Shown here one piece after another: positions 1 through 64,000 of a stretch of DNA of 64,000 bases. Under the pieces are notes generated by a model, which had not been told where the DNA came from, did not search any database, and saw nothing but the letters and a program-made list of their open reading frames with translations. A program made the position numbers and the translations under genes. Source of the DNA: Vicingus serpentipes (lineage in GTDB: Bacteria; Bacteroidota; Bacteroidia; Flavobacteriales_E; Vicingaceae); the NCBI RefSeq assembly GCF_007993035.1, contig NZ_VOOS01000005.1, forward strand, positions 1-64,000. The letters run 5' to 3'. The number at the start of each line of letters is the position of its first letter. Position 1 is the stretch's first letter.

Positions 1-1691
1 TCAGGAAGAACAGTAATAGTACCAGTAGCATTAACTGTCCCACATCCTCCTGTTAAAGGAATAGAATAAGTAAAAACTCCTCCGGTAGTTGGTGTTCCAC
101 TAATCGTAATGGTTCCTCCTGACCAGTTTGCGCTTACACCAGCTGGCAAACCTGTAGCAGCTCCTATTCCAGTAGATCCTGTAGTTGTGTGAGTTATATT
201 GGGATTAATAGTTGCATCAAAACATAAAGAAGGTGAACTAGAAGCAGCACCTACTCCCATATCTGGTAGAATATTAATTGTACCTGAGCCTGAAGCTCCA
301 CAAGGCATGGTGCCTACGCTGTAATTAATTGTATGAATCCCGACAGGTGCAGTAGCGACATTGATTACACCAGTACTCGTATTTAAAGACGCTCCTAATG
401 TTCCAGAAGAATATGCTCCTCCTGCCGTACCAACTAATGTTGGGTTAACTGAACCTCCAGTAGATTTACAAATTGTAGAATAAGACAAACTTGTAAATGA
501 ATAAGGATTAGTAACTGTAATCGTTTTAGTTAAAGAATCATTACAACCTCCTAAATTCCAATAGTAAGTAAAATCATAAGTTCCTGGCCCAGAAATTACC
601 GGATCAAAATATGCATAACCTGCATCATTAGCTCCAACAGAACCTCCAGGAGCATTAGTAGCCCAAGTAGCATTACCAGAAGGAGAATAAGGCCCCAAAC
701 GAGTACACCCATTTCCTGATGCATCAGTACCATTATCAAATATTACTCCTGTCCCTCCATCGTAAATATAGTAATCAACACTAGTTTCATCACATATTTC
801 AACATAATAATCAGTAGTTGGACTTAAATGATCTCCATAAACAGTTAAAACTGTTCCATTAGTTAATGGCCCATTATAAATTAATGTTCCTGAACCTAAA
901 GCTCCAGTTCCTCCTGAATATATTGAAACATAATCATTAGCATCATTTGTAGGTGTAAATTCAAAATGAAGTGCAGGTGTAATATAACCACCAGCTGTAG
1001 CAGAATCATTTGCTACTAAATAGATAAAATCATCTTCACAATTCATTGAAGATGGAAAAGGACTAATAGTATTGTAAGGAGATACGCTTTCTTCAGCATG
1101 AAAATCAACTGTTCCACAACTTGGTGGAAAAACAATACTACAATTAGTAGCGCCAGAACCTCCAGTTTGAGAAAACGAAATTGTACCTTGATCATCAGAA
1201 TAATTTGTAATTAACATTAAATACACATCTCCTACTTGAGCTCCTGTAATATTTGCTGTTTCGGTAGGATCTGGAGCAAAACTACAATCCACAATTTGAT
1301 TAGGATCGGCAGCAGTAGAAGCATTACCATGATCTCCACAATAACTAATGGCTTCAGGCAAATTAGCATAAGGTCCATACAAAATAAAATCTACATCCAG
1401 ACCTCCTCCTGTATTATCAAATTGCTCAATAAAAATATCAATATTTCCTGCAGTACTAACTTCCATATAATACCAGGCTGGATTAGGCTGATCTGATAAA
1501 CAACCATAATTATTCCCAGGGTCTAAGGTTGAAGCTTCGGATGAACCATAAGTATTAGGGAAAGTATAGGTAGTTCCCGTACAAAAAGGATCTGCATCAA
1601 CACAATAAGTGCCCTGAGCATAAGTAGTTGAATTAAATACATTTACCAATATAAAAAAAGTAAATGCTAATAAGTGGTATATTTTTCTCAT
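1..1691 (-). CDS. Large secreted repeat protein, 5' part only (runs off window)
   Basis: The reading frame opens at the ATG at 1691 and stays open to the window edge (563 codons), so the C-terminus is missing. It begins with a signal peptide (MRKIYHLLAF..., ending near TTYAQ). A Cys-containing domain common at the N-terminus of large Bacteroidota surface proteins follows (TYCVDADPFCTGTTY). Gly/Ser/Thr-rich beta-type segments come next. Near the edge begins an Ig-like repeat of the type found in Flavobacteriales adhesins (motif NITHTTTGSTGIGAATGLPA, then ISGTPTTGG). Function is probably surface adhesion or gliding, with a T9SS sorting domain expected beyond the edge; that part is inference. 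The gene lies 28 bases after the 130-residue secreted protein on the same strand. Confidence 0.85.
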   Translation of the reverse strand, partial: MRKIYHLLAFTFFILVNVFNSTTYAQGTYCVDADPFCTGTTYTFPNTYGSSEASTLDPGNNYGCLSDQPNPAWYYMEVSTAGNIDIFIEQFDNTGGGLDVDFILYGPYANLPEAISYCGDHGNASTAADPNQIVDCSFAPDPTETANITGAQVGDVYLMLITNYSDDQGTISFSQTGGSGATNCSIVFPPSCGTVDFHAEESVSPYNTISPFPSSMNCEDDFIYLVANDSATAGGYITPALHFEFTPTNDANDYVSIYSGGTGALGSGTLIYNGPLTNGTVLTVYGDHLSPTTDYYVEICDETSVDYYIYDGGTGVIFDNGTDASGNGCTRLGPYSPSGNATWATNAPGGSVGANDAGYAYFDPVISGPGTYDFTYYWNLGGCNDSLTKTITVTNPYSFTSLSYSTICKSTGGSVNPTLVGTAGGAYSSGTLGASLNTSTGVINVATAPVGIHTINYSVGTMPCGASGSGTINILPDMGVGAASSSPSLCFDATINPNITHTTTGSTGIGAATGLPAGVSANWSGGTITISGTPTTGGVFTYSIPLTGGCGTVNATGTITVLP

Positions 1692-1719
1692 AATTTTATG
1701 ATTTACAGAGGATCGCATT

Positions 1720-2112
1720 TTATTGAGCTGCTTCAGCTCTATATTTTTCTTTTATTTTGTCTAAATTATTTTTTGACCAAGTTTTCATTATTTGAATATA
1801 TTGATCTTCAGATTGCCCTTTTATATGCTTAGGAAAACCATCAGGAATTTGACCTGTAACCGATTTTTCCATAATTTTTTTAGTAAATGTTAAGTATTTA
1901 CCTTCTCCGACAACAATTCCTCCATTAACACTTTTTGATTGGGCATTACTACTCTTTAAAATAGGTCTTGTAGAAGTAGTTATTCGAGGCGATTGCCTAT
2001 CTATATGCGTGGGTTTAATTACTTTTTTTTCTTGTTTACTGGTTGTTTGCGCATTTACAGTTGCAGAAAAACTGATAAAGAAAATGGATGCAATAGTAAA
2101 AGTTAATTTCAT
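1720..2112 (-). CDS. Small secreted protein of unknown function
   Basis: This 130-residue protein has a clear signal peptide (MKLTFTIASIFFISFSATVN, cleavage near AQ). The mature part is basic and rich in Lys, Thr and Ser, and I recognise no domain in it. It lies just upstream of, and on the same strand as, the large secreted repeat protein, so the two may be co-transcribed. A 16-bp exact tandem duplication lies immediately before its start codon. Function is unknown; export to the periplasm or beyond is the only supported statement. Confidence 0.7.
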   Translation of the reverse strand: MKLTFTIASIFFISFSATVNAQTTSKQEKKVIKPTHIDRQSPRITTSTRPILKSSNAQSKSVNGGIVVGEGKYLTFTKKIMEKSVTGQIPDGFPKHIKGQSEDQYIQIMKTWSKNNLDKIKEKYRAEAAQ

Positions 2113-2113
2113 A

Positions 2114-2145
2114 ATATGATGAGTTTGATATATGATGAGTTTGAT
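2114..2145. repeat. 16-bp exact tandem duplication upstream of start codon
   Basis: The unit ATATGATGAGTTTGAT occurs twice head to tail (2114-2129 and 2130-2145), ending one base before the ATG of the small secreted protein on the minus strand. It occupies the expected ribosome-binding region or 5' leader. The rest of the gap up to 2351 shows nothing I can name. Confidence 0.9.
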
Positions 2146-2351
2146 AAATGTTTTACTTGACTAAAACCTGATAAAAATAAACAATATATCGATAATACTT
2201 GTTAAAATATCGACAAACTGCCTAAACACAATTAACGGCAATTTTAAGAAAAAGGTTGCACTAACTATTTTAAAATTAAAAAATACTAAGAAAAAGGAGT
2301 GTTTTGTTAAATATATAACACAATAGCTTTATTAATAAAATAAAAGTAATT

Positions 2352-4346
2352 CTATTTACAATATTTTAAATATTCTTGATAGATATTCTGCTTTCCTAAT
2401 CGATTACTTAGGACCAAAATATGATTGCACAACTGGATATCTGAGTTATCTTCTTGATATGCCTTAACAAAGTAATCTAAAGCAACATCGTAATAACCAT
2501 CGCCTAATGAAGAATATAAATTACCAATATTAACATATATGAATTTAGGCCTAACAGATTCTTCAGCTAAATCATTTAAAAGTTCAATTCCTTCAATTGT
2601 TTTATTATTCTTGGTTAAAACACTATTGAGTAAATCGTAAACATTTAAATAATCTGGTTTAATTTCTATTATTTTTTTAATATTAGTTATGGAGGCATCG
2701 TAATTTCCAATTGCATTGTAAGAAAAGGCTAAATTAAAATACGCTTCAACATAGTTAGAATTATAAATCAATGCTTTTTCACAATATTTTATAGCCGATG
2801 AATAGTCTCGTTTAAAATTTAAATAAACAGATCCTAAATTATTTAAGCTTGTGTAATAAGTTGTATCAATTCTAACTGCTTCTTTGTAATGATAAATAAG
2901 TTTTTGAACATCTTTACCCAATGATGGGTTTCCAGGGTTTTTCTTAAATTCTCTCGCAACTTGTGTATAATATGTGTTTGCAATTAGAGCATGAGCCTTT
3001 GCAGATTCAGAGACATAATCAATATCATGTTCATACAAAGTTAAATAATCATGCCAATCAGGATTTCTTGCAATTGTTCTCCCTGAATAAAACAATCCTA
3101 TTACTAAAATAGTCCATAAAAACTTAGTAGGAATTTTATGATTGTGGTTTTTTATTTCTGAAAAATCTAACTTTAAAATTTTTGAAATCCCCCATACCAA
3201 AACAATACAAAATCCTAATGATAACATATAAGTAAATCTATCTGCAACTATTCCAGGTAAGAGTATCAATGAATTATTTACCCCCATCATCACTCCTAAA
3301 CATATTAATATTCCCAGACCTAAATATTCTCTTTTAAGAAATGAATATAAGCCATAAAACCCACCTCCTAATGTTATAAATAAAGAAACCCATACTTGCC
3401 AAAATGACCATGTTGCTATTGGTATTTGATTATATCCGTAATAAAAGGCCATGTCTTTAGGAAAAATTAAACTCTTAAAATAAAACCAATTACAGTATAA
3501 ACTAGATGAAATTCTTTTCATAGACCATGGTTCATGCATTAATGGATGCTCAAAATATTTAAATAATCTTAATTGATTTTCTCCATCTACTAGCATTTTT
3601 TGAGTAATTTTTATAGCCACAAAAAAAACAAGGATTGAAATAATGGATATGGTGAAGTATTTTTTTTGAGCCTTTATAAAATATAAGGTCATAGGTACTA
3701 GTGGAGCAATAATCATTGCTGTATTTTTAGTAAACAATGCTATAATCATACATAACAATGCATAGACTAAATAACGAATTTCTGCTTGTTGTGTATATTT
3801 TATAAAATTGTTTATGGATAGCAATACCATAAAAAAAACGATAATTTCATCCCTGTTTTTTATACTACTAACTACTTCCGTATGCAAAGGATGTAACATA
3901 AATAGTAGGGTAATAGCTAAAGGCACTATAATAGATTGTTCGTATAAGATTTTTTGTAAAACAATTAAAAGAATAACCCCTGTTAATGCATAAAGAAGTA
4001 CGTTTACAAAGTGGCTAATATTAGCTTGTGTTAACTTATCTTTTTTCTTTTTTTGCTCTTTTGTTTGGAAAGGAGGTAATTTATTAAAAAATTGTTTTTC
4101 TATTGCAAATGAAGCAATTACAACTGGCCTATAATCATATGACTGTTTATCATCAGTTGAATATCTTGAAGTGAAAATTTCAGGAAGTGCAGCGATTCCA
4201 CCTTCTACCAATTTATTTCCATCAACAACAATATTATCATCTAATGCATACTCATTATTAATTGAATTCCCATAGATTACAAAAACTAAAATAGTAAATA
4301 AAATATAAATCTTTCGAATAGTAAATGTGGATAAATTTAGTTTCAT
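2352..4346 (-). CDS. TMTC-like GT-C membrane glycosyltransferase with C-terminal TPRs
   Basis: The 664-residue protein has a multi-spanning N-terminal half (about residues 12-420) and a C-terminal TPR array (about 440-660; motifs such as AYFNLAFSYNAIGNYDASI and SLNNLGSVYLNF). The early lumenal loop carries an acidic pair (ALDDN, D36-D37) and a DYRPV motif (71-75). This matches the layout of TMTC/GT-C glycosyltransferases, which transfer a sugar from a polyprenyl-phosphate donor on the outer face of the membrane. It is the last gene of the minus-strand glycan or lipid tailoring block. The GT2 enzyme encoded at 11776-12720 could supply its lipid-linked sugar donor (inference). Acceptor unknown. 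Confidence 0.75.
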   Translation of the reverse strand: MKLNLSTFTIRKIYILFTILVFVIYGNSINNEYALDDNIVVDGNKLVEGGIAALPEIFTSRYSTDDKQSYDYRPVVIASFAIEKQFFNKLPPFQTKEQKKKKDKLTQANISHFVNVLLYALTGVILLIVLQKILYEQSIIVPLAITLLFMLHPLHTEVVSSIKNRDEIIVFFMVLLSINNFIKYTQQAEIRYLVYALLCMIIALFTKNTAMIIAPLVPMTLYFIKAQKKYFTISIISILVFFVAIKITQKMLVDGENQLRLFKYFEHPLMHEPWSMKRISSSLYCNWFYFKSLIFPKDMAFYYGYNQIPIATWSFWQVWVSLFITLGGGFYGLYSFLKREYLGLGILICLGVMMGVNNSLILLPGIVADRFTYMLSLGFCIVLVWGISKILKLDFSEIKNHNHKIPTKFLWTILVIGLFYSGRTIARNPDWHDYLTLYEHDIDYVSESAKAHALIANTYYTQVAREFKKNPGNPSLGKDVQKLIYHYKEAVRIDTTYYTSLNNLGSVYLNFKRDYSSAIKYCEKALIYNSNYVEAYFNLAFSYNAIGNYDASITNIKKIIEIKPDYLNVYDLLNSVLTKNNKTIEGIELLNDLAEESVRPKFIYVNIGNLYSSLGDGYYDVALDYFVKAYQEDNSDIQLCNHILVLSNRLGKQNIYQEYLKYCK

Positions 4347-4366
4347 TTTAGGTAAAAGTATAAATT

Positions 4367-5305
4367 CTATTTTTCATTAAATTCTTTATTAATTTTGTTT
4401 TTTAAGACTGTTGTAAAATCAGTTTTCCCATCTTCATTCATATGATGGGAGTCAAAAAAATAATCATATCTATCTAAATATTGGCCTTCAAAATCCCAAA
4501 TAGGAATATTATATTCTAATAAGATTTTATCTTGAGGTGGATTACTCAGCATATTTTCTCCACAAAACTGTTTAAGAGTATTTAAATAATAATCGGTTAC
4601 AGGATATTTAATCCCTATAACTTTTATTTGATGAGATTGGCATAGTTCAATGGTCTTTCTAAAAAAGATTAAAGCATCTTCATAATATAGGTTTTTTGGA
4701 TTGTTAGATAATAACTTGTGCTTAATAAATAGCTCTGTATTAATTTGCTTTTGTATTGAAGAAAAGTCAGAAAATTTCTGTTTACCTTTTTTGATTTTAA
4801 CCATATTATTTTTTTTTAATACAGTTTTTAGTTCTATATATGGAAAAATAAGATATGCTATAGACTTTAAATATCTTTCATGATTAATTATTTCAGCATC
4901 TAAAAGTTCTTTGTAGTCTATATATTTTCCATAAAAAAAATAATTTTCGTTACGATTAAAATAGTCCGCAGAAAACCTAGTAATGTCAGCTTGTAAAAAA
5001 ATGTATTTAGGTTTTATATGTAACCGTTCAAGTAAATATTTTAATCGAAAATGAGTAAGAATTGGGTTTTCACCATAAAATGATAGGTTAAATGAATTTT
5101 TTATATTTCGTTCTTCAATACACCTATTTGGATGAGAGTCTCCTGTAAATAAGAACTTTGGAGCTTCTTTTAGACTTTCAATTTTTTTTTGATCTTTAAC
5201 TAAAGCGCTTGTTTCTGATGTGATTATAAAAAACACAACTAACAATACTAAATGAAGGAGCAAAAATGTGATTACAAAAACTTTTATTTTACGTCTGTTA
5301 GTCAT
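4367..5305 (-). CDS. Membrane-anchored SGNH/DltD-like acyl-transfer partner
   Basis: The 312-residue protein has one N-terminal membrane helix (about 8-28) and an extracytoplasmic domain. A TGDSH block (residues 54-58, candidate nucleophile S57) near the start and a DSHHM block near the end (candidate D285 and H288) fit the Ser and Asp-x-x-His blocks of SGNH hydrolases. Such proteins often follow MBOAT genes and act as the second enzyme in O-acyl transfer to extracellular glycans, as DltD or AlgX/AlgJ do. Its start codon overlaps the stop of the MBOAT gene by one base (TAATG), indicating translational coupling. The exact acyl group and acceptor are not visible from sequence. Confidence 0.72.
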   Translation of the reverse strand: MTNRRKIKVFVITFLLLHLVLLVVFFIITSETSALVKDQKKIESLKEAPKFLFTGDSHPNRCIEERNIKNSFNLSFYGENPILTHFRLKYLLERLHIKPKYIFLQADITRFSADYFNRNENYFFYGKYIDYKELLDAEIINHERYLKSIAYLIFPYIELKTVLKKNNMVKIKKGKQKFSDFSSIQKQINTELFIKHKLLSNNPKNLYYEDALIFFRKTIELCQSHQIKVIGIKYPVTDYYLNTLKQFCGENMLSNPPQDKILLEYNIPIWDFEGQYLDRYDYFFDSHHMNEDGKTDFTTVLKNKINKEFNEK

Positions 5306-6738
5306 TAAAATCTAAAGTAATAAAAATTAGCACTTTCATTAACTGAAAAAATTAAAATAGTAAATATTATAACGACATAAAAACTAACTCTAAAGTAGCT
5401 GTTTTTTATGCTGTCAAAAGGATGAAATTTTCCATTTTTTGAGAAATAATTAATACCTTCAGTTATAAAAAAAGTTGCCCCTACAACAATAAATGCATCT
5501 ATCTTGAAATTAAAATCACTAAAAAAATGAAGTAATTTTTTAATAATTATAGAGAGATCATTAAAATCTGTTATTCGAGCAAATATTGCTACAGATAGAA
5601 ATGAAGAAAATGTAACGAATTTAAATATAAATCGAGGAATTAATTTATCATTAGTAAAATTAATTCTATTAAAAAATTTGTAACGTAAATTCTTAGTTGA
5701 TGCATCTATAATCATATAAATACCAGCCATCAGACCAAAAAAGAAAAAATTGTAAGATGCACCATGCCATAATCCAATAACAATAAAAACAAAGAGCACA
5801 TTAAAAAGTGTTTTTAAATTATTGTTTTTTACAACACCTCCCATAGGAATGAAAAGATAGTTTTTAACCCAAATAGATAAAGTAGCGTGCCATCTTCGCC
5901 AAAACTCTCTCACATTTATTGATGAAAAAGGTTTAAAAAAGTTTTGACTTAATTCAACTCCAAAATATCTTGCAGAACCCAAAGCAATATCACAATAAGC
6001 AGAAAAGTCTATGTAAACATAGTAGGCAAAACCAACAATTGCAAGATAAACTTCGAATCCTTTAGTTTCAGGTGAATCTAATCGCTTAAAAACATTATCC
6101 ACAAAAATTACCAGACTATCTGCAATAACTATCTTTTTAAAAAAACCTAAAAGAATTAATTTACTTCCTTCAGAAAAATTGATCCAGCTTAAAGTTACTT
6201 TATTTTTAAATTGGGGAATTAAAAACCCAGGAGATTCTATTGGCCCAGCAACTAATTGAGGAAAAAATGATATATAAAGAGCAAAATGCCCTAAATGAGT
6301 TTCTCTCTTTATTCTTTCCTTATACACATCAACAATATAACTAACACCCTGAAAAGTATAAAAAGAAATACCAATAGGTAATATTAGGCTTCTAAAAGAC
6401 CAATTGATTGTATTTTTATTTGGTGTAAACAATGTTATTGTATCACTTAGAACTTGATAAAACCACTCAAAATATTTAAAAAACAATAGATGAGAGAGTA
6501 CTAAAACTACACTTAAAGTAAGAATCGTTTTGGATTTTTTGTTATTAAGTATGAATCCTGTAAAATAGGCTATTAATGTTATACTGCACATTAATAACAA
6601 AAACGTAGGTTCAGAAAAACCATAAAAAAAGTAACTAGCTAATAATAATAATGTCCACCGATATTTATGATTGATTGAATAATATGCAAATACAACTAAA
6701 GGCAAAAATAATATGTACCATATGGTATTAAACCCCAT
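5305..6738 (-). CDS. MBOAT family O-acyltransferase (AlgI/DltB-like)
   Basis: The 477-residue polytopic membrane protein shows the typical AlgI/DltB signatures: PIGISFYTFQGVSYIVDVY (121-139), FWRRWHATLSIW with H284, and the catalytic His block GLWHGASYN with H325. These enzymes carry an acyl group across the membrane for O-acylation of exported polysaccharides or lipids. Length and topology are normal for the family. Its 5' end overlaps the preceding sulfotransferase gene by 11 bases, and its 3' end abuts the SGNH partner, so the three are one transcription unit. Together they suggest that a single surface molecule is both sulfated and O-acylated (inference). Confidence 0.93.
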   Translation of the reverse strand: MGFNTIWYILFLPLVVFAYYSINHKYRWTLLLLASYFFYGFSEPTFLLLMCSITLIAYFTGFILNNKKSKTILTLSVVLVLSHLLFFKYFEWFYQVLSDTITLFTPNKNTINWSFRSLILPIGISFYTFQGVSYIVDVYKERIKRETHLGHFALYISFFPQLVAGPIESPGFLIPQFKNKVTLSWINFSEGSKLILLGFFKKIVIADSLVIFVDNVFKRLDSPETKGFEVYLAIVGFAYYVYIDFSAYCDIALGSARYFGVELSQNFFKPFSSINVREFWRRWHATLSIWVKNYLFIPMGGVVKNNNLKTLFNVLFVFIVIGLWHGASYNFFFFGLMAGIYMIIDASTKNLRYKFFNRINFTNDKLIPRFIFKFVTFSSFLSVAIFARITDFNDLSIIIKKLLHFFSDFNFKIDAFIVVGATFFITEGINYFSKNGKFHPFDSIKNSYFRVSFYVVIIFTILIFSVNESANFYYFRF

Positions 6739-7774
6739 ATTTACTTTTAAAAATATTTTTTTTCAATTTATACGGAAGATTATAATAAGAACAATAATAT
6801 ATTGCAACAGAAAGTCTGAATAAAGGGTAAATTGTTATAATTCTAAGATAAGCCCAAATTTCTTCTACTAAAGTAGCTTTTGAAAAGCTCAAGTAATCAA
6901 ACTCTTTCGCGGTTTTAGAACAAATGGTTTCTATTAAAATTAAATCTAGTGCAGAAAATTTATTTTCCCAATAATTAATTCTTTCATTATTTAAAGGCAT
7001 TTTTAGTCGATTATGCATCTCAATTATTTTGTCTTTTGCTGCTTGAGGTAAGTCTGCTTTTTCAAACTTTTTCATAACTGAATTCTCATGGTTATGCAGC
7101 ATTTGTTCATCAAAAGCAATATTTAAAAAGTCTGTAATTTTATTCAATGTTTCTTTTGGTTTATTTACAATGTTTTCATACTTGACTCTCGTAAACTTAT
7201 TGGGGAATTTTTGTTCATATTTTAGTATTGATTTATAATACAAGTTCCATGAAGCAGCATAAGAAACCATAAGCTTACTTATTGTACCTTCTGTGTGGGT
7301 TCTTCTTGATACTATGTTATCTCTATAATCGCGTGTTAATATTATAAATTTTGCATCAGGAAAAAGTGTAATTAAATTCTTAACATAAAGACTATAAACG
7401 GGATTCTTATCAACAAATACTTTTATTAGATTTTTATCTTTAGCTAAATTATTATTGAGGTAAACCTCCTTACAAAGATCTTGATAACTAATGTGGGGTT
7501 CATTTAAATCATATTTTTCCAAAAAGCTTAAATCTGGCTTCCAAATGCTTTGTGTATGGTTATGATTTAATTTAAAAAGCGTTTTAAATTCAGTAATTAA
7601 TTTGTTGCCAGAAAGGGATGAAAGGTCTTTCCCAAATAATATGAAATTATTTTCGGGAGCAGCCGAAATGGATGGATTGCCGTTCAACATATCAGTAAGT
7701 AATGTTGTTCCCGACCTTCCTATTCCAACAATAAAGCAGGGAGTAATATCTAAGTTATTTTTTTTTTGTTCCAT
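6728..7774 (-). CDS. PAPS-dependent sulfotransferase family protein
   Basis: The 348-residue protein begins with the 5'-phosphosulfate-binding loop GIGRSGTTLL (17-26) and has the 3'-phosphate-binding motif RDYRDNIVSR (148-157), both diagnostic of the sulfotransferase fold using PAPS. The probable substrate is a carbohydrate or lipid hydroxyl. It resembles the next upstream gene product along its length, including a similar C-terminal region (NERINYWENKF here, TSRLDSWKKNL there), so the pair looks like a tandem duplication. It overlaps that gene by 20 bases and the MBOAT gene by 11. No signal peptide is seen, so it acts in the cytoplasm. Confidence 0.88.
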   Translation of the reverse strand: MEQKKNNLDITPCFIVGIGRSGTTLLTDMLNGNPSISAAPENNFILFGKDLSSLSGNKLITEFKTLFKLNHNHTQSIWKPDLSFLEKYDLNEPHISYQDLCKEVYLNNNLAKDKNLIKVFVDKNPVYSLYVKNLITLFPDAKFIILTRDYRDNIVSRRTHTEGTISKLMVSYAASWNLYYKSILKYEQKFPNKFTRVKYENIVNKPKETLNKITDFLNIAFDEQMLHNHENSVMKKFEKADLPQAAKDKIIEMHNRLKMPLNNERINYWENKFSALDLILIETICSKTAKEFDYLSFSKATLVEEIWAYLRIITIYPLFRLSVAIYYCSYYNLPYKLKKNIFKSKYGV

Positions 7775-8816
7775 TCCTTACTCTTTCGATTCGTTCAATA
7801 TGTTTTTTAAACCTATCTACTTTAAATTTTATAGGCAAATAGAAGGTAGTTTCATCCTTTATTTGTTCAATTAACAAGATATATCTTAAGTGAATTGTTT
7901 TAATGAATAAACTTATTTTTTTTAACACAGCTATATTAGATTGAGGTTTATAGCCAAGCTTTTCACCAAATCCATTGCAAATATAATCACTTAAAATTAG
8001 TTGCTCATAGGCAAGGTTTTTTTTCCAACTATCTAACCTACTTGTGTTTATAGGCTTTATTAAGTCGCCATATTTCTTATTAAGTCGTTCTGAATAATGG
8101 TTTGTTAAATCATCAACTATTGCTTGTTCTTCACTCATCTGCAAGTGGCTTTTCGAATATTTTTCTATCCTTAAAAAGGAAAATATTCGGTCTAATGTAT
8201 GTTCAGGATGGCTTACTAATTCTTCGTATTTTATTCTTAACACTTGATTTTGATGTTGTTTTTCAAACTTTAAGGCTTTATTCGTAAAATAATTCCATCG
8301 TATGGCATTATAAACTACCGAAGGAGGTCGTATATGTATACTTTCTATTCTTGATAAAATATTTGCACGATAATCTCGGGTAATAAATATAAATTTTGCA
8401 TTAGGGTTTAATTTTAATAATTTTTCGCAATAAAGTGTGTTAGAAGGATTTTTATCTATAATTATTGGTGCATTAACAGAATTATTTGTTTTGTGTTTAA
8501 AAAAATTATAGAAATGCTTACAAAGTTCATGGTAACTACCAATAAAAGATTGTTGTAAAAAATCATCTTCTTTAGTTAAAGTATAATCATAACCAATGTA
8601 AGGTTGTAATCTGTTAAATAAAAGATTAAATTCGTGTATAAGCATAAGGTCTGAAGTCTTAAAGCAAGTTTTGTTTTTAAATGAATTATAAAAGAAAGTA
8701 ACGAAATAATTTTCTGGCACAGTATTAATTGCAGGGTGAGCACCTAAAATAGAAGTTAGTAATGTAGTACCAGAGCGACCAATCCCTATAATATAATTAA
8801 CTTCTACAATATCCAT
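7755..8816 (-). CDS. PAPS-dependent sulfotransferase family protein (paralogue)
   Basis: The 353-residue protein has the PAPS-binding loop GIGRSGTTLL (11-20) and the 3'-phosphate motif RDYRANILSR (147-156). A DKNPSNTLYCEKLL segment matches DKNPVYSLYVKNLI in its downstream neighbour. It is the first of two tandem sulfotransferases, each of which may sulfate a different position or substrate. A gap of 77 bases separates it from the hydroxylase gene upstream, so it may begin a transcription unit or be read through from there. Cytoplasmic; acceptor unknown. Confidence 0.88.
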   Translation of the reverse strand: MDIVEVNYIIGIGRSGTTLLTSILGAHPAINTVPENYFVTFFYNSFKNKTCFKTSDLMLIHEFNLLFNRLQPYIGYDYTLTKEDDFLQQSFIGSYHELCKHFYNFFKHKTNNSVNAPIIIDKNPSNTLYCEKLLKLNPNAKFIFITRDYRANILSRIESIHIRPPSVVYNAIRWNYFTNKALKFEKQHQNQVLRIKYEELVSHPEHTLDRIFSFLRIEKYSKSHLQMSEEQAIVDDLTNHYSERLNKKYGDLIKPINTSRLDSWKKNLAYEQLILSDYICNGFGEKLGYKPQSNIAVLKKISLFIKTIHLRYILLIEQIKDETTFYLPIKFKVDRFKKHIERIERVRNGTKKK

Positions 8817-8893
8817 TCTATTTTAAGTAAGATAGTTGAATTTTAGCTGAAAGGTAATAATTATTGACGATATTGCTATTTTCAACAATCAAA

Positions 8894-9640
8894 TCATTCT
8901 TTTATAAAAGAATGTATTCTAGTAAACACATAAACAGGTATGGCAAAAGTATTCATCATCCATTTTCTCATAAAAGCTGGAACATGGTACAGTATTGCTG
9001 TTTTCTGTAATGTATATTGAATTATAAGGGAAGCTAACATTTGTGCTGAAATCCATTTGGTTTTATGTTGGAATTCTGGTCTGATAATGTCTAATATTAA
9101 AACTATTCTTTTTTCGTTAGTGTTATTCCAAGCTAAATGAAGATGAGCATCACAAAAAGCAAATGGGATACCTTCATGCCATGATACTTCATTATCAAGT
9201 ACTTTAAATCCGCAGTCAGGTAATTTTGCTGGAACTAAAAGCGGTAAATGAACTCTATACATTGCATTTGAATCTCCTGTATGAGGTTTTAATTGAGTTT
9301 GTTTACTAAGCTGACTAAAAGATGCAGAAACTAAATAGGGTATCTGTTTGATTATTTTGGTGGTAATCGGAAATTTTTTTTGATTCTTTTTATAATTCAA
9401 CAACCAAAATTTAAAAGGCAGTATTTTCCAATTAGTAGGTTGATTTGCAAATGTTTTATTGTAATAAGGAATGAATTTTTCTTCGTCAGCGGTTGATAAT
9501 TCTTTTTGAATTGACAAATAATTGTCTTTTAAAAGTTTATACCAGCTAGTATATTCAATATCAAAAAAAGGAGGTTCGCTACCACTATAAGCACCATTTG
9601 AAGAAAAAGAAAACCATATTTTATTTAAGTCAGTATTCAA
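8894..9640 (-). CDS. Aspartyl/asparaginyl beta-hydroxylase-domain oxygenase (LpxO/AspH-like)
   Basis: The 248-residue protein carries the PF05118-type Fe(II)/2-oxoglutarate core: PHTGDSN with first iron ligand H120, DAHLHLAWN with second ligand H168, and R178 in NEKRIVL, the expected 2-oxoglutarate anchor. The C-terminus is hydrophobic and basic, suggesting membrane association as in LpxO, a family member that hydroxylates lipid A acyl chains. Substrate is not known; context with KAS III, ACP and sulfotransferase genes favours an acyl chain or glycolipid over a protein (inference). Its start overlaps the upstream paralogue by 4 bases. Confidence 0.82.
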   Translation of the reverse strand: MNTDLNKIWFSFSSNGAYSGSEPPFFDIEYTSWYKLLKDNYLSIQKELSTADEEKFIPYYNKTFANQPTNWKILPFKFWLLNYKKNQKKFPITTKIIKQIPYLVSASFSQLSKQTQLKPHTGDSNAMYRVHLPLLVPAKLPDCGFKVLDNEVSWHEGIPFAFCDAHLHLAWNNTNEKRIVLILDIIRPEFQHKTKWISAQMLASLIIQYTLQKTAILYHVPAFMRKWMMNTFAIPVYVFTRIHSFIKE

Positions 9641-10437
9641 TTATGTTTTTTTATAACACCATGTTTTTTTTGATATGGATAGAGTAAAAATAGCAAAATA
9701 AATATGGTTGAATTAATTATTTTATGTATCCATTTAGGCATTTTTTTTATGAAAGAATATTGTTCAAATAATAATTGTAAAATTAGAAAAGAGCGTATTT
9801 TTAAGCAAATAGCTTTTTTTTTATATTTATATTCACTTCTAATTACATCAAAAACAACAATTACTCTTTTTTTATCAGACAAATTCCACGCCTCGTGTTT
9901 ATTGGCGTCATTAAAAATTAATAGTTGGTTGTTTTTCCATTCAGCATCTTGGTTATTTACTCTAAAACCACATTTTGGCAAACCTTCTGGAATATCTATT
10001 CCTAAATGACATCTGTAAAAAGTATTTGAATCTCCGTGATGAGCTTTAATTTTTTCTCCAGCTTCTAAAATATTAATCGATATGGATACAATTTCAGGAA
10101 ATTGAGCTAAAGAATTATTAAAAACAGGAGTTAATGTTAGCGCTTTATTAATTCTTATCCCCCAAGTTATAAAGCTAAATGTTTTCCAGCCAGATTTCTC
10201 TGTTAATCCTTTAATAAAATAACCTTTAGGAGTAAAATCTTCAGAGTTGATTATTCGAGTTATTTCTGTAGCTATCTCATCTGAGTTAGCCTCTATAGCT
10301 TTTGCCCAGTCAAAACATTCAGAAGAATAAAAATTAGGTGAATCTGAATAGTGTTCAGACGAAAAATAAGCAAACCATTCTTCTTTTAATTGTTCCAAAA
10401 TAATTACATTTAATCTTGAATTTGGTATAAGAATCAA
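9637..10437 (-). CDS. Aspartyl/asparaginyl beta-hydroxylase-domain oxygenase, second copy
   Basis: The 266-residue protein has AHHGDSN (iron ligand H134), NDANKHEAWN (second ligand H181) and R191 in KKRVIVV, so all visible PF05118 catalytic residues are present. The C-terminal 50 residues contain a strongly hydrophobic stretch (STIFILLFLLYPY) followed by basic residues, consistent with a membrane anchor. It forms a coupled pair with the downstream paralogue (4-base overlap) and is divergent from the third copy across a 68-base gap. Probable role is hydroxylation of an acyl chain or small molecule in the adjoining pathway (inference). Confidence 0.82.
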   Translation of the reverse strand: MILIPNSRLNVIILEQLKEEWFAYFSSEHYSDSPNFYSSECFDWAKAIEANSDEIATEITRIINSEDFTPKGYFIKGLTEKSGWKTFSFITWGIRINKALTLTPVFNNSLAQFPEIVSISINILEAGEKIKAHHGDSNTFYRCHLGIDIPEGLPKCGFRVNNQDAEWKNNQLLIFNDANKHEAWNLSDKKRVIVVFDVIRSEYKYKKKAICLKIRSFLILQLLFEQYSFIKKMPKWIHKIINSTIFILLFLLYPYQKKHGVIKKHN

Positions 10438-10505
10438 ATTTATAATAATTAATTAAGATTATAGCATATTTAGTGGTAAATCAATTATTAAATAGGTGAT
10501 TAACT

Positions 10506-11168
10506 ATGGAGAATCAAGCATCAAATTTTCATCATGACTTTTTTGAGTGGACAAAGTTATTGGAGTTAAATTGGAAAATTATAAAAGATGAGTTAATGCA
10601 TGTATATTCCAATCATGATCAACTACTTTATAAAAGTAATTGGTTTTTAGCTCACCCTCATTATGTCGATTCAAAAACAAATAAAGCCTGGAAGACTTAT
10701 GAATTTGTTTTTTTTGGAATCAAGCAATTAGGTCATTGCCAGAATTGTCCTAAAACATTTGAATTACTAGAAAAAATACCAAATTTAGTTACTGCTCAAT
10801 TTTCTGTATTAGAGCCACATACTAAAGTATCTCCTCATAAGGGGTTTACTAAAATGGTATTACGAAATCATTTGGCTCTAGAAGTGCCTTCTTTAACACT
10901 ATGCAAAATTAAAGTTGAAGATGAAGAAACTTCATGGAAAGAGGGAAAAGTTATCACCTTTGATGATAGTAAAATACATGAAGCTTGGAATTTATCAGAT
11001 AAACCAAGAATGGTATTAATGATAGATGTAGCCAACCCGTCTATGCCTTATTCTTCAGAAGAAATTTGCAATTATAAAATTGAGAATATAGATGATCCTT
11101 TTTTATTAAGCATGGCAAATAAATCAACATGGAAAAAATGGTTGAGCCAAGGGTATTTTGATAGTTAA
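10506..11168 (+). CDS. Aspartyl/asparaginyl beta-hydroxylase-domain oxygenase, third copy
   Basis: This 220-residue protein is the only plus-strand gene within the tailoring block. It has the core SPHKGFTK (H111), DDSKIHEAWN (H158) and KPRMVLM (R168), equivalent to the two His iron ligands and the Arg of PF05118. Unlike the two neighbouring copies it lacks the hydrophobic C-terminal tail, so it is probably soluble and may act on a different substrate or at another step. It is transcribed divergently from the second copy and converges on the GNAT gene, overlapping that gene's 3' end by 4 bases. Confidence 0.82.
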   Translation: MENQASNFHHDFFEWTKLLELNWKIIKDELMHVYSNHDQLLYKSNWFLAHPHYVDSKTNKAWKTYEFVFFGIKQLGHCQNCPKTFELLEKIPNLVTAQFSVLEPHTKVSPHKGFTKMVLRNHLALEVPSLTLCKIKVEDEETSWKEGKVITFDDSKIHEAWNLSDKPRMVLMIDVANPSMPYSSEEICNYKIENIDDPFLLSMANKSTWKKWLSQGYFDS

Positions 11169-11779
11169 AGTAATGCATTTATCTTTTCTATATTAGCTTC
11201 GCTTTTTTCTCCAACAATAGAAAAAGAACCATCCGTTTCGGTATAGTTCTTTGCTGCCAACCTAAGTTTTTGAGCATTTTTGTTATAACTCTCTTTTGTC
11301 AGAATATACCATTGGTTTTTTGATTTTTCTTGACCTGGAATTAATACATAGCCTAACATTTTGTTATATTTAATGGCTTTAGTGTTTTCTGGTAAAATTC
11401 TAACAAATGATTTGTCACCAATTTTTAATTCATTAAAAATAAAATCCAATAAAATTAGTGACGCAAAAATTGGGTAAGGAGTATTTAAAAAATCATCATC
11501 CCATATAAAAATTCCACCCTCTCCATATTCTTCATTTATATTAACATCTTTACAATTAATTACACCAATTGGTTTATCGTTAATGATAATTAAAAAATAA
11601 TAATTAAATCTATTGTTAACTTTTTTAAACCACTCAATTTGTTCTTTTTCAGAAATCTTTTTTTTATAACCCATATACTTTCTAATATTTGGGTGATTAC
11701 GCCATTTACGAATTAACTCAATGTCGTTTTTATTAATTCTTTTAAGAGAAATTCCATATTGATTTAATGTGAAAATCAT
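11165..11779 (-). CDS. GNAT family N-acyltransferase (RimJ/RimL-like)
   Basis: The 204-residue protein has a GNAT fold signature: an N-terminal ISLKRINKNDIELIRKWRNH segment, a central beta-strand region (YYFLIIINDKPIGVINCKDV) and a C-terminal NTKAIKYNKMLGY helix typical of RimJ/RimL members. These enzymes move an acyl group from acyl-CoA or acyl-ACP to an amine. Its position as the last gene of the KAS III/ACP/SDR/GT2 operon (start overlaps the GT2 gene by 4 bases) suggests that it attaches the acyl group made by that operon to an amino sugar (inference). The extension after about residue 165 is not recognisable. Confidence 0.78.
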   Translation of the reverse strand: MIFTLNQYGISLKRINKNDIELIRKWRNHPNIRKYMGYKKKISEKEQIEWFKKVNNRFNYYFLIIINDKPIGVINCKDVNINEEYGEGGIFIWDDDFLNTPYPIFASLILLDFIFNELKIGDKSFVRILPENTKAIKYNKMLGYVLIPGQEKSKNQWYILTKESYNKNAQKLRLAAKNYTETDGSFSIVGEKSEANIEKINALL

Positions 11780-12720
11780 ATTTCTTCACCAATTGAGTAT
11801 ACTGGTCGATTATTCATTAGTTGAAACATTTTACTAAGATATTCGCCTAACACGCCAAGTATAAAAATAATAAGACCTGATGAAAATAAAATACTAACAA
11901 TTATTGATGTGTATCCAGGAACAGCTATTCCTTGTATTATTTTTCTTGAAAGATAGAAAAACCCTATCCCAAAATTGACAAATGAAAAAAAGAATCCAAA
12001 ATATTTAATCATTTTTAATGGGAATAATGATGAATACAAAACAACATCGTTAGTTAGTCTAATTAAGCTAATTAATGAATAATTAGATTTAGATCTTTTG
12101 CTTTTATTGTGTTTTACATCAACATAAACTATAGCATTGGTATACCATAAAAAGACTTCATCTATAAAAATGAGATGAGTTGCTTCTGTAGCTATTTTTT
12201 TTGCTAATTGTGTATTAATTAACCGAAAGCTTGAGCCTTTTACACTTCCACTCCCTTCAATTATTTTTGCAATTGTTTGATAAATTAATTTGAATAATTT
12301 TCGAATTAAGGAACGCTCAATATTAGAGTAGATGCCATATACAATTTCGGCTTTGCTTTTAATTTGTTCTTCAATTAACAATTGAATTTGTTGCGGGTTA
12401 ACTTCTAAATCATCATCTATTGTGATAATGAATTTTCCTGATGACTTAATAAAACCAGCACAAGTGGCGATATGTTGTCCGAAATTTTTACTTAACCTTA
12501 AGCCTTTAACAAATAGCGCATGTTCCTTTTTTAAATTTATTATTTTTGCCCAAGAACCATCTTTACTGTAATCATCAACAAAAATCAATTCAAAAGTATA
12601 TTCCAAAGGCCCAAAAAAAGAAATCAACTTATCACAAAGTTCCTCTATACTCCCTTCACCATTATATACTGGTATTATAACAGAATAATCTATTTTATGC
12701 TCCTGCAGTAAGTCCTCCAT
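11776..12720 (-). CDS. GT2 glycosyltransferase, polyprenyl-phosphate sugar synthase type
   Basis: The 314-residue protein has an N-terminal GT-A domain (YSVIIPVYNGEGS at 12-24; metal-binding DDD at 102-104 in TIDDDLEVNP). Two C-terminal membrane helices (about 225-295) and a FILGVLGEYLSKM block follow, the layout of GtrB/DPM1/ArnC-type enzymes that make polyprenyl-phosphate sugars. Such donors are used by GT-C enzymes on the outer membrane face, so the protein at 2352-4346 is a natural partner (inference). It overlaps the SDR gene by 26 bases and the GNAT gene by 4, indicating tight co-expression. Confidence 0.88.
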   Translation of the reverse strand: MEDLLQEHKIDYSVIIPVYNGEGSIEELCDKLISFFGPLEYTFELIFVDDYSKDGSWAKIINLKKEHALFVKGLRLSKNFGQHIATCAGFIKSSGKFIITIDDDLEVNPQQIQLLIEEQIKSKAEIVYGIYSNIERSLIRKLFKLIYQTIAKIIEGSGSVKGSSFRLINTQLAKKIATEATHLIFIDEVFLWYTNAIVYVDVKHNKSKRSKSNYSLISLIRLTNDVVLYSSLFPLKMIKYFGFFFSFVNFGIGFFYLSRKIIQGIAVPGYTSIIVSILFSSGLIIFILGVLGEYLSKMFQLMNNRPVYSIGEEI

Positions 12721-13441
12721 CTAAAGTAATTTCAGTTCCTGTTATCCACTTAGAAGCGTTAGATAATAAAAAGAAAATTGCATTTGCAACATCTAATGGC
12801 TCTCCAACACCTAAAGGGTATTTTTCTATATGATAATCATAAATTTCTTTCTCTACATTTTCTCTTGTATCCTCTAATATTTTTGTTTCAACCAACCCTG
12901 CTTTTATGCAATTAGATCTTATCTTTTTGGAAGCCAACTCAATACTTAATGTCTTGCTATAAGTCTCCAATGCAGCTTTTGAGGAAGTGTAAATTGCCCC
13001 CCCTTTATATGGGTAGCTACTTGATATTGAAGAGACAAAAACCATTGAAGACCCGTTGTTTATTCTTTTTGACCGCAACAATGATGAAACTAGATATACT
13101 GCGCCATCGAATATTGGCATTCTAACTAAATCAACATGCTTCTTATTGATAAATTGAACAGGATACAAACTAACTATTCCTGGCAAATAAACTACACCAT
13201 CAACTTTCTCTATCTTGTCTGAGGCAGATTTGATTTCATATTCATTTGTAACATCTAACTCAAGATATTTTACATTTTCAGACAATCCTAGATCAGTTTT
13301 TAACTTTTTCACATCTCGAGATGTTAACGTTAATTTAGCTTTTTTTTCAAAGCATAATTTTACCAGCTCTAAACCTATTCCTGATGAAGCTCCAATAATC
13401 AGTATATGCTTACCTTCTAATAAAAAATTATTCATCTTCAT
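12695..13441 (-). CDS. Short-chain dehydrogenase/reductase (FabG-like)
   Basis: The 248-residue classical SDR has the NAD(P) motif GASSGIG (17-23), SSISSS before the active site and the catalytic YTSSK (Y151, K155). The C-terminal WITGTEITLDGGLTAGA is the standard FabG/SDR ending. In an operon with two ketosynthases and an ACP, the obvious role is reducing a 3-ketoacyl-ACP intermediate to the 3-hydroxyacyl form (inference); sugar reduction is an alternative. It overlaps the KAS III gene by 14 bases and the GT2 gene by 26. Confidence 0.9.
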   Translation of the reverse strand: MKMNNFLLEGKHILIIGASSGIGLELVKLCFEKKAKLTLTSRDVKKLKTDLGLSENVKYLELDVTNEYEIKSASDKIEKVDGVVYLPGIVSLYPVQFINKKHVDLVRMPIFDGAVYLVSSLLRSKRINNGSSMVFVSSISSSYPYKGGAIYTSSKAALETYSKTLSIELASKKIRSNCIKAGLVETKILEDTRENVEKEIYDYHIEKYPLGVGEPLDVANAIFFLLSNASKWITGTEITLDGGLTAGA

Positions 13442-14483
13442 AATTATTTAAAAGTAAGTATTCTATTGGATTATTTTCAATAATTGCATTTGCCCAAGAT
13501 AATCCTACACCAAACCCTGAAATCAATAATGATACTTCTTTATTCAACCCCTTCATTGTTGTCATAGTTAAAGGTATTGACGCAGAACTTGTATTTCCAT
13601 AATCTTTTAAAGAATAAGGAGTTATTTCTTTATCAAACTTTAACTTTTTTCTAATGGTTTCATTCATTAACAGGTTAGCTTGATGCATAATAAAATAATC
13701 AAAACTCTCTGTTGTTTTTGAGTTTAAATTCAAAAAACTTAAAATAGCTTTAGGCACAGTAGTTACTGAAAAATTAAAAATATCCAATCCATTTAATGCC
13801 AAATTAAATCCATTACGAAAAATACCTCCTGAATATTCTTTTTCCAAAAATGATTCTAAACTAGGTAAATTCCTAACTCCTCCATCGTATATTTTTATAG
13901 CATCTTCTCCAGAGCCATCTGAATTTAAGTCAAAAATCCAATTATTAGTTCCTTCTGTATTTTCTATAAAAGTTGCAGTACCTGCATCTCCAAAAAGAGG
14001 ATAGGCACTTTTATCTTTGTAATTACAAGAAACAGTTGAAACATCTCCAGCCAACAAAATTCCCTTCTTTAAACCACCTGCCTTCATCATTGAAGTAATA
14101 ATTGACAAACCATACACATAACCTGAACAACCCAGCCCTACATCAAAAGCAATACAAGAAACAGGTAATTTTAGTTTGTTTTGACTAACAACTGCAGTTG
14201 AAGGCAAATAATAATCTCTAGACTGTGTAATAAAAACAAGTATTTCTATTTCATTCCTTTTCCACTTTAATTTATCAAATAATTTATTAGCTGCCTGAAT
14301 TGCAAGGTCTGAAGTTGTCACTCCAGTTTTTGCAACTCTTCTTTTTTCAATACCAGTAGTTTTTATTAACATTTTACGCTCCGACATAGTCAATAATTCA
14401 TAATCTAAATTAGAGAGTTCATGTTCAGGAACAACAGAACTAACACCTCTAATTTGAAATCCTTGAATATTAATTTGAGCCAT
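13428..14483 (-). CDS. KAS III-type 3-oxoacyl-ACP synthase (FabH-like), copy 2
   Basis: The 351-residue thiolase-fold protein has an intact Cys-His-Asn triad: C119 (GLGCSGYV), H267 (IMHQAN) and N297 (YGNTSSAS). KAS III enzymes condense an acyl-CoA primer with malonyl-ACP. It is clearly related to, but diverged from, the KAS III two genes upstream, so the pair may catalyse successive or different condensations. It overlaps the ACP gene by 14 bases. Dedicated FabH-like enzymes in such operons usually make a specialised short acyl group, not bulk fatty acids (inference). Confidence 0.9.
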   Translation of the reverse strand: MAQINIQGFQIRGVSSVVPEHELSNLDYELLTMSERKMLIKTTGIEKRRVAKTGVTTSDLAIQAANKLFDKLKWKRNEIEILVFITQSRDYYLPSTAVVSQNKLKLPVSCIAFDVGLGCSGYVYGLSIITSMMKAGGLKKGILLAGDVSTVSCNYKDKSAYPLFGDAGTATFIENTEGTNNWIFDLNSDGSGEDAIKIYDGGVRNLPSLESFLEKEYSGGIFRNGFNLALNGLDIFNFSVTTVPKAILSFLNLNSKTTESFDYFIMHQANLLMNETIRKKLKFDKEITPYSLKDYGNTSSASIPLTMTTMKGLNKEVSLLISGFGVGLSWANAIIENNPIEYLLLNNYEDE

Positions 14484-14724
14484 TCTTCTTCTTTTCTTGA
14501 ATCACATTAAAAATATCTTGAATAGTAAAAATAGTTTTTAAGTCTGCACCAGAAATCGCAACATCATACTCCGTATCTATCAATGCAATAATAACTAATG
14601 CGTGCATAGAACTCCACCATTCAACATCTCGTATACTAGTCTCAGGTGTTAAACTTCCATTCTCAACTTCATCTAACTCATTTTCTAGTTTTTTTATTAA
14701 ATCTTGTATACCCATAAATTTCAA
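14470..14724 (-). CDS. Acyl carrier protein
   Basis: The 84-residue protein folds like an ACP: an N-terminal amphipathic helix, the WWSSMHALV segment carrying the predicted phosphopantetheine serine (S39, before M40), then the hydrophobic IIALIDTEYDV helix and the DLKTIFTIQDIFNVI ending. The usual Asp before the modified Ser is replaced by Ser, seen in specialised ACPs. An alternative start is M4. It sits between the two KAS III genes and overlaps the second by 14 bases, so it is the probable carrier for the acyl chain built here. Confidence 0.85.
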   Translation of the reverse strand: MKFMGIQDLIKKLENELDEVENGSLTPETSIRDVEWWSSMHALVIIALIDTEYDVAISGADLKTIFTIQDIFNVIQEKKKNGSN

Positions 14725-14728
14725 ATTT

Positions 14729-15730
14729 TTAATACTTTAAAACGGTTCCACTCCAAGAAAATCCAATCCCAAAACCAGCTACGAGAACCTTACTGCCTAT
14801 TTTTATACGTCCTTCTCTTTCTGCCTTCTTTAAAGCTAAAGGTATTGAAACCGAAACCGTATTGCCATTATCTTCTATATAATAAGCCATTTTTTCATCA
14901 GAAACCTTTAGCTTTTTTTGTATAGACTTTAAAATAATATTACTCGCTTGATGAAAAACAAATAAATCAATGTCTTCAAAATTTAATTTGTTTTTTTCTA
15001 AAATAGCATTAACTAACAAAGGAACTTCTTTTAATGAAAAAGAAAAAACTTCCAATCCATTCATTTTCATCTGTCCTCTTGGCATTCCTCCCACGTCAGC
15101 ATTTTCTTCAAGCCAATCAGCATTTGGTGGATTTCGCAAACAACTATGATCAACAAACAAGTGTTTTGCTCCAGATCCATCAACACCATAAACAAAGTTA
15201 CCTAATTGATTTGAATCAGTTTTTTCTACCCATACTGCTGCTCCAGCATCACTAAACAATGCTCTAAGAGGGAAATCATTGGGATGTGAAACTAATCCAG
15301 GGGTATCACCAAATAAAAGTAAAACATTGTCTGACTGACCACTTTCAACAATGGCTTTTGCCATTCCTAAAGCATTCGTAAAACCCGAACAACCAGCTGG
15401 CAAATCAAGTGCTCCAATATTATTGTTTAATCCTAACTTGTCTTGCAATATACAAGCGGTCATTGGAGCAATATAATCCAGTCCCTCGGTACAAAATAAA
15501 AGAAATTGAACATCTGCTTTTTTGTAATCAGAATTATTAAACAAATCTTCAGCAGCTAAAAATGCTAAATCTGAACCTATTATATTTTTTTCAGTATTAA
15601 ATCGAGTCTTTACACCTATTTTTTTATAGATTTCATCTTCACTGTAATTTGGAAAAGCAAATGACAAATCTTTGTTTGTTACTTTTAGCGAAGACAAATG
15701 ATATTCTATATGCTTAATAGTGCAGCCCAT
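14729..15730 (-). CDS. KAS III-type 3-oxoacyl-ACP synthase (FabH-like), copy 1
   Basis: The 333-residue protein has the Cys-His-Asn triad C114 (PAGCSGF), H260 (VFHQAS) and N290 (DNGNTVS), and the C-terminal VAGFGIGFSWSGT block typical of FabH-like enzymes. It is the first gene of a tight minus-strand operon (KAS III, ACP, KAS III, SDR, GT2, GNAT) whose members overlap or are separated by 4 bases. It is transcribed divergently from the uvrD/pcrA gene across a 149-base gap. The presumed role is priming synthesis of a specialised acyl group on the adjacent ACP (inference). Confidence 0.9.
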   Translation of the reverse strand: MGCTIKHIEYHLSSLKVTNKDLSFAFPNYSEDEIYKKIGVKTRFNTEKNIIGSDLAFLAAEDLFNNSDYKKADVQFLLFCTEGLDYIAPMTACILQDKLGLNNNIGALDLPAGCSGFTNALGMAKAIVESGQSDNVLLLFGDTPGLVSHPNDFPLRALFSDAGAAVWVEKTDSNQLGNFVYGVDGSGAKHLFVDHSCLRNPPNADWLEENADVGGMPRGQMKMNGLEVFSFSLKEVPLLVNAILEKNKLNFEDIDLFVFHQASNIILKSIQKKLKVSDEKMAYYIEDNGNTVSVSIPLALKKAEREGRIKIGSKVLVAGFGIGFSWSGTVLKY

Positions 15731-15863
15731 CCGAAAAACTCAAATTAAATTTATCAAGCTAAATATACTACTCTTTTTTATTTCAACCGAAAAAAACCAG
15801 CCAATCAATCTTTTTTAGCAAAAAATAGTTATTTTTTTAAAAAAAATCAAAAAAGTATAATTG

Positions 15864-15871
15864 TATCTTTG
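15864..15871 (+). promoter_or_regulatory. Bacteroidota -7 element TATCTTTG before the uvrD/pcrA gene
   Basis: An exact match to TAnnTTTG ends 8 bases before the ATG, so the transcript would be leaderless or nearly so. I see no clear TTG at the -33 position. Assignment rests on the known Bacteroidota consensus. Confidence 0.5.
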
Positions 15872-15879
15872 CTACTAAT

Positions 15880-18189
15880 ATGGATTACCTAGAAAAATTA
15901 AATACTTCTCAACGACAAGCAGTTCAAGCTACTGAAGGTCCAGTAATGGTTATTGCTGGAGCAGGCTCTGGAAAAACAAGAGTTTTAACCTATCGAATTG
16001 CGCATATAATCAATAAAGGAATTGACCCTTTTAATATTTTAGCATTAACTTTTACCAACAAGGCTGCTCAAGAAATGAAAGAGCGTATTGGAAAAATTGT
16101 TGGTGGTTCTGAGGCAAGGAACATCTGGATGGGAACTTTTCACTCTGTTTTTGCAAGAATTCTAAGGTCTGAGGCAGATAAAATAGGATACCCTTCAAAT
16201 TTTACAATCTACGATACTCAAGATGCAAAAAATCTAATAAAAGGCATTTTGAAAGAACAGGGTCTTGACGATAAAGTTTATAAACCTGGATTAGTTTTAA
16301 GTAGAATTTCTGCTGCAAAAAACAATTTAATTACTCCACAAGCCTATCTTAATAATACAAGTTTACAATCGGAAGATACTCAATCGGCAAAACCAAAATT
16401 AGGAGAAGTTTATAAAATTTATAGTGAGCGTTGCTTTAAAGCTGGTGCTATGGATTTTGATGATTTATTATTTAAAACAAATGTTCTTTTGAGAGACTTT
16501 CCTGAAGTTTTATATAAATACCAACATCGATTTAAATATATTTTAGTTGACGAGTATCAAGATACCAACTTCTCTCAATATTTAATAGTGAAAAAACTAG
16601 GTGCAGTTTTGCAAAACGTTTGTGTTGTTGGAGATGATGCACAAAGTATTTATGCATTTAGAGGGGCAAATATTCAAAATATATTAAATTTTAAAAACGA
16701 CTACCCTGAAGTAAAAACCTACAAGTTAGAGCAAAATTACCGTTCAACTAAAAATATTGTTGCTGCAGCAAATAGTATTATAGTAAACAACAAAGAGCAG
16801 ATTGAAAAAAATGTTTTTACAGATAATATTGAAGGTAGTAAAATAAAAATTTACAAAGCAGCTTCTGATAATGAGGAAGGAAAAATTGTCGCCAATTTAA
16901 TTTTCGACAAACAACTAAGTGAGCAAGCAAAAAATAATGATTTCGCAATTCTATATCGTACCAATGCTCAATCAAGAGCAATGGAAGAAGCTTTAAGAAG
17001 AAAAAACATCCCTTACAAAATATATGGCGGATTATCTTTTTATCAACGTAAGGAAATAAAAGATTTACTTTCTTATTTCAGAATGATAGTAAACCCTCAA
17101 GATGAAGAGGCATTAAAGCGAATAATTAATTATCCAGCTAGAGGAATCGGAAATACCACTATTGATAAGTTAACCATTGCTGCGAACAATAACAATGTTG
17201 ATTTATGGACTATCATTACTAATTTAAATCAATTTAATACTGGCTTAAATTCAGGAACTCAATCAAAAATTCAAAGTTTTGTTTCAATGATGAATAGTTT
17301 TAGAGTTCAACTTGAAGCTAAAAATGCTTTTGATCTAGGTAATGAGATTGCATCAACTTCTGGCATTCTAAAAGACCTTTACAGTGATCGAACTCCTGAA
17401 GGAATAAGTAAATATGAGAACATTCAAGAGCTTTTAAATGGACTGAAAGAGTTTACTGAAACCGAAAATGAGTTTGAGGAAGACGTAACTCCTAGGGGTC
17501 TTACAGAATTTTTACAAGATGTTGCTTTATTAACTTCTGCAGACAATGAAAAAGATGAAGACAAAAACAAAGTAACATTGATGACGATTCACTCAGCAAA
17601 AGGGCTTGAATTCCCTTATGTACATATTGTTGGAATGGAAGAGAACTTATTTCCATCTCAAATGTCTTTAACTAGCAGAATTGATTTAGAAGAGGAACGA
17701 AGACTTTTTTATGTTGCGGTTACTCGAGCTGAAAAAGAGGCTGTATTATCTTTTGCAGCTAGCAGATACAAATGGGGTAATTTAATTTTTTGTGAACCAA
17801 GTCGTTTCATAGAAGAAATTGACGACAAGTGTTTAGAATACATGTTCTCAGAAACAACCCAAGCACCAAGATCACAAAACAATTATGAAACTAGTAGTTC
17901 TAACGGGTACTATTCTAAACCAAAAAACACACTACCTCCTAAACGAAATGAACCTCCTAAAATAATTCATACTACACCAAAAAACCTTAAAAAAATAACC
18001 CCTAACATTTCAACGAATCAAGACAGTGCCGCAAACCTAGACTTGAACGTAGGGACAAGAGTTCAACATCAAAAATTTGGGCAAGGGTTAGTTGAATCTA
18101 TTGATGCAGGAAAGGCGACAATAAACTTTATCTCAGCGGGTAAAAAACAACTTTTATTAAAATTTGCCAAACTCGAAATTTTAAATTAA
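15880..18189 (+). CDS. pcrA: UvrD/PcrA-type ATP-dependent DNA helicase
   Basis: The 769-residue superfamily 1A 3'-5' helicase contains motif I GAGSGKT (27-33), DEYQDTN (motif II), GDDAQSIYAFRGA (motif III), QNYRS (motif IV), TIHSAKGLEF (motif V) and VAVTRAEKE (motif VI). The C-terminal LNVGTRVQHQKFGQG block is the Tudor-like domain of PcrA/UvrD that contacts RNA polymerase or partner proteins. It acts in nucleotide excision and mismatch repair and removes protein from DNA. Length is normal for PcrA/UvrD. It is first in a plus-strand run with DUF4290 and murA. Confidence 0.95.
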   Translation: MDYLEKLNTSQRQAVQATEGPVMVIAGAGSGKTRVLTYRIAHIINKGIDPFNILALTFTNKAAQEMKERIGKIVGGSEARNIWMGTFHSVFARILRSEADKIGYPSNFTIYDTQDAKNLIKGILKEQGLDDKVYKPGLVLSRISAAKNNLITPQAYLNNTSLQSEDTQSAKPKLGEVYKIYSERCFKAGAMDFDDLLFKTNVLLRDFPEVLYKYQHRFKYILVDEYQDTNFSQYLIVKKLGAVLQNVCVVGDDAQSIYAFRGANIQNILNFKNDYPEVKTYKLEQNYRSTKNIVAAANSIIVNNKEQIEKNVFTDNIEGSKIKIYKAASDNEEGKIVANLIFDKQLSEQAKNNDFAILYRTNAQSRAMEEALRRKNIPYKIYGGLSFYQRKEIKDLLSYFRMIVNPQDEEALKRIINYPARGIGNTTIDKLTIAANNNNVDLWTIITNLNQFNTGLNSGTQSKIQSFVSMMNSFRVQLEAKNAFDLGNEIASTSGILKDLYSDRTPEGISKYENIQELLNGLKEFTETENEFEEDVTPRGLTEFLQDVALLTSADNEKDEDKNKVTLMTIHSAKGLEFPYVHIVGMEENLFPSQMSLTSRIDLEEERRLFYVAVTRAEKEAVLSFAASRYKWGNLIFCEPSRFIEEIDDKCLEYMFSETTQAPRSQNNYETSSSNGYYSKPKNTLPPKRNEPPKIIHTTPKNLKKITPNISTNQDSAANLDLNVGTRVQHQKFGQGLVESIDAGKATINFISAGKKQLLLKFAKLEILN

Positions 18190-18245
18190 TTACCTTTGGC
18201 TTAAATCCTACTCAAATTTTAAGTTGAGTTGATTAAAAATTATAC

Positions 18246-18893
18246 ATGAATCCAATAGAAAAAGATTACAACACCCGAAGACCAGATATGGTTATTCCTG
18301 AATATGGTAGAAATATTCAAAAAATGGTTGAGCATGCAATTACCGTTGAAGATAGAAATGAACGAAACAAAGTAGCTCAAGCAATAATTAACGTAATGGG
18401 GCAACTAAATCCTCACCTTAGAGATATTACAGATTTTAAACACAAACTTTGGGATCATATTTTTATTATCTCAGATTTTAAATTGGATGTTGATTCCCCA
18501 TACCCTATTCCAGATAAAGAAACAATCTTTAAGAAACCTGAAAAACTTGACTACCCACAAAGTAGAATTAGATTTAAGCATTACGGGAAAAGCACCGAAG
18601 CGATTATTGCTAAAGCAATAGAAATGGAAGATGGCGATGAGAAAAATGAATTAATTCAACTTATTGCAAATCTTATGAAAAAGTCTTATTTAACATGGAA
18701 TAGAGATTCTGTAGATGATAGTTTAATTATTTCTGATTTGAAAAATTTATCTAAGGGAAATTTAACCGTTCCTGATGATTTTAGATTGACACAAACTAAT
18801 GAAATTTTAGCTCAAACAGTCACTAAGAAGCGCCCTGCTAATCAAAACAAAAACAATAACAAAAAACATTTCCAGAAAAAAAGAAGATACTAG
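18246..18893 (+). CDS. DUF4290 family protein
   Basis: The 215-residue protein matches the Bacteroidota-restricted DUF4290 family (start MNPIEKDYNTRRPDMVIPEY; charged body with two related halves around NMVGQLNPHLRD-type and LIANLMKKSYL segments). No signal peptide or membrane helix is present. The C-terminal 25 residues are almost entirely Lys, Asn, Gln and Arg, suggesting nucleic-acid or ribosome contact (inference). Its stop codon is immediately followed by the murA start, and the usual neighbourhood with murA argues for a role linked to growth or the cell wall. Function unknown. Confidence 0.88.
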   Translation: MNPIEKDYNTRRPDMVIPEYGRNIQKMVEHAITVEDRNERNKVAQAIINVMGQLNPHLRDITDFKHKLWDHIFIISDFKLDVDSPYPIPDKETIFKKPEKLDYPQSRIRFKHYGKSTEAIIAKAIEMEDGDEKNELIQLIANLMKKSYLTWNRDSVDDSLIISDLKNLSKGNLTVPDDFRLTQTNEILAQTVTKKRPANQNKNNNKKHFQKKRRY

Positions 18894-20201
18894 ATGAGTA
18901 CATTTAAAATTAAAGGAGGATATCAGTTAAGAGGTGAATTAACGCCTCAAGGAGCTAAAAACGAAGCGCTTCAAGTTGTTTGTGCTGTTTTATTAACTCC
19001 CGAAAAAGTGACCCTACACAACCTCCCAGATATTAGAGATGTAAATTTTCTTATTGACCTTTTAGAGGAACTTGGTGTTAAAGTTAATCGTTTAGGTAAT
19101 GGAACTGTTGAATTCACTTCTGACGAAATAAATTTAGAATACCTACAAAGCGAGCAATTTAAAACAAGAGCAGCTTCACTTCGTGGATCGGTAATGATTA
19201 TGGGACCATTATTGTCTCGCTTTAAGAAGGCTTATATGCCAAAACCAGGCGGAGACAAAATTGGACCTCGACCGCTTGACACTCACTTTTTAGGTTTTTC
19301 AAAACTTGGAGCTACATTTAGTTATGATGCAAAAGCAGGATTTTACACACTAAAAGCAGACAATCTAGAAGGTAAATATTTATTACTAGACGAACCATCT
19401 GTAACAGGTACTGCTAACATCTTAATGACTGCCGTAATGGCAAAAGGAAAAACAACCATTTACAATGCAGCATGCGAACCTTACTTACAGCAACTATGCT
19501 TAATGCTAATTAGTATGGGTGCTAAAATTACTGGTGTTGGTTCAAATTTATTAAATATTGAAGGCGTTACAGAATTAGGTGGTTGTACGCATACTTTACT
19601 TCCCGATTTTATTGAAATAGGTTCTTTCATTGGTTTAGCAGCAATGACTCAATCTGAAATTACAATTAAAGACTGTAGAATTGATATGCTAGGTCGAATT
19701 CCAGAAACGTTTAGACGCTTAGGAATTCAAGTTGAGATTAAAGGAGATAATATATTTATTCCTTCTCAAACCAAATATGAAATTCAACGAATGATTGATG
19801 GCTCGATACCAACTATATATGATGCCCCCTGGCCAGGTTTTACTCCTGATTTATTAAGTATTATTCTAGTAACTGCTATACAAGCAAGTGGTACAGTTTT
19901 AATTCATCAAAAAATGTTTGATAGTCGATTATTTTTTATTGATAGATTAAAAGATATGGGAGCTCAAATTATTTTATGTGATCCTCATAGAGCAACAGTA
20001 ATCGGAATTAATAGAGAATATAAATTAAGAGCAACTTCTATGTCATCGCCTGATATTCGTGCTGGTGTAGCATTGTTAATCGCTGCTTTATCTGCTGAAG
20101 GAACAAGTACAATATCAAATATCCATCAAATAGATAGAGGATATCAATACATTGATAAAAGGTTAAATGCAATTGGAGCGAATATTGTAAGGGAAGACTA
20201 A
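18894..20201 (+). CDS. murA: UDP-N-acetylglucosamine 1-carboxyvinyltransferase MurA
   Basis: The 435-residue enzyme catalyses the first committed step of peptidoglycan synthesis, transferring enolpyruvate from PEP to UDP-GlcNAc in the cytoplasm. The N-terminal GAKNEAL block (20-26), the RGSVMIMGPLL segment and the catalytic loop PGGDKIGPRPLDTH are all visible. The loop has Asp121 where most MurA enzymes have the Cys attacked by fosfomycin (C115 in E. coli); Asp at this position is known to preserve activity and give intrinsic fosfomycin resistance. It starts directly after the DUF4290 stop codon, indicating coupling. Confidence 0.95.
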   Translation: MSTFKIKGGYQLRGELTPQGAKNEALQVVCAVLLTPEKVTLHNLPDIRDVNFLIDLLEELGVKVNRLGNGTVEFTSDEINLEYLQSEQFKTRAASLRGSVMIMGPLLSRFKKAYMPKPGGDKIGPRPLDTHFLGFSKLGATFSYDAKAGFYTLKADNLEGKYLLLDEPSVTGTANILMTAVMAKGKTTIYNAACEPYLQQLCLMLISMGAKITGVGSNLLNIEGVTELGGCTHTLLPDFIEIGSFIGLAAMTQSEITIKDCRIDMLGRIPETFRRLGIQVEIKGDNIFIPSQTKYEIQRMIDGSIPTIYDAPWPGFTPDLLSIILVTAIQASGTVLIHQKMFDSRLFFIDRLKDMGAQIILCDPHRATVIGINREYKLRATSMSSPDIRAGVALLIAALSAEGTSTISNIHQIDRGYQYIDKRLNAIGANIVRED

Positions 20202-20239
20202 AACAATCGTCTTATCTTAATAAATATAAAAACAGATTT

Positions 20240-20773
20240 ATGAAAACAATAAAAAAATTTAAAGCAACAATTATACTATCAGCAATAATTTTAATTACAG
20301 CTGGTTTTATGTTTAAACAACAAGGTGGACCAGCAATTGGAACAAAAGCTCCTGAATTAGCTTTTAACAATCCTGAAGGAAAAGAAATTAAACTATCTTC
20401 ATTAAAAGGAAAATTAGTTTTAATAGATTTTTGGGCATCATGGTGTGGGCCATGCAGAAGAGAAAACCCTGCAGTTGTAGCAGCATACAATAAGTATAAA
20501 GATAAAAACTTTACTAACGGAAAGGGCTTTACTATTTATAGTTACTCTTTAGATAAAGACATGAATAGATGGAAAGGTGCAATCACTCAAGACAAATTAG
20601 TTTGGCCTTATCACGTAAGCGATTTACTTGGATGGAGTGCAGCAGGAAGTAGATTATATGGCGTAAATTCAATTCCAACTAACTTCTTAATAGATGGAAA
20701 AGGCACTATCGTTGCTAAAAACTTAAGAGGTAAAGCTCTTGAAGAAGCTCTTGAAAAATTAGTGAAAAAATAA
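20240..20773 (+). CDS. TlpA/ResA-like thiol-disulfide oxidoreductase
   Basis: The 177-residue protein has an N-terminal signal anchor (about 9-25) and a periplasmic thioredoxin-like AhpC/TSA-TlpA domain with the redox motif WCGPC (C69 and C72 in FWASWCGPCRRENP). The cis-Pro region follows in SIPTNFLIDGKG. Such proteins reduce periplasmic disulfides, for example in cytochrome c maturation or oxidative stress repair. It follows murA by 38 bases and ends just before a strong terminator, so it closes this transcription unit. Confidence 0.9.
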   Translation: MKTIKKFKATIILSAIILITAGFMFKQQGGPAIGTKAPELAFNNPEGKEIKLSSLKGKLVLIDFWASWCGPCRRENPAVVAAYNKYKDKNFTNGKGFTIYSYSLDKDMNRWKGAITQDKLVWPYHVSDLLGWSAAGSRLYGVNSIPTNFLIDGKGTIVAKNLRGKALEEALEKLVKK

Positions 20774-20790
20774 AAAACAATAAAATTTTC

Positions 20791-20824
20791 AAAAAAGGCA
20801 GAAGATAAACTTCTGCCTTTTTTT
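20791..20824 (+). terminator. Rho-independent terminator after the thioredoxin gene
   Basis: A perfect 10-bp stem AAGGCAGAAG / CTTCTGCCTT with loop ATAAA is followed by a run of T. The A-run on the other side could make it work on both strands. Confidence 0.9.
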
Positions 20825-20886
20825 CTTGCTATAATCTCAGTTTTAATATTTTTCTGTCATTATGACTTTATTTTAAGCAATGGTAG

Positions 20887-20894
20887 TATTTTTG
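20887..20894 (+). promoter_or_regulatory. -7 element TATTTTTG before grpE
   Basis: An exact TAnnTTTG match lies 25 bases before the grpE ATG, downstream of the terminator and so well placed to start a grpE-dnaJ transcript. No convincing -33 TTG was seen. Confidence 0.45.
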
Positions 20895-20919
20895 CCAACC
20901 TTGTAAAAAAATATTAGCT

Positions 20920-21462
20920 ATGAGTAAGAAAGAAAAAGTTGAAGAAAATGAAAACATCGAACACAACGAAGAAGTTGTAGCTGAAAAAGACCAGCAAGAA
21001 CAAGAAGCTCCAAAAGAAAAAACCGAAGAAGAGAAAGCTGAGGAAGAAAGTAATAGATACCTTAGATTGTATTCTGAATTCGAAAATTTTAGAAAAAGAA
21101 CTCAAAAAGAAAAATTAGAGCTTTTTAAAACTGCTGCTGAAGATGTTTTAAAAGATTTAATACCTGTTTTAGATGATTTAGAAAGAGCTCAAAAAGCGAA
21201 CGAAACAGCTGATAATGTTGAGTCTGTAAAAGAAGGTTTCACCTTAATATATGATAAATTAACAAAAACTCTAAAACAAAAAGGCCTTGAACCATTACCT
21301 TCAAGTATTGGTGAAAAATTAGACATTGAAAAACACGAAGCTATTACTCAAATTCCTGCCCCAACTGATGATATGAAAGGAAAAGTTATTGATGAAGTTG
21401 AAAAAGGCTACTCATTAAATGGTAAAGTAATTAGATATACAAAAGTTGTTATTGGACAATAA
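20920..21462 (+). CDS. grpE: Nucleotide exchange factor GrpE
   Basis: The 180-residue protein has a highly charged Glu/Lys N-terminal tail (residues 1-45), a long coiled-coil region (YLRLYSEFENFRKRTQKEK) and the C-terminal beta domain (HEAITQIPAP...GKVIDEVEKGYSLNGKVIR) diagnostic of GrpE. It releases ADP from DnaK in the Hsp70 cycle. It lies 9 bases before dnaJ in the grpE-dnaJ order; dnaK is not in the window. No CIRCE-like inverted repeat was seen upstream. Confidence 0.95.
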   Translation: MSKKEKVEENENIEHNEEVVAEKDQQEQEAPKEKTEEEKAEEESNRYLRLYSEFENFRKRTQKEKLELFKTAAEDVLKDLIPVLDDLERAQKANETADNVESVKEGFTLIYDKLTKTLKQKGLEPLPSSIGEKLDIEKHEAITQIPAPTDDMKGKVIDEVEKGYSLNGKVIRYTKVVIGQ

Positions 21463-21471
21463 TTTAACAAA

Positions 21472-22593
21472 ATGAGCAAGAGAGATTATTACGAAATATT
21501 AGGAGTTAGTAAAAGTGCATCAGAAGCTGAAATAAAAAAAGCATACCGTAAACTTGCAATTCAATACCACCCTGACAAAAATCCCGATAATAAGGAGGCA
21601 GAAGAAAAGTTTAAAGAAGCTGCCGAAGCATATGAAATTTTAAGTAATCCTGAAAAAAAACAACGTTATGACCAGTTTGGTCATGCTGGGATGGGCGGTG
21701 CTGCTGGAGGAGGATTTAGTGGTGGAGGCATGAACATGGATGATATTTTCTCACAGTTTGGAGATATATTTGGAGGTGCTTTTGGCGGAGGCGGAGGCTT
21801 TGGAGGCCAGCGTGGAGGAAGAAGAGTTCGTAAAGGAAGTAACCTAAGGATTAAAGTAAAACTTACTTTAGAAGATGTAGTAAATGGTGTTCAGAAAAAG
21901 ATTAAGGTTAACAAGTTAGTTAATGCCGAAGGATTAACATTTAAAACATGTGATACCTGTAAAGGTAGTGGTCAAGTTACTCGAATCGCAAATACAATTT
22001 TAGGCCAAATGCAAACTTCATCACCTTGCCCACATTGTGGCGGAGATGGAAAAACCATTGAAAAAAAACCTGCTGGTGCAAATGAAGATGGATTAATTAG
22101 AAAAGAAGAATTAATCACTATTGATATACCTGCTGGTGTTGAAGATGGAATGCAACTTTCTGTTACAGGAAAAGGAAACGCTGGTCCAAAAGACGGAATA
22201 CCTGGAGATTTAATTGTGTTGGTTGAAGAAATACCACATGAAAGAATAAAAAGAGATGGAACAAATCTTTTGTATGATCATTACTTAAGTTTTAGTGATG
22301 CGGCATTAGGTGCTTCAGCAGAAATACCAACTGTAACAGGGAAAGTAAAAATTAACATAGAACCTGGAACACAAAGTGGAAAAGTACTTAGATTAAAAGG
22401 TAAAGGTGTACCAAACATACAAGGATATGGAAATGGTGATTTTTTAATTTACATAAATGTTTGGACCCCTCAAAAACTATCTAAAGAAGAAAAGAAATTA
22501 TTAGAAAAATTACAAACGTCTGAGAACTTCAAACCAAACCCAACTCATAAAGACAAAGGTTTTTTTGACAGAATGAAAGATTACTTTAACTAA
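21472..22593 (+). CDS. dnaJ: Chaperone DnaJ with reduced zinc finger
   Basis: The 373-residue Hsp40 has a J domain with HPD (33-35), a Gly/Phe-rich linker (72-117) and C-terminal substrate domains. The zinc-finger region shows only two Cys pairs, CDTCKGSG (C160, C163) and CPHCGGDG (C186, C189), instead of the usual four CxxCxGxG repeats, so it can bind one zinc ion at most. As I recall, this short form is common in Flavobacteriia, so it is probably functional, not a deletion in this strain. It stimulates DnaK ATPase and delivers clients. Confidence 0.95.
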
Positions 22594-22603
22594 AAGAATA
22601 CTG

Positions 22604-22631
22604 AAAAGCGAGTTAAATTTAACTCGCTTTT
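22604..22631. terminator. Bidirectional terminator after dnaJ (28-bp perfect palindrome)
   Basis: AAAAGCGAGTTAAA pairs perfectly with TTTAACTCGCTTTT, leaving an A-run on one side and a T-run on the other. It follows the dnaJ stop by 10 bases and separates it from the UbiD gene. Confidence 0.88.
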
Positions 22632-22653
22632 TATTTATCCGTAATTTTAATTT

Positions 22654-24462
22654 ATGATTTATTCTAGCACCAAACATTGTGTTGAAGATTTAGAGAAACA
22701 TGGCCATTTAATTCGAATAAAAGAAGAGGTTGACCCTAATCTAGAAATGGCTGCCATTCACCTACGTGTGTTTGAAAAAGGCGGCCCAGCAATTTTATTT
22801 GAAAATATAAAAGGGTGCGAATTTCAGGCTGTTTCAAACCTATTTGGAACTTTAGATAGAAGTAAGTTTATTTTTAGAAATTCTTTTTCTAAAGTTAAAC
22901 AACTTATTGAACTAAAGAACGATCCTGTTAAAGCTATAAAGTCACCATATAAAAACTTCTCATTAGGACTTTTAGCTCTTAAATCTTTACCAAAAAAAGT
23001 AACTACAGGTCCTATTTTATATAGCGAAACTACCATTGATAAGCTGCCGCTTATTAAGTGTTGGGAAAATGATGGCGGTGCCTTTGTTACCTTACCACAA
23101 GTTTTCTCTTTAGACCCTGAAAATAAATCTATACTTAAATCAAATTTGGGGATGTATAGAGTTCAATTAAATGGCAACGATTACGAAAACAACAAGGAAA
23201 TTGGTTTGCATTATCAAATTCATCGCGGAATTGGAGTACATCAAACAAAAGCGAATAGACAAGGAAAACCTTTAAAGGTCAGCATATTTATTGGAGGCTC
23301 TCCTGCTCATACAGTTGCTGCAGTAATGCCTTTACCCGAAGGATTATCAGAATTAACTTTTGGAGGAGCTTTGGCTGGTAAAAGATTTAGATACATAAAT
23401 AAAGACGGACATACATTGTCAGCTGATGCCGATTTTGTAATAACAGGGGAAATTTTTGAAAACGAAACAAAACCTGAAGGTCCATTTGGAGATCATCTAG
23501 GATATTATAGTTTAACCCACGATTTTCCAGTTTTAAAAGTAGATAAAGTTTACCATAGAAAAGACGCCATCTGGCCATTCACCATTGTTGGCCGTCCGCC
23601 TCAGGAAGACACACAATTTGGTGCTTTAATTCATGAATTGACTGGTAGTGCTATTCCTGAAGAAATTGCTGGATTATACGAAGTAAATGCTGTTGACGCA
23701 GCTGGTGTACACCCTCTTTTATTAGCTGTAGGTAGTGAACGCTATACTCCCTATCAAAAAATTAAACAACCTCAAGAGCTATTAACAATTGCAAACAACA
23801 TTTTAGGTTTTGGCCAATTAAGTTTAGCAAAGTATTTGTTTATTTCTAATAAAGAAGACAACCCTAATTTAAGTTGCAATAACATCAAAGACTTCTTTAC
23901 ACATATATTAGAAAGGGTTAATTGGGAAAGAGATTTACACTTTCAAACCAATACAACTATTGACACATTAGATTATAGTGGAACAGGAATTAATCAAGGT
24001 TCAAAAGTAGTTATAGCAGCTGTAGGCGAAAAAAAGAGAACATTAAATTCGAATTGTAAAATTGAAAATTCTGAACTTGTAATGCCTGGTATAATAGCAA
24101 CCTCTTTTAATCCATATACTTCATCCGAAAATGCTGAAAAAGAAATCAATAACTATTCTCTACAAATAGCAAATCAAGATTTAAATGGAATAATGATGAT
24201 TTTGCTTGTTGATGACGCCCGTTTTGTTGCTGAAGAATTGAACAATTTTTTATGGGTTACATTCACAAGAAGTAATCCTGCAAATGACATTTACGGTGTA
24301 AATAGTTATACAAAAAATAAACATTGGGGATGTAAAGGCCCATTAATTATAGATGCTAGAATTAAACCTCATCATGCTCCTCCATTAATCAAAAACCGTG
24401 ATATTGAAGCTAGAGTAGATAAACTTGGTGAAAAAGGCGGTTCGCTACACGGTATTATTTAA
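22654..24462 (+). CDS. UbiD-family prenylated-FMN decarboxylase (menaquinone-type)
   Basis: The 602-residue protein contains the UbiD core: GPAILFENIKG near the N-terminus, HYQIHRGIGVHQ, then GPFGDHLGYY and VDKVYHRKDAIWP, characteristic of prFMN-dependent decarboxylases. Bacteroidota members of this length are usually assigned to menaquinone biosynthesis, decarboxylating a 1,4-dihydroxy-2-naphthoate-type or futalosine-route intermediate; the exact substrate cannot be read from sequence. No ubiX-like flavin prenyltransferase is nearby. It is expressed from its own unit after the dnaJ terminator. Confidence 0.9.
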   Translation: MIYSSTKHCVEDLEKHGHLIRIKEEVDPNLEMAAIHLRVFEKGGPAILFENIKGCEFQAVSNLFGTLDRSKFIFRNSFSKVKQLIELKNDPVKAIKSPYKNFSLGLLALKSLPKKVTTGPILYSETTIDKLPLIKCWENDGGAFVTLPQVFSLDPENKSILKSNLGMYRVQLNGNDYENNKEIGLHYQIHRGIGVHQTKANRQGKPLKVSIFIGGSPAHTVAAVMPLPEGLSELTFGGALAGKRFRYINKDGHTLSADADFVITGEIFENETKPEGPFGDHLGYYSLTHDFPVLKVDKVYHRKDAIWPFTIVGRPPQEDTQFGALIHELTGSAIPEEIAGLYEVNAVDAAGVHPLLLAVGSERYTPYQKIKQPQELLTIANNILGFGQLSLAKYLFISNKEDNPNLSCNNIKDFFTHILERVNWERDLHFQTNTTIDTLDYSGTGINQGSKVVIAAVGEKKRTLNSNCKIENSELVMPGIIATSFNPYTSSENAEKEINNYSLQIANQDLNGIMMILLVDDARFVAEELNNFLWVTFTRSNPANDIYGVNSYTKNKHWGCKGPLIIDARIKPHHAPPLIKNRDIEARVDKLGEKGGSLHGII

Positions 24463-24523
24463 ATGTTAAATACCTCTTTTATGGTATTGTTTAAAATCAT
24501 TCTAAATAAGATATTTGCAGTGA

Positions 24524-24670
24524 ATGAATAAAATCAAGGCAAATATTAATTTAAACATTACCCCTGAGGTAAAAACTTATTCATTTAAGAAAAAGAAAAA
24601 AAATTGCTGCGAAAAGTTTAAGAAAAAAGGTAAATCTTGCTGTAAATCTTGCCCTTTAAATTGGGCTTAA
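24524..24670 (+). CDS. 48-residue Cys-rich, Lys-rich small protein
   Basis: An ATG at 24524 opens a 48-residue frame with an Asn/Ile-containing N-terminus and a basic C-terminus holding five Cys (NCCEKFKKKGKSCCKSCPLNW). The Cys pattern CC-x9-CC-x2-C (CCEKF...SCCKSC) looks like a small metal-binding or redox element. I recall similar short CC...CxxCP proteins encoded in many Bacteroidota genomes, which supports it being real, but no function is known. Its stop codon overlaps the stop of the convergent 61-residue membrane protein by two bases. Confidence 0.65.
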   Translation: MNKIKANINLNITPEVKTYSFKKKKKNCCEKFKKKGKSCCKSCPLNWA

Positions 24671-24852
24671 TGCACAAGTTTAGTAAGTGTAACGTAAGCC
24701 AACATTACAGCCATTATTGTTATTAAAACCCAATAAGTTCCTTTAAAAAGTTTTTTATTCTTCTTTCTGTCAAGGTAAAATTGATAACCAATCCCAATCA
24801 AAAAAACAACGATAAAAAGAATAGCAAATATTTTTTGTCCGTCAGTAAACAT
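24667..24852 (-). CDS. Small two-helix membrane protein of unknown function
   Basis: I place the start at the ATG at 24852 (MFTDGQKIFAILFIV...), not at the longer in-frame start at 24885, because the latter would run into the Smr gene. The 61-residue product has two membrane helices (about 8-24 and 42-58) flanking a basic loop DRKKNKKLFKG. It follows the Smr gene with one base between and is the last gene of a three-gene minus-strand operon. No recognised domain beyond conserved-hypothetical status. Confidence 0.72.
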   Translation of the reverse strand: MFTDGQKIFAILFIVVFLIGIGYQFYLDRKKNKKLFKGTYWVLITIMAVMLAYVTLTKLVH

Positions 24853-24853
24853 A

Positions 24854-25108
24854 TTAATATTTAAAGTGAACAAAAGTACGTCCAAAATTTTTACTATCCT
24901 TTTCTACTCTATGATACTTTTGCTTAAGTTCTGATTGATTTAAATAACGTAAAACTCTTTTTTTTAGTTGTCCAGAACCTTTTCCATGTATAATTTCTAA
25001 TGTTTTAATCTTAGATTCATACACATAAAAAAAAGCATCATTTAATGATGCTTCAATAGCTTTTGAATTGGTATAAGAATCGTGTAAATCGACAGTAAAC
25101 TTACTCAT
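24854..25108 (-). CDS. Smr domain protein
   Basis: The 84-residue protein is essentially a single Smr domain: LHDSYTN at the start, then the hallmark EIIHGKGSGQLKKRV and a closing strand with FVHFKY. Smr domains occur at the C-terminus of MutS2 and as stand-alone proteins, and act as nucleases, for example in ribosome rescue or DNA processing. Here the domain is free-standing. Its start overlaps the stop of the upstream secreted protein by one base. Confidence 0.85.
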   Translation of the reverse strand: MSKFTVDLHDSYTNSKAIEASLNDAFFYVYESKIKTLEIIHGKGSGQLKKRVLRYLNQSELKQKYHRVEKDSKNFGRTFVHFKY

Positions 25109-25533
25109 TAACCAGCTTTAGAATCAACAATCTTCCAATCATTATTTTCTTTTTTCATGCTAACATTAATAGCTATAGGTTCATTTTTTCTGAATGAAGC
25201 TTTAATTTTAACCTCATCTCCTTTAAACTCAATAATTTCAAATACAAAATAACTATCTAAATTCTTTTGTGACATATTTTTAAAAGTCTCTATTTCACCA
25301 AAAGACATCACTTTTACTCTTTTGTTAAATTTAAATACAATTAAATTATTAGGAATTTTATCGTCATTAATGATAATAATAGGTATATCTCCTGATTTTT
25401 CTTCATCATTAAAATAAGCTTTCAAAGCATGTAAATCAACTGTTTTTTGAATTATAACATTAATGTCTCTTGCAGTTTGCGCAAAGAAAGATAAAGGTAT
25501 AGAGAGTATAAAAATTAAAAATAGCTTTTTCAT
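25108..25533 (-). CDS. Secreted protein of unknown function
   Basis: The 141-residue protein has a signal peptide (MKKLFLIFILSIPLSFFAQT). The mature domain alternates charged and hydrophobic residues and ends with MKKENNDWKIVDSKAG, resembling small periplasmic beta-rich (NTF2-like) proteins, although I cannot assign a family. It is first in the operon with the Smr protein and the small membrane protein. Confidence 0.7.
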   Translation of the reverse strand: MKKLFLIFILSIPLSFFAQTARDINVIIQKTVDLHALKAYFNDEEKSGDIPIIIINDDKIPNNLIVFKFNKRVKVMSFGEIETFKNMSQKNLDSYFVFEIIEFKGDEVKIKASFRKNEPIAINVSMKKENNDWKIVDSKAG

Positions 25534-25762
25534 GACTTTAATATTTTAATTATCAGTTAATTATACGTTTAAAAACAACATTTGTTTCACGATAATCATA
25601 CAATAAGTATAAATAACTGATTATTGATTAACTTTTCTTTTACTAAAATAGTGCCAATAAATTGATTAAAGCATATAATGGTGAAGATAAATTTAAAGTT
25701 TTAGATAAAAGCTTTAATTTTAACGACATGATAATCTTAAATCAAGATTTAAAATAATTATT

Positions 25763-26620
25763 ATGAAGCAAAGTATTAAATTTCTATCAGTTATTTCATT
25801 TTTATTAGTACTAGCATTTTCATGTAAAAAAGATGAAAAAGTGGATAATCAAACTAATTCTGCACTAGACAACTCTATTGCTCAAAATCTTTTTCAAGAC
25901 ATCAAAAAAGTGGTTGAGGAAGCTGCTAATGATGAAGGAGCAAGTAATATAAATAAAAAAACAGGATATAGTTTTGGTAATTGCGCTTCTGTTTCTGTTA
26001 CTCCTGCATGGTCAGACACAGCTACTTGGCCTAAAGTAATGACTATCGACTTTGGAGCTACAAATTGTGTTGACAATTATGGGACAAACAGAAGAGGAAA
26101 ACTTATTATCACATTATCAGATAGGTATAAAAATATTGGTAGTGTTCTATCTGTTGTACCAGAAAACTATCATGTAAATAATTACATGGTTGAAGGAAAT
26201 AAAACACTTACTAATAATGGCAGAAATGCAGCTAACAACTTAAACTGGACTGTTCAAGTTACAAATGGAAAAATCACCTATCCTGACGGAAGGATATCAA
26301 CTTGGCAAGCCACTAGAAATAACGAATGGATAACTGGAGAATCTACTACTCTCTTTTCTGACGGAGTTAGCGGAATATGTGATGATGAATATTTAGTAAC
26401 TGGTTCTTCAAATGGTATAAATACAAACGGATTAGCATACACTACTAACATTACTTCTCCTTTAAAAGCTAAAGTTTGTTGCAGATGGATTACTAGTGGC
26501 AACATTGAAATTTACCCTCAGGGATTAATCACAAGGTCAATAGATTTTGGAATTGGAAATTGTGATGCATTGGCTACAATTTCGATTGGAGGTAATTCTT
26601 TTCTTATACCATTAAACTAA
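25763..26620 (+). CDS. Lipoprotein of unknown function
   Basis: The 285-residue protein begins with a lipoprotein signal peptide ending in the lipobox-like LAFSC (C21) followed by KKDEK, so it is probably lipidated and exported. The rest is a beta-rich domain with six further Cys (for example FGNCASV, GATNCVD, KVCCRW and GIGNCDA), suggesting disulfides outside the cytoplasm. I recognise no family. It is a single-gene unit followed by a possible terminator. Confidence 0.72.
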   Translation: MKQSIKFLSVISFLLVLAFSCKKDEKVDNQTNSALDNSIAQNLFQDIKKVVEEAANDEGASNINKKTGYSFGNCASVSVTPAWSDTATWPKVMTIDFGATNCVDNYGTNRRGKLIITLSDRYKNIGSVLSVVPENYHVNNYMVEGNKTLTNNGRNAANNLNWTVQVTNGKITYPDGRISTWQATRNNEWITGESTTLFSDGVSGICDDEYLVTGSSNGINTNGLAYTTNITSPLKAKVCCRWITSGNIEIYPQGLITRSIDFGIGNCDALATISIGGNSFLIPLN

Positions 26621-26625
26621 TCATA

Positions 26626-26657
26626 ATTAAAGAAAAGTTCTCTTTTTTTCCTTTAAT
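26626..26657 (+). terminator. Possible imperfect terminator hairpin
   Basis: ATTAAAG and CTTTAAT flank an inner AAAAG/CTTTT stem with loop TTCT and a T-run. The internal mismatch lowers confidence. It follows the lipoprotein stop by 5 bases. Confidence 0.45.
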
Positions 26658-26684
26658 CAAACCATTAAGCCATTGATGTAATAT

Positions 26685-26692
26685 TAGTTTTG
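26685..26692 (+). promoter_or_regulatory. -7 element TAGTTTTG before the M61 peptidase gene
   Basis: An exact TAnnTTTG match lies 47 bases before the ATG, directly after the possible terminator of the preceding gene. No clear -33 element was found. Confidence 0.45.
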
Positions 26693-26739
26693 ATTAACTA
26701 ATATCTAGAATAACTTAGCTAAAATTTAAAATTATATAC

Positions 26740-28581
26740 ATGAACAAAATAGTACTAAGTTTATTGGGTTTATTCATTTCATCTTTTGCAATAGCTCAAA
26801 ACGATAACACTTACAAATTTCATATTGATCTAACAAAGGTAAGTAGTGATATGATTCAGGTAACATTAGATGCTCCTGAAATTAAATCAGAAAAAATTAT
26901 TTATAATATGCCTAAAATGGTTCCTGGAACATACAGCATATATGACTTTGGACAATATGCTATGGATTTTGAAGCATTTAACAAAGAAGGTCAAGCATTA
27001 AGCGTAAATAGACTTGATGATAACAGATGGGAAATAGATAATGCTGCAACACTTGATAAAATTTCTTATTGGGTAGAAGATACATGGGATGCAAAAGTTA
27101 CGCCGTTAGTTTTTGAACCAGGAGGAACAAATATTGAAAAAGATGAAAATATTGTATTAAACAATCATGGTTTTTTCGGCTATTTTGACGAAATGAAAAC
27201 GCTTAAATACGAATTAAACGTAACACGCCCTGATAACTTTTATGGAGCTACAGGTTTAACTTCTATAGCTACTAATGGAAATATAGACACCTATACAATC
27301 AACAACTATATGGATTTAGTTGATGCCCCGATAATGTATAATGTTCCTGATACATCTTATTTAAACGTAGGTGGTGCTGAAATTTTAGTTTCTGTATATT
27401 CAAAAAATAAAACAGTAACTTCTAAAGAAATAGCTGTAAATATTAAAGACATTCTTGAAGCACAAAAAAATTATTTAGGAGGTAAGTTGCCTATTGATAA
27501 ATATGCATTTATTATATATTTATACTCTGGCCGAAGTGGCTCTGGTGGAAGTGGCGCACTAGAACACTCTTACTCTTCTTTTTATTACCTACCTGAAATG
27601 CCAGCCGAACAACTTTCAGGCATTATCGTTGATGTTGCTGCTCACGAGTTTTTTCATATTGTTACACCATTAAACATTCATTCTGAAGAAATTGGTGATT
27701 TTGACTTTATCAACCCTAAAATGTCGAAACACTTATGGATGTATGAAGGAGTTACAGAATACTTTGCAGGTCATGTACAAGTTTATGAAGGAATGATTTC
27801 TCCAGAGGAATATTTAAACACCATTACAGGAAAAATTAGAGGTGCTAATTACTATAAAGATGAACTTCCTTTTACTGAAATGAGTTTAGGTTGCTTAGAT
27901 GAATATAAAGATCAGTATGGAAACGTATATCAAAAAGGTGCTCTAATTGGAATGTGCCTTGACATTCTTTTAAGAGATGAAACAGATGGAAAAATTGGAA
28001 TGAAAGATATGATGGCTATACTTTCAGAAGAGTATGGAAAAGACAAATCATTTAAAGATGAGGTGCTTTTTGATAAAATCAGCAGTTTGTCATCACCTAA
28101 GGTTAGAGAATTCTTTACAACATACGTAGAAGGAAAAAAAGCATTACCTCTAGAAGAATTACTTGGAAAAGTGGGAGTAACATACAAAACAGATGTTAAA
28201 GTAAAAGAATTTAGCTTAGGAAAAATTGCTTTAGGTTACAACTCTGAAACAAACAGATTAAAAGTAATGGATAATAGCAATATGAATGAATTTGGAATTA
28301 AACTTGGCTATAAAAATAATGATGAATTAATTTCTTTAAATGGAGAACAATTAACTCCTGATAATTATGAGGAAGTTATTAATAAATATAAAACTGAAAC
28401 AAAAGAAGGTGACAATATATCTATTGTAGTAGCAAGAACTGAAAAAGGTAAAACAAAAAACAAAACTTTAAAAACTAAAGCTTTTAAAGTAGAATCGTCT
28501 AAGAAAGTTTTAATGGAGTTTGATCAAAATGCAACTGAAGCACAATTGAAATTACGAAGCCAATGGTTAAGTAAAAACTAA
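26740..28581 (+). CDS. M61 family (glycyl aminopeptidase-like) metallopeptidase with PDZ domain
   Basis: The 613-residue exported protein has a signal peptide (MNKIVLSLLGLFISSFAIAQ), an N-terminal beta domain and a zinc peptidase domain with HEFFH (302-306) and the downstream MYEGVTEYFAG glutamate block. A C-terminal PDZ-like domain (about 480-590, around LGYKNNDELISLNGEQL) follows. M61 peptidases remove N-terminal Gly or Ala residues from peptides, here in the periplasm or at the cell surface. All expected motifs are intact. It is followed after 17 bases by the two-component kinase gene, so the three may be co-transcribed. Confidence 0.92.
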   Translation: MNKIVLSLLGLFISSFAIAQNDNTYKFHIDLTKVSSDMIQVTLDAPEIKSEKIIYNMPKMVPGTYSIYDFGQYAMDFEAFNKEGQALSVNRLDDNRWEIDNAATLDKISYWVEDTWDAKVTPLVFEPGGTNIEKDENIVLNNHGFFGYFDEMKTLKYELNVTRPDNFYGATGLTSIATNGNIDTYTINNYMDLVDAPIMYNVPDTSYLNVGGAEILVSVYSKNKTVTSKEIAVNIKDILEAQKNYLGGKLPIDKYAFIIYLYSGRSGSGGSGALEHSYSSFYYLPEMPAEQLSGIIVDVAAHEFFHIVTPLNIHSEEIGDFDFINPKMSKHLWMYEGVTEYFAGHVQVYEGMISPEEYLNTITGKIRGANYYKDELPFTEMSLGCLDEYKDQYGNVYQKGALIGMCLDILLRDETDGKIGMKDMMAILSEEYGKDKSFKDEVLFDKISSLSSPKVREFFTTYVEGKKALPLEELLGKVGVTYKTDVKVKEFSLGKIALGYNSETNRLKVMDNSNMNEFGIKLGYKNNDELISLNGEQLTPDNYEEVINKYKTETKEGDNISIVVARTEKGKTKNKTLKTKAFKVESSKKVLMEFDQNATEAQLKLRSQWLSKN

Positions 28582-28598
28582 ACCTTTTTTAAAAAATA

Positions 28599-29642
28599 AT
28601 GCTAAACAAAAAAAAACTATATTGGTATGCCCAATTATTTGGATGGCTAGTATATGTTTTTATTGTTGGGCTATTTAATAAGTTAAGTGGGAATGAGGTA
28701 ACAACAGAGTTAATAGTTAGCTTGCTTTCTATTTACCTTATTGGCTTATCAATAACCCACTTTTATAGAGCAATCATTATTAAATTTAACTGGATGCGCT
28801 ATTCAGTTGGTTTATTGGTTCCTCGTGTTCTTTTAAGCGTTGTAGTATGGGGCATTGTAGTTTATCTAATTCAAACATTAGTACTAGAAGTAATTATTGC
28901 CAAAGGATCTTTTGAATTTGAATTTGCAGATGCTTTTCAAAAAATAATAAACTGGGCATTACTCCTACTTTTATGGTCTTTATTTTATTTCTTATTTCAC
29001 TTTATTAATAATTATAAACAAGAAGAAATAAAAAATTTGAAATGGCAAGCCGCCAAGAATGAAATTGAATTGAATAAACTTAAATCTCAATTAAACCCTC
29101 ATTTTGTTTTCAATTCGATGAATAGCATAAGAGCTTTGGTTGATGAAAACCCGATACTAGCTAAAGATGCGATTACACAGTTATCTAACGTTCTAAGAAA
29201 TTCGCTATTGATGGGTAAAAAAAAATTAATTCCACTTGCTGATGAATTAAAAATAGTTGACGACTATTTGAGTTTAGAAAAAACTCGTTTTGAAGAGAAG
29301 TTATCCATCATCAAAAATATTGATGAAAATTCTTTAACGTTTTTAGTTCCTCCTTTAATGATTCAAACTTTAGTTGAAAATGGTATAAAGCATGGAACTT
29401 CTAAACTGTCTAAAGGAGGTACAATAGAATTAATTACAGAACTTAAAAACAAAACACTTTATATCACAATATACAATAGTGGGTATTATGATAAAAACAA
29501 GCCTTCAGAAACTGGATTTGGACTTTTAAACACCATACAAAGATTACAATTAATGTATGGAGAAACTGCTAAATTTAATATTGAAAACGAAAACGAACGA
29601 GTAAAAACAACATTATTAATTCCTCAAAAACTAACGCTCTAA
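28599..29642 (+). CDS. LytS/YehU-type sensor histidine kinase
   Basis: The 347-residue protein has four membrane helices (about 8-135) without an extracellular sensor domain, a short coiled coil, then the His_kinase domain with QLNPHFVFNSMNS (phospho-acceptor H168) and an ATPase with LVENGIKHG. It presumably phosphorylates the LytTR regulator encoded 11 bases downstream. Signal unknown; the membrane helices themselves are the likely sensor. Confidence 0.92.
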   Translation: MLNKKKLYWYAQLFGWLVYVFIVGLFNKLSGNEVTTELIVSLLSIYLIGLSITHFYRAIIIKFNWMRYSVGLLVPRVLLSVVVWGIVVYLIQTLVLEVIIAKGSFEFEFADAFQKIINWALLLLLWSLFYFLFHFINNYKQEEIKNLKWQAAKNEIELNKLKSQLNPHFVFNSMNSIRALVDENPILAKDAITQLSNVLRNSLLMGKKKLIPLADELKIVDDYLSLEKTRFEEKLSIIKNIDENSLTFLVPPLMIQTLVENGIKHGTSKLSKGGTIELITELKNKTLYITIYNSGYYDKNKPSETGFGLLNTIQRLQLMYGETAKFNIENENERVKTTLLIPQKLTL

Positions 29643-29653
29643 AACTATAAACC

Positions 29654-30364
29654 ATGAAAGCAATAATTGTAGATGATGAACGATTAGCTAGAAAAGAGCT
29701 TCACAATTTATTAGCTAAATATCCAAGCATTGAGATTATTGGTGAATATGATAATGCAGAAGATGCAATTAATGAAATTGAAAGACAAAAACCAGATTTA
29801 GTCTTTTTAGATATTCATATGCCTGGAAAAGATGGATTTGGTGTTCTTGAAGAATTAATTTATGTTCCACAAGTAATTTTTGTTACGGCATACGATGAAT
29901 ATGCCATAAAAGCTTTTGAAGTTAACGCATTAGATTATTTATTAAAACCTATTCAGCCTGAACGCTTGGAAGAAGCAATTAATAAACTTTCTGCACAACT
30001 TCAAACCAATGAAACATCAACTAATAAACTAACAGCTAAAGACCAAGTTTTTGTTAAAGATGGAGAAAAGTGTTGGTTTGTAAAATTGGAAGATGTTCCG
30101 ATGTTTGAATCTGAAGGAAATTATGTTCGTGTATATTTTAAAGGCAACAAACCTCTAATATTAAAATCGTTAAACAATCTAGCAAATAAGCTTGATGAAG
30201 ATGTTTTTTTTAGAGCGAACCGTAAATTTATTATTAACCTAAACTGGATTGAAGATGTTGAAAATTGGTTCAACGGAGGATTAATGGTTAAGTTAAAAAC
30301 GGGTGAAAAAGTTGAAATATCAAGAAGACAAGCCACTAAACTTAAAGAAATGAAGAGTCTTTGA
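29654..30364 (+). CDS. LytTR family response regulator
   Basis: The 236-residue regulator has an N-terminal receiver domain (DDE at 7-9, phospho-acceptor D53 in LVFLDIHMPG, K in LLKPI) and a C-terminal LytTR DNA-binding domain (about 130-236, with ESEGNYVRVYF, FFRANRKFIINLNWI and EISRRQATKLKEM). It pairs with the preceding LytS-like kinase. Targets are unknown; LytTR regulators often control surface or secretion genes, and a self-regulated operon is possible. Confidence 0.93.
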   Translation: MKAIIVDDERLARKELHNLLAKYPSIEIIGEYDNAEDAINEIERQKPDLVFLDIHMPGKDGFGVLEELIYVPQVIFVTAYDEYAIKAFEVNALDYLLKPIQPERLEEAINKLSAQLQTNETSTNKLTAKDQVFVKDGEKCWFVKLEDVPMFESEGNYVRVYFKGNKPLILKSLNNLANKLDEDVFFRANRKFIINLNWIEDVENWFNGGLMVKLKTGEKVEISRRQATKLKEMKSL

Positions 30365-30475
30365 CCATTTCATCCTAAAATAATAGGGTTTTGTCTTAAT
30401 AATAGCATTATAGGTATAAAAATGAGTATGTTACAATTTATTTTTTATAAATTTATATTCATAATACTTTATTAG

Positions 30476-30871
30476 ATGGAATCTATACAAATAAGTGCTA
30501 CCGAAAATTCACCTGAAATTAACTTCAATATTAATGAAGGTCTTTTTATCATTAAAGGTAAATCTATCGTTTCTGAAGTTGATAAATTTTACGCTCCAAT
30601 ATTAGATTGGCTACAAGAATTTCAAACTAAAGCAACTAGTGAAATTAATTTCATTTTTGATTTAGAGTATTTCAATATTTTCTCATCCAAACGTATACTA
30701 TTTATCTTATATACCCTTAGTGACATTAGAGCAAGAGGTATTGATGTTAGAGTAACTTGGTACTTTTCAATGGAAGATGACGACATGAAAGAAGTTGGAG
30801 AGGATTATGCTTGTATGGTAAACATCCCTTTCGATTTTATAAGCAAGTCTGTTGCTCACGAATTAATTTAA
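30476..30871 (+). CDS. siaC: DUF1987/SiaC family regulatory protein
   Basis: The 131-residue protein matches the SiaC/DUF1987 family: ENSPEINFNINEGLFIIKG at the start and a central DLEYFNIFSSKRILFIL helix. In Pseudomonas, SiaC is phosphorylated on Thr68 and acts with a SiaB-type kinase and SiaA-type phosphatase to control c-di-GMP and aggregation. Here the residue aligning with that Thr appears to be Ile68 (N-I-F-S-S in place of N-T-S-S), so the phosphosite may have shifted to S70 or S71. No siaA or siaB is adjacent. No membrane segment. Confidence 0.8.
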   Translation: MESIQISATENSPEINFNINEGLFIIKGKSIVSEVDKFYAPILDWLQEFQTKATSEINFIFDLEYFNIFSSKRILFILYTLSDIRARGIDVRVTWYFSMEDDDMKEVGEDYACMVNIPFDFISKSVAHELI

Positions 30872-30987
30872 TTCATATTTCCTTATTTTTGATTTTAATG
30901 TGCAACTTTGCTACATTAACAATCTCAATATTAACTATTTTGTTATGTTAAAGATTAAAATCTATACCTAACAACAAAAAATCTTTT

Positions 30988-31623
30988 ATGAAAAATATAT
31001 CATTATTAATAAACGGAGTTTTAGCCGTTGCAATTGCAATTTTATATTACCTACACTTTTCTTACTCGTCACAATGCGAAAGTCCTAAAGAAATTGAAGA
31101 TGATACTGTTATAACTTCATCTATACCAGAGGAAACTAATAATGATGTGAGTTCTAATATTGGTTATATAAATGTTGATTCTTTACAAGAGAAATATGCT
31201 TTATATGAAGAGTTAATTCAAAAATTAAAAAGCAGACAAACAAAATATGAAAGAGAAATCTCTGCTAAAATGACAGTATTTGAGCAAAAAGTAAAAGATT
31301 TCCAAGAAAAAGCACCTACAATGTCTCAGTTTGAAGGCCAAATGAAACAACAGGAACTAGCTGAAGAAGAACAAAAACTTTATAAAATGAGAGAAGACTT
31401 TTCTGTTAAATTTCAGGAAGAAGAGATAAAGTTAAATGATGAGTTTCAAAAAACAGTGAAAGCTTACATTGAAAAACACAATAAAGAAACAAATTTTGAT
31501 ATTATTATTGGCGCCTCTCAAATGGGTAATGTGGTTTTAGATCACAAGCCAGGAATAGACATTACAAATAGTGTTGTTGAAGGTTTAAACGCTGAGTATA
31601 AAAAACAAATTGAAACAAAATAA
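30988..31623 (+). CDS. OmpH/Skp-like periplasmic chaperone
   Basis: The 211-residue protein has an N-terminal membrane anchor or signal (about 7-27), then a YINVDSLQEKY strand, a long charged coiled coil (about 70-150) and a FDIIIGASQMGNVV strand before a C-terminal helix, the layout of OmpH/Skp family chaperones that carry outer-membrane proteins through the periplasm. It overlaps the DUF4924 gene by one base. A TATTTTTG -7-like match lies about 100 bases upstream (30884-30891). Confidence 0.85.
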   Translation: MKNISLLINGVLAVAIAILYYLHFSYSSQCESPKEIEDDTVITSSIPEETNNDVSSNIGYINVDSLQEKYALYEELIQKLKSRQTKYEREISAKMTVFEQKVKDFQEKAPTMSQFEGQMKQQELAEEEQKLYKMREDFSVKFQEEEIKLNDEFQKTVKAYIEKHNKETNFDIIIGASQMGNVVLDHKPGIDITNSVVEGLNAEYKKQIETK

Positions 31624-32183
31624 TGTTAATTGCTCAACATAAAAAAGAAACTAACATTGCTGAATATATTCTATATATGTGGCAAATTGAAGATGTTATT
31701 CGCTCAAACAATTTTGATTTATCAAGAATTGACGAAGCAATAATTCAAAAATTTAATGTAGAAAAAGACACCCAATATGAAATTAAGTTATGGTATCAAA
31801 ACTTAATTGAGCAAATGATGAAAGAAGGTGTAATTGAAAAAGGACATTTAAGTTCAGTATCTAAATACACAAATGAACTAAACAATTTACACAATTCTTT
31901 ACTCACTACAATTCAAGATGCTGAATATCAAAACGCTTATCACAAAGCAAAAGATGATATAAAAGTTTTAATAATAAAGTCGGGAGGCGAAGCTCACAAC
32001 GAAATTGAAGCTTGCCTAATAGGCTTGTATGGATTTTTAATGCTGAAATTAAAACAAGCCGAAATTAGCGAAGCAACTAAGTCTGCAATGAATTCGTTTA
32101 GTACATTAATAGCTCTCTTAGTTGACCGATACAATAAATTGTTAAAAGGAGAGTTACATCTATCTAAAGAAAAAAGTAACTAA
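31623..32183 (+). CDS. DUF4924 family protein
   Basis: The 186-residue, mostly helical soluble protein matches the Bacteroidota DUF4924 family, recognised by the N-terminal LIAQHKKETNIAEYILYMWQ and the central SGGEAHNEIEACLIGLYGF. No catalytic motif or signal peptide is seen. Its start overlaps the stop of the OmpH-like gene by one base, so the two are translated together. Function unknown. Confidence 0.88.
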   Translation: MLIAQHKKETNIAEYILYMWQIEDVIRSNNFDLSRIDEAIIQKFNVEKDTQYEIKLWYQNLIEQMMKEGVIEKGHLSSVSKYTNELNNLHNSLLTTIQDAEYQNAYHKAKDDIKVLIIKSGGEAHNEIEACLIGLYGFLMLKLKQAEISEATKSAMNSFSTLIALLVDRYNKLLKGELHLSKEKSN

Positions 32184-32187
32184 ACAA

Positions 32188-32195
32188 TAGTTTTG
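32188..32195 (+). promoter_or_regulatory. -7 element TAGTTTTG before the T9SS protein gene
   Basis: An exact TAnnTTTG match lies 7 bases before the first TTG start and 19 before the second. The predicted transcription start would fall near 32202, which favours the second TTG as the translation start. No clear -33 element. Confidence 0.45.
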
Positions 32196-32202
32196 TAGCT
32201 AT

Positions 32203-33768
32203 TTGTTAACCATTTTGAGATATCTAATTTTCATATTATTTTCATGTATATTATTTTCACGTGGATTTTCTCAATGTGCTGTTGGAAATATACCAGACCC
32301 TATAATTGTTGACAGTGTTTCTGTTTTACCAAATGGAGATGTAGTAATCTCTTGGCAACCAAGTGTTTTTCCTGATTTAGTGAAATATCAAGTTGTAATT
32401 CTTGATCCAATCACCTCAAACATTGTAATTATCGATTCCGTTTCTGCTGGCACTACAACTTTTACGATTCCTTTTAATTTAACACTGGCTTTTAATGTAA
32501 ATGCGTCAGATATTACCTCTAATGATTTTGCAATAAGAGTTCGAGATAATTGTAATAATTTATCACTTGCGCTTCCTGAGTCGTTTAACAACACAATTTT
32601 TTTAGAGCATAATATTGATATTTGCTCTTCTTCAGCTATTTTAAGATGGAATGCTTATGATGATTTTCAATCTGGAACAAATGTTATGTATGAAATTTTT
32701 ATGAGTGTAAATGGCGGAATTTACAATTCCGTCGGAACAACCTCCTCACTTACTTATAATTATGCAGGTTTAAACAAAGGTGATAATTACCAATTTTTTG
32801 TGAAAGCTATAGAAAATAATGGTGCCGGTCCTTTTGCTTCCTCCTCAAACGTTATTGATGTTTCTGGCAACTTTTTAATTGAACCTAATTTTTTATATGA
32901 ATATACTGCTACTGTTATCGATTCTAGCCATATTCAAATTTATTTTTATGCAGATACAGCTGCTGATATTAGTGAGTATATTGTAAAAAGAGCACTAGCA
33001 AATAGTCATGTATATACTACTATTGCAACCATAACCGATTTTAGTGGAATGAATCCTCTCATTCAATATGATGATTATGAAGTTGAAGCAAATAACTTTT
33101 CTTATTTCTATCAAATATATTCGGTAAATACTTGTGGGGATTTACAGCTTATATCTAATGAAGGTAGAACTATCAAGTTAATTATTGAGAACAACAATGT
33201 AATGGCAAAAAACACTCTTACTTGGAACTGGTATGAAGGCTGGCTTGGCGGAGTAAATAAATATGAAATTTATAGAAGCGAAAGCGGAAATTTTAATTTT
33301 GAACTTGTTACCTCAATCAGCTCAGCGGGAGATGAAATCATGACTTTTGAAGATGATGTATCAAATTTAACTGAAGGTACAGGTGAGTTTTGCTACAAAA
33401 TAAAAGCAATTGAAAATAATGTAGCACATGTCGGTAATTTACCTTTTGCAAACAGTTTTTCAAACGAAGTATGTGTAAAGCATACCCCACTAATTTATAT
33501 ACCAAATGCTTTTAATCCATCATGGACTGCAAATACAACCTTTAAACCTTCTGCAATTCTTTTTGACTTCACATCTTATTCTTTTATAATTTATGATAGA
33601 TGGGGGCAAAAAGTATTTGAAACAACTGAATACGAAGAAGCTTGGAATGGAAAATTTAATAACTCAGGAGCTAGTTTACCAACCGGAACATATATCTATG
33701 TGCTTAAACTACTTTCTTCAAACGGTGAAGAATTCACAAAAAGAGGAATGGTAACAATTGTTCAATAA
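32203..33768 (+). CDS. Secreted fibronectin-like protein with gliding/T9SS type B C-terminal domain
   Basis: The 521-residue protein has a signal peptide (MRYLIFILFSCILFSRGFSQ if started at the TTG at 32215; the coordinates use the earlier TTG). Several fibronectin-III-like modules follow (for example VMYEIFMSVNGGIYNSVG and YEIYRSESGNFNFELV). The last 85 residues form a gliding-motility-type C-terminal domain (YIPNAFNPSW, FIIYDRWGQKVFET, LPTGTYIYVLKL) that directs export by type IX secretion. No ATG is available near the N-terminus. Ligand unknown; surface display or release is likely. It converges directly on fdhD. Confidence 0.88.
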   Translation: MLTILRYLIFILFSCILFSRGFSQCAVGNIPDPIIVDSVSVLPNGDVVISWQPSVFPDLVKYQVVILDPITSNIVIIDSVSAGTTTFTIPFNLTLAFNVNASDITSNDFAIRVRDNCNNLSLALPESFNNTIFLEHNIDICSSSAILRWNAYDDFQSGTNVMYEIFMSVNGGIYNSVGTTSSLTYNYAGLNKGDNYQFFVKAIENNGAGPFASSSNVIDVSGNFLIEPNFLYEYTATVIDSSHIQIYFYADTAADISEYIVKRALANSHVYTTIATITDFSGMNPLIQYDDYEVEANNFSYFYQIYSVNTCGDLQLISNEGRTIKLIIENNNVMAKNTLTWNWYEGWLGGVNKYEIYRSESGNFNFELVTSISSAGDEIMTFEDDVSNLTEGTGEFCYKIKAIENNVAHVGNLPFANSFSNEVCVKHTPLIYIPNAFNPSWTANTTFKPSAILFDFTSYSFIIYDRWGQKVFETTEYEEAWNGKFNNSGASLPTGTYIYVLKLLSSNGEEFTKRGMVTIVQ

Positions 33769-34560
33769 TTAGTTATTTATTCGATATGAATGAGAATAAC
33801 AAGTTGCATTTTCACCCCTACAAAACCCTAATAATGTAATTCCTAATTCTTTTGCAAAATCAACAGCTAAGGTTGAAGGCGCTGAAATAGCAGCAAGAAC
33901 ACCTATTTTTGCAGCAAAAGCTTTGGTTACTATTTCGTAAGATATTCTACCACTTACCACAATACATTTTGCTTCTTTTAACGTTTTATTTAAGATTAAA
34001 GCTCCAATTACCTTATCAACAGCATTATGTCTCCCTATATCTTCCATAATCGATAATAAACATCCTTTTTTATCGAATGCTGCTGCTGCATGAGAACCTC
34101 CAGACTTATGAAATGTATTTTGGCCTTTCCCCATTTGTTGAAACATCTGTAAAAGTGTTTCTTTTTTTATTTCAAAGTCCCCTATCTTAATGTTGGTATT
34201 TACCAATTCATCCAACTCTTTTTTTCCACAAATTCCACACGAAGAAACCGACAAGATGTTTCTGCTATTTAAATAGCCTTTTCCTAAATCTGTTTCTTTT
34301 ATTGATATAGCAGCACTAGTTATATTGTTTTTTGTAGTGTGATAGTTAATTATTAATGGGTTATTTATACTTCTATAAATATCTTCAGAATATAATAAAC
34401 CTGTAATTAACTCATTATCATTACCAGGTGTTCGCATAGTAATTGTAAAAGGTTGATTATTGATATTTATTTGTAAAGCTTGTTCAACAGTTAAATTATC
34501 ATCAACTATTTCATCACCATGTTTGGTAAATTTTTTTGCTTGGTAATTATCAAAAGCCAT
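33769..34560 (-). CDS. fdhD: Formate dehydrogenase accessory sulfurtransferase FdhD
   Basis: The 263-residue protein has the FdhD hallmarks: TPGNDNELITGLLYSE, the redox pair SSCGICGKKE (C108, C111), and GGSHAAA with EDIGRHNAVDK. FdhD transfers sulfur from a cysteine desulfurase to the molybdenum cofactor so that formate dehydrogenase becomes active. No formate dehydrogenase or molybdenum cofactor gene lies in the window, so the client is elsewhere. It sits 2 bases after trmN6 and directly abuts the convergent T9SS gene. Confidence 0.94.
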   Translation of the reverse strand: MAFDNYQAKKFTKHGDEIVDDNLTVEQALQININNQPFTITMRTPGNDNELITGLLYSEDIYRSINNPLIINYHTTKNNITSAAISIKETDLGKGYLNSRNILSVSSCGICGKKELDELVNTNIKIGDFEIKKETLLQMFQQMGKGQNTFHKSGGSHAAAAFDKKGCLLSIMEDIGRHNAVDKVIGALILNKTLKEAKCIVVSGRISYEIVTKAFAAKIGVLAAISAPSTLAVDFAKELGITLLGFCRGENATCYSHSYRINN

Positions 34561-34562
34561 AA

Positions 34563-35273
34563 CTAAAATTTCAGATAGAAATCTTTGGTTAAATTACGAT
34601 ATTCTTCAGTGTAATGGTGCCTAATTTCTGTTTCTATTATCAACTCTTCCTCAATTGTTTCTATTTTAGAAAAAGAGAACTCTAAAAGAACTCGCTTAGG
34701 CGCTTTCTGATAATTTGGTTTAACTAAGCACTTTCGATTTATATGCAAGTTATTTTTTAACGCTAATTCGGTAAAAAGTAATGATTCATTTACAGGTAAA
34801 ATCAATGTGAATAATCCATGAGGAGCCAATAAATTAATTACCGAATTAATGAATACTTTAAATGGTAATTCATCTGTATGTCGAGCAGTATTTTTAGCTA
34901 AATCTGTCGATTTATAAGCATTATTAAAAAAGGGAGGGTTAGATATAATTAACTCATATATTTTTTTTGTATCAAATAACTGAAGCGACGTATTGAAAAC
35001 TTTAATTCTTGAATTCCATTTACTTGCTATTACATTCTGTTGAGTTTGTAAAAAAGCATTTTGGTCAATATCAATAGCATCAATTTCACAATTCAAATTT
35101 CGTTGTGCAACCATTAAACTAATTAACCCCGAACCAGAACCTACATCTAACACATTTCCACTTGGAACTTTACTCCAAGCACCTAACAAAACACCATCAG
35201 TGCCTACTTTCATAGCACACAAATTTTGCTTTATTGAAAACTGCTTAAATCTAAATTCGTTCATCAATTTCAA
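34563..35273 (-). CDS. trmN6: tRNA1(Val) (adenine(37)-N6)-methyltransferase TrmN6
   Basis: The 236-residue SAM-dependent methyltransferase has the SAM loop VLDVGSGSGL (41-50), the adenine-N6 motif SNPPFF (111-116) and the N-terminal FRFKQFSIKQ...GTDGVLLGAW block of the YfiC/TrmN6 family. It modifies A37 in tRNA-Val. An alternative start is M4. It is coupled to fdhD (2-base gap), a functionally unrelated neighbour. Confidence 0.9.
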   Translation of the reverse strand: MKLMNEFRFKQFSIKQNLCAMKVGTDGVLLGAWSKVPSGNVLDVGSGSGLISLMVAQRNLNCEIDAIDIDQNAFLQTQQNVIASKWNSRIKVFNTSLQLFDTKKIYELIISNPPFFNNAYKSTDLAKNTARHTDELPFKVFINSVINLLAPHGLFTLILPVNESLLFTELALKNNLHINRKCLVKPNYQKAPKRVLLEFSFSKIETIEEELIIETEIRHHYTEEYRNLTKDFYLKF

Positions 35274-35300
35274 AAATAGCCATTTACCACAAACAAAGAA

Positions 35301-35320
35301 GTCATACTTTTCAGTATGAC
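35301..35320. repeat. Inverted repeat, possible weak terminator
   Basis: GTCATACT and AGTATGAC form a perfect 8-bp stem around TTTC. On the minus strand it follows the anti-sigma gene and is trailed by a T-rich but interrupted tract, so it may end that transcript. Confidence 0.6.
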
Positions 35321-35350
35321 CCCCTCTTTCTAAGATATGTTACTAGAAAA

Positions 35351-36457
35351 CTAGTACAGTTGAATACTTTTTTTATCGATGTGTTGTTCCCCATCTTCTC
35401 CAGTAGCAGTAACTACAAGATAATAAGTTCCTTTAGGAATAATATTATTGTTATTATCTCTTCCATCCCAAAACCCATCTATAGAGTCCCATTCATAAAT
35501 TAAATTTCCTTTACTATCTAATACAGAAGCATGAAACTTAGATATATTTTCACCATCAACCTTAATAATATCATTGATACCATCTCCGTTAGGAGAAAAT
35601 ACATTTTGAATTTCATCAAGCTTAGAAATTTTATTTTTTTCTACTTCAATTAATTGATAGCTTATTTTTGAATTGGCATTTTTATCAATAGCCGTTAAGG
35701 CAACTTTATAAGTACCTGGTTTTTTGAATGTGTGGTAAGGGGTTTCTTCGCTTGAAATTGAGGTGTTATCACCAAAATCCCACAAATAACTCACCGCATC
35801 ACCATCGACACTAAACTCAACATCTAAAGGTGCTTTACCTTTTTTAACATTACTTCTAATGCTAACTTTTAGTTCTTCTACCACCAAAACTTTAGAAGGA
35901 ACTATATTCTCTTCCTTTTGTTTGTTTGCTGATGAAACAGTGACTTCATCTGAAGTATTTCCACTTAGAACTGGAGAAGCTTTAACCATTTGTTCGCTAT
36001 CAGCCTTATCACTCGATAAAGTATTATTAAATTGATTATCGTTTGATTTTTTTTCTATTGCTACATCATGATCTTTTACAACAAGACTAGATTCTTCAAC
36101 CTTAGCAGATTCTATCATTTTCTCATCTTGAGTTAAAACATTCAACACTTCTACTTCTTCAGAAATAGGGGCTGTTTCCTTTATTTCATTTTTAACAACA
36201 TTTTTCTCAGCCGGATTACTGTTTAATAAATAAACCGAACCAATAACAGTTGCTGTAGCAATAATACTTGCTGCTGCATAAAATAAAATAGATTTAGACC
36301 CAGCACTTACTGCTGCTCCACCAGCAGCAGATGTTGCACCTGCTGTATTTCCAATACTTTGTGAAACATTAGCCCAAACACTTGGGTCAACATTTGCTTC
36401 AAAGTTCTCTAACGAGTTTTTGAAAATTTCATCAATATGGTTTAAATCATTCTTCAC
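35351..36457 (-). CDS. Anti-sigma-like membrane protein with PKD and gliding-type C-terminal domain
   Basis: The 368-residue protein starts with a cytosolic helix (about 1-45, NHIDEIFKNSLENFEANVDP) like Bacteroidota anti-sigma factors. One membrane helix (about 55-77), a Ser/Glu/Lys-rich stalk and a PKD domain (about 205-275, with VSYLWDFGDNTS) follow. It ends in a gliding/CHU-C-type domain (VFSPNGDGINDIIKV, GRDNNNNIIPKGTYYL). It begins directly after the stop of the ECF sigma factor gene, so it is the probable cognate regulator, holding the sigma factor at the membrane until a surface signal arrives (inference). Confidence 0.82.
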   Translation of the reverse strand: MKNDLNHIDEIFKNSLENFEANVDPSVWANVSQSIGNTAGATSAAGGAAVSAGSKSILFYAAASIIATATVIGSVYLLNSNPAEKNVVKNEIKETAPISEEVEVLNVLTQDEKMIESAKVEESSLVVKDHDVAIEKKSNDNQFNNTLSSDKADSEQMVKASPVLSGNTSDEVTVSSANKQKEENIVPSKVLVVEELKVSIRSNVKKGKAPLDVEFSVDGDAVSYLWDFGDNTSISSEETPYHTFKKPGTYKVALTAIDKNANSKISYQLIEVEKNKISKLDEIQNVFSPNGDGINDIIKVDGENISKFHASVLDSKGNLIYEWDSIDGFWDGRDNNNNIIPKGTYYLVVTATGEDGEQHIDKKSIQLY

Positions 36458-37000
36458 TTATAATATGTTTTCTTCTATAATTATTTTTTGTAAATACACT
36501 TTAGCTCTCGAATATTGCGACTTAGATGTACTTACTGTAACTCCTAATTGTTCTGCAATTTCTTTGTGTGAATAACCTTCTATTGCATAAAGGTTAAAAA
36601 CTGTTCTAAAACCAGGTGGCATTTCTTGAATTATTTTTAATAAATCTTTTGCCGACAAAGCGTCTAAGCCAGTTTCACTATTATTATCTAATTGAAAATC
36701 TACTTTATCTAATTCTATATTTTCGTTAAACTTTTTGTTTTTACGAATATTATCTAAAGCTGTATTTACAATTACTTTTCTAATCCATCCTTCTAAAGAA
36801 CCTTCGCTACTATACATATGTAGCTTTTCAAACACTTTAATAAACCCCATCTGTAAAACATCTTGGGCTTCTTCCTGATCTTGAGAGTAGCGTAAACAAA
36901 CCCCCATCATTTTTCTCGAAAAAGAATCAAACAATTGCTTTTGAGCAAGAGGGTCTTTCTCAAGACACTTTTTTACCAATTGCTCATTATCAATTTTCAT
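36458..37000 (-). CDS. ECF RNA polymerase sigma factor
   Basis: The 180-residue sigma-70 family protein has region 2 (SRKMMGVCLRYSQDQEEAQD, then VLQMGFIKVFEKLH) and region 4 (MPPGFRTVFNLYAIEGYSHK with the helix-turn-helix IAEQLGVTVSTSKSQYSRAK). Regions 1 and 3 are absent, as in ECF factors. Its stop codon abuts the start of the PKD-containing membrane protein, the expected sigma/anti-sigma pairing. Target genes are unknown; envelope or surface-protein stress is a usual role for such pairs. Confidence 0.93.
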   Translation of the reverse strand: MKIDNEQLVKKCLEKDPLAQKQLFDSFSRKMMGVCLRYSQDQEEAQDVLQMGFIKVFEKLHMYSSEGSLEGWIRKVIVNTALDNIRKNKKFNENIELDKVDFQLDNNSETGLDALSAKDLLKIIQEMPPGFRTVFNLYAIEGYSHKEIAEQLGVTVSTSKSQYSRAKVYLQKIIIEENIL

Positions 37001-37086
37001 CTATTCGGTTTTAAGATGTTTTTTATTACTAAAAGGTTGCATTAACAAATATAAAGTTAAGCAATTCAATTTTTGGAGTTTATCTT

Positions 37087-37094
37087 TACCTTTG
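37087..37094 (+). promoter_or_regulatory. -7 element TACCTTTG before rsmI
   Basis: An exact TAnnTTTG match ends 13 bases before the rsmI ATG in the divergent gap with the sigma factor gene. A TTTTG at 37071-37075 is too close to serve as the -33 element. Confidence 0.45.
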
Positions 37095-37107
37095 AATTTT
37101 ATAACAG

Positions 37108-37782
37108 ATGTCGAAACTATACATAATACCCACACCTATAGGTAATTTAAAAGATATTACGCTTCGTGCTTTAGAAACATTGCAAGAAGTTGATGTGATT
37201 TTAGCCGAAGACACGCGACAGACTTCAAAATTATTAAAGCATTATAATATTGATAAAAAGTTAATTGCTCACCATCAACACAATGAGCACCATAAAATTG
37301 AGCGTGTAATTGAAGAAATTAAAAGTGGTGTTGTTATAGGTTTAGTTTCTGATGCAGGAACACCAGCAATTTCTGACCCTGGTTTTTTATTGGCACGAGA
37401 ATGCATAAAAAATGGAATTGAGATTGAAACGTTACCTGGAGCTACAGCATTTGTTCCAGCTCTAGTTAATTCTGGTTTCCCTTGCGATAAATTTGTTTTT
37501 GAAGGGTTTTTACCTCATAAAAAAGGTCGTCAAACTAGATTAAATGTATTAAAAGAAGAGACTCGCACCGTAATATTTTATGAATCGACTCACCGTTTAA
37601 TAAAAACTTTAACCCAGTTAGCTGAGTTTTTTGGTGAAGACAGGCAAGTTTCTGTTTCTCGTGAATTAACCAAAATGCACGAAGAAAACATTAGAGGAAC
37701 GGTAAAAGAAGTATTAGAATATTATAACAACAATATAATAAAAGGCGAAATTGTAATTGTTGTTCATGGAATAGTAAAATAG
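37108..37782 (+). CDS. rsmI: 16S rRNA (cytidine(1402)-2'-O)-methyltransferase RsmI
   Basis: The 224-residue SAM-dependent tetrapyrrole-methylase-fold enzyme shows the RsmI signature blocks PTPIGNLKDI (8-17), LAEDTRQTSKLL, GLVSDAGTPAISDPG and FYESTHRL. It 2'-O-methylates C1402 in the ribosomal decoding centre. Length is near normal for the family. Its stop codon lies inside a perfect 27-base inverted repeat. Confidence 0.95.
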   Translation: MSKLYIIPTPIGNLKDITLRALETLQEVDVILAEDTRQTSKLLKHYNIDKKLIAHHQHNEHHKIERVIEEIKSGVVIGLVSDAGTPAISDPGFLLARECIKNGIEIETLPGATAFVPALVNSGFPCDKFVFEGFLPHKKGRQTRLNVLKEETRTVIFYESTHRLIKTLTQLAEFFGEDRQVSVSRELTKMHEENIRGTVKEVLEYYNNNIIKGEIVIVVHGIVK

Positions 37783-37800
37783 TTTTGAAAACTATTTTAC
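37774..37800. repeat. Perfect 13-bp inverted repeat spanning the rsmI stop codon
   Basis: GTAAAATAGTTTT and AAAACTATTTTAC are separated by a single G. There is no T-run after it, so it is not a standard terminator, and the 1-nt centre favours a cruciform or protein-binding palindrome. Confidence 0.7.
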
Positions 37801-37842
37801 TTGTAACTTCTATAAAAAATAATTCATCTTTATTTTTGTTCT

Positions 37843-38967
37843 ATGTCAAATCTTAAAGAAATAGCACAAGTATTTTTTAAAATGGGCTGCTTTGCTTTTG
37901 GTGGTCCTGCGGTTCATATTGCCATGATGGAAGATGAAATTGTTTCCAAACGAAAATGGATGAACCATGAGCATTTTTTAGATTTAGTTGGTGCAACTAA
38001 TTTAATTCCAGGCCCAAATTCTACCGAGATGACGATGCATTGCGGACACGACCGTGGAGGTTGGGCAGGCATGTTTGTTGCTGGTATTTGTTTTATTTTT
38101 CCTGCTGTATTTATTACTGGTATTTTAGCTTGGTTTTATGTTAGGTTTGGTGAACTCCCAAATGTAAAACCATTTATAAATGGCATTCAGCCAGCAGTAA
38201 TTGCTATAATTATTCAAGCTGTATTTAAGTTGGGTAAAAAGGCCGTGAAAAATGTAGAACTAGCAATTTTTGGGATTATTGCATTAATCTTAAACTTAAT
38301 TGGTATTAATGAAATATTGAGTCTTTTAGCTACTGCAATAATAGGCTCTGTTTACTTTTTCATTAAAGACAAAAGCAAAGCTAACAACCTTAATCCTTTA
38401 GTAATTTTATTATTACAACCATTAGGTTTAGCCGCAACTAAAATATCTACACTTAGTGTATTCTTGAGTTTCTTTAAAATTGGTGCCATATTATATGGCA
38501 GTGGATATGTATTATTTGCTTATTTAGATGCCGAATTTGTAGAAACAGGTATAATGACTCGAACTGCTTTAATGGATGCTGTAGCTGTTGGTCAATTTAC
38601 TCCTGGTCCTGTGTTGTCTACCGCTACCTTTGTCGGTTTTCAATTAAATGGTTTTTGGGGTGCTATAGCTGCAACTACAGGCATATTCTTACCTTCATTT
38701 TTGTTGGTTTTATTGCTGAATCCTTTAATACCAAAAATGAGAAAATCGGCAGTATTAAAACACTTTTTAAACATTATGAGTGTGGGAGCTGTAGCCTTAA
38801 TGATAGCCGTAATTTTAAAAATGGGTACTACTTCTTTAGTTGACCTTAAAAATTTAGTAATTTTTATTATTAGTATGGTTTTAGTGTTTTTTGTGAAAAA
38901 AGTAAATGCTATGCACATTGTATTATTAGGCTCAATATTAGGGTTTGGATTGTCTTTTATTGATTAA
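37843..38967 (+). CDS. chrA: ChrA family chromate transporter
   Basis: The 374-residue inner-membrane protein contains two homologous chromate-transporter halves. Each has the family motif: FKMGCFAFGGPAVHI with LIPGPNSTEM in the first, and FKIGAILYGSGYVLFAY with GQFTPGPVLSTATF in the second. The FGGP/PGP signatures are intact. ChrA proteins export chromate or related oxyanions, though many homologues have unknown physiological substrates. A TATTTTTG element (37831-37838) ends 4 bases before the ATG, so a leaderless mRNA is possible. No chrB or chrR regulator is nearby. Confidence 0.9.
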   Translation: MSNLKEIAQVFFKMGCFAFGGPAVHIAMMEDEIVSKRKWMNHEHFLDLVGATNLIPGPNSTEMTMHCGHDRGGWAGMFVAGICFIFPAVFITGILAWFYVRFGELPNVKPFINGIQPAVIAIIIQAVFKLGKKAVKNVELAIFGIIALILNLIGINEILSLLATAIIGSVYFFIKDKSKANNLNPLVILLLQPLGLAATKISTLSVFLSFFKIGAILYGSGYVLFAYLDAEFVETGIMTRTALMDAVAVGQFTPGPVLSTATFVGFQLNGFWGAIAATTGIFLPSFLLVLLLNPLIPKMRKSAVLKHFLNIMSVGAVALMIAVILKMGTTSLVDLKNLVIFIISMVLVFFVKKVNAMHIVLLGSILGFGLSFID

Positions 38968-39044
38968 CTCCTAAAACATTAAGTTTTTACAGAATATTTA
39001 CATCAATTTACAATTGGTTTACTCTTAAAAATATCTTTAGGATA

Positions 39045-39052
39045 TAGCTTTG
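39045..39052 (+). promoter_or_regulatory. -7 element TAGCTTTG before the TonB-C protein gene
   Basis: An exact TAnnTTTG match lies 29 bases before the ATG. A TTG at 39014-39016 is about 28 bases away, longer than the usual spacing. Confidence 0.45.
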
Positions 39053-39081
39053 TGGCATATTAACCCTTAAAATTAAAAGAT

Positions 39082-39861
39082 ATGAAAACGAGTATCGCAT
39101 TTATTTGTGCTGCATTTATTATGATAGCATTAACATCCTTTGAATATTTTAACCCCATAATTCAATCTTCACAAAAATTCTGTTCTCAAGTATCATTAGA
39201 AAACAGAGAAGAGCCAAAGTTGGATTTTTTCTATGGTTATGGATCAAGGTTTTCGGGTATAACAAAAACTGCTATTCTTAAAGCTACTTCAATAACTGAT
39301 TTTTTTCCAGAAGAACACGTGCAACGAATAATTTCTTATGGTGAAACAAGCCTTGTTATTGTTAAATACGAAAGAGAATCTGACGAAAGAGAATATAGCG
39401 TGGGTCCACTACTAAGTGATGCCCAACGAAAGATTTTAGAATCAGCAGATTACTCAACTAACTTTAACATTAGAGCTGTATGTAAACAGCATAACCCAGA
39501 AACTGGTATTTTAGAAAATAGCGTTTACAACCCTCACTTTACAATAGTACCAGAAAAGCAAGCAGAATTTACAGAAGGAAAAGAAGTACTAATAAATTAC
39601 CTAAAAGAAAACAGTACGAAAGAAAAAGCAATTGCTCAATCGAGAGAAAAATTAAGACCTGCTAAAATCTATTTTACAGTAACTAAAGATGGAAAAATTA
39701 GTAATGTTAAATTGGGCAATCATTCGGGGTATGAAGTTATTGATGCTAAAATGATGAAATTGATAACCAATATGCCTGGCAATTGGAAACCAGCAGAAAA
39801 TGAAAAAGGAGAAAAAGTTGATCAAGAATTGGTTGTTTCTTATGGTTTAGAAGGCTGCTAA
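39082..39861 (+). CDS. Exported protein with TonB C-terminal-like domain
   Basis: The 259-residue protein has an N-terminal signal or anchor (about 5-20). The C-terminal 75 residues resemble a TonB C-terminal domain (AKIYFTVTKDGKISNVKLG, then YEVIDAKMMKLITNMPGNWK and KVDQELVVSYG). In Bacteroidota such domains occur in many exported proteins besides energy-transducing TonB; the absence of a Pro-rich spacer argues against a classical TonB. The middle part is unrecognised. Single-gene unit. Confidence 0.7.
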   Translation: MKTSIAFICAAFIMIALTSFEYFNPIIQSSQKFCSQVSLENREEPKLDFFYGYGSRFSGITKTAILKATSITDFFPEEHVQRIISYGETSLVIVKYERESDEREYSVGPLLSDAQRKILESADYSTNFNIRAVCKQHNPETGILENSVYNPHFTIVPEKQAEFTEGKEVLINYLKENSTKEKAIAQSREKLRPAKIYFTVTKDGKISNVKLGNHSGYEVIDAKMMKLITNMPGNWKPAENEKGEKVDQELVVSYGLEGC

Positions 39862-40059
39862 CTTAGTAAAAAAATAAAATTTAATAAGCGTATAATTCTA
39901 TTAAATATTGAAAGTTGTAATTTACTTGATTAGAATTAATATACTTAGCCGCATCTATAACCCATAATAGTTTCTGATTATACTAACCTAATAGCGTCTT
40001 AAAATATCCTCCATTAAAAGTTTAGAGTGTTTACCTTATCTAATTTATTTTTATAATAA

Positions 40060-40067
40060 TATCTTTG
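40060..40067 (+). promoter_or_regulatory. -7 element TATCTTTG overlapping a false TTG start
   Basis: An exact TAnnTTTG match covers the first TTG of the open frame, so that codon is unlikely to be translated. This moves the probable start to the next TTG at 40092. No clear -33 element. Confidence 0.5.
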
Positions 40068-40091
40068 CCGCGATCTAAAGATTTTAGCAAG

Positions 40092-42518
40092 TTGCTCAAG
40101 TATTTCAACATATTTTTTCTCTTCATGATCTCCTATTCATCTTGGGGGCAAGTAAAGGAATTTTCCGCTTTAAGAACGAACCAGGAGATTACTATTGATG
40201 GTCAAATGTATGAAGAAAACTGGGCAAATGCTCAGGTCGCAACCCACTTCCTTGAACGCAATCCAACAGAAGGTAAACAGCCAAGATTTAAAACAGAAGT
40301 GAGAATCCTATTTGACGATAATAACATTTATATTCTAGGATATTGTTATGATGATAATCCGGATAGTGTATTAACTCAACTTGGGGAACGTGATGATGAT
40401 TTGAATGCTGATATCTTCTCTATATCTTTTGATACTTACAATCAAATGCTAGATGCCTTTACCTTTTCAGTAACTGCATCAGGAGTTCAATCCGATTCCA
40501 GAATTTCAGATCCTTCGTTTAATTCTGTTTGGGAAAGCGAAGTAGGAATCGTTGAAGATGGTTGGATTGCAGAAATCAAAATTCCTTACTATTCCCTTCG
40601 CTTCCCAAAGGGTGATAAACAAATATGGCGAGCTCAATTCGAAAGAGAAATCCGAAGAAGCCGAACTGAATTACAGTGGTCTCTGGTACCTAAAAATGTT
40701 GAAACCGAAATTAATTACTGGGGCAAATTAGTCGGTTTAGACGACATAAAAGACCCTCTTCGACTTTCACTATCTCCTTATCTATCTACATTTACTGAAT
40801 TCACAAAAGATGAGAGAACCTTTGGTTACGGAGCGGGTGCAGACCTTAAATTGGGGTTGAATGAAAGTTTCACCCTGGACATGACATTACTTCCTGATTT
40901 CTCTCAAGTTAGATCAGATAATATCGTTAAAAATCTAGGAGCGTTTGAAGTTGTTTTTGATGAACAACGTCCTTTTTTTCAAGAAGGGGTTGAGCTCTTT
41001 AACCGTGGAGATCTTTTCTATTCCAGACGGATTGGTGGTCTTCCTGAACAGTACTTACAGGCATTTGAAAACCTAGACTCCAGCGAAATTGTGATCGAGA
41101 ACCCAGTTACTTCTAAACTCGTAAATGTAGCAAAAGTCTCTGGAAGAACTAAAAGTGGTTTAGGTATTGGTGTTATGAATGCAATTACTTCGCAGAGTTC
41201 AGCTGTAATTGAAAATACTCTCACAGGAGAAACAAGAGAAGTAGAAACGAATCCCTTAGTGAATTACAACATTATTTCATTCGATCAAAACTTAAAAAAC
41301 AACAGTTCAATTTATTTCATAAACCTTAATACTACAAGAGCTGGTAATTTTATAGATGCTAATGTCTCTTCTTTAGGAGTCAACTTGGTTTCTAAAAAAT
41401 CAAACTATTCCCTATCAGGGGATATTAAAGTCTCACAGCGAGATACCAACTTACTCAAAAATGTATTTAAAACTAGTGAAAATGATGGCTTAAGCTATCG
41501 GATCAATTTAGCAAAAATATCGGGCAACTTTAAATATGGTCTTACCAGTGAGAGTAAATCTCGTAATTTTAACCCAAATGATCTAGGAGTAAATTTCACC
41601 CAAAACATACGAACACATTCCATTAATCTTCAATATAATAAATATAATCCTTTTTGGATCCTTAATAGTAGTTATAACTCCTTAACGTTTAGTTTAGAAC
41701 AGGACTATACCACAAATGAACTGCTAAAGAAAAAATACGATGGAAACTTCTTTTTCATTGATCCAAATTTCAATGCGTTCTTTCTAAGTGTAAGCTCACA
41801 AATTGGAGATGGAATAGACTTGTTTGAATCAAGAGTGCCTGGTCAGAAGTTTATTACTCCTGAGTTTTACTACAATGGTATTGGTATATCTACGGATTAT
41901 AGAAAAAGTTTCGCTTTGGACGCTGAGATTGGTTATGGACAAGGCTACTTCACAGATTATGTGGTCAACAATTATTTTGAAGTTAATCTTGAACCTATTA
42001 TCCGTGTAAACGATAAATTAACCTTACGCCCATCATCTAACTATTCAGTCTTTTTAAATGGCGCTGGTTTTGCAGGCTATTTTGATAATATACCAAAATA
42101 TGGTGTGCGGGATGTAAAAACACTAACAAACATAATCCAGGCAAAATACTTGTTCAAGAATAACTTATCTCTAACGCTTAGAATAAGGCATTATTGGTCA
42201 TATGGGATTTATGACTACTTTGGAGACCTAAATAACGAAGGATATATTATTCGAGATTATTCTTTTAATGGAAATTCTGATTTTAATTTCAATGCGTTTA
42301 ATAGCGACTTGATATTTGGGTGGCAATTTGCCCCTGGAAGTTTTATAAATATTGTATATAAAAATGCTTTACAATTAGATGAACAAAACATTCAAACCTC
42401 ATATTTTCAAAACCTCAATTCTGTATTGAGTGAAGGCCAGAGAAATACGATAACAATGAAGGTTGTTTACTTTTTCGATACCGTTTCTTCTTACAAAAAG
42501 TTAATCAAAAATCAATAG
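40092..42518 (+). CDS. CBM9-like/DUF5916 outer-membrane-type protein
   Basis: I choose the TTG at 40092 as start, giving a signal peptide (MLKYFNIFFLFMISYSSWGQ) and 808 residues; the longer frame begins inside a -7 element. The N-terminal 220 residues form a carbohydrate-binding-9-like domain (EITIDGQMYEENWANA, DNNIYILGYCYDD, DGWIAEIKIPYYSLRFP). The rest is a beta-barrel-like DUF5916 domain (ESFTLDMTLLPDFSQVRSDN, FFQEGVELF). Function unknown; outer membrane location is likely. Its codons use more C/G third bases than those of neighbouring genes, and it is isolated by gaps on both sides, hinting at acquisition by transfer. Confidence 0.82.
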   Translation: MLKYFNIFFLFMISYSSWGQVKEFSALRTNQEITIDGQMYEENWANAQVATHFLERNPTEGKQPRFKTEVRILFDDNNIYILGYCYDDNPDSVLTQLGERDDDLNADIFSISFDTYNQMLDAFTFSVTASGVQSDSRISDPSFNSVWESEVGIVEDGWIAEIKIPYYSLRFPKGDKQIWRAQFEREIRRSRTELQWSLVPKNVETEINYWGKLVGLDDIKDPLRLSLSPYLSTFTEFTKDERTFGYGAGADLKLGLNESFTLDMTLLPDFSQVRSDNIVKNLGAFEVVFDEQRPFFQEGVELFNRGDLFYSRRIGGLPEQYLQAFENLDSSEIVIENPVTSKLVNVAKVSGRTKSGLGIGVMNAITSQSSAVIENTLTGETREVETNPLVNYNIISFDQNLKNNSSIYFINLNTTRAGNFIDANVSSLGVNLVSKKSNYSLSGDIKVSQRDTNLLKNVFKTSENDGLSYRINLAKISGNFKYGLTSESKSRNFNPNDLGVNFTQNIRTHSINLQYNKYNPFWILNSSYNSLTFSLEQDYTTNELLKKKYDGNFFFIDPNFNAFFLSVSSQIGDGIDLFESRVPGQKFITPEFYYNGIGISTDYRKSFALDAEIGYGQGYFTDYVVNNYFEVNLEPIIRVNDKLTLRPSSNYSVFLNGAGFAGYFDNIPKYGVRDVKTLTNIIQAKYLFKNNLSLTLRIRHYWSYGIYDYFGDLNNEGYIIRDYSFNGNSDFNFNAFNSDLIFGWQFAPGSFINIVYKNALQLDEQNIQTSYFQNLNSVLSEGQRNTITMKVVYFFDTVSSYKKLIKNQ

Positions 42519-42743
42519 ATTTAGACATAAGTGTTTCTAAGTTATAACTCCAGCCAACTAAAATAAGAACACAATATTTAATGTAACTCGTCGTGAAATA
42601 AAATCATTTTTACCTATAATATTTATATCAAGTATTTTAATACTTAAAAATTCATAGGTGTAAAGAAAATCTAAAATAGTTAAAAAATCATAAAACAACA
42701 CTAATTTGATTTTTAGTAAGTTAGTAGTGTAAAAATTTACATT

Positions 42744-44654
42744 ATGCAATTACCATCAATCAATTACTTGTACCAAAAAGCCAAAAATTCGGCACTTCGG
42801 TTTCCGTTAACTTTAATTTCTTCTTTATTAGCTGTAACAATAGGCATCTATTTAGCCGAGCAAGAAGGTGTTATTGGCAATATGTTTCCCTTCATTAATG
42901 CCATGCTGTTTTTGGCATTGGGTATTCCATTGTTTTTTTGTCTAAATGTTTTTACCAAAAAATTAGACTTAACTAATCTTCATTCTATTGGGGTTAAAGT
43001 AGGAGCAGCTATTATACTCTTTTTGCTTTATTTTACATTACCTAATTCTGAAGAAACTGCCAATACTTCTTTGCCTTACATTCGTTATACCATATACAAT
43101 ATTGCTATTCACTTATTGGTATCGTTTGCTCCTTATTTAAAAGGCAAGCAGCTCAATGGTTTTTGGCAATACAATCGTTTATTGCTTACTCGCTTGGTGT
43201 TATCGGCAATCTACTCCGGTTTTCTATATGTAGGCATTGCGTTAGCTTTAGTTTCACTAAACCTTTTGTTTGAAATTAAAATTCACGACAAATTATATTT
43301 AGATTTATGGATAGTAATTGTTGGTTTTTTTAATACATGGTTTTTTATAGCTGGTATGCCAACTAATTTTGACGACCTTGAAGAAATTGATGAATATCCT
43401 TTTGGTTTAAAAGTATTTTCGCAATACATTTTACTACCATTATTGGTGCTTTATTTGGTTATTTTATACTTGTATGGTGCAAAAATTATTGCACTGTGGG
43501 ATTGGCCGAAAGGAGTAGTTTCTTGGTTAATTATTGCAGTAGCAGTATTGGGTATTTTTGCTTTTTTACTCATCCATCCTTTTGGGCAAAAGGAAGAAAA
43601 TTCGTGGATTAAAAAATTCTCCAAAGCTTATTATTTCATTTTACTTCCTTTGGTAATTATGCTTTTTATTGCCATTAGCATGCGCTTGGCCGATTACGGG
43701 GTTACAATAAATCGCTACATCGTTTTATTACTTGGGGTTTGGCTAACCATTGTTTGTTTCTATTTTATTATGGGTAAAAACAACATTAAGTTTATTCCAA
43801 TTTCACTTTGTGTAATGATGTTGTTAATGTCGTTTGGCCCATGGAGTATGTTTAATGTTAGTGAAAACAGTCAAGCTGAACGATTAAAAACTATCTTAAC
43901 CGAAAACGGGATACTAAAAGATGGCAAAGTGGTAAATGAGCAAACGATTAAAATAGATAGTAATTATTACAGCCAAGATTATGAGTATCCGAATAATAAA
44001 TTAGTTACCGATTCTTTAAACAATGAAATAAAATCTATCATCGACTATTTAGACGATTACCATGGTTTTAATGGCGTTAAAGACATTTATTCTCAAGATT
44101 TTGAATCTCAAATTTTAAATTACAACAATAAAAAAGAACGCTGGAGCAGAATTAACGAAGCCGAAATTTACATGAAAGCTTTGGGATTAGAGTACAAACA
44201 TACTTATATCGACTACAAGAACGATTACTCTTCATATTCCGTAACTTATAACAACAATTTAGTAGATGTTTCGGGTTATGATTATATGATTAAGTTTAAT
44301 TATTATGACAGTAAAAGCAGTTATGCGCTTACAACCTTTACAATTGGAGAAGACAAATTTGCGCTTAAAAATAACGAGCATAATTCGTTTAAAATGAACC
44401 TCTTTAAAAATGATAAATTGGTTACCGAAATCGATTTTAAAGCAACTCAAGAATATTTGTTTAACAAATTTGGAAAAGGTAATCATTACGATTTAACCCA
44501 AAAACAATTGTCATTTTCTGGATTAGCTGAAAATATAGGTTATAAAATTAGCCTCGAAAACATAGCTATTACAACTAGCGATAATAAGTTAAAACTTAAC
44601 TCAACTAACGGAACTTTATTTTTAAAACTAAACCAAGCAAAAAATGAAGAATAA
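42744..44654 (+). CDS. DUF4153 membrane protein
   Basis: The 636-residue protein has about ten membrane helices in residues 15-375 and a long soluble C-terminal part (about 380-636). The membrane half matches the DUF4153 family of Bacteroidota (FPLTLISSLLAVTIGIYLAE, FNTWFFIAGMP, YILLPLLVLYLVILYLYGAK). The C-terminal part is rich in Tyr, Asn and Lys and is probably extracytoplasmic. Function unknown. The last bases overlap the start of the 49-residue small protein, so both are co-translated. Confidence 0.85.
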   Translation: MQLPSINYLYQKAKNSALRFPLTLISSLLAVTIGIYLAEQEGVIGNMFPFINAMLFLALGIPLFFCLNVFTKKLDLTNLHSIGVKVGAAIILFLLYFTLPNSEETANTSLPYIRYTIYNIAIHLLVSFAPYLKGKQLNGFWQYNRLLLTRLVLSAIYSGFLYVGIALALVSLNLLFEIKIHDKLYLDLWIVIVGFFNTWFFIAGMPTNFDDLEEIDEYPFGLKVFSQYILLPLLVLYLVILYLYGAKIIALWDWPKGVVSWLIIAVAVLGIFAFLLIHPFGQKEENSWIKKFSKAYYFILLPLVIMLFIAISMRLADYGVTINRYIVLLLGVWLTIVCFYFIMGKNNIKFIPISLCVMMLLMSFGPWSMFNVSENSQAERLKTILTENGILKDGKVVNEQTIKIDSNYYSQDYEYPNNKLVTDSLNNEIKSIIDYLDDYHGFNGVKDIYSQDFESQILNYNNKKERWSRINEAEIYMKALGLEYKHTYIDYKNDYSSYSVTYNNNLVDVSGYDYMIKFNYYDSKSSYALTTFTIGEDKFALKNNEHNSFKMNLFKNDKLVTEIDFKATQEYLFNKFGKGNHYDLTQKQLSFSGLAENIGYKISLENIAITTSDNKLKLNSTNGTLFLKLNQAKNEE

Positions 44655-44793
44655 CAAAAACGCAGGAATTTATATTGCCTTGGGAGCAGGAATTGGTGCA
44701 GCAATAGGGGTTGCAATAAAAAATATTGCAGTTGGCGTGGGGGTTGGAGTAGCAATTGGTGCAGCTTTAGCTGTGCGTAAGGCAAAAAAATAG
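44644..44793 (+). CDS. 49-residue glycine-zipper membrane protein
   Basis: An ATG at 44644 overlaps the DUF4153 stop by 11 bases and opens a 49-residue frame: a short polar start (MKNNKNAGIY), one long hydrophobic stretch with regularly spaced Gly (GAGIGAAIGVAI...VGVGVGVAIGAAL), and a basic end (RKAKK). Glycine zippers pack tightly in membranes, so this could be a small subunit of the DUF4153 protein (inference). The ending overlaps the T-tract of the minus-strand terminator. Confidence 0.68.
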   Translation: MKNNKNAGIYIALGAGIGAAIGVAIKNIAVGVGVGVAIGAALAVRKAKK

Positions 44794-44819
44794 GGTGTAA
44801 TTTTTTAGAATTACACCCT
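44792..44819 (-). terminator. Terminator for the minus-strand metal-receptor operon
   Basis: AGGGTGTAATT and AATTACACCCT form an 11-bp stem. On the minus strand it is followed by a T-run (the A-run of the last Lys codons of the small plus-strand gene); on the plus strand no T-run follows, so it works mainly for the minus strand. Confidence 0.78.
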
Positions 44820-44836
44820 ACATGATATTACTATTT

Positions 44837-45409
44837 TTATTGAATTTTTGTAACAAAGGTTACCTCAACATCTGTATCACCAGGCGAACAAGTTCCATCT
44901 TTTACACCTGGTTGATGTTTTAACGATATTGTTGTTTCTCCATTAGCAACATTGCCTGTAAACCATCTCGATTTAATGCCAAGACCATAAGTTCCATCGC
45001 TATCAGTTCTTATAATAGATACATTTGTATTTGAAACTGCATAGCAAAATAAATGCTCCGATGCTTCTTCTTCTACCTCTAGAGTTATATCCTCTGCAGG
45101 AGAAACTGACTCATTTAATAATTGTACAGTAGCATTATAATAAGTATTGACAACTAAACGAATAGTATCGTGCTGAGTTGGCAAGCTTCCACCTTCTCCA
45201 TCTGGATCTCTAAACGCATATTGAACAGATGGTTGAACCCCAGCAGTATCTTCAAATGAAATAATCAAACTAGTGATTAATTCTTCTTCATTTACTGGAG
45301 GAGTTGTTGGTGAAACTGGACTTGGGCTATCATCATCTTTTTTACATCCAATTAAAAAAGAAATAAATAAAGCCGCTAAAATGATTGTATAATTTGTTTT
45401 TGTTTTCAT
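44837..45409 (-). CDS. Lipoprotein next to a TonB receptor
   Basis: The 190-residue protein has a lipoprotein signal peptide with lipobox LIGC (C22) followed by KKDDD. The mature part is acidic and beta-rich, with segments FRDPDGEGGS, YYNATVQLLNESVSPAEDITL and EEEASEHLFCYAV. I recall similar small lipoproteins beside putative metal-uptake TonB receptors in Flavobacteriia, but the family has no assigned function. It lies 19 bases after the receptor gene and ends before a terminator, so the two are co-transcribed. Confidence 0.75.
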   Translation of the reverse strand: MKTKTNYTIILAALFISFLIGCKKDDDSPSPVSPTTPPVNEEELITSLIISFEDTAGVQPSVQYAFRDPDGEGGSLPTQHDTIRLVVNTYYNATVQLLNESVSPAEDITLEVEEEASEHLFCYAVSNTNVSIIRTDSDGTYGLGIKSRWFTGNVANGETTISLKHQPGVKDGTCSPGDTDVEVTFVTKIQ

Positions 45410-45428
45410 TGTTATAAATTTTATAAGT

Positions 45429-47756
45429 TTAAAAAGTCATTTTTAATTTGAGAGAATAATTTCTCCCCATTTCGTCTGCGTAATAACGAAACCTGTTAAG
45501 GTAATCGCGATAAGCAGTATTTAATAAATTACTGATTTCAAAATCCACTATTATTTTTTGTTGCTTATAGGTTGGCAGGCTAAATCCTGTTTTAAAATTT
45601 AACAATCCATATCCTTTTGGAGGAGCTAAATAATCACTATTTGCAGGAACATTGTTTTGGGTTAACACATTTTGAAAACCTACCTCAGCATAAATATCTT
45701 TAAAACGCTTAATGCTTTCTAGTTTGTATTCAATAGCATTTTCAAAACGATTAGCAGGCATTCCTACAATTCCTTCTTTAGCTGTAAGGTTATATGCTCT
45801 CAAAAAAGAAGCCTTACCTTTCCATGAAAGCGATTTATAAATAGAATACGTAGATTTTAAATCTACTCCTGCAAACGAAGCATTTACCTGCTCATACTTG
45901 AATGTTGGAAATGCGCCTCTAATGGTTAATGTTGCTGGCAAAACAGGTTTTAAATATATAAAGTTGTTAATGTAATTATAGTAACCCTCTGCTTGAATCA
46001 ACCATTTTCCTTTTACATAATCAACTCCCAATATAATATTATGTGCTTTCTCTGCAATCAAATTAGTATCGCCATACTCTACAGCAGCAGCACCATGATG
46101 CAAGCCATTGCTATAAAGCTCACTTACATTAGGTGGGCGCCAAGCCATGCCATAATTAATCTTAGCTGTTAGAGTTTCTGTTGGTTTATAAACTGCACCT
46201 AAACTTCCTGAAACATTATGGTAAATGTATTCAGGAGTGATATACACTTTTTTCAACCATTTATAAACTTGCTGATAAACGTAATCATACCTTAACCCTG
46301 CTTCCAATTCTAATTTGGCATTTTTATTTCTCCATTTTTCAATGATAAAAGCACCGCTTCCATATTTAATAAATGCAGGTATAAACTCTCTTCCGGTATA
46401 GGTATTAGCTTGATAAATTCCCGAAACACCCAATTGCGCTTTAAAAGCATTTTTTCGGTTTTGAGACCAAATTAAACTTCCAGTGTGAGTTGTAATCTCA
46501 AATTGTAATTCGGGTAAATTTAATGCTGCAATACTATCATTACGAGAAACATGTTTATCATATTCTTGCCTTAAATTATACTGTCTAGCATAAATTAATT
46601 CAAGTTTACCTATTTCTCCAGTTGCCAAATAAGATTTTACTTTAAACAGCTCATGTTCAATATGCTGATATGGCCGATTTATATCGTATGTAAAATCTGC
46701 AGATTCCAAAGGAACATCAGATTCTATTGCGCGTTGCAAATCAGTTAAATTTCCAATATGTGCAGCAGAAAATATTCCTATATCACTATTGAATTGACTA
46801 TAAAAAGTTTCTATTCCATACTTCGCTTTTAAATAACCTGTAGCCCAAGAAAAATTGTATTCTTTTAGTCCAGTATTTTTCATGAAGTAATTTGGAGTTG
46901 AAACATTACCTGATCGTTTTAAGGTTCCTTGTACCCTCCAGCTTAAGCCATTTAGTTTACCAATATTTCCTTCAAGCATAGCAGAACTTACACCAAGTCT
47001 TCCGTTAGTTGCTCCGGCTAAATTTAATTCGCCATTAATTCCTGAAGAATCTCTTAGCTCATTTGGTTCAACCAATACAACTCCAGCAATGGCATTTGCT
47101 CCATATCGAATACCTTCTGCTCCCTTAATCACACTTAACTTATTCGCTATATAAGGATCAATCTCTGGAGCATGTTCATTACCCCATTGTTGTCCTTCTT
47201 GTCGAATACCATTATTAAGAATTAATATTCTGTCGCTATGCAAACCATGAATTACAGGTTTAGAAATACTATTACCTGTATTCAAAGAAGTAACACCTGT
47301 TAATTCTTTTAAACTTTCGCCTAAAGATTTTCCTCTTGATTGATTTAATTCTTTAATAGAAAGTTCTTTTCTGTCAACAGTTTGCTCTTCAACATATGCT
47401 TGCTCAACAAAAGCAAATTGCTTAAGCTCTTCAGCATGATGTTCGGTATAAAAATTTTGTTTTGTATCTCCAGTTATTGCAATGTTTATTGTAACAGGTT
47501 CGCAACCAACATGACTAACTGTAACTTCATATTTTCCGGCACATAAATTATGAATTACATAATTACCATTAGTGTCAGAAACAGCACCTTTCTCGAGTTC
47601 TTTAATGTAAACATTAGCAAACATTAAAATTGATTTATCGTGATTATCAATTGTTTTACCCGAAAGTGAAAAATTACAGTTGCTTTTGTCTTGTGCAAAA
47701 GAAGTAAACCCCAATAACAATATTACAATAACAGAAAACAACTTATTGCTAAGCAT
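45429..47756 (-). CDS. TonB-dependent outer-membrane receptor, candidate metal uptake
   Basis: The 775-residue protein has a signal peptide (ending near TSFAQ), a carboxypeptidase-regulatory-like domain (about 28-105), a plug (RGKSLGESLKELTGV, GLHSDRILILNNGIRQEGQQ) and a 22-strand-type barrel ending in an aromatic residue (LKLKMTF), as outer-membrane proteins do. Context suggests metal or metal-chelate uptake: a His-rich small protein gene precedes it and a characteristic lipoprotein gene follows. GLHHGAAAVEYGDTNL matches the conserved barrel region. Substrate not proven; zinc or copper are candidates (inference). Confidence 0.88.
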   Translation of the reverse strand: MLSNKLFSVIVILLLGFTSFAQDKSNCNFSLSGKTIDNHDKSILMFANVYIKELEKGAVSDTNGNYVIHNLCAGKYEVTVSHVGCEPVTINIAITGDTKQNFYTEHHAEELKQFAFVEQAYVEEQTVDRKELSIKELNQSRGKSLGESLKELTGVTSLNTGNSISKPVIHGLHSDRILILNNGIRQEGQQWGNEHAPEIDPYIANKLSVIKGAEGIRYGANAIAGVVLVEPNELRDSSGINGELNLAGATNGRLGVSSAMLEGNIGKLNGLSWRVQGTLKRSGNVSTPNYFMKNTGLKEYNFSWATGYLKAKYGIETFYSQFNSDIGIFSAAHIGNLTDLQRAIESDVPLESADFTYDINRPYQHIEHELFKVKSYLATGEIGKLELIYARQYNLRQEYDKHVSRNDSIAALNLPELQFEITTHTGSLIWSQNRKNAFKAQLGVSGIYQANTYTGREFIPAFIKYGSGAFIIEKWRNKNAKLELEAGLRYDYVYQQVYKWLKKVYITPEYIYHNVSGSLGAVYKPTETLTAKINYGMAWRPPNVSELYSNGLHHGAAAVEYGDTNLIAEKAHNIILGVDYVKGKWLIQAEGYYNYINNFIYLKPVLPATLTIRGAFPTFKYEQVNASFAGVDLKSTYSIYKSLSWKGKASFLRAYNLTAKEGIVGMPANRFENAIEYKLESIKRFKDIYAEVGFQNVLTQNNVPANSDYLAPPKGYGLLNFKTGFSLPTYKQQKIIVDFEISNLLNTAYRDYLNRFRYYADEMGRNYSLKLKMTF

Positions 47757-47806
47757 GTTATTTGTTTTAGTAAACTAATTTGTTTGTTATTTAAATAATA
47801 GTGGAT

Positions 47807-48136
47807 TTACACAAATTGAGGAGGTCCTCTCAAAGAGAGGGTATTAAAATAAGTGTTTTGATTAGTTGAGACATAAAAGAATACTGATTCTTTATCAACT
47901 TCAAAAAGTTGATGATTGAAAGAGCTAGTAAAAAAGTGATTTAAAGATGCAGAAAAATTAAAACTACAAATTAAATCAACCTCATTTAATTCTGTACCGT
48001 GGAAGTGTTGAGTTGTTTTAGCAGAACACTCTATTTCATGGTGATGAAAAAATAACTCGTGTACAGTCTTACCAACAACAACATTCGTAATTGTTAAGAC
48101 AAGTAAAAAACTAATTATATTTTTAAACACTTTCAC
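47807..48136 (-). CDS. Small exported His-rich protein, possible metal binder
   Basis: The 109-residue protein has a signal peptide (MKVFKNIISFLLVLTITNVV) and a mature region with HELFFHHHEIEC and QHFHG, a dense His/Cys cluster suited to binding zinc or copper in the periplasm. It ends with LRGPPQ, resembling the RGPP tail of DUF2946-type proteins, which I recall near copper-related genes. It precedes the TonB receptor by 50 bases on the same strand, supporting a metal-related operon. Family not assigned with certainty. Confidence 0.72.
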   Translation of the reverse strand: MKVFKNIISFLLVLTITNVVVGKTVHELFFHHHEIECSAKTTQHFHGTELNEVDLICSFNFSASLNHFFTSSFNHQLFEVDKESVFFYVSTNQNTYFNTLSLRGPPQFV

Positions 48137-48154
48137 TAATACAAAGTTAATACT

Positions 48155-49207
48155 TTATTGTTTTGAAATAGCATCCCAACCTTGAGCGACTAATTTATGT
48201 ACTACTTCTGCTTTATCTACAATTTGGTAAGCACCTTCAACCCCAGTAATATGACCAATAACAGCAACTCGCTTACTATCTTTAATTTTGTTGTAATCAT
48301 CTAAAGCAATTGTAAAGAGCAATTCATAATCTTCTCCTCCATTTAGTGCACAAACAGTAGGGTCAAGATTCATTTCAGCTGCAAGATTAACAACAGTAAA
48401 ATCAATCGGAATTTTATTTTCATAAATGGTACATCCTACTTTAGATTGTTTACAGATGTGAGTTAAATCAGAAGATAATCCATCAGAAACATCAATCATA
48501 GCTGTTGGTTGAATCCCCAACTCTTTAAACATATCTATTACATCTTTTCTTGGCTCAGGCTTAAGTTGACGCTCTAAAACATAATCATGTCCATCAAAAT
48601 CAGGCTGAACTGTTGGTGCTTCATTATAAACTTTCTTTTCTCTTTCTAATAATTGAAGCCCCATAAAAGCTCCTCCTAAATCTCCAGAAACACAAATTAA
48701 ATCGTTTTCTTTTGCTCCTTTTCGAGTAACAACTTCTTTTTTATCTGCTTCACCTATAGCTGTTATGCTGATTATCAATCCAGACAACGAAGATGTTGTA
48801 TCTCCACCAATTAAATCAACTCCATAAATTTCACAAGCTAACAACATCCCTTCATATAGTTCTTCAAGCGCCTCAACAGAAATGCGATTAGAGACAGCCA
48901 GCGACACTGTAATCTGTGTTGGAGTTCCGTTCATTGCATAAATATCAGATAGGTTTACCACAACAGCTTTGTACCCTAAATGCTTAAAAGGAGTATACAA
49001 CAAATCAAAATGAACACCTTCTACTAACATATCGGTAGTTACTAATGTTTGTTTACTCTTAAATTCTAAAACAGCAGCATCATCACCAACACCTAATTTT
49101 GATGATTTGTTTTGTAATTTTATATTTTCTGTTAAATGGTTAATTAAGCCAAACTCACCAAGAGTGCTTATATCATTTACAGGATTTGGATTTTTATCTT
49201 CTAACAT
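48155..49207 (-). CDS. thiL: Thiamine-monophosphate kinase ThiL
   Basis: The 350-residue protein belongs to the AIR synthase-like ATP-binding family. The ThiL blocks are visible: FGLINHL, GVGDDAAVL, TDMLVEGVHFDLLYTP, NLSDIYAMNGTP, GGDTTSS, DVSDGLSSDL and NGGEDYELLF. ThiL phosphorylates thiamine monophosphate to the active cofactor thiamine diphosphate in the cytoplasm. It is the only thiamine-biosynthesis gene in the window; a TPP-riboswitch-controlled receptor lies about 14 kb away. It is followed after 18 bases by the His-rich protein gene. Confidence 0.93.
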   Translation of the reverse strand: MLEDKNPNPVNDISTLGEFGLINHLTENIKLQNKSSKLGVGDDAAVLEFKSKQTLVTTDMLVEGVHFDLLYTPFKHLGYKAVVVNLSDIYAMNGTPTQITVSLAVSNRISVEALEELYEGMLLACEIYGVDLIGGDTTSSLSGLIISITAIGEADKKEVVTRKGAKENDLICVSGDLGGAFMGLQLLEREKKVYNEAPTVQPDFDGHDYVLERQLKPEPRKDVIDMFKELGIQPTAMIDVSDGLSSDLTHICKQSKVGCTIYENKIPIDFTVVNLAAEMNLDPTVCALNGGEDYELLFTIALDDYNKIKDSKRVAVIGHITGVEGAYQIVDKAEVVHKLVAQGWDAISKQ

Positions 49208-49369
49208 AATGCAAAGTTATGAAAAGAATAAATTGTTTACATTAGATTTATTAAATCACTTAAAAACATATTATCCTATTTAATAAGTCCACTAAAATGG
49301 AGTCTAATTAGTTTTGGTGTAATTTTTATAACCATTATAATCCTTTCTTTTACTTCAATTCCTTTTTGG

Positions 49370-49969
49370 ATGTATTTTTATTTGGGTCAATCTGACACGA
49401 AACTTGATACTGACCCCGCATACATTGTTGTAATGAGCGGTGGTGGAATACCTAGCGAATCGGGGTTAATGAGAACTTATATGACTGCAGAAGTAGCCCA
49501 TAAATTTAAAACTGCTAAAATTATTGTTACCATGCCTGGCGACTATACCGACACCTTATCTTCTTCTTATTTAATGAAAAAAGAATTAGTAATAAGAGGT
49601 ATAGATGAAAATCGAATTATATTTGAAAACAGAGGAACAAATACTCGTTCTCAAGCTTTAGAAGTTGGTAAATTAATGGATAAAAAACTGCCTACACTTT
49701 TGGTTACTTCTCCCGAACATATGTATAGATCGTTAAAATCTTTTCAAAAAATTGGCTTTACCAAAATTAGCGGGCAAGCCGCCTTTTCACATCCTGTAGA
49801 AGCTTCTTTTTTATTCGAAGACAACGAATTAGGAGGAAACAACATGATTCCTAACATTGGCAACAATACTCAACTCCGTTACCAATTCTGGAGTCATTTA
49901 AACTATCAGATAATAGTTTACCGCGAATATGTTGCTATTGCTTTTTATAAAATAAAAGGCTGGTTATAA
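49370..49969 (+). CDS. YdcF/SanA-like DUF218 protein, 5' end uncertain
   Basis: From the first ATG the product has 199 residues and shows the DUF218 core (YIVVMSGGGIPSESG, ENRGTNTRSQA, TSPEHMYRSLKSFQ, RYQFWSHLNYQIIVYREYV). Such proteins act in cell-envelope metabolism. The same frame is open upstream to 49232 and encodes a membrane helix (SLISFGVIFITIIILSFTSI) without any ATG, GTG or TTG. The family normally has this anchor, so the true start is probably upstream at the ATG at 49219 with a one-base shift, or at a rare codon. The coordinates given cover only the certain part. Confidence 0.72.
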   Translation: MYFYLGQSDTKLDTDPAYIVVMSGGGIPSESGLMRTYMTAEVAHKFKTAKIIVTMPGDYTDTLSSSYLMKKELVIRGIDENRIIFENRGTNTRSQALEVGKLMDKKLPTLLVTSPEHMYRSLKSFQKIGFTKISGQAAFSHPVEASFLFEDNELGGNNMIPNIGNNTQLRYQFWSHLNYQIIVYREYVAIAFYKIKGWL

Positions 49970-50008
49970 CAACCCTTATCTTCTTTTTTTAAAAAAAAAT
50001 CAATTTAC

Positions 50009-50039
50009 TTGGTTCACTACCTCTTTTTAGGTACATTTG
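50009..50039 (+). promoter_or_regulatory. Promoter of the suf operon (TTG-N20-TACATTTG)
   Basis: A TTG at 50009-50011 and an exact TAnnTTTG (TACATTTG, 50032-50039) are separated by 20 bases, the spacing expected of the Bacteroidota housekeeping promoter. The start of sufA is 33 bases downstream. Confidence 0.7.
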
Positions 50040-50072
50040 CATTAATTTAGAATCAATCTAAATAAGATAAAA

Positions 50073-50399
50073 ATGATAACAGTTTCAGAAAACGCAAAAA
50101 ACCAAGCCATTAAATTAATGTCTGAAGATGGCTCACCTAAAGATAGTTTCATCCGTGTTGGTGTTAAAGGTGGCGGATGTTCAGGTCTAGTTTACGACTT
50201 AACTTTCGATCATGTAATTAATGAAGATGACAAAGTATTTGAAGACAATGGCGTAAAAATAGTTTGCGACAAAAAAAGTATTCTATACTTAGCCGGAACA
50301 GAATTAGACTTTTCGGGAGGATTAAATGGTAAAGGCTTTTTATTTAAAAACCCTAACGCAAATAGAACTTGCGGTTGTGGTGAAAGTTTTTCTTTATAA
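50073..50399 (+). CDS. sufA: A-type iron-sulfur carrier (SufA/IscA/ErpA family)
   Basis: The 108-residue HesB-like protein carries the three cluster-binding Cys of the family: C36 in GGGCSGL and C100/C102 in [10 protein letters not shown]-type carriers receive Fe-S clusters from the SufBCD scaffold and pass them to apoproteins. It is the first gene of the suf operon, 8 bases before sufB. Naming as SufA rests on operon context. Confidence 0.93.
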
Positions 50400-50407
50400 A
50401 AAAGATT

Positions 50408-51853
50408 ATGGCAGGATATACAGAGGAAGATTTAGAAAAGGATTTAGAGAATCAAGAATATAAATATGGTTTTACTTCTAATATTGAATCAGAGGTAATT
50501 CCTAAAGGTTTAAATGAAGATGTTATTCGATTAATTTCTTCAAAAAAAGAGGAGCCACAATGGCTTTTAGATTATAGACTTAAAGCATTCGCTTTATGGC
50601 AAAACATGACCGAAAAGCATTGGGCTCATGTAAAATACCCTAAAGTGGATTTTCAAGACTTGTCTTATTATTCCGCTCCAAAAAAGAAAGAAAATGTTAA
50701 TTGGGAGGATGTTGATCCAGAAATGAAAGCAACAATGGATAAGCTTGGTATTTCTATGGATGAACAAAAAGCTTTAAGTGGTGTTGCCGTTGATTTTGTA
50801 TTTGATTCGGTTTCTGTAAAAACTTCTTTTCAAGATAAATTACATGATTTAGGAATTATTTTCTGTTCATTTAGTGAGGCAGTTAAAAATCATCCCGAAT
50901 TGGTAAAACAATATATGGGAACAGTTGTACCTGCAACAGATAATTTTTATGCAGCATTAAATGCAGCCGTTTTTTCAGATGGGTCTTTCTGTTATATTCC
51001 TAAGGGAGTAAGATGCCCTATGGAACTTTCAACTTATTTTAGAATTAATGAAGCTAGTACCGGACAATTTGAAAGAACACTTTTAATTGCAGACGAAGGC
51101 AGCTATGTAAGTTATTTAGAAGGTTGTACTGCTCCCCAAAGAGATGAAAACCAACTACACGCGGCTGTTGTTGAGCTAATTGCTTTAGACAATGCTGAAA
51201 TAAAATATTCAACTGTACAAAACTGGTATCCAGGAGATAAAGAAGGTAAAGGTGGAATATACAATTTTGTAACTAAAAGAGGAATTTGCCATAATAATTC
51301 AAAAATTTCATGGACCCAAGTTGAAACTGGCTCTGCTGTTACATGGAAATATCCTTCTTGTATTTTAAAAGGTGATAATTCAATTGGGGAATTCTATTCT
51401 GTTGCTGTAACTAATAATTACCAGCAAGCAGATACAGGAACCAAAATGATTCATTTAGGTAAAAACACAAAAAGTACAATTATATCTAAAGGAATTTCTG
51501 CTGGATTCAGCAACAACTCTTATAGAGGGTTAGTTCAGATAAACAAGAACGCAACTAACGCTAGAAACTTTACTCAATGTGACTCTTTATTAATGGGAGA
51601 TAAATGTGGCGCTCACACCTTCCCTTATATAGAAGCAAAAAATAGTTCCGCAAAAATTGAGCACGAGGCAACAACTTCAAAAATTGGGGAAGACCAAATA
51701 TTTTATTGCAATCAAAGAGGTATAGATACTGAAAAAGCAATCAATTTAATTGTAAATGGATATTGTAAAGAAGTATTGAACAAGCTTCCAATGGAATTTG
51801 CAGTAGAAGCACAAAAATTATTAGAAATTAGTTTAGAAGGTTCTGTAGGATAG
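50408..51853 (+). CDS. sufB: Fe-S cluster assembly scaffold protein SufB
   Basis: The 481-residue protein has the beta-helix SufB core ([80 protein letters not shown]). With SufC and SufD it forms the SufBC2D complex that builds clusters from sulfur delivered by SufSE. Length and motifs are normal. It lies between sufA (8-base gap) and sufC (18-base gap). Confidence 0.96.
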
Positions 51854-51871
51854 AACATTAAAAATAAAGAG

Positions 51872-52624
51872 ATGTTAAGTATAAAAAATTTACACGCGAG
51901 TATAAACGACAAAGAAATTCTTAAAGGAATTAATTTAGAAATTAAAGCAGGAGAAGTTCATGCTATAATGGGACCAAATGGTTCTGGTAAAAGTACTTTG
52001 TCGTCTGTATTAGCCGGAAGAGAAGATTATGAAGTAACTCAAGGTGAAGTTAATTTTGATGGAAAAGATTTATTAGAATTAAATCCCGAAGATAGAGCTA
52101 GAGAAGGTTTATTCCTTGCTTTTCAGTATCCAATAGAAATACCTGGGGTTAGTAATATCAATTTCTTAAAAACTGCTATAAGCGAAAAACGAGAATATCT
52201 TGGCCAAGAACCTGCTACAGCTAAAGAATTTTTAGCTATGGTTAAAGAAAAATCGGCTTTAGTAGAATTAGATGCTAAATTAGCTTCTCGTTCTGTTAAC
52301 GAAGGTTTCTCAGGTGGTGAAAAGAAAAGAAATGAGATATTTCAAATGGCAATGCTTGAGCCTAAATTGGCAATCTTAGATGAAACAGATTCTGGTTTAG
52401 ATATTGACGCTTTAAGAATTGTTGCTAATGGTGTAAATTTATTAAAATCACCAAAAAACGCTACAGTTGTTATTACACACTACCAAAGACTTTTAGACTA
52501 TATAGTGCCTGATTTTGTACACGTATTATACAATGGTAGAATTGTGAAATCTGGAACTAAAGAGTTAGCTCTTGAATTAGAAGAAAAAGGATATGATTGG
52601 ATTAAAGAAGAAGTGAACGCTTAA
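51872..52624 (+). CDS. sufC: Fe-S cluster assembly ATPase SufC
   Basis: The 250-residue ABC-type ATPase contains Walker [10 protein letters not shown], the ABC signature region [10 protein letters not shown], Walker [14 protein letters not shown] and the switch His in [13 protein letters not shown]. It is cytosolic, binds SufB and SufD, and its ATP hydrolysis drives conformational change of the scaffold. The [16 protein letters not shown]-loop region is typical for SufC. It lies 26 bases before sufD. Confidence 0.96.
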
Positions 52625-52650
52625 TCTTTAAAGTAAACTAACCCACTAGA

Positions 52651-53949
52651 ATGACAACACAAGAACTCACAAAAAAAGATATTTTATTAGAAAATCTAAG
52701 CCAATTAGACTTTTCTAACGAACCCCAATTTGCTAAAGAATTAAGAGCAAAATCTAAATTAGCCATAGCTAAACTAGACTTTCCTTCTTCAAAAACCGAG
52801 TATTGGAAATATACAAGAGTTGGAAAAATCATCAACAAAAACTACAACATTCAAAGAGAAGTATCTACAAATAATCTTGACATTTCAAGTTTTTTGATCC
52901 CAAATTTAGATGCTAACATTGTAGTAATTGAAAATGGTTTTTACCGTGAAGATTTAGCAAAAGTTGAAAATGAAAATGGCGTTAAAATAATTTCTATAAA
53001 AAACTCTATTGCTAATTCTGATGAATTTGTAAAAGACCATTTAGGAAGTTTGGCTAAAGTTGAAAATGAAATATTTGTTGCGTTAAACTCATTTTCATTC
53101 ACAGATGGTGTCTACATAGGTTTAGATAAAAATATTATTGCATCCAAACCAATACATATTATAAACATTGTTACAGAAAGCAGTTTACACACTAACACTA
53201 GAACAATTGTAAAAGCTCATGATGGAGCTTCTGTTAAAATTATAGAAACATTTGTAAAGCTAAATGCTGAAAATAGTTTCTCAAACAGTGTTGCTGAGTT
53301 TTTCTTGAATCCAAATTCTAAAATAGAATATAACAAAATTCAAGATAAAGAAGATAATAATTACCATATAGCTACCGAACAAGCTTACCAAAGAGCAGAC
53401 AGTACATTTACAATTAACACAGCAATTTTTAATGGCGCTATAGTTAGAAATAACTTAAACATTGAAGTGAATGCAAGTAATTGCGAAACTAATCTTAACG
53501 GCTTGTATTTAGGAAAAAATCAAGACCATATCGACAACCATACTGTTGTAGATCATATGAAACCTCATTGTAATTCTAACGAAGTTTATAAAGGTGTGTT
53601 GGATGATGAATCTATTGGGGTATTTAACGGTAAGGTTTTCGTTCGTCAAGACGCTCAAATAACAAATGCTTTTCAGCAAAACAACAACATTTTATTATCA
53701 GATAACGCAAGTGTAAACTCTAAACCAGAGTTAGAAATATATGCCGATGATGTAAAATGTAGTCATGGTTCTACAACTGGGCAAATAGATGATGAAGCTA
53801 TTTTTTATTTACAATCTAGAGGAATTAGCAGAAGAAGTGCTTTAAACTTAATGATTAACGCTTTTGCTAAAGATGCATTAGAAAAAATAACATTAGAGCC
53901 ATTACAAATCTATATTGATCAAAAAATAGAAGAACGATTCGCAAAATAA
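52651..53949 (+). CDS. sufD: Fe-S cluster assembly protein SufD
   Basis: The 432-residue protein is a SufB paralogue with the same beta-helix fold; its C-terminal region includes DDVKCSHGSTTGQIDDEAIF and LQSRGISRRSALNLMINAFA, which define SufD. It forms the SufBC2D scaffold and is implicated in iron acquisition. Its stop overlaps the sufS start by one base. Confidence 0.95.
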   Translation: MTTQELTKKDILLENLSQLDFSNEPQFAKELRAKSKLAIAKLDFPSSKTEYWKYTRVGKIINKNYNIQREVSTNNLDISSFLIPNLDANIVVIENGFYREDLAKVENENGVKIISIKNSIANSDEFVKDHLGSLAKVENEIFVALNSFSFTDGVYIGLDKNIIASKPIHIINIVTESSLHTNTRTIVKAHDGASVKIIETFVKLNAENSFSNSVAEFFLNPNSKIEYNKIQDKEDNNYHIATEQAYQRADSTFTINTAIFNGAIVRNNLNIEVNASNCETNLNGLYLGKNQDHIDNHTVVDHMKPHCNSNEVYKGVLDDESIGVFNGKVFVRQDAQITNAFQQNNNILLSDNASVNSKPELEIYADDVKCSHGSTTGQIDDEAIFYLQSRGISRRSALNLMINAFAKDALEKITLEPLQIYIDQKIEERFAK

Positions 53950-55184
53950 TGCCTACACAAACCGAAATACTTAACATTAAAAAAATTAGGGCTGACTTTC
54001 CAATTTTAGCTAGAGAGGTTAATGGAAAACCATTGGTTTATTTTGATAATGGAGCAACTTCTCAGAAGCCTCAACAAGTAATTGATGTAATTGACAAATA
54101 CTATACTTTTCAAAACAGTAATATACACAGAGGCATCCATACGCTTAGTCAAGAAGCTACAGATGCTTACGAGAAAGCAAGAATCACTGTTCAAAATTTT
54201 ATTAATGCAAAACATGAGCACGAAGTAATTTTTACTTCCGGAACTACTGGAAGTATTAATTTAGTAGCATCAAGCTTTGCAAAAAAACACCTTAACAAAG
54301 GCGACGAGATTATCATCTCAACAATGGAGCATCATTCAAACATTGTTCCTTGGCAAATGGTATGTGAAGATTACGGAGCAATTTTAAAAGTTGTGCCAAT
54401 AAACGACAAAGGAGAATTTTTGTTTGAGGAATTTGAAAAATTACTTTCAGATAAAACCAAATTAGTTGCTGTAACACATGTTTCTAATACTTTAGGCACA
54501 ATAAATCCTGTTAAAGAAATTATTAAAAAAGCAAAAGCAATTGGTGCTTTTACATTAATAGATGGAGCGCAAGCTGTTCCTCATAAAAAAGTAGATGTAC
54601 AAGAGTTAGATTGTGATTTTTATGTTTTTTCAGGACATAAAATGCTGGGACCAACTGGAGTTGGGATTCTATATGGTAAAGAAGCCATATTAAACAGCCT
54701 CCCTCCTTACCAAGGTGGTGGCGATATGATTAAAACTGTTACTTTCGAAAAAACGACCTACAACGAATTGCCACATAAATTTGAAGCTGGCACACCCAAT
54801 ATTGTTGGTGGTATAGCATTAGCTGCTGCTATTGACTATATGAACAACATCGGCATCCATAATATTGAAGCTTATGAGCATGAGTTATTGACCTATGCTA
54901 CAGAAAAAATAAAACAAATAGAAGGTTTACGAATAATTGGGGAAGCTAAACAAAAAGCAAGTGTTTTATCATTTGTGGTTGATGGAACACATCCATCTGA
55001 CATCGGAATGATAATAGATAAATTAGGAGTAGCAATTAGAACAGGTCATCACTGTACAGAGCCTTTAATGAACAGGTTAAATGTACCTGGAACCGCAAGA
55101 GCTTCTTTTGCTTTTTATAATACAACCGAAGAAATTGATATCTTCATTGAAGGGCTGAAAAGAGCTATTAAAATGCTAGTTTAA
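53949..55184 (+). CDS. sufS: Cysteine desulfurase SufS
   Basis: The 411-residue PLP enzyme belongs to the group II (SufS/CsdA) cysteine desulfurases. PLP lysine K231 lies in FSGHKMLGPTGVG, the cofactor stack in STMEHHSNIVPW, and the persulfide Cys C369 in RTGHHCTEPL. It removes sulfur from cysteine and passes it to SufE. One-base overlaps with sufD and sufE show translational coupling. Confidence 0.96.
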   Translation: MPTQTEILNIKKIRADFPILAREVNGKPLVYFDNGATSQKPQQVIDVIDKYYTFQNSNIHRGIHTLSQEATDAYEKARITVQNFINAKHEHEVIFTSGTTGSINLVASSFAKKHLNKGDEIIISTMEHHSNIVPWQMVCEDYGAILKVVPINDKGEFLFEEFEKLLSDKTKLVAVTHVSNTLGTINPVKEIIKKAKAIGAFTLIDGAQAVPHKKVDVQELDCDFYVFSGHKMLGPTGVGILYGKEAILNSLPPYQGGGDMIKTVTFEKTTYNELPHKFEAGTPNIVGGIALAAAIDYMNNIGIHNIEAYEHELLTYATEKIKQIEGLRIIGEAKQKASVLSFVVDGTHPSDIGMIIDKLGVAIRTGHHCTEPLMNRLNVPGTARASFAFYNTTEEIDIFIEGLKRAIKMLV

Positions 55185-55603
55185 TGACAATAAAAGAAAT
55201 ACAAGAAGAAATAGTTGATGAATTTGCTTTGTTTGATGAGTGGATGGATAAGTATGAACATATCATTGAATTAGGGAAGGATTTACCAATTATTGAAGAA
55301 AAATACAAAACAGAAGACAATTTGATTAAAGGTTGTCAATCAAGAGTATGGTTACATGCAGAATTAAATGATGGAAAAATCATTTTTACTGCAGATAGTG
55401 ATGCAATTATTACAAAAGGGATAATTGCTTTAATGATAAGAGTTTTCTCTAACCATACACCTAAAGAAATTGCAGAATCTGATTTGTTTTTTATAGATCA
55501 AATTGGTTTAAAAGAACATTTATCACCTACCAGAAGTAATGGATTATTGTCAATGGTTAAACAGATAAAAATATACTCAATCGCTTTTCAAGCTAAAGCT
55601 TAA
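55184..55603 (+). CDS. sufE: Sulfur acceptor protein SufE
   Basis: The 139-residue protein has the SufE fold with sulfur-accepting Cys C51 in LIKGCQSRVWL. It takes persulfide sulfur from SufS and delivers it to SufB, and stimulates SufS activity. Length is normal. It overlaps sufS by one base and precedes the DUF59 gene by 5 bases. Confidence 0.95.
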   Translation: MTIKEIQEEIVDEFALFDEWMDKYEHIIELGKDLPIIEEKYKTEDNLIKGCQSRVWLHAELNDGKIIFTADSDAIITKGIIALMIRVFSNHTPKEIAESDLFFIDQIGLKEHLSPTRSNGLLSMVKQIKIYSIAFQAKA

Positions 55604-55608
55604 GTAAG

Positions 55609-55941
55609 ATGGAAGAACATAATAAAGAATTGTCAAAAAAAGATGTTGAAGAGTTAGTTATTGAAACTCTAAAAACTATTTATGACCCTGAAATTCCTGT
55701 TGATATCTACGAAATGGGATTGATTTATGAAATTAAAATAGATGATGAATTTAATGTTCAAATTGATATGACATTAACATCTCCATCTTGTCCTGTAGCA
55801 GAAAGTTTACCTGAAGAAGTTCGACAAAAAGTAGATGATATGTGGAGCGTAAAATCTGCAAAAGTTGAATTAGTTTGGGAACCAACTTGGGGAAAAGAAA
55901 TGATGAGTGAAGAGGCGCTATTAGAATTAGGTATGATGTAA
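55609..55941 (+). CDS. DUF59/MIP18-family Fe-S assembly protein (SufT-like)
   Basis: The 110-residue protein is a DUF59 domain: VIETLKTIYDPEIPVDIYEM, then LTSPSCPVAE with the conserved C61, and VELVWEPTWGKEMMSEEA. Members (MIP18, PaaD, SufT) assist maturation of Fe-S proteins. Its place at the end of the suf operon fits a carrier or targeting role for clusters made by SufBCD. It is the last gene before a separately promoted small-protein gene. Confidence 0.92.
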   Translation: MEEHNKELSKKDVEELVIETLKTIYDPEIPVDIYEMGLIYEIKIDDEFNVQIDMTLTSPSCPVAESLPEEVRQKVDDMWSVKSAKVELVWEPTWGKEMMSEEALLELGMM

Positions 55942-55951
55942 ACTTTTTTAC

Positions 55952-55959
55952 TAATTTTG
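55952..55959 (+). promoter_or_regulatory. -7 element TAATTTTG before the PID-CTERM-like gene
   Basis: An exact TAnnTTTG match lies 29 bases before the TTG start, just after the suf operon. The -33 element is not evident. Confidence 0.4.
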
Positions 55960-55988
55960 AGCCTCATTGATTTTAACCTTTTGACTCT

Positions 55989-56231
55989 TTGAAAAAAACA
56001 TTATTATACCTTTCGTTTATCTTTTTAAGTTACCTTTCTTATGCAGCAGCAGGAGGTAATGGAAATGGCATGGGGGCTCCTGGAGGAGGAAATGGCATGG
56101 GTAATAATGGTATGGGACCAAACAGTGGAGTACCAATAGATGGTGGTATTGGTTTTTTAATTGCTGGAGGATTATTGTATGGAGCTAAAAAAACATACGA
56201 TTTAAGAAAAGATGAAAACCAAAAGCATTAG
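55989..56231 (+). CDS. Small secreted PID-CTERM-like Gly/Met/Asn-rich protein
   Basis: The 80-residue protein starts at a TTG, has a signal peptide (LKKTLLYLSFIFLSYLSYAA read as Met first), then a low-complexity Gly/Asn/Met region (GGNGNGMGAPGGG, NGMGNNGMGPNSG). It ends with VPIDGGIGFLIAGGLLYGAK followed by basic residues. This tripartite tail (PID motif, hydrophobic helix, basic end) is the PID-CTERM sorting-signal type of Bacteroidota, a presumed membrane-sorting tag. Its processing enzyme is not in the window. Function unknown. Confidence 0.75.
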   Translation: MKKTLLYLSFIFLSYLSYAAAGGNGNGMGAPGGGNGMGNNGMGPNSGVPIDGGIGFLIAGGLLYGAKKTYDLRKDENQKH

Positions 56232-56234
56232 GCG

Positions 56235-57755
56235 CTAATTAGTAGTTTGATTATTATTAATAGCCGAAATTCTCCAATCAAGTCCCGCTAAGCCATTTAA
56301 CATTTCAAAAGCTGGGTATTCATCTGTTAGTACTTGAGCTTTAGAAATATCTATTTTACTCATATCAAGAAACTCTTCATTTTTTTCAACTTTATTTAAT
56401 GACGAAATAAATAACAAGTTTCTGTTATTAACATCAATAGAAGTTGGCCAAACTTCTGTACTTAAATTTGCATCAATAAGCGTTTTATAAATTGACTGTA
56501 ATCCAACACCTTTCTTTCCTTCAATATAATTATAACTATTAATCAAAACGTGGCCATCTTTATTAAGAATCTTTTTAACCTCAACTAGGCTTTCTTTTGT
56601 TATAATATGACTTGGTGTTTCTTCACCTCTAAACGTATCAAATATAATTACATCATATTTATTTTTTGAAAGCTTTATAAAATGTCTAGCATCATCAACA
56701 GTTACATTAATTGTTTCCGGTAAATCAAAATAAGTTTTAGCAACATAATTTATTCTTTTATCTAATTCACAAACCTCAACATTATATCCATTTTCAAATA
56801 AACTTTTAGCAAGACTTCCTCCCCCTAAACCAAGCAAAAGCACACTCTTATTTTTTAAATTTAATGATGAGATATAATCTGTTAGCTTTGGAACGTAAGT
56901 AAAATATTTTTCTGAATTTTCATCTAGGGTGATGCTTCTATTTTCTTTAGTTTGAGAGATTCCATTTACATAAAGCCACCTAACTTTTTCTGAATTATTA
57001 CCGGCTTTATTGAAATTATTACTAGAATAATCATAAACAGAAATTTGCCCTAATATTCCTTCACTTTGATAAATTAAATCTACACCCTCTCTTGGTTGAT
57101 TAAAGTCAAAAATCAATTGATATAAAGAAATAATAATACCAATTACAAAAGGGAGTGTATCGCTATATCTTTTTCTTTTAATCAACATTATTAAAGGGAG
57201 TATTCCTAAGGTGGCTCCTGAAATAATTGCAGGCATTGTTAATCCATAAACTGGAATAACATAGAACCCAAAAGCCAAAGTAGATATAATACCCCCAAAA
57301 GTAGATATCGCGTATACAGTACCAGCAGAATTACCAGATTCATTAGTGTTTTTAGAAATTATTTTTATAATAATAGGTGAAACCATACCCATTAAAAAAA
57401 CAGGAGGAAATAAAACAATAAAAGTAGAGCAAAAAACAGCTGGAAGTAAAGAGTAAAACCCAATAATATTCAATGCTACTTTTGACGTAAAAGGCATCAA
57501 CATTGTAAATAAAGACCCTATTAATAATATCTTATATAAATTCAACTCTTGCTTTTCTCTGAGGGAAATTTTTCCACCAAAAAAGTATCCAAAAGCTAAT
57601 CCGCCAAGTGTAATAGCCATAACAGAAGACCAAACATATAATGAAGAACCAAAAAAAGGTGCTAGCATTTTAGCTCCTAAAAGCTCTGTCCCCATCACAA
57701 CAAGCCCTTCAATGAAAGAAAGCAACAGAAAAAATTTAACAGAATTATTACCCAT
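56235..57755 (-). CDS. Membrane-fused spermidine synthase-like protein
   Basis: I start at the ATG at 57755 (MGNNSVKFF), 27 bases inside the longest frame (GTG at 57782), because a TATCTTTA -7-like element lies between. The 506-residue product has about seven membrane helices in its first 210 residues, with FIEGLVVMGTELL typical of the transporter-like part. A spermidine synthase-type Rossmann domain follows (VLLLGLGGGSLAKSL, VEVCELDKRINYVAK, VTVDDARHFIK, DVIIFDTFRGEETP). This fused MFS/SpeE architecture is widespread; the reaction is not established and need not be spermidine synthesis. It converges on the PID-CTERM-like gene. Confidence 0.85.
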   Translation of the reverse strand: MGNNSVKFFLLLSFIEGLVVMGTELLGAKMLAPFFGSSLYVWSSVMAITLGGLAFGYFFGGKISLREKQELNLYKILLIGSLFTMLMPFTSKVALNIIGFYSLLPAVFCSTFIVLFPPVFLMGMVSPIIIKIISKNTNESGNSAGTVYAISTFGGIISTLAFGFYVIPVYGLTMPAIISGATLGILPLIMLIKRKRYSDTLPFVIGIIISLYQLIFDFNQPREGVDLIYQSEGILGQISVYDYSSNNFNKAGNNSEKVRWLYVNGISQTKENRSITLDENSEKYFTYVPKLTDYISSLNLKNKSVLLLGLGGGSLAKSLFENGYNVEVCELDKRINYVAKTYFDLPETINVTVDDARHFIKLSKNKYDVIIFDTFRGEETPSHIITKESLVEVKKILNKDGHVLINSYNYIEGKKGVGLQSIYKTLIDANLSTEVWPTSIDVNNRNLLFISSLNKVEKNEEFLDMSKIDISKAQVLTDEYPAFEMLNGLAGLDWRISAINNNQTTN

Positions 57756-57876
57756 ATCGATGTAAAGATAATAAAATGACACTCATTTTAATTGTCAAAA
57801 AACATGAATACACCAATAAAATTGATTGAAAAGACAATTTATTTACATCATATCCAAATATTAAGAAACAAATCAC

Positions 57877-57884
57877 TACATTTG
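57877..57884 (+). promoter_or_regulatory. -7 element TACATTTG before rpsP
   Basis: An exact TAnnTTTG match identical to that of the suf promoter lies 38 bases before the rpsP ATG. No convincing -33 element was found. Confidence 0.5.
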
Positions 57885-57922
57885 CAGGCTCAAAAAATAA
57901 TTAATTAATTAAATTTTAAAAA

Positions 57923-58501
57923 ATGCCTACAAAAATTAGATTACAAAGACATGGTAAAAAAAGATTTGCTTTTTACCACGTTGTAGTAGCTGACAGCCGT
58001 GCCCCACGAGATGGGAAATTTATTGAAAAATTAGGCACGTACAATCCAAACACTAACCCTGCAACAATCGATATCGATTTTGATAGATCTTTGCACTGGG
58101 TTAAAACAGGAGCTCAACCTACTGAAACATGTAAAGCCCTTTTATCTTATAAAGGAGTAATACATAAAAATCACCTTGATAAAGGTGTATTAAAAGGAGC
58201 TTTAACTCAAGAACAAGCTGACAAAAAATTTGCTGCTTGGCTAGAAGAAAAAGCTAGTAAAATTGATGGTAAAAAAGATAGCTTAGCTAAAGCTGCTGAT
58301 GCAGATGCTAAAGCTAGATTTGCTGCTGAACAAGAAGCTAATGCAAAAAAAGCTGCTGAAGTTGCTGCTAAAATGGCACCTCCAGTAGAAGAAGTAGTTG
58401 AAGAAGCTGCCCCAGAAGTAGAAGCTGTTGCTGAAGCTACTCCAGAAGTTGCTGCTGAAGAAGCACCTGCTGCTGAAGAAGAGAAAAAAGACGCTGAATA
58501 A
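57923..58501 (+). CDS. rpsP: 30S ribosomal protein S16 with long Ala/Glu tail
   Basis: The first 80 residues are canonical S16 (MPTKIRLQRHGKKRFAFYHV, VADSRAPRDGKFIEKLGTYN, SYKGVIHKNH). From about residue 100 to 192 the protein adds a Lys/Ala then Ala/Glu/Val/Pro-rich tail (for example AEEAPAAEEEKKDAE), giving about twice the usual length. As I recall, this extension is typical of Bacteroidota S16. It is part of the 30S subunit and precedes rimM by 6 bases, the conserved rpsP-rimM order. Confidence 0.96.
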   Translation: MPTKIRLQRHGKKRFAFYHVVVADSRAPRDGKFIEKLGTYNPNTNPATIDIDFDRSLHWVKTGAQPTETCKALLSYKGVIHKNHLDKGVLKGALTQEQADKKFAAWLEEKASKIDGKKDSLAKAADADAKARFAAEQEANAKKAAEVAAKMAPPVEEVVEEAAPEVEAVAEATPEVAAEEAPAAEEEKKDAE

Positions 58502-58507
58502 TTAACT

Positions 58508-59047
58508 ATGAATATTGAAGAGTGCTTTTATTTAGGTTACACTTCTAAACTTCATGGTAAACAGGGAGAACTCATCGCTAAATTAGATGTAGATAATCCC
58601 GAAAAATACAAAAAATTGGAATCAGTCCTTATCCGAGTTCATAAACAGGATAATGTGCTGATTCCTTTTTTTATTACCAATACTCAAGTACTGAATAACG
58701 GAACTATTAAATTAAAAATAGATGATGTTGATTCGGTTGATTCAGCCAAAGAGCTTATTGGAAAAGAGTTATACCTTCCTTTAACACAATTACCAAAATT
58801 AACTGGCAATAAGTTTTATTACCACGAAGTTGTTGGCTATAAAGTTGTTGATGAAATTAAAGGTGAGTTGGGAATTATTAAAGAAGTTTTAGACTACCCT
58901 ACTCAAGCTATTATTGAAATAACTCATCCCAGCAAAAAAGAAATTTTGATACCAATTACTGACCAAGTAATTAAGAATGTAAACAGAGAAGAGCAACTTA
59001 TTGAAGTTTTAGCTCCTGAAGGATTAATTGACTTATATTTAGATTAA
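58508..59047 (+). CDS. rimM: Ribosome maturation factor RimM
   Basis: The 179-residue protein has the N-terminal RimM domain (YLGYTSKLHGKQGELIAKLD, DSAKELIGKELYLPL) and the C-terminal PRC-barrel-like part (KFYYHEVVGYKVVDE, ILIPITDQVIKNVN). It assists 16S rRNA processing and 30S assembly by binding S19. It follows rpsP and converges on the truncated haemoglobin gene with a 4-base overlap of the 3' ends. Confidence 0.95.
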   Translation: MNIEECFYLGYTSKLHGKQGELIAKLDVDNPEKYKKLESVLIRVHKQDNVLIPFFITNTQVLNNGTIKLKIDDVDSVDSAKELIGKELYLPLTQLPKLTGNKFYYHEVVGYKVVDEIKGELGIIKEVLDYPTQAIIEITHPSKKEILIPITDQVIKNVNREEQLIEVLAPEGLIDLYLD

Positions 59048-59418
59048 TTCATTTTACCCAACTTAAACTGCATTACTCCTGCAATTGAATTTGCACTATT
59101 CAACATTCTTTGCGCTTTTTCTCCTTTATAATGCTCTTTTACAGTTTCAACAAGCAATTCCAACCACCGATTAAAATGAGCCTTCTGAAGCTCCTCTTTA
59201 GCATTTAGTTTAAAATGGATATCCATTACATTCTTTTTATACCCATTCGCGTTTAACAACATGTTCTCCCAAAAATTGGTTAACGATGGTAAATGCTTTT
59301 GTAAATCCAAATGAGCAACATCAGTAAAAATGTAGCCAATCAAATCATCTTTTAGCATTTTAGAATAAAATTCATTCATTAAAAATGCAATATCTTCTTT
59401 GGTTTCGATGTCTCTCAT
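59044..59418 (-). CDS. Group III truncated haemoglobin
   Basis: The 124-residue globin has the group III features: DIETKEDIAFLMNEFYSKML helix with Tyr18 in the B10 region, HLPSLTNFWENMLL, and proximal H81 in AHFNRWLELLVE. The Gly-Gly turns of groups I and II are absent. Group III globins bind oxygen or nitric oxide; roles in respiration at low oxygen or NO defence are known for some. Its start overlaps the upstream TPR-like protein gene by 4 bases; it is last in a four-gene operon. Confidence 0.88.
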   Translation of the reverse strand: MRDIETKEDIAFLMNEFYSKMLKDDLIGYIFTDVAHLDLQKHLPSLTNFWENMLLNANGYKKNVMDIHFKLNAKEELQKAHFNRWLELLVETVKEHYKGEKAQRMLNSANSIAGVMQFKLGKMN

Positions 59419-60392
59419 TTAAACTTAATTTCTTGTAACGACATAGGTAACTCTTTTGCAAGCGACCAAAATTCTATTTCTATTGGGCACAACCCGATTG
59501 ATTTACGCCTTATATTTAACTCTTTTGGCTTTACAATTTCATTAAAACTTACTTGATAATCCTTATAAGTATAAATTGGGTGTAAATACAATAGAGGGTT
59601 TTTAGTTATTCCATTATAACTATCTTCTAGTCTTCCATAAATAAAAGGTTTTAAATTTCCCAACTCAATTTCTTTAATTATCAAAGGTTTTATCTTTTCC
59701 CATTGTGAATCTAAGTCATTAAACCCTTTAATAAAATTAGACTCTAACATACGAATTGCATCAAAAGCAGCTCCTCCAACCTTTCTATAAGTTGGAAAAC
59801 CTTTTTCAAAAAATAAATCCGTTAGATTTTCAAAGTTTACTGAATCTTGCTTTTCTACCGCAGCAATCTCAACTGAATCTTTTAATTCATAAACAATATC
59901 ACCATCAATAGTTTCAACTCTTTTATATCTTGTATTATTTGATAAGGAATTAATTTCCATTATTTCTTTATAATACACCGAATCAATTTGTAATTCAGCA
60001 ACCCAACTTAAATACTCTTGATGCCATTTGTCGTAATTCAATTCAAAAACAATGTTTAAATGACTATTTCTAAACTTATCTAAGTCGTACATTTTTTCTA
60101 CATCTACTTTTGTAGTTCCTCGTTTTACTGCTTTTTTAAGGTAAAATAAAGATTTATCGAACTCATTATTTAAAGAATAAACTCTGGCAAAAAAATAATA
60201 GACTTGTCCATTCACATATCTGTTATCTTTTAACGAATCGACATATTGCGTGGCTTCTTGATACAAACCTCTATTGTAATAACCATGCATCATTTTATAA
60301 TTTACATCAAATTGATAATGCTGTTCTGCAAACGATTGTGCATTAGCAACTAATGATAATATAAGTATGAATAATGTAAATACTAGTTTCAC
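59415..60392 (-). CDS. Exported protein with TPR-like helices, function unknown
   Basis: The 325-residue protein has a signal peptide (MKLVFTLFILILSLVANAQ) and an N-terminal helical repeat region (YNRGLYQEATQYVDSLKDN, YFFARVYSLNNEFDKSLFYL) resembling TPRs. The remaining part (about 150-325, with LYLHPIYTYKDYQVSFN) is unrecognised. It overlaps the globin gene and the DUF6265 gene by 4 bases each, so it is translationally coupled to both. Confidence 0.75.
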   Translation of the reverse strand: MKLVFTLFILILSLVANAQSFAEQHYQFDVNYKMMHGYYNRGLYQEATQYVDSLKDNRYVNGQVYYFFARVYSLNNEFDKSLFYLKKAVKRGTTKVDVEKMYDLDKFRNSHLNIVFELNYDKWHQEYLSWVAELQIDSVYYKEIMEINSLSNNTRYKRVETIDGDIVYELKDSVEIAAVEKQDSVNFENLTDLFFEKGFPTYRKVGGAAFDAIRMLESNFIKGFNDLDSQWEKIKPLIIKEIELGNLKPFIYGRLEDSYNGITKNPLLYLHPIYTYKDYQVSFNEIVKPKELNIRRKSIGLCPIEIEFWSLAKELPMSLQEIKFK

Positions 60393-60865
60393 TTCGTTTT
60401 TATAAAATAAAAATCAATTTTCTTGTCCCCGCCCTCTATCCAAACATTAATATTACCACCATCTTTGTAGTAACAAATTCTATTTGGAAAATCATGCTCC
60501 TTGTTCTCAAAAATTAATTGCTCTGGGTGTTCCGATTTTAATTCAAATAAAACAGGCTCTCCTCCATTTTGGTCAAATACTAACGGAATATAATAGATAA
60601 TATTTTCTTTTTGAATAACTTGAATGGTTTCGGTTAGCACTGTGTCGTATTGGGTAATATTATACGATTTTCCAATAAAGAGCGTATCATTTTCTTGCTC
60701 CCAAGTTTCAAGAATTAACTGATTACCTGAAACCATTTCTCTGCTTCCCAACAACCAGTTTAATTGATTAAGAGTTATCGTTTCTTTTGGAGTACAGCTA
60801 GTTAAAAAGATTAAAACAACTATAAATAGTTTAATGCTCTTCTGTGCCAATGTGCCCATTTTCAT
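60389..60865 (-). CDS. DUF6265 lipoprotein
   Basis: The 158-residue protein has a lipoprotein signal (SIKLFIVVLIFLTSC, C24) and a DUF6265-type beta domain (LNWLLGSREMVSG, LETWEQENDTLFIGKSYNI, FENKEHDFPNRICYYK). It is probably lipidated and periplasmic, with no known activity. The start overlaps the DUF1801 gene by 35 bases (29 if the second Met is used). Part of the operon ending in the globin gene. Confidence 0.82.
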   Translation of the reverse strand: MKMGTLAQKSIKLFIVVLIFLTSCTPKETITLNQLNWLLGSREMVSGNQLILETWEQENDTLFIGKSYNITQYDTVLTETIQVIQKENIIYYIPLVFDQNGGEPVLFELKSEHPEQLIFENKEHDFPNRICYYKDGGNINVWIEGGDKKIDFYFIKTK

Positions 60866-61256
60866 AACCCTCTTTTATCATTTCTTTTAACACTTCTTTA
60901 TCAATATCGGCCAATTTATTGATGTATAAACAACCCTTCCCAGTTTTATGTTTCCCAAGCCTACCTAGCATTTCATCGGCCTTAGAAACATCACAACCCA
61001 TTAAGTACAATGAAATTTTTGCTTTACGAGGCGAAAAGCCCACTTTAAACCAATCTCCTTCTCTACCACTTGCATATTTGTAACGTACATCACCAAAACC
61101 AATTATAGAAGCACCCCACATACGAGGCTCTTCTTTAGTTATGGTTTTCATCATTTCTAAAATTTGAAATCCATCTTTTCGTTTCCCTTCGTGGTCCACC
61201 GAATTAATAAAATCTTCAACACTTTGATTTGTTTTTTGAGTTTTATTCTCTGCCAT
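60831..61256 (-). CDS. DUF1801 (YdhG-like) protein
   Basis: The 141-residue cytosolic protein matches DUF1801: SVEDFINSVDHEGKRKDGFQ, MWGASIIGFGDVRYKYASG and KISLYLMGCD, with KTGKGCLYINKLADID near the end. The family adopts a small alpha/beta fold without known function. It is the first gene of the four-gene minus-strand operon (DUF1801, DUF6265, TPR-like, globin). Confidence 0.87.
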   Translation of the reverse strand: MAENKTQKTNQSVEDFINSVDHEGKRKDGFQILEMMKTITKEEPRMWGASIIGFGDVRYKYASGREGDWFKVGFSPRKAKISLYLMGCDVSKADEMLGRLGKHKTGKGCLYINKLADIDKEVLKEMIKEGYENGHIGTEEH

Positions 61257-61301
61257 GATTTAAATTATTGAGTCTTATCAAATTTAGTAATAATCCCAAA
61301 C

Positions 61302-61332
61302 AAAAAAAGCTCCCCAAATGGGAGCTTTTTTT
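61302..61332. terminator. Bidirectional terminator after the thiamine receptor gene
   Basis: AGCTCCC and GGGAGCT form the stem around CAAAT, flanked by seven A and seven T. It ends the minus-strand TonB receptor transcript before the DUF1801 gene. Confidence 0.9.
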
Positions 61333-61346
61333 AACTATAAATTATT

Positions 61347-63788
61347 TTAAAATTTAACCGTTATACCTGCTAAAAAATTAGAGCCTGCTTGAGGGTAAAA
61401 AAAGTTTTCAGTAATAGTCTCCCCATAAATATAACTGTAGGTGTACCCATTACTACTATATAAATTGTTTAATATGTTGTTTGCTAATATGCTAAACGAA
61501 ACCTCTTTTAATTTTTTAGGGAATAAAGTATAAGACAAACCAGCATCTAATGTATAATAAGCGTCTATTTGTCTTTTGCTGTTTGATGTATTATCTAAAA
61601 ATTGTTCTCCAACATACTTCCCTTGAAGCATTAAGCTTAATGATTTTAAAGGATTATAAACCATCGAAGCTGCACTAATAACATTTGGAGAAAAAGCAAT
61701 ATCAGTGTTGTTATATTTATTTTCAATCACATCATAACCATTTGTATAATCGTAAAGAACTTCTGTAAAATCAGCAATTTTATTTTGTGAAATAGTTGTA
61801 TTTAAATTTACTGATACTCGTTTACTTAATAACACGCTTGTATTCAACTCAAAACCTGCACGATAACTTTTGTCAACGTTTGCTCGAATTGATGACCCAA
61901 CATCATTTAGTTCTCCAGTCAATATCAACTGATTAGTATAATCCATATAATAGAAATTTCCTTGAATCAATACTTTTTTCAATTTCACATCAACTCCTAA
62001 TTCATAATCAATCATCATTTCATGTTTTGGTTGTTTATTGGCAGGATTGTCAATAAAATCATTACGCACTGGCTCATGATTACCAACACTTACAGAAGCA
62101 TAAGTTCTAACCTTATCACTCAATTGATAACTCAACCCACCTTTAGGATTAAAGAAAATAAAAGTAGTATCGATTGCTAAAACATTTTGATTGTTGTCAA
62201 TTCCTTTTGTTGAATACTCAACTCTTCTTACCTGCATATCAGCAAAAACAGTCAGTTTTTCACCAACTAAATAATCTGCTTTTAAAAAAGAATTAAAATC
62301 TTTTTTCTCACCTGTATTATCATAATAACGATCTCTGATGTTTGATCCATTAGCGTATTCCATCCAAACTAACTCTCCAAAGTGACCACCTTCATAAACG
62401 TTATTTCCTCCACCCAAGGTTATTGCCAATTTAGTTGAAGTATATTTTAAATTATAAGTAGCTCCATAAAAATCGTTATCCAACCACCTTCTTCTAATTA
62501 GATTAGTAGAAGTAATAATATCGCTCCCAATTACTAAATCAGGTAAATTATAATCAGCAAAATCATCTCCCTGCCTGAATTGCTCATAATATCCTCTCCC
62601 ATAAGTATAATGCAATGCTGCATTAGCTGAAAATTTAGCATTAAACTGATGGGAGAAATGTAATTGAAAATGATCTTGAGCATAGTTATCTATTTCATTT
62701 TCATATTCATAATAATTATATGTTCTTCCAGCATTTAATAAATTGTGTGTTTGTGAAGAGTCTAATCCATTATTTAATGCATGAGCTTCCATGTCCTCTT
62801 TATTGCCAGTTATTCTGCTTTCTGGTGTTCCCCACCATGATTGGTAAGTTTTTTCTTTTCCTGCAAAATAGATTGCTTTTATAGCTGTCTTTTTACCATA
62901 ATAACCTCCTGAAAAATAATAACTCTTTAAATCAGAAGTTGCTCTATCAATATAACCATCAGACTTTATGTAAGATGCTCTCCCATCAAAAGCCCAATGT
63001 CCATTAATTAATCCTGTACCTACTTTAGCTGTATACTTTTGGGTATTAAATGAGCCATAAGAAGTTGACAACTCACTATAAGCTTTCTCTTTTAATGTTG
63101 TTGTTTGCAAGTTTACAGAACCTCCAAAAGCACCAGCTCCATTTGTAGAAGAACCAACTCCTCTTTGTATTTGAATATTTTCAGTAGAAGAAGCTAAATC
63201 TGGCATGTTCACCCAATAAACTCCTTGTGATTCTGCATCATTTACTGGAATTCCATTTATCGTTACATTAATTCGAGTGGCATCTGAGCCTCTTAATCTA
63301 AAACCAGTATAACCAACTCCTGCTCCAGCATCACTTGTAGAAACCATTGATACAGAATTTTGAAGTAAGAATGGAATATCTTGCCCTAAATTATTTTTCT
63401 CCAACTCTTTTCCGGAGATGTTAGTATGAGCAATAGGTGAATTTTCACCAACTCTTGTTGCCGAAACAACTACTTGATCTAAATTTTGAGATGAATTTTT
63501 TAAATCAAAATTTACCTCTACATCTTTGTTTAATCCTTTAATCACAAAAGTTTGAGTAGAGTAGCCAACAAAACTAACTTCAAGCTTATAATCCCCTTCA
63601 GCGAGATTTTTTAACTCATAAAAACCATTGTTATCAGAAAAAATCCCTTTAAAGGTTTCTGAAATTCGAACTGTTGCACCAGGCACAGGATTCGACAACG
63701 AATCTTTAATTGTTCCTGAAATTGTGAACTGTGAAAAACAATTGACTGATAAGCCAGTTGCTAACGCCAAAAAAAATAACTTTTTCAT
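61347..63788 (-). CDS. TonB-dependent receptor under TPP riboswitch (thiamine or precursor uptake)
   Basis: The 813-residue protein has a signal peptide (MKKLFFLALATGLSVNCFSQ), a carboxypeptidase-regulatory-like domain (about 22-105) and a plug (VVVSATRVGENSPIAHTNIS, GFRLRGSDATRINVTINGIP, NIQIQRGVGSSTNGAGAFGG). The barrel ends in LAGITVKF, with a final aromatic residue. A TPP riboswitch lies in the leader, so expression should fall when thiamine diphosphate is abundant. This is the pattern of outer-membrane thiamine (or precursor) receptors known in Bacteroidota. Single-gene unit with its own terminator. Confidence 0.92.
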   Translation of the reverse strand: MKKLFFLALATGLSVNCFSQFTISGTIKDSLSNPVPGATVRISETFKGIFSDNNGFYELKNLAEGDYKLEVSFVGYSTQTFVIKGLNKDVEVNFDLKNSSQNLDQVVVSATRVGENSPIAHTNISGKELEKNNLGQDIPFLLQNSVSMVSTSDAGAGVGYTGFRLRGSDATRINVTINGIPVNDAESQGVYWVNMPDLASSTENIQIQRGVGSSTNGAGAFGGSVNLQTTTLKEKAYSELSTSYGSFNTQKYTAKVGTGLINGHWAFDGRASYIKSDGYIDRATSDLKSYYFSGGYYGKKTAIKAIYFAGKEKTYQSWWGTPESRITGNKEDMEAHALNNGLDSSQTHNLLNAGRTYNYYEYENEIDNYAQDHFQLHFSHQFNAKFSANAALHYTYGRGYYEQFRQGDDFADYNLPDLVIGSDIITSTNLIRRRWLDNDFYGATYNLKYTSTKLAITLGGGNNVYEGGHFGELVWMEYANGSNIRDRYYDNTGEKKDFNSFLKADYLVGEKLTVFADMQVRRVEYSTKGIDNNQNVLAIDTTFIFFNPKGGLSYQLSDKVRTYASVSVGNHEPVRNDFIDNPANKQPKHEMMIDYELGVDVKLKKVLIQGNFYYMDYTNQLILTGELNDVGSSIRANVDKSYRAGFELNTSVLLSKRVSVNLNTTISQNKIADFTEVLYDYTNGYDVIENKYNNTDIAFSPNVISAASMVYNPLKSLSLMLQGKYVGEQFLDNTSNSKRQIDAYYTLDAGLSYTLFPKKLKEVSFSILANNILNNLYSSNGYTYSYIYGETITENFFYPQAGSNFLAGITVKF

Positions 63789-63856
63789 TATTTAAATAAT
63801 TTTTGACGAACGATGTGGGGTAACACATTCGTTATGTTAATAATATATTTTTAATT

Positions 63857-63950
63857 TACCTACGCCAGCATTATCTGGATCAGGTTTTTCTTTCTAATTA
63901 CATAGAAAGAATGGGTATAATCTCAGCCTGAAAAGTAAGGCACCCCATGA
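63857..63950 (-). promoter_or_regulatory. TPP (THI-box) riboswitch
   Basis: Read on the minus strand the leader contains the conserved aptamer elements in order: GGGGTGCC, GGCTGAGATTATACCC, a variable hairpin (TTCTTTCTATG...AGAAAGAA), then ACCTGATCCAGATAATGC and TGGCGTAGG. These are the thiamine diphosphate-binding core sequences. It ends about 70 bases before the TonB receptor ATG, the right place to control its translation or transcription. Confidence 0.97.
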
Positions 63951-63957
63951 GATGATG

Positions 63958-63965
63958 CAAAAGTA
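63958..63965 (-). promoter_or_regulatory. -7 element TACTTTTG before the TPP riboswitch
   Basis: On the minus strand an exact TAnnTTTG match lies just upstream of the aptamer, so transcription would start near 63950 at its first conserved bases. The -33 element is not clear within the window. Confidence 0.55.
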
Positions 63966-64000
63966 GAATTTATATTGAACTCTCTATTATTTCTTTTGCT

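Follow-up and report, generated by a model that had tools for sequence, protein, structure and literature searches.

The viosamine island of Pseudomonas syringae comprises vioA, vioM, vioT, vioS, vioB, vioR, and acp and is proposed to yield a dTDP-4-N-(3-hydroxybutanoyl)-amino sugar; a related acyl module, orfA-E, is found in P. aeruginosa PAK (PMC3927599). This island is the closest described system to a block of genes in Vicingus serpentipes, located in a window formed by the first 64,000 nucleotides of contig NZ_VOOS01000005.1. The resemblance lies in genes for KAS III, acyl carrier protein (ACP), 3-oxoacyl-ACP reductase, and sugar N-acyltransferase that adjoin a 4-amino-sugar pathway. Unlike vio, the block has two KAS III genes, adds oxygenases, sulfotransferases, and an MBOAT/SGNH pair, and is predicted to transfer its sugar via GT2 and GT-C enzymes and a lipid carrier, whereas vio uses the large VioT. 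The transaminase of this genome is WecE-like rather than VioA-like and is encoded elsewhere, and a flagellin target is not known for the block. A sequence-only reading of this DNA had proposed an undescribed pathway. Because related acyl modules have been described (PMC3927599), the idea is not wholly new, but the block itself is apparently undescribed; a literature search, largely without subscription papers, returned no paper describing it.

Parts of the block recall other systems. As in ArnC/ArnT and GtrB/GtrC, a GT2 enzyme would load polyprenyl phosphate with a sugar that a GT-C enzyme uses outside. In contrast to these pairs, the GT-C of the block has TPR and TMTC motifs, a dedicated ACP route is predicted for the acylation of its sugar, and no GtrA-type flippase or ArnEF is encoded among the block genes. 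In other Bacteroidota (L153-L157 and Parabacteroides L097), the same acyl module (KAS III-2/ACP/SDR) adjoins NeuD/PglB/VioB-type sugar N-acyltransferases, in some clusters together with LegC-type 4-aminotransferases. These differ in being polysaccharide clusters with a phospho-sugar transferase in place of GT2/GT-C.

The sequence-only reading had listed about 14 nearly contiguous genes of named families between 2352 and 15730, and all 14 ORFs are present there. Only 10506-11168 lies on the plus strand; the other 13 are on the minus strand (Table 1). Profiles identify two ACP_syn_III proteins, SDR, GT2, GNAT, three PF05118 proteins, two Sulfotransfer_3 proteins, MBOAT, and a GT-C with TPR; the ACP and the SGNH protein are weak identities by profile, the latter being assigned from GDS and D-x-x-H motifs after finding no match in Pfam or NCBIfam. 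The ORFs are tightly packed, and several neighbours overlap by 4-26 bases in an operon-like manner. Since the window starts at the contig start, the block is truncated on its far side. Rfam and tRNA scans gave no matches, and promoter and terminator scans stayed at or below the shuffle level.

Table 1. Features of the block and its surroundings (positions in the window).
Feature	Coordinates	Strand	Basis or remark
KAS III-1 (FabH-like)	14729..15730	-	intact Cys-His-Asn
Acyl carrier protein	14470..14724	-	predicted TTG start, internal ATG possible; weak NCBIfam/Pfam and conserved position
KAS III-2	13428..14483	-	intact Cys119-His267-Asn297
SDR, probable 3-oxoacyl-ACP reductase	12695..13441	-	profiles
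GT2 polyprenyl-phosphate sugar transferase, GtrB/ArnC-like	11776..12720	-	structural relatives by sequence: sll0501 5.5e-40; ArnC 2e-26
GNAT sugar N-acyltransferase, PseH/FdhC-like	11165..11779	-	profiles
PF05118 2OG-Fe(II) oxygenase 1	10506..11168	+	1.5e-43
PF05118 oxygenase 2	9637..10437	-	2.9e-32
PF05118 oxygenase 3	8894..9640	-	1.3e-34
PAPS-dependent sulfotransferase 1	7755..8816	-	profile; 5'-PSB loop GRSGTT
PAPS-dependent sulfotransferase 2	6728..7774	-	profile; 5'-PSB loop GRSGTT
MBOAT O-acyltransferase, DltB/AlgI-like	5305..6738	-	profiles
SGNH-like partner of MBOAT	4367..5305	-	GDS and D-S-H-H motifs
GT-C glycosyltransferase with periplasmic TPR, TMTC-like	2352..4346	-	profile, motifs, fold
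Tailoring segment from SGNH through most of GT2; recent exchange between genera	4400..12500		identity and 4-fold sites
Small secreted protein, no family	1720..2112	-	homologues beside GT-C in L035, L036, L056
Truncated secreted adhesin-like protein at contig end, possible acceptor	3..1718	-	

The block is real and repeatedly conserved in Bacteroidota. Its ordered cassette KAS III-1/ACP/KAS III-2/SDR/GT2/GNAT is nearly invariant in the 26 full copies fetched from relatives, and because it recurs in these 26 loci, the grouping is not due to chance; the 14 genes form one functional unit. Among 100 relatives, 32 carry the cassette. A GT-C orthologue occurs in 22 of these and in 2 of the 68 others, PF05118 proteins in 20 and 5, and WecE-like genes in 29 and 22, respectively (Fisher tests with kinship ignored, p=1.9e-12, 1e-8, and 2.5e-8). 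The associations are significant both within and outside the organism's own family (p<=0.012), and sulfotransferases, like GT-C/TPR and PF05118, associate with the cassette far above background. The sequence-only reading had named separate occurrence of the two halves (15730-11165 and 10437-2352) as a refutation of its proposal, but the halves do co-occur, the entire set being found in G006 and G019, a split or rearranged set in G032 and G040, and a partial one in G045, where contigs are cut.

On balance, the block probably makes an unusual N-acylated 4-amino-4,6-dideoxyhexose, tailors it, and transfers it to a surface acceptor. Gene content, co-occurrence, intact catalytic residues, the fold class of the GT-C, and segment exchange are observed; the sugar, the acceptor, and all of the chemistry with its sequence of steps we infer. 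Together, KAS III-1, KAS III-2, ACP, and SDR would assemble a 3-hydroxy- or 3-oxoacyl group of short length on their dedicated ACP. The GNAT would then pass this group to a dTDP-4-amino-4,6-dideoxysugar, at its 4-amino group; RmlB and a WecE-like transaminase would supply that sugar. GT2 would then load the acyl-sugar onto polyprenyl phosphate. The acyl-sugar, probably in its acyl part, would be hydroxylated by the PF05118 oxygenases and its hydroxyls sulfated by the sulfotransferases, both steps being cytoplasmic. Once flipped, the sugar would be passed by the TMTC-like GT-C/TPR enzyme to an external acceptor; O-acylation of the product by the MBOAT/SGNH pair would take place in the periplasm. 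The sequence-only reading had sketched the same route from ACP to GNAT, GT2, and external GT-C, with oxygenases and sulfotransferases in a tailoring role, and the present analysis supports it. In a single recurring unit of the Bacteroidota, such a pathway would combine chemistry of the fatty-acid type with hydroxylation, sulfation, and glycosylation through a lipid carrier.

The sugar predicted here is suggested by the GNAT and by genes elsewhere in the genome. The GNAT matches PseH (1.8e-9) and FdhC (8.9e-8), although it does not reach the PseH equivalog cut-off (TIGR03585, 67.9 vs 93.1 bits); FdhC has been described as a 3-hydroxybutanoyl transferase acting on Fuc3N (PMC4869667). GT2 likewise falls short of the ArnC equivalog cut-off (PRK10714, 117 vs 529 bits), and a search for phage relatives of it found none. 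The absence of nucleotide-sugar genes noted by the sequence-only reading holds for the block, which lacks a 4-amino-sugar transaminase gene, but not for the genome. A WecE-like dTDP-4-amino-4,6-dideoxygalactose transaminase outside the block (G000:C1) passes the PRK11706 cut-off (472.4 vs 375 bits), and RmlB, also encoded elsewhere, passes that of TIGR01181. WecE-like genes are linked to the cassette and lie beside KAS III-1 in L056 and L060; a close one is missing in three of the 32 cassette genomes, two of which are incomplete.

The GT-C enzyme resembles TMTC protein O-mannosyltransferases in combining a GT-C domain with a C-terminal TPR. Its D36-D37 (DD, first external loop) is invariant in 16 sequences, and it also carries YRP, HPLHTEV, and DRF motifs; these match the motifs described for TMTC proteins, which are DD, SYRP, and ERxxY (PMC7801869). 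Unlike those proteins, it is bacterial, does not reach the Pfam TMTC_DUF1736 gathering cut-off (21.1 vs 27 bits), and has as predicted donor a polyprenyl-linked acyl-aminosugar instead of Dol-P-Man. The membrane domain was folded separately because a PDB profile search and a full-length fold search had been swamped by the TPR repeats. The resulting model (pTM 0.84) has the GT-C superfamily fold, with STT3, PglB, and PMT4 as its best PDB matches (Foldseek probability 0.99-1.00, E 0.003-0.05).

The candidate acceptors, like those of TMTC proteins, are Ig-like beta-sandwich repeat proteins. T9SS proteins with PKD/CHU_C or Ig_7 domains adjoin the block in several genera and are the best candidates, although each genome has 34-53 T9SS cargo genes and adjacency alone is therefore weak evidence. 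In the window, the protein at 3..1718 has no Pfam match, and its N-terminus resembles, by eye, the adhesin beside KAS III-1 in L055. Such T9SS-secreted PKD/Ig surface proteins are the most likely acceptor, at a little under an even chance; otherwise LPS or a surface glycan may well take this place. The glycolipid or existing glycan suggested by the sequence-only reading is not established, and a protein is at least as likely. A fuller proposal, less likely than not, is a TMTC-like bacterial system that O-glycosylates T9SS-secreted PKD/Ig adhesins. The 4-amino sugar added would bear acyl, hydroxyl, and sulfate groups, and swapping of the tailoring genes between genera would vary the epitope on the cell surface. 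The block may mean that bacteria have a TMTC-like transferase acting on protein acceptors, and the prediction is specific enough for testing by glycoproteomics.

An unlikely but serious alternative is decoration of O-antigen or LPS, in which the GT-C would add the lipid-linked acyl-amino sugar to O-polysaccharide or core, in the manner of Gtr side branches or of ArnT on lipid A. A smaller form, KAS III-2/ACP/GT2/GNAT, was seen in 9 loci, 6 of which also have adjacent genes for a Wzm/Wzt-type ABC transporter; in addition, GT2 is GtrB/ArnC-like, MBOAT/SGNH pairs are common in polysaccharide acylation, and the exchange of a segment is serotype-like. Nevertheless, none of the 26 loci of the full form, the one seen in the window, has an ABC transporter gene, and profile search found no Wzx, Wzy, or polymerase among the 14 block genes. 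The fold matches of the GT-C are protein glycosyltransferases, and the block has large T9SS proteins as neighbours in several genera; both speak against this alternative.

Tailoring of a membrane lipid is improbable. It would have the PF05118 enzymes hydroxylate acyl chains like OlsC and LpxO, yielding a hydroxylated, sulfated glycolipid. The three oxygenases clear the Pfam cut-off (112-149 vs 22.6 bits), share with LpxO and OlsC their family and a histidine/arginine motif (H...R-H and H...R metal/2OG residues in all three, read by eye), and have OlsC and LpxO as nearest NCBIfam models. Their scores nevertheless lie far under both equivalog cut-offs (125/106/81 vs 450 bits for OlsC; 86/53/66 vs 500 for LpxO), and their predicted substrate differs in being an acyl-sugar intermediate. 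Moreover, an acyl-lipid synthase is absent, a PseH/FdhC-type GNAT with GT2/GT-C is ill-suited to a simple lipid, and sister loci carry other oxygenase families (Cupin_8, PhyH, P450). Among the remaining tailoring enzymes, the sulfotransferases score 100.6 and 109.1 bits (Pfam cut-off 27), an APS kinase is present, and the MBOAT has DltB as nearest NCBIfam model.

From about 4.4 to 12.5 kb, identity is 0.71-0.94; the corresponding values are 0.58-0.65 towards GT-C and 0.67-0.77 towards KAS/SDR. At 4-fold sites, the values are 0.54-0.83 in this segment vs 0.33-0.57 in the flanking genes and uvrD; by codon comparison, both flanks have diverged like uvrD. These values indicate that the tailoring segment was recently exchanged between genera. 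Core and GT-C are conserved, while the tailoring genes form an exchangeable segment that would alter a surface epitope. The block offers a naturally occurring example of how modules of surface chemistry are exchanged, with conserved makers at both ends and exchangeable decorators in between. That the two halves are unrelated operons, neighbours by chance, is very improbable: many loci retain the core without tailoring genes and the recent history of the tailoring segment is its own, but these gene families are found again with the core, differently ordered and in different families (L032-L035, L060, L067), and GT-C is strongly linked to the core, so that co-occurrence contradicts it. Like the OlsC/LpxO lipid route and the KAS III pigment models, it was weighed and set aside.

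A pigment or polyketide-like secondary metabolite is hardly credible: KAS III enzymes do prime Bacteroidota pigments such as dialkylresorcinols, but StlD/DarB models reach 24-37 bits (cut-offs 450-550), the block lacks a KAS II, an aromatase, and a dehydratase, and sugar enzymes predominate.

The acyl module itself is encoded together with the sugar N-acyltransferase. The Cys-His-Asn triads are invariant in the alignments of both KAS III paralogue sets. The ACP falls under the Pfam cut-off and is named solely by weak NCBIfam matches, and its position between both KAS III genes is conserved across loci. The lack of a dehydratase alongside the second KAS III counts against the pathway proposed here, as does the absence of a flippase gene from the block. 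KAS III-2 is the constant member in every version of the module, whereas the SDR accompanies KAS III-1 in 26 of 26 full copies and is otherwise found without it in the fetched loci only in contig-cut or distant cases. Plasmid matches proved to be Parabacteroides and Azospirillum clusters, whose blocks are not orthologous and serve as context only. A single KAS III query for related loci returned one relative from the Desulfobacteraceae (L031).

All 14 ORFs of the block, which the sequence-only reading had put forward as a candidate undescribed pathway of acyl building, sulfation, hydroxylation and O-acylation, were found exactly where it placed them. Pfam and NCBIfam assign two KAS III enzymes, an SDR, a GT2, a GNAT, three PF05118 proteins, two Sulfotransfer_3 proteins and an MBOAT protein; for the GT-C gene they give TPR and, weakly, TMTC. 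The ACP is likewise a weak profile match, but almost all relatives have it between their two KAS III genes. The SGNH protein was identified from motifs only. Several genes overlap, by 4-26 bases each. The PF05118 genes are the only three in the 2.92 Mb genome (G000). Since the window starts contig C5 (NZ_VOOS01000005.1), the block's surroundings are visible only from base 1 on. The adhesin-like protein at the contig start resembles, at its N-terminus, the T9SS adhesin adjoining KAS III-1 in locus L055.

Features of the block and associated secreted proteins
Feature	Sequence	Positions	Strand
Block of 14 genes	window	2352-15730	
First half of block	window	15730-11165	
Second half of block	window	10437-2352	
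GT-C gene	window	2352-4346	-
Truncated secreted adhesin-like protein	window	3-1718	-
Conserved secreted protein, 165-170 aa	L032	19377-19889	

A KAS III-2 orthologue with adjacent GNAT/GT2 occurs in 32 of 100 related genomes, spanning about ten families. Among 40 neighbourhoods fetched from relatives, the order KAS III-1, ACP, KAS III-2, SDR, GT2/GNAT is essentially fixed in 26 loci, every one with the SDR; their fetched flanks hold a GT-C homologue in 18, a sulfotransferase in 20 and PF05118 in 15. Genome-wide and with no tree correction, cassette genomes exceed the others in GT-C orthologues (22/32 vs 2/68; p=1.9e-12), strong PF05118 matches (20/32 vs 5/68; p=1e-8; 1.4e-6 inside the own family, 0.012 outside) and WecE-like transaminases (29/32 vs 22/68; p=2.5e-8; 0.00058 inside, 0.00022 outside). 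The two halves, whose separation would have spoken against a single pathway, do co-occur, because four genomes have the whole set (collinear in G006 and G019, divided over two contigs in G032, with the sulfotransferase-MBOAT-SGNH part inverted in G040) and G045, its contigs cut, has most of it. The block is thus one unit, not a chance grouping.

Its parts differ in divergence. Identity to G006 at 4-fold degenerate sites is 0.46 for KAS III-1, 0.33 for KAS III-2, 0.51 for the SDR, 0.44 for GT-C and 0.41 for uvrD, which adjoins the block here and lies elsewhere in G006; it is higher, 0.63-0.83, for GT2 and GNAT as well as for all three oxygenases and the two sulfotransferases. G019 and G032 show a similar pattern (GNAT 0.57 in G032). 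Nucleotide identity rises above the flanks between ~12.5 kb and ~4.4 kb, peaking at 0.94 (0.58-0.77 outside). On the simplest reading, tailoring genes were exchanged between genera, in the manner of O-antigen-like surface variation, and the core and GT-C diverged vertically.

Both KAS III sets retain Cys, His and Asn (C119, H267 and N297 in KAS III-2). The nearest structures to the GNAT are PseH and FdhC, the latter described as a 3-hydroxybutanoyl transferase (PMC4869667). G000 encodes RmlB (473 vs 365 bits cut-off) and a transaminase exceeding the PRK11706 (dTDP-4-amino-4,6-dideoxygalactose) cut-off (472 vs 375 bits), and PRK11706-equivalog genes directly adjoin KAS III-1 in L056 and L060. 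The sugar would be a dTDP-4-amino-4,6-dideoxyhexose and the acyl group short, 3-oxo or 3-hydroxy; this model leaves the need for two KAS III enzymes unexplained.

GT2 matches the structures of sll0501 (5.5e-40) and ArnC (2e-26). In GT-C, the D36-D37, YRP, HPLHTEV and DRF motifs are invariant, precede the TPR and correspond to those described for TMTC (PMC7801869). Its membrane domain, predicted alone (pTM 0.84), best matches STT3/PglB oligosaccharyltransferases and PMT4 (probability 0.99-1.00, E 0.003-0.05). GT-C is not classed as TMTC because it falls below the Pfam TMTC cut-off, though it probably works like one.

The PF05118 proteins keep the family motif and score far below both OlsC and LpxO cut-offs. 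Both sulfotransferases have an intact PAPS loop (GRSGTT), and G000 encodes an APS kinase. AlgI/DltB-type pairs act in the periplasm; by analogy, so would the MBOAT/SGNH pair. Sister loci (L045, L046, L047 and others) carry other sulfotransferase families (PF03567, PF00685) and Cupin_8/JmjC-type, PhyH or P450 oxygenases beside or replacing PF05118.

ABC transporter genes adjoin the full cassette, with KAS III-1 and SDR, in 0/26 loci, and a smaller form (KAS III-2, ACP, GT2, GNAT, without KAS III-1) in 6/9; a PhyH or P450 oxygenase, or a DegT gene, accompanies this form in some. Farther off within Bacteroidota, KAS III-2, ACP and SDR adjoin NeuD/PglB/VioB-type sugar N-acyltransferases, some clusters also having LegC-type aminotransferases. 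Across contexts the acyl module accompanies amino-sugar N-acylation. The nearest described pathway, the Pseudomonas viosamine island (PMC3927599), shares this acyl logic; the block differs by its second KAS III, its lipid-carrier route, its TMTC-like transferase, and its sulfation and hydroxylation set. The block's chemistry is predicted, not proven.

Elsewhere, L043 (G008) has KAS III-1, ACP and KAS III-2 directly behind a GT-C gene, with SDR, GT2 and GNAT not nearby. In L031 (Desulfobacteraceae, outside Bacteroidota) a KAS III-2 orthologue (40%) belongs to what is probably an O-antigen cluster, which also encodes a carbamoyltransferase. Polysaccharide clusters in Parabacteroides distasonis records (L096, L097) contain KAS III, ACP, AMP-ligase, SDR and acetyltransferase genes, so that a gut genus too has a related module for making acyl groups. 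Next to the GNAT, a conserved protein of ~300 aa without a Pfam match (L069_12, with homologues in nine loci) is possibly an undescribed glycosyltransferase.

Candidate acceptors are T9SS proteins. In two genera, proteins of this kind containing PKD and CHU_C domains are encoded ~100-120 bases upstream of KAS III-1, in the same orientation; several other genera have them next to a GT-C gene, and in G117 an Ig_7-repeat protein adjoins the GT-C. With 34-53 type-B T9SS proteins per genome, this adjacency is a lead, not proof, and LPS is a close rival as acceptor. Type-B (PKD/CHU_C) genes adjoin KAS III-1 or the TMTC-like GT-C in L032, L033, L036, L048, L050, L054-L056, L105, L107-L109, L116 and L131. 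The conserved 165-170 aa secreted protein of L032 and L056 (L056_14), which has no Pfam match, accompanies the T9SS adhesin adjoining the block. In both G006 and G019 the same run includes a second GT-C/adhesin pair.
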